In this document: positions 1 to 64,000 of the stretch, one piece after another | Layout of the letters: every line of letters starts with the position of its first letter | How positions within the stretch are numbered: the first letter of the stretch is position 1 | The notes under the pieces: generated by a model | Seen by the model: the letters and a program-made list of their open reading frames with translations, nothing else | Databases searched by the model: none | Told to the model about the DNA's origin: nothing | Assembly: GCA_019096065.1 (NCBI GenBank) | Contig: JAGUCH010000006.1 | Span: forward strand, 1,322,001-1,386,000 | Length of the DNA: 64,000 nucleotides | Direction: 5' to 3' | Source of the DNA: Paracyclopina nana | Taxonomy: Eukaryota > Arthropoda > Copepoda > Cyclopoida > Cyclopettidae | Position numbers and translations under genes: made by a program

Positions 1-2421
1 CCGTCAAGGAAGGTAAGCTTAATGAGCTTTCCGAAAATCTGGCGAGATATGAAGAGCAGCTCAACGAAAAGGCATCCTGTGAGGCAACATTGGCTAATCT
101 TTTGTCCGAGAAAGATGTTGAGATTGGCCGTCTTTACGATCAAATTGTCAATAATGCAAAGGACTCTGAGGTTATGCAGCGAAAACTCGATGCTCTAGAA
201 AAGGAATTGACAATTTCACAAGCGAATCTAGTTTCCAGTAATAGCGTAGTCAATGATTTGGAGTCTAAAATTCGCTCCATGCAAGCCGCTTCTTCGTCTT
301 CTGAGCAGAAAATTATTGAATTAACCGAATCTTTGGAGGCGCAAATTCTTGATAGAATGCAAGCTGAGGAAAATCTCGAGAAACTGAAGGAGGAAATCGG
401 GAAAATGAACGAGCAAATCAGGGAATTGCAGGCATCATTGGTGAAAGCTAATCAAGCCAATGAAGTGCATGCTCGCGAGATGAGCTCACATCAAACTACT
501 ATTGATCAGCTTAAGATGCAAATTGAAGCTTTGAAGGCTGAGAAAGAAAAGCTACAAGATTCTTTGGACACCAAAGAAGGGGAATATGTTCAGTCAGTTG
601 ACGAACTACAAACTGATTTGAACAGAAAAATCAAAGAACTCGCTGAAGTCAATGATCAATTGATCGAGGCGTCATCAAAGCTCAAATGTGTCGAGGCGGA
701 ATCAGAGTCTTGTACAGTGGTTATGCAAGACAAAATGAAGCACCTCGAGGAGCAGCTCAATGAGCAAACCCAAAAATGCATGGAATTTGAGGCTTCCCTT
801 TCAGCAGCCAATGAAGCCAACGAAAAGCTTAATCAGGAATTTGTCACTTCCAAAAGTGCACAAGAGCAGCTTAAGGAGGAAAATCAAAAGTTGCACGAAG
901 CAATCGCTGAACAACGAGAAAACTTTGCAACAAAAGAGTCGGCGTTTGCCCAATCTGTTGAAGAGTTGCGAGAAGGTGTGAGGCTGAAGAGTGTTGAAAT
1001 TGGCAAGATAACATCTGAGCTAGCATCCAAACTGGCAACTATTGAGGCCCAATCTGCCAAGAGCGCAGAGAGCCATCAGCTTACCATTAAAAAATTAGAA
1101 GAAACTCTTCGCACAAAGTCTGATGAACTGGAGGGCCTAAAAGCGTTGCTGTCCGAAACTAAAGCAACTAGCGATGAGCGCCTCGAAGCGATTACAGCTA
1201 AGGAGAACGATTTTAAGAAACTGGAAGACCAAATTGTTAATTTACAAGCCAATATGTCTGAGATGGCCACGAAAGAGGAAGAATACGTAAAGTCTATTGC
1301 TGATCTGTTGAAAGACACCGAGGCAATGACAAATGAGCTCGGTGATGCGCAGGCCAGGGTGGACAAATTGTCTTCAGAACTGGAAGCCGTTGAAGCCGAA
1401 TCTGTGAAGTGTGCTGAGGGTTTGCGAGAAACAATCAAGGGCCACGAGGCACAAATTGCAAAGCTATCTGCGGATGCAGTAAGGCTAGCCGAGGAGCGAG
1501 ATTCCAGGGTGTCAAAAATTAAGCTTTTGTTGAACAATCAAAAGAAAATGGAATGTCAGCTTGAAAAGGCCTCCAAACAATACGAGGACTTGGCCAGCGA
1601 AAAGGCCGAATTGGAAAAGCGTGTGGCAGACAGGGATGCTTTAGAGGAGGAAATCAGCTCGTGCCACAAGCGCATTGTGGAGTTGGAGGCAGAGTTGAAC
1701 CAAGAAGTGGCAGTCGGTGAGCTACCTTGGGAAGTCGACCCAGAGCTCAAAGATTTGACCCCAATGGAGTTGAGATCGATTCTGGCTGGAGAGCTGACTT
1801 CCAAAGAGATGGCCAAATTGAATGAAATGTGCGTCGTGGAACTTGAGAAAGATTTGAAAGTGAAGACATCTTTGGAAACGGCGCATGTTTGGGAGATATC
1901 CTCGTTGAAAAAAGAACTTCAGAAATGTCGAATGCGACTTGGGCACTTGGAAAGCCAAAGATCCGCTGTCCGAGCGGCTCTACGAGAAGAAAAAGAAGCC
2001 GAACCATCGAACCCACTTCCTCAGCAAGGGGGATCAGCTAAAAAGCGTAGATCTGCCGAAGCATTGGGAACAACCCCACGCGTGACTAGATCAAGGTCTT
2101 CAAAGAGTACAATTAGTGACAATGGTGAGAATGAAGAAATGGCCACGAAAAAGCAGAAAAGAGATACCTCCACATTGTTTTCATCTCATCAAGATAATGG
2201 GCTGTTGCGATCAAAGCAGCAGCGCAAAGTTCAGCTTGATAAAAGCATGCCTGAAAATCCTTTTACCCTAAAAGCTTCTACTATTGTCAGTGGCATCCAG
2301 GCTGTAAGTAGCTCTATGCTCTATTTTTTTAATTTGACGTTGCTCATTAATCTCTTTTATCTTTTAGGGGAAGAGGCCACTTGAAACGATCACCAATCGC
2401 GCGCGCTCCAAGGACGATTAG
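1..2421 (+). CDS. long coiled-coil protein, 3' part (5' end outside window)
   Basis: The reading frame is open from the left edge (first full codon at 3) to a donor at 2304 (GTAAGT); a second exon 2368-2421 follows after a 64-base intron and ends in TAG. About 785 residues are visible. Nearly all of it is heptad-type sequence rich in Glu, Lys, Leu, Ala and Gln, as in kinesin-tail, golgin or CENP-E-like rods. A short non-coiled patch (GELPWEVDPELKDLTPMELR, about residue 575) interrupts the rod. The tail is basic and Ser/Thr-rich with NLS-like clusters (AKKRR, KKQKR) and ends with KRPLETITN. A structural, cytoskeletal or spindle/nuclear role is inferred only from the architecture; no motor or other catalytic domain lies in the window. 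Because the start is missing, no specific family is assigned. Confidence 0.75.
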
Positions 2422-2840
2422 AGCTCAAAAGATTATCTTATTGGTCTCTGACTTTCTGTACTATACACGTTCCCTTCCAATATTCTATCATCTCATTTTT
2501 GAACATGTTTTTGCAGGCATCAAGTGAGTGTCTGCTGTGTATTAGCCATGTCTTTTCTGAGCAACATAGCTGAAGCATGATTTCCAGTTTTGTGAAATAC
2601 AAACAGTGTGCTTAATAGGAGCGCATCGGTGGGTTTCTATCATTAAAAGATGGGTGCCGCCTCGCTGCAAGTGCAGCCGGTCAAAATGGCCGGCTAGCAA
2701 AGATTTGGATGATTGCCACATGTGGCAAATCAAAACAGCTTTCTTGGGTTGCTACCCAGTCAGGGTCGCATCATCGTGAAACTCGTTCGTGATCGAAAAA
2801 TTTCAAGTTAGTGTGCTCTATAGGGTCGCCTACGTAGAAC

Positions 2841-9511
<6,671 letters not shown>

Positions 9512-11876
9512 TATCCCATGTGTGCCAATCCTAACAATGCAAGATGATGTTGACGTGAGATAATGTGTAAGTTGAGTTGATATCCTAAATAATATTGTCT
9601 TCGATTGCAATGCTTTCATAGCCTACTTTTCGAGCATGTGTTTTTTTGTACTTATTATCTGGTAGGAGGCTTTTGAGGACATCTTTGAAGAGAGCAGCTT
9701 TTTGAGGAAGAGCGGAATGCAACTAATTTGCCATTTTCCAGCATGCGGCGTGTTTCACTTTTTTTCTTCCCTGAAAGTTGAAAGCTGTTGCTAATTCTTT
9801 AAACTTCATCAAGAAAATTAGTTGCTTTTCCCTTTTGCGTTTTTTAAGCCTTACTAATTTATGAATGAAGGTTAGGCCAAGATGATCTATTACATAAGGT
9901 GAGCTCGTGTACTCAGGGGGGTCTCGTAAGTGAGTTCTTGACGCAAGTTTTGCATGCTAAAATCACCAAATCTGTTCGTCTTAGCTGCAGTGGCGCTAGT
10001 AGTTCTTACTACATAGCGCGTGAGCTCAAGTGACGTCAGTGATGGAAGCGAGCGGGCTAATATCTCGCTTTTTAAACAGAGCTCCCAGATAAGTTCTGTT
10101 TTTATAAAAAAAAGTTGCGATTTAGGCACATTTTGCTAATTTATGGTGGATTAAGGAAATTTATGGAAGTGAAATCCACAGAATTCTATTGAAATTTCGT
10201 CTTGAAGCCTACCACAGCTCAGTCAGACTGTGCGCTATAAGCCTTGCATTTGAGCGTAAGAAAATATAGAGGGAGCTCATTTCCTACGTTTCTGAAAATT
10301 CCTCCGCTGATCTTAGGCCTCTGAATGCAGCACCTTTTCCATTTGCTTTCAAATAAAAACTGATGATATTGTAGCATAAAACCAAAACATGAGCAGTCTT
10401 TTGAAGACATTTGCAAAATGTTAGTGTTTTCAGAGAATTTTCTTTTTTGCCAAAAGCATAGTTCCAATTGATATTGAGTTCTTGGGTGAATATGCCATGC
10501 ACAAACAGAGATTTTTTACCAAAAATGTTGTTGATAAAAATACTAATGAGTTTACTTTCATCATTTTCGAAAATACTCCATAGGTCTCAAGAAAAACTCA
10601 AAAATCCTTATTTCCCTTTGCTACGCCGCTGCGATGATACTAGCTCTATTTTCACAATAGGGGGCGCTATTTACCCTCGACGGCAGGGGCTATAGTAAAG
10701 CAGCGATAAGAACTCACCTTATTAGTATAGATCATCTTGCGTGTACTAAGCTTCTAGAGTCTAGACGAAATTTTAGTAGAGCTCTGTGGATTATGCATCT
10801 TCTCATTGTAGAATTTGGCCAGATATTGACTCAAAATGCCAAATGAGCGTAAAGTTTGATTTTTTCTGAGCACAACTGGTAGCTAAATCGAAAAAGCGTG
10901 AGATTAGCCGGCTTGCCAGTAATTTCACGCGGAAATTGCACCCTCGCGCTATGAAAGAAAATTGGTAGCTTTTCTCTGTTGTGCTTATGCAAGCATGAAT
11001 TCATGAATGATGGTTAGGCATAATCTGCTGGTTGTTAATTACCTTCCGGTCAGTTGGCGCGCACATGAAAAGCAAATTAATTTTGGAGAGTCTGCTGCTC
11101 TTCTTCCCATCTCATCAAAGGCAAACATTGCATGATGTCTAATCTAAACTGTAGCTTGCCAAAATAGTCCCTGGAGTTCCTTACGTAAATTCACCTGCAG
11201 GCCGTCTGATGAAAATAAACACCAAAAATCCAGAACTAAATACAAATTCTGCATGTAACTAGAAATGATATGCTTGCATCCTTGATATTGAGATTTAAGA
11301 TAAGGAAATCTTTGCCTGAATTGAACATAAATAACAGCATCCACAAAGCTATGATTTGATTGCTTTGTCATAAAAATAGTTCGCCTTGTCTGCGTGAAGA
11401 TGTTTGTCAAACATTACCAAATGTACGAGCTGTTTAGCTACTGTCTCTATGCAAAGTGTACCTGCCTAGACCAGCCTGTATTTTTCCTCAATTTGTAATG
11501 CATTAGTTACCTAATTACTTTCTTTATGTATTGAGGAAAAACAATCTTTGTGATGAAGCTAAGGTGAAAAGAGTCTTGTTTAAAATCTGATGCAACATTT
11601 TGATAAGAAACAGCCAAAGCTGATGACTTAAAGCAGTACAGAGCTGGCGATGTTTTCAAAAGCACCAGGAAATGAAAACAGATTACAGAAAGCTGATCAA
11701 ATCTTTTCCTCGTTCGAAAATAACTGCATAATGTTGACCTTGTATAAAAAGTGCAGCAAATCCGTTTGGTACTAATCCGTCTTTTCACGCAATATTCAGC
11801 AACAAGGCAGAAATTAAACCGTTCTATTGTGCGCTATATATGAATTATTTTTCTAAATCATGTTCTCTCTTTTCAG
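9512..11876. other. intergenic stretch, mostly featureless
   Basis: Between the ALDH7A1 stop and the orphan exon at 11877 I see no convincing coding sequence. The only structured item is a TIR element at 9878-10739. A short phrase in its left flank (ATGAATGAAGGTTAGGC) recurs with one change near 11001, so an older repeat may underlie this area. Confidence 0.5.
9878..10739. mobile_element. TIR element, probably non-autonomous DNA transposon (MITE)
   Basis: The left end reads CAAGATGATCTA-TTACA-TAAGGTGAG. The right end, reverse-complemented from 10739, reads CAAGATGATCTA-TACTAA-TAAGGTGAG. This gives inverted ends of about 27 bases with a small mismatched middle. The inside has no protein-like open frame. 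A target-site duplication is not clear (the flanks offer only TA or TTA against TA), so the superfamily is left open and the exact ends could be off by a few bases. Confidence 0.5.
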
Positions 11877-11947
11877 AAGCTCAGAAAAAAAGAGTTGCTG
11901 CAAGAACTAACCGACTTGGTCTTGGATAATTTGCTTCCCTCGTCGTG
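11877..11947 (+). CDS. orphan terminal exon of an unidentified plus-strand gene (tentative)
   Basis: A good acceptor (CTCTCTTTTCAG, AG at 11875-11876) is followed by an open frame starting KLRKKELLQELTDLVLDNLL and ending in TGA at 11945-11947. It is charged then leucine-rich, like a real amphipathic C-terminus. An AATAAA lies downstream in the CATCAATAAAACAC context near 12176. No matching upstream exon was found between 9512 and 11870, so this may be chance or may belong to an unrecognised small gene. Confidence 0.25.
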
Positions 11948-12146
11948 ATGATTGAATATTTGAATATGCATATATCTTTCACGCATTTTCGAGGCAATTT
12001 TACCATTCCCTTGGGAGGTATCATCAACTTTTGGTGGCACTACTTGCTAGCTCAAGCTCTGATGCCTTCCATTTTACTTCATTCAACTACTATACCATGC
12101 ATCATGGTTGCTGCAAAAAAATGTATCCTCTACTTCTTCAGCAGTT

Positions 12147-12152
12147 TTTATT
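12147..12152 (-). promoter_or_regulatory. poly(A) signal for the GFRP-like / GPCR unit
   Basis: AATAAA on the minus strand, about 50 bases past the stop of the GFRP-like frame. No other minus-strand AATAAA was seen between 12201 and the GPCR stop at 12576, so it probably serves both frames. Confidence 0.5.
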
Positions 12153-12200
12153 CTGACCATGCTATTGCGTCAACATCAATAAAACACAGTTGCTTTTACA

Positions 12201-12554
12201 CTAAACTGGATTTGGTGGTGTGGGCTTTATAGCCGAAACTAGAGTCCAGATGCAAGTTCGCCTCTCTCCTGTTGGCCCTTCCACTCGGCCTCCAATTGGC
12301 GTCACAGTCAAGGTGTAGCCGAAGTTTTCCCCCAGAATTCGCATTGCTCTCCAAGCGCTGCAATGGACCATAACCCTGTCGCATGTGGTCATGTTGAACT
12401 GACGTGGCGCCATTTTACGAGCCACTTTTTCCAGCGCCTCAAATTCCTCCTGATTGAGGCCGAAAACGCAGCACTTCTCGTTGCCAAAGTCGTTCTCGTG
12501 GTCTCGGCGAACGTCAGCAACGACACCGAGAATTTTGGTGGAATTCACGCTCAT
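12201..12554 (-). CDS. small protein, GTP cyclohydrolase I feedback regulator (GFRP)-like
   Basis: 117 residues, intronless, starting at an ATG only 21 bases after the stop of the upstream GPCR frame. The C-terminal half (HCSAWRAMRILGENFGYTL, then IGG, then RTCIWTL) follows the GFRP pattern of a helix ending in a 'GF/GY-x-V/L' strand, a short loop, and the strand TCIWTL/TLVWCL. GFRP in other animals is about 84 residues and binds GTP cyclohydrolase I to mediate BH4 and phenylalanine control. The N-terminal part (MSVNSTKILGVVADVRR) is longer and does not align by eye. No signal peptide or membrane segment is present. The family call is tentative; an unrelated small alpha/beta protein is possible. 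Its placement behind the receptor suggests co-transcription. Confidence 0.5.
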   Translation of the reverse strand: MSVNSTKILGVVADVRRDHENDFGNEKCCVFGLNQEEFEALEKVARKMAPRQFNMTTCDRVMVHCSAWRAMRILGENFGYTLTVTPIGGRVEGPTGERRTCIWTLVSAIKPTPPNPV

Positions 12555-12575
12555 TTCACGATTTTTACAAGAATT

Positions 12576-15500
12576 TTACTGCCTCGTCAACTGCGCTGCC
12601 AATTTTCGCCGATACAGCCTCATCAAGGCTGATAAACTCTTGCGGAAAGACTTTATCGCGAGGGCGTACACAATGGGGTTTGTGGCTGCTGATAGAGCGC
12701 CAAAGCAGAACGCACATACGTGCAAGTCTAGGTACTTTTGAATCATTTCTGGCGCGAGGTTTTTCACGTGGTAATTGCTGTATCCCACGATGACTGGCAA
12801 CGGCAGCCATATGATGAGAAATAGGGCCACAATGTATGACGACCTCTGAGCCATGATTGCCTCTCTGCGTCGCTTACCGTGAACAACTCGAGACTTGGAA
12901 ACGCCAAGCTTGCTTTTGAGCAGGGTCGGCAATCGGCTTAACGAGCCTGAAATATTGCCATAATCGTGGAAGTCTGTGTTCAGCTTAGATAAGCCCAACG
13001 ACCTCGTGCCCTCTGCTGAGGCTGACCTCGACAGCCTCAATGGCCTCTCCGGAACGTGCAAGTGATTCTGGTCGAAATCGATAGAGGTCCAAGTGTCTAG
13101 GCTGACCTCCAAGGCCGCTCCTGAGGAGGTGATTGATGCTCGTCTGCAATAATCCAATTTTGAGGTCGGAATGGTCAAGTGGTTCATCGCAACTGCTTCT
13201 CTTGTTCCGCCACAGTCGCCGAATTCAGTAGGGTCGTGCGGAGCTTCGTCAATTCGTATCTGCACCCGCTGAGGTGCAATGGCGACGTTATTGGCAATCA
13301 CCATTGCTGCTGGGGTGGATAGAGATCTTGCCCTCTTATTTTGGGAAGAATCAGCCGCAAAGTTGCAACTCTGTCTGGCTGCTAAAGAATTGAGCTTTTG
13401 CTTTCGAACGTACCAGACAATGAATGCGTAGCATGCGGCTGAAAACATGTACAAAAAAGTAAGCATTTCACTAAAAGAACATGGATGTACTGCATACTCG
13501 AAGGACATGCGTACTAAAAAAAGTGTAAGTATCCTTCAAATTAATATTTTCTGACAAGCTAGTGCCTGTGACATGTTTTCGGGCGAAAAAGCAAAGAAGA
13601 GTAAGCATTTCTGCTACTATATTTCTATTGCAGGGTACGAACTTTTTCTTCGAAAATTTTTTTGGGGAATTTTTGGTGGCATTTCACTTACTAGATGTGT
13701 ACTGCATGCTTGAAGGACTCATTTAAAAGTACTGTAAGCGCCCTTCTCGTCAAGATTCTTTTGACATGTTTGAGTTGGTAAGGCCTTTTCTACTACTATT
13801 TTCTCCAGTTGCAGAAAGTAAACTGCTATAAAAGCTGGAATCTGGTTGAGTTACAAGTATAGCCGATGAAAGTTTGCCAATTCTGGAGATATATCCAAGA
13901 ATACTACAAATTCTTGAATTATCTAGGCTTGCCATTTGTTATGATCAAGATCGCAACTAACTGCAGCAATTTCTTCTAATCTTTAATTGATTTTCAAGCT
14001 GAAGGAGATTTGATGCAAAGTAGGGGAGATACAAATCATAGTTGCTAACTTTCTGTTGTTTTGACGAATGCAGCTTTAACTATGGCTCTTTTCTAAAGAA
14101 AGCCTTTCTAATATTACGCAGATATACCCGTTTGCTTTGAAAGTAGCACCAAAGATGTACCGAATGCTCATCTTGGTATTCTCTTGTTGCTTGGAGAATA
14201 TGCAAAAAAGCTGTATGCCTTCACACGTTCGCCACGAAAGAAGCCTACTCCAAGTTAATTCTTGAAATATGGAGTTTCTGCGTGGAAAGTTTTTCGAGAG
14301 CCTCCGCTACATTTGCAAGGCAACGCATTTGTTGCAAGGCCTCGAAAGATATTGTATTCGGCTCGCAAAGAGCCAAAATGAGCTGTATTACCCGTGGCGA
14401 GAATGGCTGAGACCCCTAATGGGAGAGTGACTACATAAATCTTGACGAAGATTTCTTGCATCGTGTTGGGGTCGTTGAGCCAAGTTGGCCTACAATAGAT
14501 GCCCATTGAGGTCGACTCAAAGAAGAAGGCTGCCAAAGAGGCCACAATGAGGCCTGTAAGCCAGGAGAGCGCTGCAACAATAATGAAGGAAGGGAAATAT
14601 ATGACAGAAGTTTAGGGATATACAAACTTCAAGTTTGCACCTTATCAGCTTTTGCTGTAGGCTGCTCGCACATTCGGACTCACCATTTAGTAGGTTGACT
14701 CTGTGGAGTTGTTTGCCCTTATCGAAAGGATGAGTGACAGAGAAGAGCCTCTCGAGGCCGATGACAGGGAAGGCCAGGACTTGAACAGAGTTGCCTATTG
14801 TGTGCGCGAATGACTGAGCATGGCAAACCATATCATTCAAGGGCTTCTGTCGGATATGTGAAGGGATATTTAATTAGAAAATTGAATAAAACCCAATTAA
14901 GCTGCTTATTATGTGCTTTATCTCTCCATCCTGCATGTATATGGAAAGTGAAAAATCACAAAATCCATTTTATATACTAACAGCCTTCCAGGAACACTGC
15001 TGCTAAACTTTGCGTGTGGTTTGGAAATGTAATATTTCAGACCACATTTATCGCAAAAAATTGATATTTCGGACAAACCAGAATAATATTCCGTTCATGT
15101 GCAAAGTTGCTTTGCGGAAAGTAAAAAATTGTCAAAAGGCAACAGAGTTTTGCTATCAAACCACTTTTAAGAAGGGCTTCTCAACAAGTTGAACCAGGAA
15201 TCGAGTTAACAAATTTAGGGCAAAATTCCGAAAAAGATTTTGATTATTTCACCTGTATCTATTATGTAATAACTCTGCAATTTTTTGGTTGGTTCTTGTG
15301 AGTTTGTGTGAAACATATTGATTCAGAAGTAACCAGTTTGGCACTGAAATTGAAATAAACTTTGACTGTTTACTTTTCAATAGCCTTAAAATTGACCCGA
15401 TTCTTCAGTAAGTGTTAGTCTCTGGGGCCGCGTCTAAAAGCTGCGCCGACCCGCACCAACCCGCACCGACCCGCACCGACCCGCACCAACCCGCACCAAG

Positions 15501-18500
15501 CCGCACCGACCCGCACCGACCCGCACCAACCCGCACCAACCCGCGCCATACCACACAAACAAAAAAAAACAAAAAAAAAACTAACTAAAAGCTGATAAAG
15601 CACTTCTATTAGTAGCAAGCTAGAGCTTTTTGGCAAAAATGGATATGAAAAGAGCGGTTTTATCAAAACTATTTAATAATGCATAGCTTAAAGTGGAATT
15701 GTCAGGTGCTAGCTAGCATGAACTTTAAACTTCAAAATTCAAAGTGGTTACTGCAGTGGCTGGCCAAGAAAGAGCCATTTCTGCTCTCCCATGTAGCGAA
15801 GCAAAACTTCAAGTGCAATTTCTAACCCGCGCCAAGAAGTAACTTTTTTCAAAGTGGTTACTGCAAAAGATAGCTGGTAGCATCACCTTTCTGGCACAAG
15901 TGGCCTTATTGGCCTTTGCAAGAAAAGTTACTGCAGTGGCTGGCACAGAAAGAGCCATTTCTGCCCTCCTATGTAGGGAAGCAAAACTTCAAGTGCAATT
16001 TCAAACCCAGCCAGAAGTAACTTTTTAAAAGTGTTTACTGCAAAAGTAAGCTGGTAGTTTGACTTTCCATAAAAACTGGCCTTTTTGGCCTTTGCAAGAA
16101 AAGTTACTGCAGTGGCAGGCACAGAAAGAGCCATTTCTGCTCTCCTATGTAGCGAAGCAAAACTTCAAGTGCAATTTCAAACCCGCGCCAGAAGTAACTT
16201 TTTCAAAGTGGGGACTGCAAAGATAGCTGGTAGCATGACCTTTCATGAACAACTGGCCTTTTTGGCCTTTGCAAGAAAGTTACTGCAGTGGCAGGCACAG
16301 AAAGAGCCATTTCTGCTCTCCTATGTAGCGAAGCAAAACTTCAAGTGCAATTTCAAACCCGCCAAGAAGTAACTTTTTCAAAGTGGTTACTGCAAAAGAT
16401 AGCTGGTAGCATGAACTTTCTGGCACAAGTGGCCTTTTGGCCTTTGCAAGAAAAGCTACTGCAGTGGCAGGCACAGAAAGAGCCATTTCTGCTCTCCTAT
16501 GTAGCGAAGCAAACTTCAAGTGCAATTTCTAGCCTGCGCCAAGAAGTAACTTTTTTCAAATTTGTTACTGCAAAATATAGCTGGTAGCATCAGCTTTCTG
16601 GCACAAGTTGCCTTTTTGGACTTTGCAAGAAAAGATACTGCAGTGGCAGGCACAGAAAGAGCCATTTCTGCTCTCCTATGTAGCGAAGCAAAACTTCAAG
16701 TGCAATTTCTAACCTGCGCCAAGAGTTAACTTTTTTCAAAGTGGTTACTGCAAAGATAGCTGGTAGCATGAACTTTCTGGCACAAGTGGCCTTATTGGCC
16801 TTTGCAAGAAAAGTTACTGCAGTGGCTGGCACAGAAAGAGCCATTTCTGCTCTCCTATTTAGCGAAGCAAAACTTCAAGTGCAATTTCAAACCCTCGCCA
16901 AGAAGTAACTTTTTTCAAAGTGGTTACTGCAAAAGATAGCTGGTAGCATGACCTTTCTGGCACAGCTGGCCTTTTTGGCCTTTGCAAGAAAAGTTACTGC
17001 AGTGGCAGGCACAGAAAGAGCCATTTCTGCTCTCCTATGTAGCGAAGCAAAACTTCAAGTGCAATTTCAAATCCGCGCCAAGAAATAACTTTTTTCTTAA
17101 CTCTTTTTTTTAACTCTTTATTTTCAAGGGAAAAATAAACTCTGGTATGAGAAAAAGCTGAGAAGCATTTGGAAATTGAAGGCACACCCAGGATTTGCGG
17201 TTACGGTTTACCGGTAGGTAATAAGACATATTTTACTAAAAAAGGGTTCAATCCTACGCTCAGATGAAAAATAGTTGCTCAGTTCTCAAATTTTTCCCGA
17301 CCTCTCAGGGATTTTTCTTGGGGCCTAACTTTTGCTGAGGCAGTTGGGAACTATTAGAGTCAAAAAATTACTTTGAGGCATCTCTAGGCCCAACTGCTGA
17401 TTTTTTGCTTTGCTACATAGGAGAGCAGAAATGGCTCTTTCTTGGCCAGCCACTGCAGTAACTTTTCTTGCAAAGGCCAAAAAGGCCAGTTGTGCCAGAA
17501 AGGTCAAGCTACCAGCTAACTTTTGCAGTAACCACTTCGAAAAAAGTTACTTCTTGGCGCGGGTTTGAAATTGCACTTGAAGTTTTGCTTTGCTACATAG
17601 GAGAGCAGAAATGGCTCTTTCAGTGCCTGCCACTGCAGTAACTTTTCTTGCAAAGGCCAAAAAGGCCAGTTGTTCCTGACAGGTCATGCTACCAGCTATC
17701 TTTTGCAGTAACCACTTTGAAAAAGTTACTTCTTGGCGCGGGTTTGAAATTGCACTTGAAGTTTTGCTTCTCTACATAGGAGAGCAGAAATGGCTCTTTC
17801 TGTGCCTGCCACTGCAGTAACTTTTCTTGCAAAGGCCAAAAAGGCCAGCTGTGCCAGAAAGGTCATGCTACCAGCTATCTTTTGCAGTAACCACTTTGAA
17901 AAAAGTTACTTCTTGGCGCGGGTTTGAAATTGCACTTGAAGTTTTGCTTCACATAGGAGAGCAGAAATGGCTCTTTCTGTGCCAGACTCTGCAGTAACTT
18001 TACTGGCAAAGGCCAAAAAGGCCACTTGTGCCAGAAAGGTCAAGCTACCAGCTAACTTTTGCAGTAACCACTTTGAAAAAGTTACTTCTTGGCGCGGGTT
18101 TGAAATTGCACTTGAAGTTTTGCTTCGCTACATAGGAGAGCAGAAATGGCTCTTTCTGTGCCTGCCACTGCAGTAACTTTTCTTGCAAAGGCCAAAAAGG
18201 CCAGTTGTTCCTGAAAGGTCATGCTACCAGCTAACTTTGCAGTAACCACTTTGAAAAAGTTACTTCTTGGCGCGGGTTTGAAATTGCACTTGAAGTTTTG
18301 CTTCGCTACATAGGAGAGCAGAAATGGCTCTTTCTGTGCCTGCCACTGCAGTAACTTTTCTTGCAAAGGCCAAAAGACCACTTGTGCCAGAAAGGTCATG
18401 CTACCAGCTAGCTTTTGCAGTAACCACTTTGAAAAAAGTTACTTCTTGGCGCGGGTTTGAAATTGCACTTGAAGTTTTGCTTCGCTACATAGGAGAGCAG

Positions 18501-21500
18501 AAATGGCTCTTTCTGTGCCTGCCACTGCAGTAACTTTTCTTGCAAAGGCCAAAAAGGCCAGTTGTTCATGAAAGGTCAAGCTACCAGCTAACTTTTGCAG
18601 TAACCACTTTGAAAAAAGTTACTTCTTGGCGCGGGTTTGAAATTGCACTTGAAGTTTTGCTTCGCTACATAGGAGAGCAGAAATGGCTCTTTCTGTGCCT
18701 GCCACTGCAGTAACTTTTCTTGCAAAGGCCAAAAAGGCCAGTTGTTCCTGACAGGTCATGCTACCAGCTATCTTTTGCAGTAACCACTTTGAAAAAAGTT
18801 ACTTCTTGGCGCGGGTTTGAAATTGCACTTGAAGTTTTGCTTCGCTACATAGGAGAGCAGAAATGGCTCTTTCTGTGCCTGCCACTGCAGTAACTTTTCT
18901 TGCAAAGGCCAAAAAGGCCAGTTGTTCCTGAAAGGTCAAGCTACCAGCTAACTTTTGCAGAAACCACTTTGAAAAAGTTACTTCTTGGCGCGGGTTTGAA
19001 ATTGCACTTGAAGTTTTGCTTCGCTACATAGGAGAGCAGAAATGGCTCTTTCTGTGCCTGCCACTGCAGTAACTTTTCTTGCAAAGGCCAAAAAGGCCAG
19101 TTGTTTCTGACAGGTCATGCTACCAGCTATCTTTTGCAGTAACCACTTTGAAAAAGTTACTTCTTGGCGCGGGTTTGAAATTGCACTTGAAGTTTTGCTT
19201 CGCTACATAGGAGAGCAGAAATGGCTCTTTCTGTGCCTGCCACTGCAGTAACTTTTCTTGCAAAGGCCAAAAAGGCCAGTTGTTCCTGAAAGGTCATGCT
19301 ACCAGCTATCTTTTGCAGTAACCACTTTGAAAAAAGTTACTTCTTGGCGCGGGTTTGAAATTGCACTTGAAGTTTTGCTTCGCTACATAGGAGAGCAGAA
19401 ATGGCTCTTTCTGTGCCTGCCACTGCAGTAACTTTTCTTGCAAAGGCCAAAAAGGCCAGTTGTTCATGAAAGGTCATGCTACCAGCTATCTTTTTGCAGT
19501 CCCCACTTTGAAAAAAGTTACTTCTTGGCGCGGGTTTGAAATTGCACTTGAAGTTTTGCTTCGCTACATAGGAGAGCAGAAATGGCTCTTTCTGTGCCTG
19601 CCACTGCAGTAACTTTTCTTGCAAAGGCCAAAAAGGCCAGTTGTTCCTGAAAGGTCAAGCTACCAGCTAACTTTTGCAGTAACCACTTTGAAAAAGTTAC
19701 TTCTTGGCGCGGGTTTGAAATTGCACTTGAAGGTTTGATTCGCTACATAGGAGAGCAGAAATGGCTCTTTCTGTGCCAGACTCTGCAGTAGCTTTTCTTG
19801 CAAAGGCCAAAAAGGCCAGTTGTGCCAGAAAGGTCAAGCTACCAGCTAACTTTTGCAGTACCCACTTAGAAAAAAATTACTGCTGGGCGCGGGTTTGAAA
19901 TTGCACTTGAAGTTTTGCTTCGCTACATAGGAGAGCAGAAATGGCTCTTTCTGTGCCTGCCACTGCAGTAACTTTTCTTGCAAAGGCCAAAAAGGCCAGT
20001 TGTTCATGAAAGGTCATGCTACCAGCTATCTTTTGCAGTCCCCACTTTGAAAAAGTTACTTCTTGGCGCGGGTTTGAAATTGCACTTGAAGTTTTGCTTC
20101 GCTACATAGGAGAGCAGAAATGGCTCTTTCTGTGCCTGCCACTGCAGTAACTTTTCTTGCAAAGGCCAAAAAGGCCAGTTGTTCCTGAAAGGTCATGCTA
20201 CCAGCTAACTTTTGCAGTAACCACTTTGAAAAAGTTACTTCTTGGCGCGGGTTTGAAATTGCACTTGAAGTTTTGCTTCGCTACATAAGAGAGCAGAAAT
20301 GGCTCTTTCTGTGCCTGCCACTGCAGTAACTTTTCTTGCAAAGGCCAAAAAGACCACTTGTGCCAGAAAGGTCATGCTACCAGCTATCTTTTGCAGTAAC
20401 CACTTTGAAAAAAGTTACTTCTTGGCGCGGGTTTGAAATTGCACTTGAAGTTTTGCTTCGCTACATAGGAGAGCAGAAATGGCTCTTTCTGTGCCAGCCA
20501 CTGCAGTAACTTTTCTTGCAAAGGCCAAAAAGGCCAGTTGTTCATGAAAGGTCAAGCTACCAGCTAACTTTTGCAGTAACCACTTTGAAAAAAGTTACTT
20601 CTTGGCGCGGGTTTGAAATTGCACTTGAAGTTTTGCTTCGCTACATAGGAGAGCAGAAATGGCTCTTTCTGTGCCAGACTCTGCAGTAGCTTTTTCTTGC
20701 AAAGGCCAAAAGGCCAGTTGTGCCAGAAAGGTCAAGCTACCAGCTAACTTTTGCAGTAACCACTTTGAAAAAGTTACTTCTTGGCGCGGGTTTGAAATTG
20801 CACTTGAAGTTTTGCTTCGCTACATAGGAGAGCAGAAATGGCTCTTTCTGTGCCTGCCACTGCAGTAACTTTTCTTGCAAAGGCCAAAAAGGCCAGTTGT
20901 TCATGAAAGGTCAAGCTACCAGCTAACTTTTGCAGTAACCACTTTGAAAAAGTTACTTCTTGGCGCGGGTTTGAAATTGCACTTGAAGTTTTGCTTCGCT
21001 ACATAGGAGAGCAGAAATGGCTCTTTCTGTGCCTGCCACTGCAGTAACTTTTTCTTGCAAAGGCCAAAAGGCCAGTTGTTCATGAAAGGTCATGCTACCA
21101 GCTATCTTTGCAGTCCCCACTTTGAAAAAGTTACTTCTTGGCGCGGGTTTGAAATTGCACTTGAAGTTTTGCTTCGCTATATAGGAGAGCAGAAATGGCT
21201 CTTTTCTGTGCCTGCCACTGCAGTAACTTTTCTTGCAAAGGCCAAAAAGGCCAGTTGTTCCTGAAAGGTCAAGCTACCAGCTAACTTTTGCAGTAACCAC
21301 TTTGAAAAAAGTTACTTCTTGGCGCGGGTTTGAAATTGCACTTGAAGTTTTGCTTCGCTACATAGGAGAGCAGAAATGGCTCTTTCTGTGCCAGACTCTG
21401 CAGTAGCTTTTCTTGCAAAGGCCAAAAAGGCCAGTTGTGCCAGAAAGGTCAAGCTACCAGCTAACTTTTGCAGTAACCACTTTGAAAAAGTTACTTCTTG

Positions 21501-24500
21501 GCGTGGGTTTGAAATTGCACTTGAAGTTTTGCTTCGCTACATAGGAGAGCAGAAATGGCTCTTTCTGTGCCTGCCACTGCAGTAACTTTTCTTGCAAAGG
21601 CCAAAAAGGCCAGTTGTTCATGAAAGGTCATGCTACCAGCTATCTTTTGCAGTCCCCACTTTGAAAAAGTTACTTCTTGGCGGGTTTGAAATTGCACTTG
21701 AAGTTTTGCTTCGCTACATAGGAGAGCAGAAATGGCTCTTTCTGTGCCTGCCACTGCAGTAACTTTTCTTGCAAAGGCCAAAAAGGCCAGTTGTTCCTGA
21801 AAGGTCATGCTACCAGCTAACTTTTGCAGTAACCACTTTGAAAAAAGTTACTTCTTGGCGCGGGTTTGAAATTGCACTTGAAGTTTTGCTTCGCTACATA
21901 GGAGAGCAGAAATGGCTCTTTCTGTGCCTGCCACTGCAGTAACTTTTCTTGCAAAGGCCAAAAAGGCCAGTTGTTCATGAAAGGTCATGCTACCAGCTAT
22001 CTTTTGCAGTCCCCACTTTGAAAAAAGTTACTTCTTGGCGCGGGTTTGAAATTGCACTTGAAGTTTTGCTTCGCTACATAGGAGAGCAGAAATGGCTCTT
22101 TCTGTGCCTGCCACTGCAGTAACTTTTCTTGCAAAGGCCAAAAGGCCAGTTGTTCCTGAAAGGTCAAGCTACCAGCTAACTTTTGCAGTAACCACTTTGA
22201 AAAAGTTACTTCTTGGCGCGGGTTTGAAATTGCACTTGAAGTTTTGCTTCGCTACATAGGAGAGCAGAAATGGCTCTTTCTGTGCCAGACTCTGCAGTAG
22301 CTTTTTCTTGCAAAGGCCAAAAAGGCCAGTTGTGCCAGAAAGGTCAAGCTACCAGCTAACTTTTGCAGTAACCACTTTGAAAAAGTTACTTCTTGGCGCG
22401 GGTTTGAAATTGCACTTGAAGTTTTGCTTCGCTACATAGGAGAGCAGAAATGGCTCTTTCTGTGCCTGCCACTGCAGTAACTTTTCTTGCAAAGGCCAAA
22501 AAGGCCAGTTGTTCATGAAAGGTCATGCTACCAGCTATCTTTTGCAGTCCCCACTTTGAAAAAGTTACTTCTTGGCGCGGGTTTGAAATTGCACTTGAAG
22601 TTTTGCTTCGCTACATAGGAGAGCAGAAATGGCTCTTTCTGTGCCTGCCACTGCAGTAACTTTTCTTGCAAAGGCCAAAAAGGCCAGTTGTTCCTGAAAG
22701 GTCATGCTACCAGCTAACTTTTGCAGTAACCACTTTGAAAAAAGTTACTTCTTGGCGCGGGTTTGAAATTGCACTTGAAGTTTTGCTTCGCTACATAAGA
22801 GAGCAGAAATGGCTCTTTCTGTGCCTGCCACTGCAGTAACTTTTCTTGCAAAGGCCAAAAAGACCACTTGTGCCAGAAAGGTCATGCTACCAGCTATCTT
22901 TTGCAGTAACCACTTTGAAAAAAGTTACTTCTTGGCGCGGGTTTGAAATTGCACTTGAAGTTTTGCTTCGCTACATAGGAGAGCAGAAATGGCTCTTTCT
23001 GTGCCAGCCACTGCAGTAACTTTTCTTGCAAAGGCCAAAAAGGCCAGTTGTTCATGAAAGGTCAAGCTACCAGCTAACTTTTGCAGTAACCACTTTGAAA
23101 AAAGTTACTTCTTGGCGCGGGTTTGAAATTGCACTTGAAGTTTTGCTTCGCTACATAGGAGAGCAGAAATGGCTCTTTCTGTGCCAGACTCTGCAGTAGC
23201 TTTTCTTGCAAAGGCCAAAAAGGCCAGTTGTGCCAGAAAGGTCAAGCTACCAGCTAACTTTTGCAGTAACCACTTTGAAAAAGTTACTTCTTGGCGCGGG
23301 TTTGAAATTGCACTTGAAGTTTTGCTTCGCTACATAGGAGAGCAGAAATGGCTCTTTCTGTGCCTGCCACTGCAGTAACTTTTCTTGCAAAGGCCAAAAA
23401 GGCCAGTTGTTCATGAAAGGTCAAGCTACCAGCTAACTTTTGCAGTAACCACTTTGAAAAAGTTACTTCTTGGCGCTGGTTTGAAATTGCACTTGAAGTT
23501 TTGCTTCGCTACATAGGAGAGCAGAAATGGCTCTTTCTGTGCCTGCCACTGCAGTAACTTTTCTTGCAAAGGCCAAAAAGGCCAGTTGTTCATGAAAGGT
23601 CATGCTACCAGCTATCTTTTGCAGTCCCCACTTTGAAAAAAGTTACTTCTTGGCGCGGGTTTGAAATTGCACTTGAAGTTTTGCTTCGCTATATAGGAGA
23701 GCAGACATGGCTCTTTCTGGGCATGCCACGGCCTTAACTTTTCTGGCAAAGGCCAAAAAGGCCAGTTGTTCCTGAAAGGTCAAGCTACCAGCGAAATTTT
23801 GCAGTAACCACTTTGAAAAAAGTTAATTCTGGGCGCGGGTTTGAAATTGCACTTGAAGTTTTGCTTCGCTACATAGGAGAGCAGAAATGGCTCTTTCTGT
23901 GCCAGACTCTGCAGTAGCTTTTCTTGCAAAGGCCAAAAAGGCCAGTTGTGCCAGAAAGGTCAAGCTACCAGCTAACTTTTGCAGTAACCACTTTGAAAAA
24001 GTTACTTCTTGGCGCGGGTTTGAAATTGCACTTGAAGTTTTGCTTCGCTACATAGGAGAGCAGAAATGGCTCTTTCTGTGCCTGCCACTGCAGTAACTTT
24101 TTCTTGCAAAGGCCAAAAAGGCCAGTTGTTCATGAAAGGTCATGCTACCAGCTATCTTTTGCAGTCCCCACTTTGAAAAAGTTACTTCTTGGCGCGGGTT
24201 TGAAATTGCACTTGAAGTTTTGCTTCGCTACATAGGAGAGCAGAAATGGCTCTTTCTGTGCCTGCCACTGCAGTAACTTTTCTTGCAAAGGCCAAAAAGG
24301 CCAGTTGTTCCTGAAAGGTCATGCTACCAGCTAACTTTTGCAGTAACCACTTTGAAAAAGTTACTTCTTGGCGCGGGTTTGAAATTGCACTTGAAGTTTT
24401 GCTTCGCTACATAAGAGAGCAGAAATGGCTCTTTCTGTGCCTGCCACTGCAGTAACTTTTCTTGCAAAGGCCAAAAAGACCACTTGTGCCAGAAAGGTCA

Positions 24501-26909
24501 TGCTACCAGCTATCTTTTGCAGTAACCACTTTGAAAAAGTTACTTCTTGGCGCGGGTTTGAAATTGCACTTGAAGTTTTGCTTCGCTACATAGGAGAGCA
24601 GAAATGGCTCTTTCTGTGCCAGCCACTGCAGTAACTTTTCTTGCAAAGGCCAAAAAGGCCAGTTGTTCATGAAAGGTCAAGCTACCAGCTAACTTTTGCA
24701 GTAACCACTTTGAAAAAGTTACTTCTTGGCGCGGGTTTGAAATTGCACTTGAAGTTTTGCTTCGCTACATAGGAGAGCAGAAATGGCTCTTTCTGTGCCA
24801 GACTCTGCAGTAGCTTTTCTTGCAAAGGCCAAAAGGCCAGTTGTGCCAGAAAGGTCAAGCTACCAGCTAACTTTTGCAGTAACCACTTTGAAAAAGTTAC
24901 TTCTTGGCGCGGGTTTGAAATTGCACTTGAAGTTTTGCTTCGCTACATAGGAGAGCAGAAATGGCTCTTTCTGTGCCTGCCACTGCAGTAACTTTTCTTG
25001 CAAAGGCCAAAAAGGCCAGTTGTTCATGAAAGGTCAAGCTACCAGCTAACTTTTGCAGTAACCACTTTGAAAAAAGTTACTTCTTGGCGCGGGTTTGAAA
25101 TTGCACTTGAAGTTTTGCTTCGCTACATAGGAGAGCAGAAATGGCTCTTTCTGTGCCTGCCACTGCAGTAAATTTTCTTGGAAAGGCCAAAAGTGCCAGT
25201 TGTTCATGAAAGGTCAAGCTACCAGCTAACTTTTGCAGTAACCACTTTGAAAAAAGTTACTTCTTGGCGCGGGTTTGAAATTGCTTTTGAAGTTTTGCTT
25301 AAAAGTTCATGCTGGCAGCAACCTTTTTAAAGCTTTTTTTGTTTTCTGTTGGTTTGTGCGGTATGGTGCCGGTTTGTGCGGGTCAGTGCGGGTCGGTGCG
25401 GGTCGGTGCGGGTCGGTGCGGGTTTTAGACAACCCGAGTCTCTGGTATTAACATCAGCAGAAGTTTATTTTTGTGTTTGTCATAAGACGTAGACAATTTT
25501 TCTCCTTTCCATAAGGCTTTCGACGTGCATTGTCGTACGGAATTTGGGGGCACATGAACGGGTTATAAGTCTACTGAGGAGGAAAACAAGGTTGCCTTCC
25601 GTTTGTATATTTATGGATCATGATCAAACCGAGAACAGATGGGTCAAATAACCCTCAGGATACCATGAATTGGCCTTCCTCGTTGTATATTCTTTATATC
25701 CCTTCTGGTTCTTTGCAGATGTGGCTCTGTACCACAATGAATCTACGTCTTGAAATCACACGAGACCTTTTCAGAACTATCATGGGAGGATCCGTTACAA
25801 ATGCGCAGTTGCTAACAATGGCTTAGTCTTTCGCAAGTTTTACATAGTCACGCTATTAAAATAGCTCATAACATAAAACGTATTTAAATAGCAGCTATTT
25901 AAATACATCCAGAGGCTATTTAAATACATTTTATGCTATGAGCTATTTAAATAGCGTGACTATGCAAAACTTGCGAAAGACTAAGCCAATATTAAGCCAC
26001 AGAAAAGAAACTAAACTTGGCAATGAAGGTCAAAGAGAAAGGCGCTAACGCAAACAACCAAGATTGATCTTTCACAGCTTTGAACAAGAAAAAACGGCTT
26101 TTCTTAAGAATTGAGCTTAAAGAAATACTTGCTTAGTACAAAACATCACAAAAATGCACCTTGAAGGTTTTTGTCGGAGCTAAATTCATTGTGTGCGGAC
26201 ATCTAAAAAGCAACCACTTTGAGTGGGAGAGGAATGTGTAACGCCTCTCAAGCTAATAGAATTCTCAGCCGTTTTTTCTGCACTCTAGCTAATTCAATGA
26301 ATCACTACTATATTAAAGGTACTGCACTTTTCCCAAGCGTCAGTATAACTTCGTAAACATGAGCTGTTCTTAGAACTCCTTGATTTATACGGAGAAAAGA
26401 AAGGGACTAGGATTTGTAATGCTAATTGCTAATTGAGTACGTGCACCTAGACTACAGTTAGCTAATGTAAATGAGAGTTGAGCTGGAGAAACAAGAAGGC
26501 ATGTATGTTATGCAACAAGCACATTCTCGATTAATTATGAGAAAAGTAATTGCTTGCCGTCTTCTGCAACAGTTGACATATAAACTTCCTACTCACATAC
26601 GCTTCTATAATTGTTGGCTCTTACATATGCAGCAATTCTTACATGGTTCCCATCAAAGTTATTGAGGAGAATGAATGAAGAAAGCGGGACATCAAGGCAA
26701 ACTGTAATGAGATCCGCACAACATAAATTGAGGACAGCCCGGTTGATGCTCGATTTTCGCAAGCTTCTCGTCTTCAAAATGGTGACAATCACGCACGAAT
26801 TGCACACGACACCGACAACCGAGGTGAGGAGCCCAATTGATAGGCAAAATGCCAAAGCTGGCCTTGATACCGCGGCAACAAGGCCTGTTGCGTTCTCTGA
26901 GGCGTTCAT
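12576..26909 (-). CDS. class A (rhodopsin-like) GPCR, orphan
   Basis: Four exons on the minus strand: 26909-26643, 14846-14684, 14571-14392 and 13438-12576 (TAA). All have GT-AG borders and matching phases (0, 1, 1), giving 490 residues. The N-terminus MNASENAT carries two N-glycosylation sites. Exon 1 holds TM1-TM2 (ADLITV in TM2). Exon 2 holds TM3 with the conserved extracellular Cys (97) and LERLF (120-124) at the DRY position. Exon 3 holds TM4 and most of TM5. Exon 4 holds the end of TM5, an intracellular loop 3 of about 160 residues, TM6 (IIWLPLP) and TM7 with NPIVY (457-461). TM3 lacks the amine-binding Asp, so an aminergic receptor is unlikely; a peptide or orphan receptor fits better. 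Intron 1 (14847-26642) contains the 10-kb foldback element and a snapback MITE. The short C-tail ends AAQLTRQ. Confidence 0.85.
15417..15425 (+). repeat. 9-bp target-site duplication, left copy
   Basis: AGTCTCTGG here and again at 25437-25445, directly abutting the two inverted ends of the foldback element. Confidence 0.7.
15426..15565 (+). repeat. left terminal repeat with GC-rich decamers
   Basis: GTCTAAAA at 15432-15439 is followed from about 15446 by some ten copies of a decamer CCGCACC[GA]AC, ending CCGCGCCATACCACACAAAC and A-runs. Its inverted partner is at 25350-25436. Confidence 0.75.
15722..17094 (-). repeat. 180-bp tandem array, left arm (8 units)
   Basis: Eight copies of AGAAAGAGCCATTTCTGC spaced about 170-183 bases mark the units (first near 15764, last near 17009). 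The orientation is opposite to the right arm. The units differ from each other by many small changes and indels, more than in the right arm. Short open frames in the array are by-products of a period near 180 and are not genes. Confidence 0.85.
17095..17396. other. unique centre of the foldback element
   Basis: About 300 bases not resembling the 180-bp unit, starting with T-runs and including GGTTTACCGGTAGG. No open frame of note. This is the pivot between the two opposed arrays. Confidence 0.6.
17397..25300 (+). repeat. 180-bp tandem array, right arm (about 44 units)
   Basis: About 44 near-identical units, each including CTACATAGGAGAGCAGAAA, TGCAAAGGCCAAAAAGGCC, GGTCATGCTACCAGCTA, and GTAACCACTTTGAAAAAAGTTAC (itself a small inverted repeat). 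Marker variants recur at regular spacing, showing higher-order copies (see 19762-24783). Confidence 0.9.
19762..24783 (+). repeat. two tandem copies of a 14-unit (2.51-kb) higher-order repeat
   Basis: The variant unit reading GTGCCAGACTCTGCAGTAGC instead of GTGCCTGCCACTGCAGTAAC occurs in units whose ATG lies at 19762, 20659, 21376, 22270, 23169, 23887 and 24783. The spacings are 897, 717, 894, 899, 718 and 896, that is 5-4-5 units then 5-4-5 again. A second marker (CATAAGAGAG) also recurs after about 2510 bases. Confidence 0.75.
25350..25436 (-). repeat. right terminal repeat with GC-rich decamers
   Basis: Four to five GGTCGGTGCG decamers, then GGTTTTAGAC and AACCCG. Read in reverse complement it matches the left end from GTCTAAAA inward, but it is shorter. 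Confidence 0.75.
25437..25445 (+). repeat. 9-bp target-site duplication, right copy
   Basis: AGTCTCTGG, identical to 15417-15425. Confidence 0.7.
25820..25987. mobile_element. snapback (palindromic) MITE
   Basis: A nearly perfect inverted repeat of 168 bases. It begins GGCTTAGTCTTTCGCAAG and ends with its complement; arms of about 75 bases are rich in ATTTAAATA and the loop is short. It is flanked by AAT on both sides (25817-25819, 25988-25990), possibly a 3-bp duplication. It lies in GPCR intron 1, under 400 bases from the foldback element. Confidence 0.65.
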
Positions 26910-29299
26910 TGTTCGACTAACGCGAGTGTAATAAAGATATCCCTTGATTCAACTGCAATGCTCACTTGTAACTACAACACTAGCCTTGCTGGCCTTTTGC
27001 CTTGATCAATCGAGGCTGGCCGCCGGCCTCATCTGGTGAGAATCACAGAAATAGCAACAACATGGCCAGATGATGCATGCTTTCACTTCACTGACTTATG
27101 CATGAGAGCACTTAGACAAAAGAACATTAACCTCATGACGTATCCAAGCAAATCCATCAGTCCTCATCAGGTAAATATGGAAAGTACGCACATTCAGATG
27201 AACCAAGAGAAGCCAATCTGAACATTTGCTAGTGCTTCGTATGAATCAAGTGAGATGTATACTGTAGAAGATAATTGTTAATGCGCACGGAGTAGCTTCA
27301 GGCTAATAAATTGGACTACATTCGTATATAAGCAAGATGCAGTACACATCGCACATACAGACTGTCTGTTTGTGAGGGATCTATATTAAATAAAAAGTGC
27401 TTAGAAATCAATGTATAGATGCTATAACAATAGGTGAAATAGCTTTATTATTCGCCTATCCTCGCTTTCTTGATTTTTATTAGATCCTCTACAACATATA
27501 CTGCCACTTTTATGATGGATGTCATATCCTAATTCAACCTACACGTGACTCTTACTAGAACGTAATTTATTGAAGATTATAATTGAGTATAGTTTCCGAC
27601 TCGCATGAAGAATAGACTAAAGAAACCTTGCTACAAGGTCTCTAAGCGGAAAGCGCATCACTTTTCCTGCTGAACATGGCAGAAACGAGGAATTTACAAC
27701 GTCCTTGAATTACGTGGATATTTTCTTAATTTTTTTGTGGGAAAGTGAGCTTGACAACCTCGAGTGGTGTCTAGATTAATAAGGCCTAATCGAAGTTTTC
27801 TAAATCGGGATAAGTGATCAGCTTTCAATAAGCTTAGCTGGAAGGCTCATTAATGAGCACATACCAGATTTGTAGGATTGATTACTGCAGTTACGATACA
27901 TACACAGTTATGCAACTCTTTTATGTAAGGAAATAACTATCGCGTGCATTATGTATACAAAACAATAAAAAAGCTCGGTTAGAGCTTGCTTTTCGTGTTT
28001 GCAAGCCCACTTATCATAAACATCTGGCTCATTGGTGATTCATTGCAAATGTAACCTGGTAATGGAATGAATGCACTTTTTAGAAGCTCCATCTCGAATT
28101 CATATCAAAGGCCTAAAATGCATACTTTCTTGATTTCAACTTTTCCCATTTTAAGTGTAAAGTTTTTCGTCAATCGTCATCTCCTTTTGTCATGTATGGC
28201 ATATGCAATATCCCTTATGCGAAGCAAAATTATGCTTGAATTGGTAACTGTGTAGATATGCGAGATTCAACTTATGTAGTCTGTCGAGTTAGTTTAGTCT
28301 GACACGAAACTTCAGTCAACTTATGAATACTGTATGTATGTGTGTAGTATAACAAGACTTGCTTCCAAAGGGGCCAAAACGTGTGTACTCCGATCTTATG
28401 CAAAGAAAGAACCGGGAGAGTTGGAGTAGCACAATGGTCAATATCTCGCTTTCATTCATCTTTTTCGGATGGTGCATGAAAAAAAAGTTTGTCAATCGAA
28501 TTTCGATCTTCAGCTGGGACGACAACAGTGGAAAAAATCGAAATTTTCCTCGTCCACTATGTGAAATCCTATATAGCTTTGAAAGTTGCGGGCCGAACTC
28601 ACATATCGAAACGCTGTACATGCAAATGCATTGGATCGTTGCAAAACCTGAAATCAGAGCGCGCCTTCATCTCTGGGATGCATTTACACGTACTATGGCT
28701 TCTGCAGCTATGCGCACATACATACCTTATCGTGCATTTTTTCAGCTGAAATATGACTAATTCTCTCTTCTGCTATTTTCTAGGCCATTCTTCTTTATAC
28801 ATGTGATTGTCAGATATGTGCTGATTCTAAAACAGCCTGTATTTAGGTCTCCTATTCAATTAGTCATTCCACAGCTAATGAGAAGTAGTGGCTGTCGTGA
28901 AAGTCATTTCCAGACAAAGCATGAGTTTTGTAAGCTGTCCTCGGGTATTCAAGGCACAGGTGACCAAAATGGAGCTATGGAAAAGCCCCCTTTGTAACGA
29001 TTGGCCTCGGCAATGGCCCTTCATGACTCATCATGACGCACCAATAATACATATCAAGTGCGAGCGCATTCTTTTGAAGCTGGCACTCAATTACACGCAC
29101 ACTATACTAAAGCTGCTGTTTTATAGCAGTATAGCTGTAACACTAGAACTTGCTAAGCAGTTTCGATATGATCTTTTCGCTGCTAGCACTGGTCTGTGTA
29201 TTCAGCGATCCAAAATTGTGGCGATTCGTAGCAGCTGTAGCTCTCAGTTATTACGTGAGTGGAAAAAGTGAGGAAAATGGACTGCAGCCTGAGGTCGTC
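26910..29299. other. intergenic spacer between GPCR and FABP genes
   Basis: AT-rich, about 2.4 kb, upstream of both the minus-strand GPCR and the plus-strand FABP gene, so both promoters should lie here. I see no extra gene; the short open frames lack splice or codon support. Confidence 0.5.
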
Positions 29300-31471
29300 A
29301 TGGCTGTCCTCTCTGGAGGCTCGTCACAATCAAATATCAACTGCTGTGACCTCATTACTGGAACCTATACCTACTCCTCCTCAATCAACTTTGAAAACTA
29401 CTTACGACAATTGGGAGTGGCATATTGGCTTCGTCAACTGGCAATGCTAGCACATCCCGTTGTGACTGTCAAGGCAAAAAATTGCTCAAGGCCGGAAAAG
29501 GTATTGTTTTAAGGGTGGTCGTTACTCGAGGACATATATCCCTAATGGCCTCCTTTTTTGGCATGGACAAAGTGAGGCTTTTCAACTTATGGCTTGAGAG
29601 AGTGCTGGTGGTGTATATGCTTTGTAGCTGTTGCAACATTTGTGCGAAAAGCTGCATTGTTTCGGTCGTACGAATGCAAAAGGAACTCGAGCATGGTCAT
29701 TAGTGTGGAAAGATATGCATATAGTAGATCAAAGTAAATTAACCTTGCCTACGCGTGCTTATGCGTACTTTGCTATTCAGGGTAAGCGCATAGGATAAGA
29801 CACGAAAGCCTTCTATACAAAATGTAAATATAGAAAATAACCAATTTAGTCACATGCTATGTTCATAACTTTTTATTAGCTAAATTAAAATTTGAAAAGG
29901 GCCTTATATCTTTTTAGCTGCTTTTTTGGAGCACGTTTACATTTTAAAAAGTTTTCATATTGAGCGAAAGAATGAGGCAAAATTAATTGATTACTTCGTC
30001 AGCCAAAAAGCTGCACTCAAAGCTGCTACTTTTTCATGGCCGATTGCAGCATCCAGTCTGATTCAGAGAAATGTAAGCACTTTTTGTCAGTCTTTAATGC
30101 CCTGTTCATCTACAACGACTATTTCAGTCGTAACTTTAGCAGTCTTACAAAAAATTGTCGTTATTCTATAACGACAAAAATTGTCTTAGGTCAGCGCAAG
30201 ACCAGTCGTTAGCCTACGTATCAGGTAAGCGCGTTAGTCAAGTTAAGCAGCATGCTGGCTAGGGCTGACTAATGCCCTGTTCATCTACAACGACTATTTC
30301 AGTCGTAACTTTAGCAGTCTTACAAAAAATTGTCGTTATTCTATAACGACAAAAATTGTCTTAGGTCAGCGCAAGACCAGTCGTTAGCCTACGTATCAGG
30401 TAAGCGCGTTAGTCAAGTTAAGCAGCATGCTGGCTAGGGCTGACTAAATCAATTTTGATTTGCCTTTGCCCAAGGGCCAACCTTCCACCCTTCCTTTGGT
30501 TTAGTCTACCCTAACGTAAGGACAAGTCTTACAGCAAGTAAAGCCGGCCTGCTAGGGTTGACTAAGATATTCTACTAGGTCTATCATTTCGGTGGATTCT
30601 TTCCAAAGTTGCATTAGTTTAGTCAATCCTAGGGGGATCGCTAAAATAACACCAGTCCTTACCAGCTACGACTGCTAATAGAAATTCGTGGAGCTACGAC
30701 AACTTTTTTCGTTAGGTAAGACAAGTAAGTTACGAAAAAGTTGAGTAGATGAACAGGGCATAAATCAATTTTGATTTGCCTTTGCCCAAGGGCCAACCTT
30801 CCACCCTTCCTTTGGTTTAGTCTACCCTAACGTAAGGACAAGTCTTACAGCAAGTAAAGCCGGCCTGCTAGGGTTGACTAAGATATTCTACTAGGTCTAT
30901 CATTTCGGTGGATTCTTTCCAAAGTTGCATTAGTTTAGTCAATCCTAGGGGGATCGCTAAAATAACACCAGTCCTTACCAGCTACGACTGCTAATAGAAA
31001 TTCGTGGAGCTACGACAACTTTTTTCGTTAGGTAAGACAAGTAAGTTACGAAAAAGTTGAGTAGATGAACAGGGCATAAAATGAAGTGCTCACAATTTTC
31101 TGAATCAGGCTGCTTGAGAAAAAATCATACACAAAGTGCATTTTCAGGTGGATTGTATCTGGGAGATTGAGACTTCGACATTGGTGAAAAATCATGTCGT
31201 AAGCTTCCGCATCGGAGAAACAGTTGCTGATACTACCATGGATGGCCGAGATATAACTTTCAAGATGGAACAACCCCACCCTAATCAGTTTGTTGAAACC
31301 CAATACTACGGCAAAAACGAGTCTACCAAGATTACGCGAACGTTCTCAGAGAGCACAATGAAAGTCACTCTAGAGGCAAATGGAGTGATAGCAGCCAGCT
31401 CGTTTACTCGCCAAAATCATGATGATTTTGCTGACGAGCCTGCAAAAATTACCACTCGTGAGAATTTGTGA
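29300..31471 (+). CDS. fatty-acid-binding protein (intracellular lipid-binding family)
   Basis: Two exons: 29300-29500 and 31148-31471 (TGA), phase 0, GT-AG, 174 residues. FABPs are 10-strand beta-barrels of about 132 residues carrying fatty acids or retinoids in the cytosol. Exon 1 has the FABP signature GTYTY....NFENYLRQLGV (from residue 21), then RQLAMLAHPVVTV matching the helix-turn region. Exon 2 has FRIGETVADTTMDGRDITF, matching the family's 'F.LG.EF.E.T.D.R' strands, and later a TRTFSE..M-type strand. There are about 20 extra N-terminal and 15-25 extra C-terminal residues. An in-frame upstream ATG at 29168 would add a hydrophobic leader (MIFSLLALVCVFS), so a secreted form cannot be excluded; 29300 is chosen because it is nearest the domain. 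The intron carries nested MITEs. Confidence 0.8.
30098..31076 (+). mobile_element. PIF/Harbinger-type MITE (outer copy), interrupted by a second copy
   Basis: The outer copy is 30098-30272 plus 30764-31076, 488 bases when the insert is ignored. Ends are TGCCCTGTTCATCTAC and its complement. It is flanked by TAA (30095-30097 and 31077-31079), the TWA duplication typical of PIF/Harbinger. No coding capacity. It lies in the FABP intron. Confidence 0.85.
30273..30760 (+). mobile_element. PIF/Harbinger-type MITE (inner copy), inserted in its own kind
   Basis: 488 bases, same ends and orientation as the outer copy, flanked by TAA at 30270-30272 and 30761-30763. By eye the inner and outer copies are identical over their full length, so the insertion is recent. 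Confidence 0.88.
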
Positions 31472-31821
31472 TGCATTTCACTCGAGAGAAAATCTTAAAA
31501 GTGCATTTGGTGCAATTTTAAGCTGTGATTTAACTTCACCCAATTTAACGTCGTTGACCAAGCAAGCTGTTGTGTGCTTCAATGCGAGGAAAAGTGCTCG
31601 AGCTGTCTTTTGTTTGGACTTTTTGTGGGAGGACAGATTTGTGTTGGACTACCTTTCTCTACACACTTTATTGCAAGACCTGCATGCTTTCGATTACTTT
31701 TTCCTCCTTGGACAACCATCACGTTTCTAACGTCTTCTTCAATAAGACGAGCTACGACACATAGCAGCTTTAAAAAGCCATGGCGAGCTTTTATTCTTAC
31801 ACACTCAAAACATGTACTAGT

Positions 31822-31824
<3 letters not shown>

Positions 31825-31880
<56 letters not shown>
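31825..31880. repeat. (AT)28 microsatellite
   Basis: An uninterrupted run of AT dinucleotides, downstream of both the FABP stop and the convergent GPCR gene. Confidence 0.95.
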
Positions 31881-31883
<3 letters not shown>

Positions 31884-32025
31884 TATACGTCATCAAGAAT
31901 AATTGTTTCACTACTATATAGCATTGACAGGCTAAGCTTTCTAAGAAGTATGCGAGAATTACGGTCTTTACAATACATAAGTGTGAGCTACAGACATTAG
32001 TAGGATTTAATAGTTATTTTCTCTC

Positions 32026-35000
32026 TCAAGGTTGCTGCAGGCCATCATCATTGTTTTTCTGCTCCTCTTGCTTCTTCAGTTCGATTATATTGGCTACAGC
32101 TTCTTGTTGGTGATTGGCCTTGGCTGCCAATGGGTACATTTCTGTCATTACTGTCGGTGCGGGAGCCTCGTGCCTTCGATTTCTCGAGCGAGCCTCGAGC
32201 CACTCCAAGACTGCATTGGGCGTGATCCGCTTCACATTTTTGTACATCACCTCGCGGAAAGTGGTCGAAGTGAAAGCATAAATGAAGAAGTTGACACTCG
32301 AGTTGAGGGTCATTAAGCAGTGGGAAATGGAAGCTCCACTCAGGGCCCAAACGCTCACGCTGTTGCAGTCGTCTTTTATGGCCGCCCTCAAGGTGTCCAA
32401 GGTCAGGAATTCGTGCACATTGAGCACAAATCGGGGAGTGTGACAGAAAAAGAACAGAAGGACAATGACGAAAAGTACAACTGCTTGCTGGGCTTCGTTG
32501 GCTTTCTTTTGCTGAGCGGCCATATGATGGGTATTCACGACTGAGGCTGAGCCTCCTCCGTTGACAGCAGCAGGCGCTTGCATGTTTGAATTTTGGGGCC
32601 GATTTATCAGTTGACGGCGGCGTTTCATCACCCAGTAGATGCGGTAGTTCAAGAAGCTCAGGCAAATAAAGGGAATGATGCCTTGTACCAGGAGCCTGGC
32701 GATGTTGACATACAGAACCACATAGATTTCGTCCAAACGAAGTTGAGTGGGCGCAGCGTACGTACGATTGATTTGGATCGTTTTGGTCTCCTGCAAAAAA
32801 AGGGAGGAAAGTTGCAGCTTGGAAACTTTCGGTGCAATTTCGTTAATGATCAAGCTCGCGCACACATCTCACTAGGCCTCTTCATACAACATTAAACAAT
32901 AGGAAAAAACCCTCGAAAAGCTGCAAAGCCAGCAGAACCTCGATGCATTTGTGGGTTGGGAAATTAAGGGAATATAAATGCATTTGGTATAACTTTATGA
33001 CACCAATGATTGGAACTAGCGCAAAAACGTGTGAAAGCGCAGAGCAGGAAAAAAAGCCCATAGTAGTTGCACAAAACACTTCTTCTGCTATAATGAAGAA
33101 AGGCCTTCACAACTCGACCACTCTTAAATCAACAGCTGCTCTCAGACGAAATTGTGGGTAGGAGAAAAAATGCCACAAAAAGGTATTAGCTGTAATTCCT
33201 GTCTGAGACTACATTACTGGCAAAAAGTTTTCCACCTTTCGCTCAATTTTCCACCATCTATAAAGGAAATTTTTTCCTTCCGTTAAATTGCGTTTTACTT
33301 GAGCTCCAATTTTAGTACTGATCGTTTTTACTCACTTTTGATAGCTTTAAGTAAACCACTTTTCCCACCTCTTTTGGTCGCATGAGTTTGAAGTGTTTTG
33401 ATTTATCAGAAGTACGAAAACTTAGGCATTTCATTAAGGCTGTCGTAAGATTTTAAGGAAACGAGGGATAGATGAACACCCGATTAATGCATGTATATGA
33501 TGTGCCTTCAACTTTCCTTGGCTAAAACTACAATTGTGAAAGGTGAAACTTTTTGGTGAAAGGCCATAATGGTCATTTTTGCAGCACTTCACCTTCTAGT
33601 GCTATATTCAATGAAGAGAACGAAATGGCTTTTGGTTCTCAGCTAAAGTCAGCAAGCAGATATCGGTTTTCTGCTCCTTTTGAATCTTGAAATCTGAAAC
33701 TTCCATCCATCCATTGAATCTCAGTGGAAGTAAAATATACCATCGTACATTCGAGCATGAATTAGTGCGAGTGTATCTTTTCCATCAGGTAAACCTATAA
33801 TCACATTTCCGCTCCGCTCTGGTATTGCCAATATTGTGAAAGCATTTCACAGCAGATCATTAGCAAAAAGTGCGCATCTGCGACGTATTTTTGGAATTTT
33901 TCATTGTGAGGAATGCATTTTCATCAAGATATAAATACGAGTATTAGCTAGAATTTGACGTCGACATTTGGAGCCGAATTTCGTGCATTTGTTAACTAGC
34001 ATAAATAAGAGAGGAACAGAAAACACTTCCAATAACCATGGTTTCGGTTTCCAGAAAAAGGCTTTTGACTCTTAAGGTACCAATATCTGAGAACTGCCAC
34101 ACATACCATTGAAATCCATTGTCGAGTAGCATCTCAACTGCAGCCTTGATTTTGGAGAAAACCGCAGTACAAAAGCCAGTTTTTTAAGCTAATGATAAGC
34201 AACTTTGGAGGGTACGAAAGGATTATGGTTGAGAGTCAGCCAAGTTTGTTTGTGCTTCAAAAGAGATCCACTTGCAAACAAATGCTGAATAAAAGATGAG
34301 AGAGTAGAACCGCAAGTGTATCATTGTGAACAGCATTTCAAGCACAGCCTCATAAAATAATGACTAATGACGCGCGAGTAGCACATTTCTCTTCCCAATG
34401 ATTGCTAATGAAACTGGCTTTAGCAAACTCAACATAGCTTGAAAAATGGATGGGGTTATCTAAACATTTCAGTCGCACGCTCGCACAAAGTACGCCTTCA
34501 GCTCGGAAAAATTGATCGTTGGCTGGTGAATTTCAAGCAGAAAATCCCAGGGTCTAGGTTGTCAGTCTCACGGGAATTACGGGCTAAACGTATGCGTTAT
34601 TCTCACCTCAATGGGCTCGTTGAGTGTGTCGTTCCATACCATATTCTTGATAACCTCCCAGTCGGTTTTGACCATCATTTCCACCTCCAGGACTTTGGGA
34701 ATGTTGAACAGAGTGGAGAAGATGACCACTGGCAGCAAGTAGGACACCAAGACTCTCTTCCATGGATTCACACCCATGCATTGGTTGTGGTATTCCACAG
34801 GCCTCCAAACAGCTCGGTAACGCTCCAGAGCGAGCGCAACAGTCAAGAAGATCGAGCCACAAAGGACAAAGTTATGGAGCTGATAAAGGCCATATGCAAA
34901 GGCGTATTCGTGCGCCGTATTATGCGGGCTGCTCTTTCGCTTGGCCTCAATGACGCTACAGAGGATGTAGAAGTTGTCATAAACCGCCAGCAAGACTAGC

Positions 35001-35221
35001 AGGCGATTGAAAATTGACGACATCTCCTTCGAGCAGAGGATTGGAATGGCCAAGAGGTTGGCCATGAGTCCAGCGATTCCTACTCCGGTCTGGAGGACAT
35101 TTTCGAAGAGCCAAGAGATGGTATGGTACATTCGGATGGCTTCCTCAGAGGGCTCCTCGCAAATCGAGCTCGTTATTGGGACCGTCGAATTCTCATCAGA
35201 TGCTGCCATATCTTCCATCAT
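32026..35221 (-). CDS. FMRFamide-receptor-like neuropeptide GPCR
   Basis: Two coding exons on the minus strand: 35221-34607 and 32790-32026, phase 0, GT-AG with a 1.8-kb intron, 459 residues. The ATG is preceded by an acceptor (TTTGTTTCCTCAG, exon from 35234), so a 5'-UTR intron is likely; the larger open frame upstream is not used. Exon 1 has TM1 (GIAGLMANLLAIPIL), TM2 (LLVLLAVYDNFYILC), TM3 with a Cys and ALERYRAVWRP at the DRY position, and TM4. Exon 2 has an extracellular loop with an N-glycosylation site, TM5, a long Gln/Asn-rich loop 3, TM6 (FFFCHTPRFVLN) and TM7 (NSSVNFFIYAF). This layout is that of the FMRFamide receptor group; the ligand is not shown by sequence. A minus-strand AATAAA lies at 31790-31795. 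Confidence 0.85.
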
Positions 35222-38200
35222 CTTTTCGATATATCTGAGGAAACAAAGCAATTTCAGCTGAGGCTGGAGTGGATGATTGAATCTGAACAATGTAGCGCTA
35301 CTACTGTAATACATATATTTCCCCAAATTGCCCGAAGCTGCGAAAAATGCGTGAGATTCGTACTACACAAGGAACGAGTGAGGCTGTCATGGAAAAACTG
35401 CAATCGCGACTAGCTACCATATGGTACATCCCACTGCAATCTCATTCTTTGCTAATTATTCTCGGCAAAGTTTTTAACCAGCAAGAAGATGGACACACAA
35501 GTTTTGCTCTCTGATTGCACAGATTCACTATATTGCACATAGAGAGATGAAGCTCCGCATATGATAAAACTTACATACATTATCGTTACATCATGCTCCT
35601 CATAGTAATACAGCTGAGGTACCGCTACACACGTGACAAACTCATAATGGGGCCTTTCAAATTACTCATATTTTCCTCAATGGTCTGGAGTTGCCTCAAA
35701 TCACTCGAACGACTAATCTCTCTTTTCTTGGATCTATGCTCGCGTACTTTTTGAAGATGAACGTTGAAAACCCAGCTTACCTGCATAAGTAATCGATACT
35801 TCTAGCTACTACTTGCCATCAAAATATTTGTAGTACAGTGGCAATTAAAGGAATAGGTCGAATAATATGGTTACAAAAGGGGGGACGAAGAAAAAAAGGA
35901 AATTAATTGGTTGAGATACATGTCATCTAGAAATTCTTAGGTTACAAAAGCTGAGAAAAGAACATGAAAGTACTCTTTTCCCATTGAGATAAAGGGCACC
36001 CAGCTGATGCTGCAATTATATGAAGCTTAAGGAAGAAAGTACTGAAAGGACACGATTATAGCAAACTATGGTCCTGAGAGAAGACGCAATTACCATCCAT
36101 CTCTTGAGCTGAAAGAACGCTGAGCCAAAGCGGGTCGATTTTATTACATCTACTTTTAATTTATCTTGGATAATGTGCTACCTCAGAGGAGAAGCAACGT
36201 CCCTAAGTTCCTTATTTTTCTTTCATGGATGTAAGGCCTTGGATCGACACATTTTACATTTTCTCCAGTAAGAAAGAAGGAGGCCCCTTCAGTAATCATG
36301 AAAGAATCTGTGACTAGCGTGACTCTTTCCCTTGTAGGCTTCTCCATATCGCAATAAAGTGCTACTGCTATACGCCCTCTAGCATGAGGGGAGATTAGGC
36401 TAAAATCCTGGAGTAGCCGTAGAAGATGCCTTCACTCCGTCCACGGTTGTGTTATGACAAACTAAACAGCTTAAAAACTTTTCGTTTAGTCGTTCCCTGA
36501 TGGCAAGCCCCAAAACGCCCTGGAAACTTTGTTGGTCTCAATTCCATACAAGTGGACACCGAATGCACTAGGGCACAAAAACACGATACAAGGAATGCTT
36601 TTCTGTGATATATTTATGATGAAATACAACTGGCCCTTTTTCACATCTATATGCTGGCCATTTGTTTTTATGCTGCTCTTGTGAGGTTTGCCCATGATAA
36701 AATGCTGCTGAAGCCTTCCTTTTTTGTAAACATACACATATTTGCTAATCTAGCTCAACACAAAACGTCCTATCTTCCCTAGAAGAGCAAAAAGTGAAAG
36801 TCACAATATAACAGCTACTAAAGCTGCCAGGTGTCACTCAAGCCAAGTTCAAGCTTAGATGCAAAATAAGGAGATGCAGATAAATCTTTTTATCTGAAGA
36901 AGTTCTTTACATTTTTTCTTAGGTATCTACTACAAAATCAACTGGAGTATTTATTTATTTGATTGAGAAAAACAAATTGAGGGCCAGTGCTGTGCCGAAA
37001 GGCTTAAGCTCCCGATGAGTTTTTGTCAAGCTACTTCAGGCCTTAGACTTTAGCCAGCTCTAATTTACTTCTGGTTATTACACAGCTTAATTTCACTCAG
37101 GATAAATCTCGATGTAAGCCATTGACAGAAGGCTTTCAAAAACCAAATTTGGCATCATTACGCAGGAGTTGAAAAGGAGGAAAATTGGAGCCTTGAAAGC
37201 TTGAAAAGGCCATTATTAGATCAAATTAAAGCACTTTTGTAAATAAAAAACCAAAAAAGTGATGTTGCGAAGAGCTTTGTCATCTCGGTACTTTGAGCTT
37301 GATCATAGGTGTTCTCCAAACCAAATTTGTTCTAATATTTCGTGAATTTTCCATATGATGCAAAGGAAAAAAAATTGAAAATCATGATCGTCGATCACCG
37401 AAGCTCAAAATGGCTTGTGTACAAGGATCACGCTGGCCTGCTTTTACTTTAGGGTTTAATATTTTGGGTCTTTTAATTAACTTAATTTTTGTTGACTCCT
37501 AAGTAATCCAAAGGCACATTTGGCTTGACCAATTTGCATAAATGGAAGCACTTTCCCAAGTCTTTTTACAAGTGGAACACACCCGATTAATTAATTCATT
37601 GTAGCGACTCCATTTTGTATTCATGTGAGGTAAAACGGTGGCAATGGAAAACACATTTCCACAAACCCGACAAAGGTGCTCTCCATGCAATACGTAATGT
37701 ACAGTTTAGTTCTCATTCAAAAGCCTTTATGAAACTTTCTACACAAATGTAACCCTATATGGACTCGTCATCAGGACAGTATTGACATTTTTGTCAGCTT
37801 CATGATGGTTCTGAATCCCTAAAGTACTTTTTAATGCTGAAAATATAAAAATATTACAATTAAATTGGCCCTAAAAAAGACAGCTCGTTATCAGGTCAAG
37901 CCTTGCGGTCAGTAGCGTGCGCGCATCTCCAGGTAGCTGCTCAGCATTTCATCAAGTGAGCCGAAAAAATCGGGATCGACCGATAGTGTACTGTGTTACT
38001 GTTTCGAGCAAATTCGCCTAGATTTGCTCATTTTATTTTTCAGCAATTAACTTAATAAATTAGCCGATTTTTTATTCAAGTTTGATTGAATTGATGAAAA
38101 AGTGTTTATTCCATCACTAATTCCTCCTACTAACTGGCAGAGCGCTGGGTGCAGCATAATTCTTCTGTAAATCCACTCATACATATATATCGTTAAAAGT

Positions 38201-38327
38201 AGGCAATTATTGGCTAAAAACCTAAAATTAATCAAAGTTCTATGACTTGAATTTGATAGCCATCTTTTAAAAGTTTTTTAAATAATATAAATGACAGAAC
38301 GTGCCTGTAGAAACATGTGAGTTCAGC

Positions 38328-38392
38328 TAGTACATTGGCAGAGTGCAAGCTTTTTACCCAGCCAACCCAGGTTCGAATCCCGGTCAAGTCTT
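38328..38392 (+). pseudogene. tRNA-like sequence followed by a T-run
   Basis: It has a D-arm-like CATTGGCAGAGTGC and a clear B-box (GGTTCGAATCCC), then GTCAAGTC and TTTTTTTT (a pol III terminator). The anticodon stem does not pair, so it is a decayed tRNA or a tRNA-derived SINE head. Confidence 0.4.
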
Positions 38393-39970
38393 TTTTTTAA
38401 TTGAAGAAGAACTCTCAAGTTGCCAACTGTACAATAATGGATATTATTTCTTCACATGTGATGAAAAAAGTCATTATTGTACGGTAGATGCGAGCGCACG
38501 CCAAATCTCAGCAAAATACCAGGATTTTCGCTTCACTGCCGTATGTAGTGAACCCACCGCCACGCTGACAAAAATGTGGAATACGTAACTTTGTTGGAGA
38601 ATGCTAGCTCAGCTATCCATTTTCTAGCTGATACCATGAGAATAGCCTCGTTTTTTATCGAAACCCATTGTTTCCGGTTCTAGCATGTAATGTTACGTCA
38701 ACCTTTTAGACTACTTCATAACAAAGATAAGATCCTCCTAGTGTATTTGACTGATACTGCTGTCATAATGGATTCCTCCTCAGATAAATTACCAAAGTTG
38801 TGATTCAGTATATTGCTAAGCTCCAGATTACTCCACATCAATCAAAATTAGGGACTAGTACTTGAGATATATTTTAAGCCCAGATTCTCCGTAATTCGCT
38901 GCTTCTCAATCATTGCTGATGTTTGATCTCATTACCATTAATAGTAGGTGACTTGGGCCTCAGATGCATAAAGCACTTATGAAATATAATGGTGGACTAG
39001 CTTATGAGCTAGAAAAGCGAGTCGTAATTAACTACTACAATCATTCCGCTTTCTGGAAACCTAACACTAACGTGCGACATCATTATAAATGGTAATGTCT
39101 TTAATTGCTTTGATACATGACGTTGGTACAAGCGCAAGCAGTTAATTGGTAAAATTGTGGAATTTATGTCCTTAGGTAACTGAAAAACTTAGGTAGAATT
39201 TATATTTCAATTTTTTTCGCCATTTAAAAAAGGGTTTCTATTTCGTATGGCTTAGCGAACACAAACTCATTCATGAGTTAGCACGAATTGTCTTAAAAAT
39301 TCATCTATTGTCTTAGTTTATTTGTATTGGAGAAGCGTGCAAGCTTCTAGAAGAAAAATCATGCTTTATGGCTAAATGTTCACGTACCGTAATCAAAAAA
39401 TTTATTAATGGAATAGCCCAACTTTCGTAAACAAGGTTGTGCTTGGAAGTTCCTCCTACTGACAGCCTATAAAGTGAACATTCCTCTAAGGATAATTGAA
39501 TATTTTCCAGAAGAACATCTTTGATAAATGAGATGCGCTCTCTGGTGGATGCTAAAGCAATCAAGGAAAAAGGGGCCATTTCTGGGTATACTACTTGTTA
39601 TTTGAAAAAATGGGCTGTTGTGCATAAAAAGGGCCAAAAGAGCACATAAAATAAATTGCTTGTGGATATTGAATATAGCATTTTGCGTTGAAGTTTTTAT
39701 GGCCTCACTCCGCATATATTCTATGAAAAAACTGCATCCCAACCGAAACGAGGAGTCACATGTGGCAACCCACAAAAACAGAGGTCAATTCAGCCTGTCA
39801 CAACGTGCATCTGCTATAAATTGTGAAAGTTTGTGTTCCAACATACCCACAAGATTCCTCAAAAATATCCAAATACGCTGGTGTTGCTAGGGTCTTTCTT
39901 GATGTTTGGTTTGGTCTCCAAAGACTGAACGACTGATTTTAGATCCCTTAGAAAGAGACTCGTATGTCGA

Positions 39971-40025
39971 CGACGGTGAAACCGTCGCCGCTCAAGGCCT
40001 CACATCTTCCGGTGAGGTCGAGCGG
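39971..40025 (+). other. two adjacent GC-rich hairpins in AT-rich DNA
   Basis: CGACGGT-GAA-ACCGTCG (39971-39987) is directly followed by a compound hairpin: CCGCTC (39988-39993) pairs with GAGCGG (40020-40025), and inside it CCTCAC (39998-40003) pairs with GTGAGG (40012-40017). All stems are perfect. No known RNA family was recognised. Confidence 0.5.
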
Positions 40026-40432
40026 CGGCCTCTTTATTTCAGCTCTCTAAATTCAAAAGCAACCACGAGCCATACACGCCGCGCCGCTTCCCAGAGAAAA
40101 AGAGTGCCTTGCTTATGAGTCGTTTTGTTTACCAACTGATTAAAGTAGGGTGTGTGACTTTAAAAGAATTGGGTAGAAGGCTAACAGAGAAAAGTAAACA
40201 AACGTCTTGGATACTGTGGAAATCTGAAATCGTGTATGAAAATACATTAAGATCTGCATTAGCTGACTCCATAGATAAGCTACGTTTTTTGGGGCCGAAG
40301 CGATCTCTTGTTAAACTGGAATTTCAATTGTTCACCAGTTATTGGCAATATTACGGCCTAATTACTCTCATTTTTTCGCCATTTTTCCCGTTTTGTTAAG
40401 CCACAATTGGCCTTTGTACGCAATTCTTGATA

Positions 40433-40663
40433 AGGCCATTTAATTTTTAACCTTTTTTAGCTCTTGCATTGTGTTTTAATTTTCGCATAATAACGGTTAC
40501 AATAACGCAAAAGCTGAGATGAGAGAGGATTTTAAAATGGAGAAACACGAGTACAGCTCTACTAGCCCGAGCCAGGGCTGGAATTTAACGAGGCCATTTA
40601 ATTTTAAACCTTTTTTAGCTATTGCATTGCGTTTTAATTTTTGCATAATAACGGTCATAATAA
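40433..40663 (+). repeat. pair of direct repeats of about 73 bases
   Basis: The phrase starting AGGCCATTTAATTTT and ending GCATAATAACGGT occurs at 40433-40506 and 40591-40663 with a few differences. A foldback fragment (40512-40571) lies between them. Confidence 0.65.
40512..40571. mobile_element. fragment related to the foldback element at 41511-41699
   Basis: AGCTGAG...GAGGATTTTAAAATGG, then GTACAGCT and ACTAGCCCGAG, matches the reverse complement of the right arm at 41599-41680, with scattered differences. Confidence 0.55.
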
Positions 40664-41123
40664 GCCGGTGTATGTTAAGGCAAGTGTGATGGCATAGGCA
40701 TCAACAACCCAACTTTGAGGTTGAGCTTAAAACCATCCGAATATGTGTGGTTTGAAGTTATTTGTGGCGAGCTCGACGAATGCATGTGAAGAATGGCTTG
40801 TCTAAGTTTTTTAATTAAAAGTTGAACTCATCTTTTTAAAAGGCCTATCAGCATGCAGTACAAATTCTGGCGATGTCAGACAAGTGCTCCTCCCAAATGC
40901 AATGAGGTTAAAATCTTTTATATACTGTAATACGATTTCCTCGTGTTATAATTCAGTTTACCGATCCGACTCAGCTCTTTTATATCACAGTTTTTTCTAA
41001 GCAATTTGGGGGATATTAAATACTTAACGGCCCTGGAATCAAATTTGAGGGATTCTAAGTAATTTAATGCCCCTCATATTTGATGGAACTAATCCAAATT
41101 CCAAAGAAGTTAGAAAAAAGAGA

Positions 41124-41196
41124 GGATCATCCAAGATTCGAACCTCAGAAAGTTGGATCAACATTCCAATACTCTAACCACTGAGCTATGGAAACA
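41124..41196 (-). pseudogene. tRNA-like unit, GTT (Asn) at anticodon position
   Basis: On the minus strand: TAGCTCAGTGGTTAGAGT (A-box), a perfect anticodon stem TTGGA/TCCAA around ATGTTGA, GAGGTTCGAATC (B-box), then CTCTCTTTTTT. The acceptor and T stems do not pair well, so it is a pseudogene or SINE-type unit rather than a working tRNA. Confidence 0.5.
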
Positions 41197-41267
41197 TCAT
41201 GAAAATTGCATGCTATGAACAGGACTTTACCATGACTTATGCCAGATAAAGAAATAAAAAAAGTTAA

Positions 41268-41340
41268 GGTATGACTGGGGTTTGAACCCTAGACTACTGA
41301 GTTAAGAGCCCAGCACTCTAACCATTGTGCCATAGGAGCA
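41268..41340 (-). pseudogene. tRNA-like unit, CTT (Lys) at anticodon position
   Basis: On the minus strand: GGCACAATGGTTAGAGTGC (A-box), anticodon stem CTGGG/CTCAG around CTCTTAA, GGGTTCAAACCCC (B-box), then ACTTTTTTT. The acceptor stem does not pair. It lies 71 bases from the Asn-like unit, in the same orientation. Confidence 0.5.
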
Positions 41341-41510
41341 CAACTGCAAAAATTCATCTTAAAAGTCTATTTTATTGCTCCCAAACCACAGGATGCTAGC
41401 GCATGAGAGCCAGTGAAGCAAGTAAAAACCGAGCAGCATTTTCAAGGGCACGGGCCAGCCCGGTAACTTCATTAAAACACTCAAAATCGTATTACAGAAT
41501 ATAAAATTGT

Positions 41511-41699
41511 ATATTTTGAGCTGGGGCACGTAAAGTAGGGTCATTAAATAGCTGACCTCGGATTTTAAAATGGAAAAACACTCGTACAATTACAGCCCTC
41601 GCAGGCTCGGGCTAGTAAAGCTGTACTAGAGTTTTCCCATTTTAAAATCCTCGCTCAGCTATTTAATGACCCTACTTTACGTGCCCCAGCTCGAAATAA
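41511..41699. mobile_element. snapback (palindromic) MITE
   Basis: Arms of about 85 bases starting GAGCTGGGGCACGTAAAGTA, with complement ending at 41692. The outer 48 bases of the two arms are nearly identical; the inner parts have diverged. The loop contains CCTCGCAGG. The extension to 41511/41699 rests on TATTT[TC]GAGC at both ends. No clear target duplication. Confidence 0.6.
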
Positions 41700-44600
41700 A
41701 TAACTACAATATCAGGCTTAAAATGCCTGACAGGCCTTAAACAAGGCTTAAAGCAGACTCCAGGGCCTCTTTTGAGGCATATATGGCAATCAGATCACAC
41801 ATGGCACAGAAAATATATAAGATCACTAGAAAATCAGTTGTGAATGGTGTAATGGCGGTTGTTGGAGTGTTGTATGGAAAAAAGTAGAGAACGCGCGCTA
41901 GCGCAAGTCTTGATAGGTCTCGAAACCTCTAAACAAGCCTAGTACCAACCTCGCCAAATTCAGCACACTCGCAGTTCTTGAACTATTTTTTGTACCCAAG
42001 AAATTAATTTCATTTGGCTAATCCAGCTAAATTTTTAGACATTTAGAAGAGCTGAGAGAAAGCACCCATAACATTATTAGTCAAAAACGGCTAATTGAGC
42101 ATTTGTTTTTTTCTATTTTCCACCTTTTAAGGCAATTTATAATACGGCCGTTTAAGTACAGAGGTTTTTGGATAATTTTTCGTTATAACTTTCCCACATC
42201 ATCGGACGAAATAAGCAGCTGAAAAGACCCATACTCAATCAAAAAGCAACATAGTACACGTTAAAACAAATTGTGTTTATCAATATTTGGACATTTCAAA
42301 TTCATACAAAAATATGCAGAGTAAAAAAACCAGTCAACAATCTATTTCAAAAATAGAGAGTGTAGCTGCAAAAAGTACTAGTTGCATAAAAATTAATATT
42401 TTGCAAGAGGCCAGTTCACAGCACCAATTTGCTTTTGTACCCACGCTAAGCTTCATAAAGATGATTTTACATGGTTTTATTGGTCACGACATTTATAAGC
42501 TGAGATCCTACTCTAATGGCAATTTAGACTTGATTGACAGATGAGTCCTATATAATCTAGATAGAAAGATCACATGCAACTTTAACCGCAAGATTTTGAT
42601 TTCTTGTGGCTTCTAATCATCTGTTCCTGATTTGGTATATTGGAAAAAAGTATGATCGAAGGGCCAGCCATGCCTTTTAAAAACCACAATGTTATTGCCT
42701 CAAGTCTCAAGCATTTTAGCAATGTGGACTTAAATGCATAAACAAAAACTTTGCAAAGACCTCGGCATTTCACAAGAGTCAGCACTTTCAGCTCCTTGGA
42801 AAGCTATGCGCGTTTTTTTTAATTGTTTGCTTGAAGTTTGATATGCCGGAAGATTAAAAGAGCTTGACTTTTTCCAAGAAGCATTCTATATGATAATTTG
42901 ATAGATTATTATATTTAAGCAGTAAACATTGCCGCCTTCACTTTGAGACGCAAACACGTCAAGAAAGGTTTCTTCTTTCTAATCAAAACATTCCGATAGC
43001 TATTACTTCTTCAAGATAAGGACGCGGTTGACAATTTGTAAAGGCCACCAGGAAAAAGGCTATTGCGATCCATATTGCTTGGCCCATGAGCAGAAACAAA
43101 AGAAGACAAAAAATTGCATTACTTTTTGCCAATTTTAATTGTGTTTGCTTTTGTGATCATAATGAGTGTAACTGTTTCAAGCTTTGCAGCGTGATAAGCA
43201 ACTCCTTTGTTCCGCTGCGAACTCAGTTGGCAACAGAGCTGGCCGCTATAACGCTCGTTTTTTGGGGATAAATGCATATCGTAAAACAGACGATGCAGGG
43301 TTACCAAGAATCACGAAAAACGGGACAGGTAGTTGCGTGCAGGGCGCGTAATTTTTTGCTCCAATTGCGGAAGCCTGAGTAACCCGAATGTTTAATGGTT
43401 TTTGAGAGCCACCTGAAGGCGTCAATGTGGCGATATTTCGTGTTTTGAATCAAACCACTTGGCTCTGATTCATTGTGTCACTACTACAACTTTTTCCATA
43501 GAGATCGTGGAACGGATGCAGCGAGCCAGAATGTCCGGCCAGGTGTAAACGTTAGTGATAGGCCGATGACGTTCGAGATGCAGTACATCGAAAATTGGAT
43601 TACTTTTTGATGCACAAAGCATTCCCTTTCAATTTTATACCTCATTGTGCGAACAGAGTTTCTTTTGCTTGCATCCGTTCTTAAGGAAGACGCACTCATC
43701 TCCTTACTTCTTATGTAATAGTGTAAATGGCTCCTATTGTTCATGAAAACAATGCCAAATAGCTCCTATGGTTTATAGCATCATCATCCTCAAAAAATGC
43801 AATGTTTGGCCTCAACGCAGGCCTTTCATCTGACAAATCGCATTAACGATGTAATTTGCCATCGGCTAAACCTTGTTATACTTCGTGAGCGCGCACGCAG
43901 CATAAAGCATATTTCTACTTATCACTAGTAGTCTACCATCCATAATATCAGTTTGAACCAGGCCATGCGTCCGGTGGTATAGAATTAGTTGGAAATAAAA
44001 CGTGCACCTTGTCAGTTGTCAGTGCAAAAAGTTCATTTGAGCCTCACAAATCCAATTACAGATTTTCGTTCGAAATTCAATTTCAAGATGGATGGTCTTG
44101 GAGATTCCTCCACCACAACCACCAAAAGCCAGCCTCTCATATTTTTCTGATCACGGTAATCTCTTTTGCTCAGTCGTAAAATCAAGCTACTTTAGAATGA
44201 GCTGCTTGTAGTGCAGCTGTTTGATTGAATATTCTCTTTAAAATGATTTTTTTGCTTCTCAAGTGCCTAGGTAGTCTGTTTGAAGGAAGCAATCTTAAAA
44301 AGCTTGGAGTTGTTCAAAAAAGTATCTTGGGCGGCGACGACCATATCAACCTTAGTTATATGTATAGTCCGAGGAAAGTTCTTCAGTAGGCCTAACTTAT
44401 TTGGAAGTTCGTAGCTTTATCATTAAAAGAGAGTGCAGTGAGTAATCAAAGAAAGTGTTGCTCTGTAAGTAACCTATTTTTTAAGCTTTTTCGAGAGTAA
44501 AGGAGGCTTTTATGCAACTACGAAAACTTGACCAGAAGAACCAAAAAAAATGTAACATCGCATTTTGTGCTTTTTCCCTCAATTGCTTGTTTGATAATCT

Positions 44601-46555
44601 AAGTGGAAGATTACAAAACCGGATAATTTCTAATGAAGTTTTAAGATGCATTGACTTATACAAAAACTTTTTTCCTGAGCATGTCCAAAGCTTCAAGCCA
44701 ATTAGGCATTTTCATGGAGATCAGAAGGTCAATTCACCTCAGTAATACCGTAACAGTAGGAGCTCCTTTAATCCCAAAAGCCTTGTCAATGTCGACAAAC
44801 CAACTAATTAATTAGATTCACAGCCATGTTTCATGCAAGTGCCTCGTGAGGGTAAGAATGAAGTAAGATTTTGGAGTACACGCTTATATAAAAAAAAAAG
44901 TTTTATCAGCCTGGAAAGATTTTAAAAAAGCAAGCCAATTTGGCTAGGCATAATGGTTGTACTTAAGAGAACAAATTGCACTTTTAAATTAGATTACAGA
45001 GAGTAATCTTATTCCAACATTTGAATGCAGTCAAACGTAACTAGATTTTAACTCCATCAAGTTTTCGTAAGAAGAACAGAAAGTAAAAGCATAACAACTT
45101 AAGGTAAAATATACGAATCAACAAATAATCTAGACGCAAAGGTTCATCATCTCAGCTTCTTTGATCTTGATTGCCACAGCAAAATCCTTCCTTATAAGCT
45201 GATGTCCAACCGAAGTAGATTTGTTACTTATTTTGGCTATGTGGTCGCTTGCTACGCCATCACTTTTCTCATGCATTTCAAGGTCTTGGGATAAACTTTG
45301 GCAGATGCGGAAGATACGATTTTGTCAAAAATGAAGTTTGCATACCATTTCCTCAACTTATTTTCTCACCGCATCAAAAAGCAAGAACAAAGTAGCACAT
45401 GCCATTTTGCCTTATATTTTTTACGTAAGCTCAAATATAGTCTTAACTCCCTTCTCATGCATTCTTTTTGCCTAGGGCTAAGTACAAATTGTATTATTTT
45501 GCCTGGTTAGAGGAATAACAAAGTAAGCAAATGAGTTTTTAATACAATTCCACCTACTTTGAACATGGGCAAAACACAGTTAGATACCAAGAGTACAACT
45601 CTTGAAAGTAATGGTCAATTTTTACCGTACGCATCAGAAGGGAAAGGTATAATAGCATTTTTCAGCAACCGTAAACGTGCTACGTGCCAACATCAGTAAC
45701 GATCTCGTAGGTGGGGGTCATGCTATTACGCTATCCTTTTGTACTTCTTTAAGTGACAGCTTCACCAGGTTGTAAGCAAAGAAACAGATGTCTCTAGTCA
45801 CGAAAATTATATTTGTTTCATGGAAAGCTGAGGTAGCAGCATTACAAATTTACTCTGTCTAAAATTGCTGTGGTTGAACATAATTTGTAAGGTGTATATA
45901 ATGACACCAGCAAATAACAACTAGAAAATGCAACGTCATTTGAGAAGAGTGTTACTGGCACAATTCCAATTGTGCTTTCGAATTGGTAGCAATTTCGCAA
46001 AAAGCTGAGGTTATTTTCAAAGAAAAAAAAAGAGAAAGGCTAATTCCTAAGAGCTCTCTTGTTTTCAACCTTTCTTGGATATATCTTCATTCATTTTTCT
46101 TAAGAAAGCTCCAAAGTTAGAATGATGGGAAAAAAGATAAAAAACTCAAATGCACTTTTAGACTTTTCTAATTTAATGGCAAAAGAAGTTATTGCCGTAG
46201 GCAAACAAAAAGCGCTCTCATTCAACACTTTTAGCTCACTTTTAAGAGATAACTTTTGAAAACTGGTGCATTCATTTCTTATCATAACATTTTGTGAAGA
46301 TTTTGTATGCAAACAAATCTTTAGGAGCAAGTTGGTGCAACATGTCAGTCCAACTTTATTCAAGGAATTTGTACGGCTCCTTTTGGCAAAGTTCTCCAGC
46401 TCCATCATTAAAAATGCATGAAAACCTTTCTAGAGCGAATCCTATTGAGACAATGCCTATTGTAAAAGAGAATCTTCAGCACGAAGTGAAAAAAAGTTGG
46501 CATTTTGAAAAATAAACTGACTTAATACCATTTTGTACCTGAACATTCAGCATTT

Positions 46556-47025
46556 AATCATAGTAGGTTTGCTCTTTAATCATTTGATGGCACAATAGAG
46601 CAAGACTGGAATAACCAACTACTTCATTTTTAAATTGCTTTTCGCAGGAAAAAGCAAAAAAGAATCCTTATACCGTAGCCTATTTATGGTGTTCAATTAT
46701 CATTTTGATCGAGTAATCATAGTAGGTTTGCTCTTTAATCATTTGATAGCAAGACTGGAATAACATATACTACTTCATTTTTAAATTGCTTTTCGCAGGA
46801 AAAAGCAAAAAAGAATCCTTATGCCGTAGCCTATTTATAATGTTCAATTATCATTTTGATCGAGTAATCATAGTAGGTTTGCTCTTTAATCATTTGATGG
46901 CACAATAGAGCAAGACTGGAATAACATACTACTTCATTTTTAAATTGCTTTTCGCAGGAAAAAGCAAAAAAGAATCCTTATGCCGTAGCCTATTTATGAT
47001 GTTCAATTATCACTTTGATCGAGTA
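46556..47025 (+). repeat. three tandem copies of a 150-160-bp unit
   Basis: Copies start at ATCATAGTAGGTTTGCTC near 46556, 46716 and 46866. Copy 2 lacks about 10 bases (GGCACAATAG region). The copies are otherwise nearly identical. Confidence 0.9.
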
Positions 47026-47914
47026 TTTACCGCTCGTAACTGAAAAGCCATAAATTCAATCTATATATTTAAGCCATGTATGCCAAGTCAAACAAAATAT
47101 CTAAAGCATTTGAGTACTGCAAGGTTGAATTAATGCCCCAAAAGGACTACATATTGTAATGAGTATATCAAATATAGAACCAGCACAATTTAAAGCCGCT
47201 GCCAAAAAATCTTTTTTTATTTAGGTTCTGCTTAAAAATTTGCCTCCAACGCATGCATGCATGACTCGAAAAAAAAGTGACTATGTAAAAGAAGCTTAAT
47301 TATGAGTTGAAACTGTGTATGGTCATGACGAGAAATAATGAGCCATAGCATGCTGCTTGCAAACGGTAATGCTGCGACGTGATCTATTTCTCCAATTATT
47401 CCTGAAGCATTTGAGAAAAGCAAAAGTTTCGCAAAAAAAACTAAATTCGGGCCTTCACGAATCTGTCATTATTTGGTTGTACGTCGTCCGTTTGACGTAT
47501 ATGTCGAGGCATAGAATCCATCATCATCTTAATGCATTGATTACGAAATGTCTTCCACGCTTCACCAGTTACTAACGGGAGACACGTAATAACACGTATG
47601 TAATTGCGGCGGAAAATGGCAAAAAGGAGCTAAAAGTGGAGCTACATAACGATGAAATGAAACAGCACTTTAAAAATCACGAAAAAGCTAGCAACAGCAA
47701 AAAAGAGAGACTAACATGATACATTATCCCACGTATATGCGTATAATTTTATAATTTTGTCACAGTCACTGCTGACGGTACACACAAACTGCATATTTTT
47801 CACTGGCACCTTGCGATAGAGAGTGAAACTTTAGAATCACTCCTCTGACAGCATGACATGAATTCACCTATTAATCAGAGGCTCTTTGCACTTTGCAGGA
47901 GGTGTATAACCATC

Positions 47915-50145
47915 ATGATTTCGGACATGGCTACAAATAGCAGTAGAGGAGAAACTTTCACGGCTACCTTGGAACGTGACCAGGTGCGAGGATACGGGTT
48001 CAGCCTCAGGGGTGGTGCAGAGCACGGCCTCGGCCACTTTGTGTCCTCCGTTGACCAAGGATCCGTTGCGGACAGTCAAGGCCTCAAGGCCGGAGACCAA
48101 ATCCTCCGCATCGATGGACTACCTTTGGCCACAGCCACGCACAAAGAGGCTGTTGCCTTCATTTCCTCCAGAAAGAAGGTACTGAATCTGTACTTAATAT
48201 GCATAATTGGCATCTAACACGACATAAACGTGTTCCCTTGCGTGTTTAGCTTGCAGTAGAGATCAAAAGAGCTGGTGTCCTCCCAGTGAAGAAGGCTCTG
48301 GGGGATCCCGTCCAGTGGCTCAAGTGTGGAAGAAACGAAGCCAAAAAATTGCTGCAGCAGGCAAATTTGCTGGCTACAGAACGGGTGCTCATTGATCTGG
48401 GCGAAGATTATGGCAAACTTGGCCTGGGCTGCTCAATATGTAAAGGACCTCCGGATCATCCTGGGATATTTGTGCAATCCATAAAACCTAATGGGGCAGC
48501 CTTCAGGGCTGGCCTCCATCTCGGAGACCAAATCCTCCGATGCAACAATATGTCTTTTGAAGGTCCTGCCCTGGATTTCACGTTGGCGGTGGCACAAGTC
48601 CGTGCCCATAAGTGTTTGGACCTGATGATCCGGAGAGGAGCTGGCCTGGACGTGGTAATGGAGGATGAAGCAGAGAGGATTCTGCAGGATGAGAAACGAT
48701 TACTGCAGAGCCAGTTTTTGCTCGAGCGACGCAAATTAGAGGCTGAACAAGAGAGGCTCAAGTTGGAGGCAGCTCGCATCGACCAGGAAAAGGAGAAGCT
48801 GGAGCTGGAAAAGCAGAGGCTGCAAAAAACGACGAGCTGCAGCGACGAATCGACCACGTCATCAACAGGTCATGACAATAGCTCATTGGAGAGCTCTTCC
48901 AGCGGGGGCCTTGTCAATGCAATTCAGTCTGAATTGAAGCGGAGAAGGGCTGCGTCTGCTGAGGCTACTGCAAGCTTGAAGCCCACACTGAAGCCTCAAG
49001 GCTCTAACGAGGCCGCTTCCGCAGGCGTAAGCTCAAAGAAGCCGGTAAAAGCTATAATGCACAACGAGAAGCATGATCAGCTCATGGCTGAATTCAGGAA
49101 AGTGCACAAAAAAATGTTCACCAACTCTTCCACAGAAACTGAGGAGGAAGAAGATCGTCCGGAAGAGGAATGCAAGGGACCAAATGAAGGCATTGCTGCA
49201 AAAGCTATAGATAATTTTGATAGGTCTTCGGATGAGACATTGGTGAAACCTGCCAAAGTGGCTCCACCTGCACCTCCACAGAGATCGAGCTCAATATCAC
49301 CCATTTCTAGTCCACAGCCACTTTTGACTTTCAGCAAGCCGATGTCCCCATTGCCAGACTGCGAAGAAGACATATCCCCTGGTATTCCCACTCCGGATTA
49401 TGATACAGGAAGCAGTCCTGAGCCGCTCAACGAAAACACAGGCGGGCTTGGAAAGCCTGCAATTTCCAGCAGCAGTAGTAGTAGAAGCAACCGCAGCAGC
49501 GACTCCATTTCTTCCGGATCAACCGGTGCTCTACGAATAAGAAAACCAGTCGATCCGAGAGTCAAGACTTTCAGCAAGAGGCATCCCCACATCGAAGTGG
49601 GATCGCTGGACTCTTTTTCGATTGAGGACAAAAATGACTTTCTCTCCAAGTACCCTCCGCCGTTCTACTTCGATATGACGACGAGGCCAGGAGGTTTCAG
49701 CGAGAATGATGTGGAGGAGGCTGCAACAACAGTAATAACAGACGAGGAGGACAAAAAGTGTCACTCCCCCACAAAAAATGTACGATTTAACGTAAGCTCA
49801 TCAGAGGCTGCCATAGCCGCCCACGACTACAGGGTGGCACATGCCACACGAAGAGCCATTCGGTATACGAGCGAACTTCACAAGACTTTGGCAGTGCGAT
49901 CGGGAGTGCGGAGCAAGATGCATCAGTCTTCGTCGGTGTCATCCTCGGGCGTATCCTCGTCTTCCCCAAGAAATCTATCATCTTCGTCGGAAGAAGAAGA
50001 ACTGGAGCAATTTCGGCCCAAAACACGACCAAGGTCGCCCAAAAAGTACCCAGCTCCGCCTCCGCCACCTCCTCCTCCACCAAAAGGGACAATATACGCC
50101 ACACCTGCCTTACCACCAAAAACTATGCCAAAGGGAATAAACTGA
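47915..50145 (+). CDS. harmonin (USH1C)-like PDZ scaffold
   Basis: Exons 47915-48178 (acceptor at 47898, so a further upstream exon exists) and 48250-50145 (TGA), 719 residues as drawn. Harmonin-family scaffolds tether cadherins, myosin VII and other membrane proteins in actin protrusions. PDZ1 is near residues 14-96 with the GYGF ligand loop at 26-29 and GLKAGDQILRIDG. PDZ2 is near 132-222 with a GLGC loop (146-149) and GLHLGDQILRCN. The linker VLPVK and the segment after PDZ2 (EDEAERILQDEKRLLQ) match harmonin closely. A charged coiled coil of about 60 residues follows, then a Ser/Pro-rich tail with a nine-Pro run. No third PDZ is seen, and the N-terminal harmonin-homology domain is missing or lies on unrecognised upstream exons, so the start is provisional. 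AATAAA lies at 50246. Confidence 0.82.
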
Positions 50146-50245
50146 ATAAAATTACTTATTTTACTCATCAACACCGAAAATTCAATTCATGTTAATGCAG
50201 GAAATTCTCAATTGCGTTTTTGTAAGCGAAATTATAAGAGAGATA

Positions 50246-50251
50246 AATAAA
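50246..50251 (+). promoter_or_regulatory. poly(A) signal of the harmonin-like gene
   Basis: AATAAA, 100 bases past the stop. Confidence 0.6.
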
Positions 50252-50437
50252 GTCTAATTCGGAGGATTACTAATACTTCTGTAAAAGCCTGAAACAACGA
50301 ATAGCTCAAATTCTCAGAATTTTTATCGAGTGAGCTTTTGCAGCAAAGGTTGCGTGATTACGCATAGAAGGTTGCGTGCAATTCCGAATCTAATATATCC
50401 TTATGCGATGCATCATCCAATATGTGACATACCACAG

Positions 50438-51727
50438 GTATGAAGTAAAAGCCAGATTTTATGCTTTCGTTTACGAGGGTGGAAAGCGTCGTCACCATTC
50501 CACCAAAATGCTTGTGGATAATTTGTATTCCGCTCAAGATCAATTGCGAAAGGAACAGCAGCGTTTGATGGCTGAGCTGTTGGAAGAAACCAGCTTTGTG
50601 CTGTCAGAAGTAACCCTTGGAAAGCCATCATCGCCACCTGCAATTGGCAAAGATGTGAGAGCAGCCAGCAGTAACGGCAATAATGTCTTACTCAGAAAAC
50701 AAGATACGTGTGAAATTGAAGCAAATCCGATCAAAGAGGGCCAAAAGCAGCCCTCTTTTCACAAGAACTGCACCCCTGAGGAGCATGATCGCCAATTCGC
50801 TGCGACACCGATTCCCAGAAGAATCCTAGCTCTCAAAGGTGAATAAATCTCCCCACATAAATTCCCCATTTCTTACACGATTCCCCAATATCAGGAAATA
50901 CAACTAGGCCGAGGTCAGCCCCACCTCCACAGAAGGGCCGAAAAGGGATCCTGAAGACAAATGTATCCTCATCCAGGAGAAGTAGCCACCACAGTAGTCA
51001 TCAGGATGATAGGCCTCAGATGGAATCTTTCCGAGGTCAAGAGGCTGCTGCTCCACGCATAACTGGCACCTGGTGCTGCACTTGCTGCTGCAGTGCTGGC
51101 CTCAGGAATCATCATTTATACCATCCAGATGATGGCCATCAGGATGCTGTCTCTCACTGCCATACAGACAACGGCCAATGGAGGCCTCACGATCGAATTT
51201 CCGTCCTGCAGAATAGAAGTGGCCGTAAAGATACAAGAAGAAGGGCTCAAGCCATTGAGCTCAAGTCTCGAGTGAAGAAACTGAGCTCAGATCCAATTTC
51301 TTCAATTGATTTATTTGATACCCAAACTGGACAGGGCCAGCCTAGGAACCAGACGATGATCCCATTAAAGAAGAAAAACGGGAAGAAGAACACTACCAAC
51401 GGAGAGAGCAAAACGACCTCATCATCATCATCAAAAGCAGCAGTAACAGTAATAATGCTAAGAGAACTTGGCCACTGCTATCCCAAGGCAGATATTTTAT
51501 GATTCTTTCCACTCTTCCAGGATTGGTGTCGGCTGTGCCACTGCTACGACTGCTATCGCCAATATCAAAACCTGGCCAAGGAGGATACTCCTGATAATCA
51601 GTGGGCTAGAAAGGCCAGCGATGCAGTTAGCATACCTTGGACTGATGACTGGTTCCACCAAATGGTTCGTTTCAGAAAAGAGTCGTTCTGGGAATGCCAT
51701 TCCTCTGAAAGATTGGATTCCCAATAG
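50438..51727 (+). CDS. uncharacterised protein with Cys-rich segments
   Basis: Exons 50438-50838, 50895-51448 (or 51442) and 51521-51727 (TAG). The junction 50838/50895 is phase 1 and restores a frame (...ALK-GNTTRPRSAPPP). The last intron is 72 bases with a good acceptor (TTTCCACTCTTCCAG). It begins with a charged helix (YSAQDQLRKEQQRLMAELLE), has a basic Pro/Ser-rich middle (RSAPPPQKGRKG), a CCTCCC cluster, and a C-terminal exon with WCRLCHCYDCY and a Trp-rich end. The first exon opens at an acceptor (CATACCACAG), so it may extend upstream; the first internal ATG is at 50508. I do not recognise the family. It lies about 290 bases behind the harmonin-like stop on the same strand. AATAAA at 51887. 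Confidence 0.6.
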
Positions 51728-51886
51728 GTATCGAGCGTTCGTAGCGCAATAGTGATTATTGCTAAATATCGAATGTAAACTTGTGTGGAGTTTTTCCGCC
51801 ACTGAGCTGCTAACGTTATTGGGTATTGGGAGAAAAGTTTGTGTAACAACCTTCAGCACCGTGAGAGAGAGCCCCTAAGTGTGAAT

Positions 51887-51892
51887 AATAAA
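51887..51892 (+). promoter_or_regulatory. poly(A) signal of the Cys-rich gene
   Basis: AATAAA, 160 bases past the TAG at 51725-51727. Confidence 0.6.
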
Positions 51893-54800
51893 AGTGGCTT
51901 TCGAAGCACTTGTAGAGCTCCATAAGTCAACCGTACTAGAGTGTCAATTACATCATGATTCAATTTTCACCTTACCTCGATCCAATATTGCTGTGGTGGC
52001 ATGCATTCATTCCCTGCTTTTCACCTGTCCAGTTGCCTTCTTTTGAGGGAAACAAAGCAACTTGTGTTTGCCAAGAGCCATAAAAATATGCAACAAAAAT
52101 CACTTCAGCTGGTAACAACTTTCATAACTTTCCGGCTTCCATTATGCACAAGATCATTTTTCACTTCTTGTCACTTGGAATGATCGATGATTGCTTCTCT
52201 CGGGGCATTTTAATTTGATGCTTTTTTCACACGTGTCTCGGAAAGATTGGGGCAAAAAGCTTTCTCGGAGGATTGCAAAGATATCCACAGATTCATTGCC
52301 CTGACTAATCTTAGGTCCAAAGCAGCTGAACTGAGACCAAAAACACCAGTCTCTCTTACTACAGACAATTGTTGTCATTTATTGCCAAATGATTCTAAAT
52401 AGTGCCAAAATCGCTTTCTCGGCAGAAATAATGCGCGACTCCTAGAGAACTTTCATTAAGGATTCCATTGGAATAACCTGACGCATTTTTTTAATATTTA
52501 TAGTAAGTAGAATTGGATTCTCTGAAAAAAAGGAAAGTCAACAATGCATGGCGATGTCAGCTAGAATGGAAGGACTCTTTCAACCAGCCGTGTGTGTGTG
52601 GAAGCCAGCAAGTATATTTGTATGCATATATTCTTTTTGGGCATTTCCCGTTATTTCACGTGCAAGGTCAATATCGCAATTTGTAGCCTACTCGCGGAAA
52701 CAAATTGGATGGATCAACTCGGTCTTTCGTGAGGTAAATGGATCTGAAAGTGCAACAAGACATCGATATCTATCTATGCTTCGCGGCGGGAGCAGCAAAG
52801 AAAGATGGATAGTGCCATCGCGATCGATGGGTGGGTTCACTACAAAAACATCGATGGTAATGGCTCCACAAATGATAATATTTTGATATGTGAGGCGCGC
52901 GGGCCCGCTTCTTATCTGCCATAGAAGGAAATAACCAGCTGGGAAGTTTCCCATAATGACATTCACATTTCTTCCTCATTTGCGATATGGCCGTATTTTT
53001 TCGAGATTCATCCATCCATGTGTCAATGCGTAGGATGAGCTGTGAAGGCAAGATAAGAATGGGGTTTTCGAGCAAACGTCAATGATTTGGGGGTCACTGA
53101 AGAACCACTTGTCATCATTTATCACCAAGCAGTCGTCCTAAGAGGGAATTACAAGTTTTCCTCAGCAGTGCGAGCTGGTGTGTGGTGGCCTTTGCACTGC
53201 TCCCCCCTCGCACTGAGGAGAGGCCTTGGCAAAAAATACTTTCCTACTGAGATCTTGAGCATGATGGATGGAGAAAAGTTCTCTTTTCAAAATGTCGGAC
53301 GAGCTCTCTTTTTTTTCTTATGATGGAGCAGCAGATTATGCATGACATACGTGTGTGTGCCTAGTGAAAGAAGCAATGCAGCCTAATGGTTCTTCCTGCT
53401 TCTTTGCAACATCTGTGGCCAGTAGTCCTTTGCACAGGCTTTCCTGATAAATGGCTATCAACAGCATCCACCCCATTTAAACCGACGATGCTGCTGCTGT
53501 TGTGGGATTAGGAAAACGAAAGCTTAGTCATCGCGATGGGCCACAGTGGGAAAAGTTGTCGGGATTCAAAATTAGCAGTCGTCGTTCAAGCAACTCTCGC
53601 CGTTTCCGTAGGCTTATTGCCGCTCTAACTTTCTAACGACATCCTACGACATTTGTTTTCATGTAATGGGCCCGCGTCGTGAAATGAACAATCAAGAAAA
53701 AAAGAGAAAGCTCGATCCCAACATTGTTGCTCTCTCATAATATTTTGGGCTCTAATGATCAGACGGATGGTGACAGCTGGATTTGTACGACTATCATAAT
53801 GGGGTGCGAGCTGCTGTAGCTGCTGGCCACCACATTCTTATTGGCAGAGAGCTCTAAATTGTGCTCAGCCACAGAATTGTGAAACCAATAACACACGAGC
53901 AATAATATGCACACACCATATTATATACGTGCTATTTGTTGTGTCACTGATTGCATCGCGCAGGGAGGATTTTTTTTCTTCTCTCTTTGATTGAGCACTC
54001 ATTTTTGACATCAAGGCCAAACGAGGTTTGAACTGCGCTTGACATATATAAGGCAATAAGTTCCATTTTAGGTAGGGTGCCAGCAGCTGCACAAGAGTTT
54101 ACTTCCTTGCGGCTCAGCTCGAAAAAAAAATTATGGATGATAATGTGGTGATGGGAGAGGAGAAATGTCTTCATCGCGATAAAACAGCATGAGTCACACG
54201 CATATGCCAGATTTGCATATTATCGCGATAAGGCTAAGAGAAAGCTTCTCTCGCAGCAGCATATATTCATTTGGCAACTTTTTCTCCTCGCGTGGTCTTT
54301 CCGTGTGAAATCGCATTAGAGTGTCCCAGTCAATTACTGGAGTGGACCCCTGGGAGGATGAGTATGATGATCCTCTCTGACAATCAGATCAATTGCTTGA
54401 TTGCTGCAGGTCTCTAACTGGCATTGATTAGACCCAGGAATATAAGTTGGTTCTCATTCTGCTTTATAGTAATGTACTACGCGTGCCAGTTGTGTCCCTT
54501 TGGATGCATTGAAGTTCTAAACTACAATCTGAACTTTGCTCACAGCGTAGGCCAATTGAGCAGCTTTTCCACGAGTGAGTGTGTCTAGCATGAATCCAGT
54601 TGAGCCCGAGTGTTGCAATTTCTCGTGCATACAAATTGTGCACAAAGCTTGTAGTATGTCCTCGTCCTCTTACTTAGTTAACATGCCGAGAGGCCTCGCT
54701 AAACCGCAACTCTTGACGTCTCTGAGTGCGCTGCACAGGCTGATCATCTCAGGAAAAATGGGCTTTCAAAGCCTTCATTTTTCCTGCTTTGCTGAAAAGT

Positions 54801-57300
54801 GCAAATCCCACCAGAATGTGCACCTTGTTGCACCACCAAGTGTCCCCCACAATTAATCTCACTTTTTATAGAGAGAGAGACAAAGCATAGATTTAATGGG
54901 CTTTGCTCTCGTAAACGGAGGCCAAAAAATCTCAAGCACTTCTCCTCGCGAGGAAAGAAGCGGAATGTTGTGCTCTAATGTCCTGTTCATGTACGCCCCA
55001 AACTCTTTACGAAAATGCACGAAAATCACCTCAAGGAAAGGAGAAAAATTGTCTTATGACAAACGCCAGCTGATACCAAAAAAATCAGATCGACTTTAAG
55101 CCAACTTGAAAGTAAACATACCTAAATCTTGTTTCTTAAAAGTGATCCACAATTTAGTCCTATTGGGCAGAATAAATTGTTTTTCATCTTTTGTCAAAGA
55201 AACGCGATGAAAGATGGTTTTTTTTCAAATATGCTGAAAACCATGAGACAAAATAGCAAAAATTGCCAATAAAAATGCTGCTCGGCCCCAAGCTGAACTC
55301 GTAGAGTGGCTGTCAGCAATAGATTCACTTTTCCTTATGACATTTTTTTCCATACCTTAAGGTATTCTTAATACATGAACAGGACATAAGACGCGCGCTG
55401 TTTTCGAGCTGCAGAAGCGCAGGCCCATTAATGCAAAATAGGGATGCTTTTTTATTCAAATTTCGGGGGGAAAGCTCCTCTCTCTCTCCTGCATAATTGC
55501 CGCCATAATTTCAGCGAGTGAGATAAGCAGCGCAACTTTTTGGGAGCTAGCAAAAGTTGCTTGCTTCCATATAATGCTGATAGTTAAGATACATGGCTGT
55601 CCTCGCAGGAATCCTTCTACAATGAAATGCCAGGAATCTAGCTCAGGCTAATAAAGATGCATTTTTACCTCCATTGTGCCAAAATTGCATAGGTATTTAC
55701 CATTATTAGCGAGGCTGCGAGGAATGAGGAGATGAACCTATTTGGCTGCTACCTTGATCATCAAGTGCCAATCACGATAGATTGAGATCTTGTTTGCTTG
55801 TCACATGTTCGCGTCCTTGTCCTCCTCCCTATGTAAGTGTGTGCACAACATTTTCTTATTAAGCAAAGTGCACGTTGGACTTATCTCAATATTTTATATC
55901 AGGACTTCCTTCGATACGTTATTTCGACTTGTTCTCGAGTATCCGTCGATTTCCTGCTACGGCATTCTGCTCTTAAAATATCATCAAATATGCATGGCGG
56001 GTGCCACTCTAGGGCACAAAACTTTGAGCAGTAGAATTCTGCACAAAAATACTATTTTCTTCATGGCCGTTGCAGCAGCAGTAGAATAACCGTGCAGACC
56101 GAATGTTAATTAGTTTGGCAGCTAGTAGCCGTAGAAGCAGTAGGCACTCGCGAAAGTCTTTCATAAGAGGCTTAGTTCCTAGCTCGCTCCCATATTCCAG
56201 CAATATTGAGCCTATTATTACTGCGAAAGTCTGTTTCTGACAATACTTCTTCGCTGTTGTCAGTAGTGGGACCGGATACGGACCGCACCGTGCAAAAATA
56301 GATATTCGGCTGGAATCCATTTTTCATCCTCCAACCAAGAAGAAAAGTGTTTTTTTCCGCATTGGGACGAAAAATCCAGACGGCAAACCAGGAAGCTTAT
56401 TTGCATGATAAAACAACGCGTGATGAGGTCGTGGCCAAGGCTAGCATGTAGATATAGCTCGCCTTTTCCATCTGGTATCTTCAATATACCTAATATTTCC
56501 ATCTGTGTGTTTTTTGGCTGCCTTGCGCGATAATTGGAGGCCGTGGCCTTCATATGCACACAATGTGATGGTGGTGGCCTCATCTTGTTTCCACTTTACT
56601 GCTACATGCCTTATCCATTAGGCATCGCTCTACGCGTTGTGGCCAAAGAGTTTTGCCAAAGAAAGGACTGCTAATGGAGCCGAATTAATCCCATATCCTC
56701 CGTGAAAGTAGCTTTTCAAATATCGAGCAGCCAATGAGGTGCTCCCCTAAAAGCTGCTTTTAATTTGGTGTAGCCAAAAGTTTGCGCCACGAAAGGCAAT
56801 TATCGGATGTGTGTGTACTACCAGGCAACTTTTCATTAATGAGATGCTCACTTTTCCAGCTGGATCCAATTTCATGCCGCTTGCTTCAAACTGCCTGAAT
56901 TGGTCCCTTGATAGTTGAAGCCAGCTTGTATGCACCGAATTATAAATAGCATAACTTTTAATCCCTCGCTAAATTAGCCCCTTTCTGGAGATTTATGCGG
57001 CAACTCCAAATGCGCGCGGTACATCTTGAAAGGAAATTCGAGAAAAGTGAAAACACTCATTTAGCTATCAACGACTAATATATACAAGGTATATACAATG
57101 TGGACACACATGAACGCGCGCGTTGAATTCAATTTCTCTGCATATCTGGGTCAGTCCAAGCCACTCACCTAGCATCGACACATTTAAGATAAAGGCAGCA
57201 GCGAAATGGCTCTGGAGCCGCTAAAAGAGCCCAAGTTTCCCCACAAAGTTTTTTCTCAAAATTTAGGTCGATTTTGTATCGTCAACAGTTTTCTGAGACA
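51893..57300. other. 5.4-kb non-coding stretch, possible regulatory DNA
   Basis: No exon-like frame on either strand. It contains four ATCGCGAT palindromes (52817, 53530, 54173, 54222), the last next to an octamer-type ATTTGCAT and a GATAAG, a 12-bp palindrome TCCTCGCGAGGA at 54943, and one MITE (54979-55386). Confidence 0.45.
54979..55386. mobile_element. PIF/Harbinger-type MITE, second family member
   Basis: 408 bases with ends TGTCCTGTTCATGTA and its complement, flanked by TAA (54976-54978 and 55387-55389). The ends differ by two bases from those of the FABP-intron MITEs, and the inside is different. Confidence 0.78.
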
Positions 57301-57572
57301 TGACCTGATTACATCTAATCTCTACCTTAGAGGTACGTTCAGGTAGAGCCTAGTATAGTGTTTCAGGTCGTGCATTACATGTTTACGGCCTAAAAATTGA
57401 ATTTATCCGAATGAGATCAGCTTTTGATTAGGTAGTCAGCAGGTCGATTTCAGATTTTCCTCCCTATGCTATGCGAGTTTAGTTACAGGTACTGAAATAA
57501 GTTTTTTCTACATGTTGAGTTGTAAACAGGTAGTAATCAGTTTACTGTTTTATTTGCTTTCAGGTTTATCAA

Positions 57573-57758
57573 ATGCGTCGACGAAGGCCTTTACCAGGAA
57601 GTAGCTCCCACAGACGCGCCCGCAGGCCTAGGCCCAATCCAGTGCCTCAGCTATTGGCCTTATTCCAGAACATTTCCAATGTTATTGTTATACTCTATTT
57701 GTACTTTATTTACTTAAGAATAGCATATATCGACATATATTGCACCAGAATACGTTAA
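57573..57758 (+). CDS. small Arg-rich, membrane-segment protein (hypothetical)
   Basis: A 61-residue open frame starting at ATG nine bases after a good acceptor (TTTGCTTTCAG). The first 25 residues are strongly basic (MRRRRPLPG, HRRARRPRP). They are followed by a hydrophobic, probably membrane-spanning stretch (VIVILYLYFIYLRIAYI). It lies between the presumed left end of the transposon-like region and its minus-strand gene. No homologue is recognised; it may be the end of a longer spliced gene or chance. Confidence 0.3.
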   Translation: MRRRRPLPGSSSHRRARRPRPNPVPQLLALFQNISNVIVILYLYFIYLRIAYIDIYCTRIR

Positions 57759-57901
57759 TGTTAAGCATACGAAAAAGAAATAATTTGTGCCAAAAACTGT
57801 AGCCAATGGGCTGCTTCAATCCATGGCTATGTAAGGCACAGTCACACAAATAATTTTCTAATAATTTAGGATGTCGCTATTCTAATAATTCCTTTTGCAA
57901 A

Positions 57902-60900
57902 CTAATTCTTAGGAGGCGTCTTAATGGCATCTTCAGTTAGTTGAGTCACCTCTTCATCAGGGCTAACGTTCTCTGGAGTCTCGACGGGTTCGGGAGCAGG
58001 ATTGACATCAACTGTAACCTTCGTCACTGGAGCATTGTAGCGTGCAAGATGGGCAGTTTTGGCAGCTGCACGTTGGCTACGTCTGGCCTGTTGGCTCGTA
58101 GACGGGACGTCAGACTGTAAATAAGGGATGAAGTTGATGAATGAAATTTTAAGGATGTGATTTGAATATGTACAGGTTCATACATAAAAGAGATATGATA
58201 TGTGTATGACATAAAAGTTTAGGTTACGCAAGGTAGCACTTGGTTGCGTATGGAACAGTAAGCAAAAGGTTGTGGTTATGTAAACTAGGGACTTACAGGA
58301 GGAAGTGGCCTGGCTGACGAAGCACGTCGTGCAGCAGCATGCAAAGCTCGCCTCGTTTCCTCGATGTCTTTTTGCCTCTTTGCTTCCTTTTCATCTTCTG
58401 AAGGCTCGGGAACAAAGTCCTCATCGCTCTCGCCAAGTTGCAAATCCTTTCTCGCAACAATGCGAGACTTTGGCTGAGCTTTTCCATCTTTCTCTCGGAA
58501 TTGAGTGAATGGGTACCTCTTGACAGGGCTCACCGATCCAGACCGCCGCTTCTTCTTTGGAGACGAGTCATCAGCTTGTTCATCGTCAGTGGCTTCAGTG
58601 CCTTCGCCTCGCTTACGACCTTTTCTCATGAGTTGATCAACATACAGGTGAGGTATGTTATTGACTGCATCTGCCGAGTACTTTTCGACCAAGGCAAGGA
58701 TATCAGCATTGCGGCCCTTTGCACGCTCGTATTGCTCAGCCAACTGTAAAACATTTACGTAAAAGTACATGTCGACTAACTTTTCAAATGAGATCAGTTT
58801 ACTACTTACGTCAGGAATAGTGTCCGGTAGAGACTCATGGACCAAATTGAATGGGTCATAGCCTAGCATGTAGGCTCCAGCCATGATGATGTCAAAGATC
58901 TCTTGGACACTGACCTCCACTCCCTGGTTTCGGTACATTTCGGTGAGCCTCTGATCCTTGGGGGCGTACACTCTGTCACCTTCCTTTTTGGCATTGAATG
59001 CCTTGTTCATTTCGCTCCTATTGGACACGGCCTTAACATGCTCCTCAAAGGATGGCGGAGGCTTGACATTCTTTGGCAAAGTATGCTTATTAGCATCATA
59101 GAACCTAAAGTCCCACTCAGCCACGATCTGGCCAGCTTCTTCCTTATCAGGAGACTGCATGGCGGCATTAGTAAGCAGCGAGCCATAGTCATTGGAAAAG
59201 TTTTTGGAGCAGGGTGTCTGGATGTCAGAGAAGTGATGCTCATCCTTGACCGGGTCAAGTTTTTTGAGGACGCACAATCTGGGGTTCAATCTCTTAGACA
59301 CCATGGTGAAGAATCCCTTCATAAGCGGCCGCTTGTTGAAGTTCAGCATACGCAACGAACTTTTCATGAAATAGTTACATGTGAAAATGTCGCAAATATG
59401 CAATTTTGGGTTAGTACTTACTTGAGATTTCCACCAAAGATGAGATGAGCTCTACCCATTTGAGTGAAGAAATTCATTAAGCAATTACGAGCCAAGAACA
59501 CATTCATGTTCTTCATCGGTAGGCTCTCAAGTGTTGGGGTGATATACTCCACCAATTGCTCCTGAAAATGATTTGTTATAACTATGTTGTTACTTGTTAA
59601 GATTGCCATCAGTTACCTGCACAAATAGGAATGCAAAGAAAATGTCTGCTTGCTGACCCATCAAGTTGAACGGCACGACTCGAAACAAAATTCCCCATGC
59701 AAGACTCTTGGCCTCTGGGTTTGCCTTCAAACTACCTAGAGTGTTGACTCGACGCTCCTCAGTCATTGACAAGTTCGTGACGTTCTCATGGATGTCACGC
59801 GTTTGGATTTTCAAGGCCTGAAATAATGTAAATAGGTTATTTGAAGGTCAATGTAGGTATTGAGAATAATGCTTACATTGAAGCCCTGAAGCTTGTTGTC
59901 GACCTTCTTCCTTAGCTTGTCAAATTGTTGGTCGTACTTGACCTCGAGCTCATCAATCCTCGTTATCATCCAAGTTTGCAAAGTCACCAATGCATTCATG
60001 ATGTCGGTGTTGGTGGCGTAAGCTGGAACAGTGATGATGTTCTCTTGGTTCTTGTTGTCCCTCGTCTTCTTGGACCTCAATGTTGAAGGAGCTTCCTCCT
60101 CGTCCTCTTGAGCAGGCAAATCCAGAGTGGCATCATGTTCTTCAATGGATGCGGTCGCATCTTCTACCTCCTTTCGACGGCGAGACTCGTCAATAGCCTC
60201 TTGGATTTCCTGGTCGCTAATGGTCATCGCCAAGTCCTGGGGCATCAAGCTGATCGTTCTCTGTAAGGCTGGAGGCTGGAATGTGTCGATGACAACGCTT
60301 CCCTCTGGAGGCTTCTGCGATCCACTACTTGTTGGCACCGTCACTTCGAAGACCTCTTGGCTACCACCTTGAACCGGTTCTTCAGCAAGTATTTCAGCTG
60401 GCAATTCTTCAAAGATCTCTCCAGTTGGTTCGTGGAACGCAGTATCCAAGGTGACCATTGTGTCTGTCTCCTGGACAACGACGTCCTTTCTTGGAGGCTT
60501 CACCTTTTTGGCGGCCACCTAAAAAGTTGATTCCAATGAATGATCAGTTAGTCAATGAATGCTTTTAAACTTACTATCGCTGGATCGTCGTATGAAATCT
60601 TTTCCTTCATGTAGACGCGCTGCTGGAATTGCTCCTTGTTGGCATCGGATTCGTCAGTGATCGGAGCTTGACTACTCGCCAGCGATTTCCTGGTATTCAC
60701 CTTATTGAGGAGTGGGAAGAGAAACCTGTTCCCAGGCTCTCGTCGGACATAGTCAATGCCGTCCATGACTTTTTCATACCAGTGCTCCACCATGTTCTGA
60801 TAATCAGCACTAATGTGCTTCATTGCACCTTCGGTGATCTCCTCATTGAGCTCATCGCAAATCGCGTCAAGGCGACTACTAGCAACGCCTGAAATCAATA

Positions 60901-61235
60901 ATAACTTCATGAGTACTCAACTTAAAGTAGTAATCGACAAGTAGCTTACCAACTTCGACTCGCGCGAAGACGCGAACGATGCGGTCGACTCCACTAAATT
61001 CGTCCTTGATGACGAAAATGTAATTTCGTTGGTGTTCATTCATTGCCGACAGGGGATCCATCTTCTTCCTGATGATGTCCAGCCATAACGTGCCCTCGTA
61101 ATCACGGATGTTGGCGGCGCTGATGTACGTGAATGGGCACTCATCCTCGAACTGGCATACCAACAATCGATCGTAGACGGCAGGAGGTCTCTCCTGAGTT
61201 GCCTGTGTGCCTTCTGGATTCGTTTTCTTAGGCAT
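57902..61235 (-). CDS. eight-exon unknown protein, presumed partner gene of the adjacent transposase
   Basis: Exons on the minus strand: 61235-60950, 60888-60575, 60518-59877, 59817-59617, 59561-59422, 59359-58810, 58743-58297 and 58114-57902 (TAG). All introns are GT-AG; most are 55-66 bases, the last 182, and phases match throughout, giving 930 residues. The start MPKKTNPEG is the first ATG; upstream frame begins with TTG. The N-terminal part (residues 15-200, RLLVCQFEDECPFTYISA) looks globular. The middle is acidic and Gln/Glu-rich with a short amphipathic helix. A second globular part (EIFDIIMAGAYMLGYDPFNL) follows. The tail is basic with NLS-like KKKRRSG and ends KTPPKN. No family is recognised. 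Intact exons and the shared spacer suggest it works with the divergent transposase, for example as a DNA-binding accessory protein; this is inference. Confidence 0.78.
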
Positions 61236-61646
61236 TTTCTTCCAAATCTCCAATTTTCAAAATGGCGAAGTCCGTCGTCGTTGGGAGCCGGGACTGAACT
61301 GAGATTTGAATTTCTAACGGTTTTTTGAGTAGTAACTATTACTAATCTGTTGACATTCTGTTCACACTTAATTAGGTAGCTGACAGGTAAGTGTCAAAAA
61401 GTGCCACGCAACCTCTCAGCTAATAGCGTGACTCAGCAAATTTACTACCTGTCACTATCATGTCAACAATCTGTATATGTGAAAACAATAGCTGTTCAGA
61501 TTTATTACAGGCGGTACTCAGTACTGAGTCTCAAACGTTTTAATTACCGGAAGCTCAGCTGATTTAACGAGTTTTCTCTGAAGCGGCGGCATCAACGCAA
61601 TTTTAATTATTAGTGCTCATCAAAGTTCAGCCATTTACATTTGAAA
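61236..61646. promoter_or_regulatory. divergent promoter region with nested dyads
   Basis: 411 bases between two ATGs reading outward. TGTTGACAT (61348-61356) faces ATGTCAACA (61460-61468), and inside that GACAGGTA (61382-61389) faces TACCTGTC (61446-61453). CAGGTA-type motifs also occur in the 57340-57533 stretch. Confidence 0.5.
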
Positions 61647-64000
61647 ATGCCGAAAAAGTAAGATTCAATTGCTCAGTACTTTAATTAAATTGCTAATTAG
61701 AGATTATTTCAGGAGATCCCGCTTGACTAAAGAGGATCAGGCTGAGCGCAGAAAGTACAAGCGCAAATTGTTCAAAGTTAAGCAGTTGCTAATTAAAGCG
61801 CAAGGCCAAGACGAAATTGAACCGCCAATGACTGAAGCACTTGATGGGCCTGAACATCAACCTCCAAGCAATAACGAAGACTTAGCAAAGGCCGTACGAG
61901 AAATAGAACATCTCCTTGAGGATCATGTTCTCGGGCGCGACAATGACGATGCATCAGATGAAGCCTCAAGCGATTCAGAAGATGATCAGCCATCTCAAAG
62001 TGGCGATCAGTCAGCTGCAAATTCAAATCGCAAGCGTTCAAGAGATCCCGATCTCAGCCGTGATAATTCGGATGCTGATGTTGTCGGAGCTGAGTTTGAT
62101 GACAATGAAGAACTGTCTGAGCTTGCCGTTGTGTGCCTGGCTAGGCCAAACCTGGGCGCTAAGAAGAAAGTCCGGTTCATTTCTCCTCGCATGCCATCAC
62201 GTCCTGATGATGCTGAGAGATCAAATCCTGATCTGTGTTTGCCTGGCACAAGTCGCGATGTTCAAATTTCAGTTCCAGTGCAACATTTGAGTTTGGCTGA
62301 TATGCGAGTCGAAGTCGACACAACAATGGCTAGCGATAACGACGATCCAGCTGTCATCACTCTGAACACGTCCCACGAGACTGATAATGGAGCAGCCATG
62401 AGCGATGATGAAGGAGAATATGAAGACGATGACATCGTAATTGGCAATTCGTACGAAAGTGTGAGAGCTAAGATAATTACAAGCTTCCTTGAGCAAATTC
62501 GCCAACAAGAGTGCGATTCAGAGTCAGACGAGGATGAAGCATTGGAGTTCAATTACGAAGCACCTGAAACAGAAGGCGAGGAGGATTCTGCAAACGAGCT
62601 GAACGAAAGTGATCTAGGACTTGATGGCAACGACAATGTGCAAGGGGATGTCAATGAGCAAGGACAGGCTTGCAAACTAAGCTACAAGGGCTTCTTGGAG
62701 TACTTTCGACGTGAGAAACTGTTGCCTGATGAGAATGCCCGTCAATGTAGCTATACAGAACTATTTGCTGAAGTGTCCAGAAAGTCCTACATCAACACAG
62801 GGGCTGAAAGACTCATGTTTGATCTACATCGCGCTCGAGACAAGGCCTATAGAAACGAGAAAAGGTTCAGTCTAGATTGTGCAAAGAAGCGTTGGTTGGG
62901 AATCAAGCCAAAAGTGAAGATGACCTACGAATTTAAAGAAATTGCTACCGGAAAAGTGTTCAAAGAAGTAGGCCTATTGAAATTCCCTCGTAAGAAGTAC
63001 CCGGCTGATAAGTTCATCAAAGTTTCCGAATACGCCAAGTGTCATTTGAACGACTTGTTCATGCATTGCCAGAAATTGCATGGTCGTATGGATTTTGGAC
63101 AGCCAGCCAATGGCTGGGAACTTGTGGATTTCTTCATGGACGGGGTACCGTTAGCTAAAAGTTCGCCTGAAAAGTTGGATGTGGTCAACATTCGCTTCAC
63201 TCAATGTAGACTGATCTACATTTATGGGATGCATATGTACCGCAAAGACGCTCAGTTGACAGCTAATCAGATCCTTGACAAGTTCTGTGAGGAAGCCAAT
63301 TTCTTCGATTTCACGATTAACAGAGTTATCGCTGATGCTCCGATGAGGGCCAAATTGAAGTGCCTAAAGACACATGCTGGCTACTTTTCATGCGAAAATT
63401 GCTTTGCTAAGGGTGAGCAGGCAGAGAGAAGCCAAAAAGTTGTTTGGCCTGCGGCGAAGATGAAAGCTGATGAGCGAACCGATCTTTGGTGGAACCGGAT
63501 GATGGACAAGATAGAGGAGAACGGTGGAATCGAGAACATGGATGAAGAAGAGTTGCTTGGATTGACTGGTGTTTCACCCCTGTCCAAGATGCGTTCAGGT
63601 TCCACTATGAGGTTTCCTATGTCGAAACGTTTTACAGTCGAGCCGATGCACAATATCGGTGGCTGCATCAAGCAACTGATCAGGCTTATGTTCCAACTAA
63701 GCAAGAAGACTGCCAAATTGTCTGCCGAGCAAACCAGAAAGTTGCGACTTGTCGATGCCCGCTGGACTAAGATCAAGCTTCCTCGTGAGTTTAATAGGCG
63801 TAACCGTGAAATCACCAGAAACTACATGCATTTGAAAAGCCAGGAATATTTTTCCTTGTGCGGTGCCGGCTTCCTAGCAATTGCTGATGCTATGGACCTG
63901 GAAGATGATCGCCTCAGAAAGGAGGTTTGGCTTCGGTTCGCTTACATTGTCCGCCTCACCATGTTTCCCAACAAAATGTGGGAAAATTTCAAGGTCAAAG
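61647..64000 (+). CDS. Tnp2/CACTA (EnSpm)-like transposase, 3' end outside window
   Basis: Exon 1 is 61647-61657 (MPKK), with a 55-base intron. Exon 2 runs from 61713 to the window edge with no stop, giving about 766 residues. The first 30 residues are basic, and residues 45-310 are very acidic and low-complexity. The transposase part starts near 330: LSYKGFLEYFRREKLL, WELVDFFMDGVPLAKSS (first acidic residue of the active site by position), VIADAPMRAKLK followed by HAGYFSCENC (Cys pair of the inserted zinc-binding segment), RFTVEPMHNIGG, and LPREFNRRNREI. These match in order the animal 'DAPAR.F.K...GH.GY..C..C' transposases. Assignment to CACTA rather than a related superfamily is likely, not proven. 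The open frame is unbroken, so the element may be young. Confidence 0.8.

Follow-up and report, generated by a model that had tools for sequence, protein, structure and literature searches.

A 10-kb foldback-type element with opposed ~180-bp arrays in a predicted receptor intron of Paracyclopina nana and its dispersed family

A 10-kb block of tandem repeats in the genome of the copepod Paracyclopina nana is very probably a non-autonomous foldback DNA transposon, inserted in a receptor intron within an older dispersed repeat, with a transposase of the Mutator (MULE) superfamily as the most likely mobiliser. The block lies in a 64-kb stretch of contig JAGUCH010000006.1 (GenBank assembly GCA_019096065.1, positions 1,322,001 to 1,386,000 of the forward strand), which is referred to here as the window. 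It was confirmed to be one insertion of a dispersed family, beyond chance, since its ends recur genome-wide and 22 of the 28 two-ended copies carry a perfect, copy-specific target-site duplication. The family is real, recently mobile to judge from the likeness of its copies, and probably of Mutator type.

The insertion was delimited at window positions 15426-25436 (10,011 bp) with AGTCTCTGG on either side, and exactly two occurrences of AGTCTCTGG were found in the window, at 15417 and 25437. The perfect 9-bp direct repeat named in the original prediction was therefore recovered, and the predicted facing of about 8 units by about 44 agreed with TRF counts of 7.6 and 44.0 in inverted arms. The features of the element and of the predicted host gene, in window coordinates, are as follows.

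12576..13535, minus strand: receptor last exon region, 7tm_1 positions 159-260 (19.4 bits)
14520..14873, minus strand: receptor exon region around TM3, 7tm_1 positions 49-94 (14.7 bits, E 0.022, weak)
15417..15425, no strand: left target-site duplication AGTCTCTGG, perfect 9-bp match to 25437-25445
15426..15447, plus strand: left tip GGCCGC-GTCTAAAA-GCTGCGCC, read inwards (22-mer genome matches)
15449..15548, plus strand: left decamer array of CCCGCACCRA type, 10.0 copies (TRF)
15549..15746, plus strand: inner part of the left end domain (matches at other left ends)
15747..17096, minus strand: left arm, 7.6 units of ~180 bp (TRF period 176), in orientation opposed to the right arm (TRF, complementarity, orientation map)
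17097..17402, plus strand: centre, 306 bp, a reduced version of the 760-bp family centre (287 bp at 99%)
17403..25300, plus strand: right arm, 44.0 units of ~180 bp (TRF, period 179)
25365..25423, minus strand: right decamer array, 5.9 copies (TRF)
25419..25436, minus strand: right tip CGGGTT-GTCTAAAA-CCCG, read inwards (genome matches to the 22-mer)
25437..25445, no strand: right target-site duplication AGTCTCTGG
26592..26948, minus strand: receptor exon region, TM1-TM2, 7tm_1 positions 2-46 (21.2 bits)

At both ends GTCTAAAA sits 6 bp inside the boundary, in inverted orientation, and a longer inward reading of the right end gives CGGGTT-GTCTAAAA-CCCGCACC. The outermost 6 bp are unlike (GGCCGC at the left, CGGGTT at the right), so the terminal inverted repeats are not perfect; the predicted inverted ends with decamers hold for GTCTAAAA and for the decamer arrays at both ends, but not for these outermost bases. 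The centre, which had been called unique, proved to be an abbreviated version of one common to other copies. Complementarity between the arms extends to a longest inverted pair of 545 nt at 92%, with five further pairs of 343-345 nt at 95-96%. Along the right arm, unit similarity has maxima at lags of 5, 9 and 14 units, which suggests amplification in multi-unit (higher-order) blocks. Predicted folding of the tips alone gave short hairpins of -2.0 and -4.6 kcal/mol, values obtained with unchecked energy parameters and not taken as evidence. Elsewhere in the window, two adjacent perfect tandem duplications of 175 bp (30095-30447) and 316 bp (30445-31080), 2.0 copies each at 100%, are either very recent or an assembly artefact.

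The predicted location inside a GPCR intron was supported by the order of the receptor matches, with weak scores: all three single matches fall below the Pfam 7tm_1 cut-off of 30.5 bits, and it is the succession of 7tm_1 pieces along the minus strand, not their scores, that argues for a single rhodopsin-type receptor gene, with the element in the predicted intron that separates the TM2 from the TM3 exon region. The stretch 14258-14611, read by eye as TM4-TM5, gave no Pfam match. The insertion would place the inverted arms in the receptor pre-mRNA, where they could possibly form a hairpin. Two further minus-strand regions, at 32026-32868 (7tm_1 positions 151-260) and 34577-35362 (positions 2-118), probably represent a second receptor gene beside the one bearing the element.

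Family copies and target sites

The genome searched was the same 92-Mb assembly from which the window is drawn. A search with the left end found at least 46 matches (40 of 71 candidates scored). The left-tip 22-mer, at up to three mismatches, had 34 genome matches, of which 25 are perfect and 7 differ at one position; with the reversed control scoring 24, matches with two or three mismatches mean little. The right-tip 22-mer, at the same threshold, had 30 matches (reversed control, 2). Duplications were scored in 30 genomic stretches and the window, which yielded 23 end pairs, and in five further copies. In 20 of the 23 pairs the duplication is perfect, 9 bp long in 19 and 10 bp in one; in the other three it is not. 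The five additional copies contributed two perfect and three imperfect cases. The resulting 22 perfect duplications among 28 two-ended copies (21 of 9 bp, one of 10 bp) all differ from one another, a footprint of transposition at many loci, and other loci with the same ends and different 9-bp duplications, as the original prediction anticipated, are thus present. The imperfect duplications have 8 (L025), 2 (L026), 6 (second L027 pair), 5 (C1:10001507), 2 (C1:1355889) and 4 (C9:4823682) mismatches of 9. Eight one-ended loci (L022, L033, L037, L038, L048, L050, L051 and L053) stand outside the 28-copy count. The doubtful L027 pair measures 0.5 kb; copy lengths otherwise run from 1.07 kb to 15.5 kb. 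A CCTGG-type simple repeat was noted at the start of C1, and no telomere repeat was recognised on inspection of the start of C3.

An empty site was sought by way of repeats that had been hit by the element. The copy at C2:9801652 is inserted in another repeat, of which an ungapped paralog inside L021 holds the target once, at 70 of 75 identical positions; one target base differs, and 12 bp past the target are comparable on the right. For this copy the single target expected of an empty site was therefore seen. The repeat concerned is a short element with inverted ends, one copy of which hosts the C2:9801652 insertion and another of which lies inside the family centre of L021 (locus positions ~4080-4480). 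A second paralogous comparison, between L028 and a stretch inside L031, gave a weaker case (62 of 79 identical, with a gap outside the target).

The flanks of the window element (15276-15425 and 25446-25568) belong to a dispersed repeat. When the joined flanks were compared with the genome, 39 of the 42 matches listed crossed the junction, one was the window itself and two were partial (40 of 346 candidates scored); these dispersed matches place the element inside an older repeat. The 39 junction-crossing relatives are all 15-20 bp shorter than the matched part of the query. A 22-bp pattern spanning the window junction had, at up to three mismatches, one genome match, away from all 39 relatives, and its reversed control also had one. 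Because every relative is shorter and none carries the junction pattern, the missing 15-20 bp probably lie at the junction. The copy of the repeat that was hit perhaps already had a small extra stretch; for the window copy the length difference counts against the preferred reading.

Arms, centres and the satellite reading

Unit orientation was mapped in the 23 end pairs. In seventeen the left domain leads into an inward array, followed by the centre, the opposite array and the right domain, with extra gaps in L014 and L025; L031 keeps this order with an oversized right side. In L023, L035 and L036 the opposed arms meet without a centre, and both L027 pairs are short or nested. Arm length varies among copies and between the arms of a single copy, with up to 57 counted units (right/left, 57/12 in L012+L013, 52/24 in L017+L018 and 43/7 in the window element). 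These long inverted tandem-repeat arms of variable length, together with the copy-specific duplications, bear out the FB-type organisation originally proposed. FB arms, to which the present ones are likened in structure, are built of much shorter repeats than the ~180-bp units described here.

In all, 594 units were cut out, 537 of which measure 178-181 bp. Mean likeness was 94.4% between units of one arm, 93.5% between opposite arms of one copy, 93.2% between same-side arms of different copies and 92.9% between opposite-side arms of different copies. The nearest neighbour of a unit lay only in another copy in 258 of the 594 cases and only in the same arm in 193. By both measures, homogenisation in place is weak.

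The commonest centre is ~760 bp long, lacks a long reading frame and is 96.7-99.7% alike in five copies (L009, L012+L013, L014, L016 and L017+L018). Relative to the ends, the centres of 17 comparable copies lie one way in 12 and the other way in 5 (L019+L020, L025, L026, L032 and L034); as the last four have one short centre in common, at least two inversion events are implied. Recombination between the opposed arms would explain such inversions. Blocks of the centre (L017:5151-5910) were also seen, among the matches listed (40 of 219 candidates scored), at 23 dispersed non-family loci, partly in alternating orientation, and perhaps represent another repeat family within the 760-bp centre.

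Long, fairly homogeneous ~180-bp arrays of up to 57 counted units per arm, amplified in multi-unit blocks, would also be expected of ordinary satellite DNA spread through recombination or extrachromosomal circles. The distribution of the unit leaves this reading with hardly any credit. A conserved 30-mer of the unit, searched genome-wide at up to three mismatches, had 753 matches (reversed control, 0), of which 730 sit at family loci. The 23 end pairs account for 640 of these, and ten further loci, each bearing one end or more, for 90. The other 23 were not all located; among the matches listed (~100 places), a perfect one at C1:10039868-10039897 lies ~30 kb from the nearest listed end. With 730 of 753 matches at loci having family ends, the ~180-bp unit is not a free satellite, and the possibility raised with the original prediction, that the unit occurs genome-wide as ordinary satellite lacking the ends, did not hold. 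The defined ends and the copy-specific duplications of 22 of 28 copies likewise speak against a satellite and agree with the preferred reading of a transposed foldback element.

Candidate mobilising transposases

Duplications of 8-11 bp are given for the Mutator (MULE) superfamily (PMC6446971), and the perfect duplications of the family fall within this range (21 copies at 9 bp, one at 10 bp). Five MULE-domain matches were found in the genome, in open frames of 252-537 aa (L039-L043), each more than 600 kb from every listed family end. None of the five loci has a unit match, and ends containing GTCTAAAA, sought within ~1.5 kb on either side of each, were not found. The open MULE frame at L039:1057-2667 has a C-terminal RING-type match above the curated cut-off, and that at L041:1432-2661 has one slightly under it.

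When the L039, L040 and L041 proteins were compared by tblastn with 40 sequences, the family and MULE loci included, a single family copy, L010+L011, was matched (L041, E 1e-9; L039, E 8e-8). This copy is 11,768 bp long and has a perfect duplication, TATACTTTT, and a 2.6-kb centre. In a looser search of L010+L011 alone, residues 159-254 of L041 were matched in two pieces with a stop (E 3e-14) and residues 328-376 of L039 with 21 of 49 identical (E 2e-9). The fragment, a decayed remnant lying in the centre of this one copy, could be a nested insertion; the occurrence of a decayed MULE fragment inside a copy supports Mutator-type mobilisation. The L010+L011 centre is partly common to the C3:5638938 copy (79% over ~520 bp). 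The L010 centre also matches 282 bp in the flank of L040 (84%), in what is probably an interspersed repeat, and this match was given no weight. The longest frames of at least 150 aa (up to four per pair, 23 pairs) include none that reads like a transposase, a survey that an intron-split gene would escape. A MULE-domain transposase between family ends was thus seen as a decayed fragment in one copy and as an open frame in none of those read, and the autonomous copy envisaged in the original prediction was not found among them. The genome had no match to PF12762 (IS1595-type, Merlin), a search whose control was positive in 1 of 14 genomes only (Haloferax volcanii).

A different decayed transposase-like remnant is present on the minus strand of an 8.9-kb family copy at C1:10001507-10010406 (L055/L057, C1:10004100-10005099). 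It had no Pfam match in the part read, and we take it to resemble PHD-associated transposase-like proteins. Such a remnant would suit a foldback moved by a transposase outside the classical MULEs, for instance of Rehavkus type: Rehavkus elements make 9-bp duplications, carry a minisatellite ahead of the 3' TIR (PMC6446971) and are marked by a PHD finger. We nevertheless regard this origin as unlikely: a 92-aa segment of the remnant occurs only once in the genome, the remnant may itself be a nested insertion, and the copy that holds it is old, with an unclean duplication (5 of 9 mismatched), whereas the MULE remnant sits in a copy with a perfect duplication. A P-superfamily foldback would be far less likely still. 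P-type elements make 7-8 bp duplications, whereas 21 of the 22 perfect duplications here are 9 bp long and the other is 10 bp, and the remnant found is of MULE type. What speaks for an element such as Galileo is that its inverted repeats are described as long and internally repetitive. Mutator-type mobilisation of the foldback element is accordingly the reading retained; it is supported, not proven, since a decayed MULE fragment lies in the centre of a two-ended copy but an autonomous copy was not found.

Under the Mutator-type reading, the tips, and perhaps also the sub-terminal repeat arrays, would be recognised by a transposase supplied in trans, most likely one of the MULE superfamily; the element would be cut out and reinserted at a 9-bp staggered cut, giving the 9-bp duplication. 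Once in place, the arms could lengthen or shorten by unequal exchange of multi-unit blocks, and the centre could be flipped when the inverted arms recombine with each other.

Meaning and comparison with known foldback systems

With 28 two-ended copies, most of them bearing clean duplications, the family offers a large set for the origin of tandem-array arms, and suits the questions of how a large foldback can stay mobile and how satellite-like arrays spread. We raise more tentatively the idea of a recently active family in which very long opposed arrays travel within the transposon and units are shared between copies, so that satellite-sized arrays would be spread by cut-and-paste and the element's own centres flipped; the units and decamers may serve as extra transposase-binding sites that keep large elements mobile. 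No paper was recognised as being about this family in a literature search (made other than by organism name), and unpublished status is not claimed.

The closest likeness in plan is to Tm1, a Mutator/Foldback family of Meloidogyne, the root-knot nematodes (PMC3169594). In both, asymmetric outer motifs lie just within a duplication of mostly 9 bp and are followed by a shared short motif and by tandem repeats; in both, too, the repeat number is variable, most copies are non-autonomous and several classes of centre occur (PMC3169594). The architecture of Tm1 is thus found here, in other sequence: its outer motifs are 7 bp and its repeats ~14 bp, against 6-bp tips and decamers in the present family, and a by-eye comparison with the motifs printed in PMC3169594 found neither the Tm1 terminal motifs nor its ~14-bp repeats. 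Tm1 elements are 0.17-2.5 kb long and arrays of long units are not described for them in the part of that paper available, whereas copies here reach 15.5 kb; one Tm1 copy encodes a FLYWCH-MULE transposase (PMC3169594), whereas an open transposase was found in no copy read here. That the two have the same end plan in different sequence suggests that Mutator-type foldbacks may be built to a common design.

Tetris, a foldback element of Drosophila virilis, likewise has tandem units (~220 bp) in inverted repeats behind an outer flanking domain, a variable non-coding centre and 8-10-bp duplications; no autonomous copy of it was found, and unequal exchange was suggested for changes in unit number (PMC4079207). 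The likeness is one of structure. Three structurally complete Tetris copies are described (PMC4079207), compared with 28 two-ended copies here, and its units occur in satellite-like arrays too, with as many as 66 copies (PMC4079207), whereas 730 of 753 unit matches here lie at family loci. Rehavkus shares the 9-bp duplication and the minisatellite before the 3' end, but is marked by a PHD-finger transposase, and long opposed arrays are not among the features described in the part of the source available (PMC6446971). Drosophila FB/FB4 elements resemble the present family in long arms, 9-10-bp duplications and non-autonomy, and FB4 has been placed nearer MULEs by its duplication and arm length (PMC8277862). 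The family is new, of a kind already known from flies and root-knot nematodes, and is striking in its size and completeness, not in its principle.
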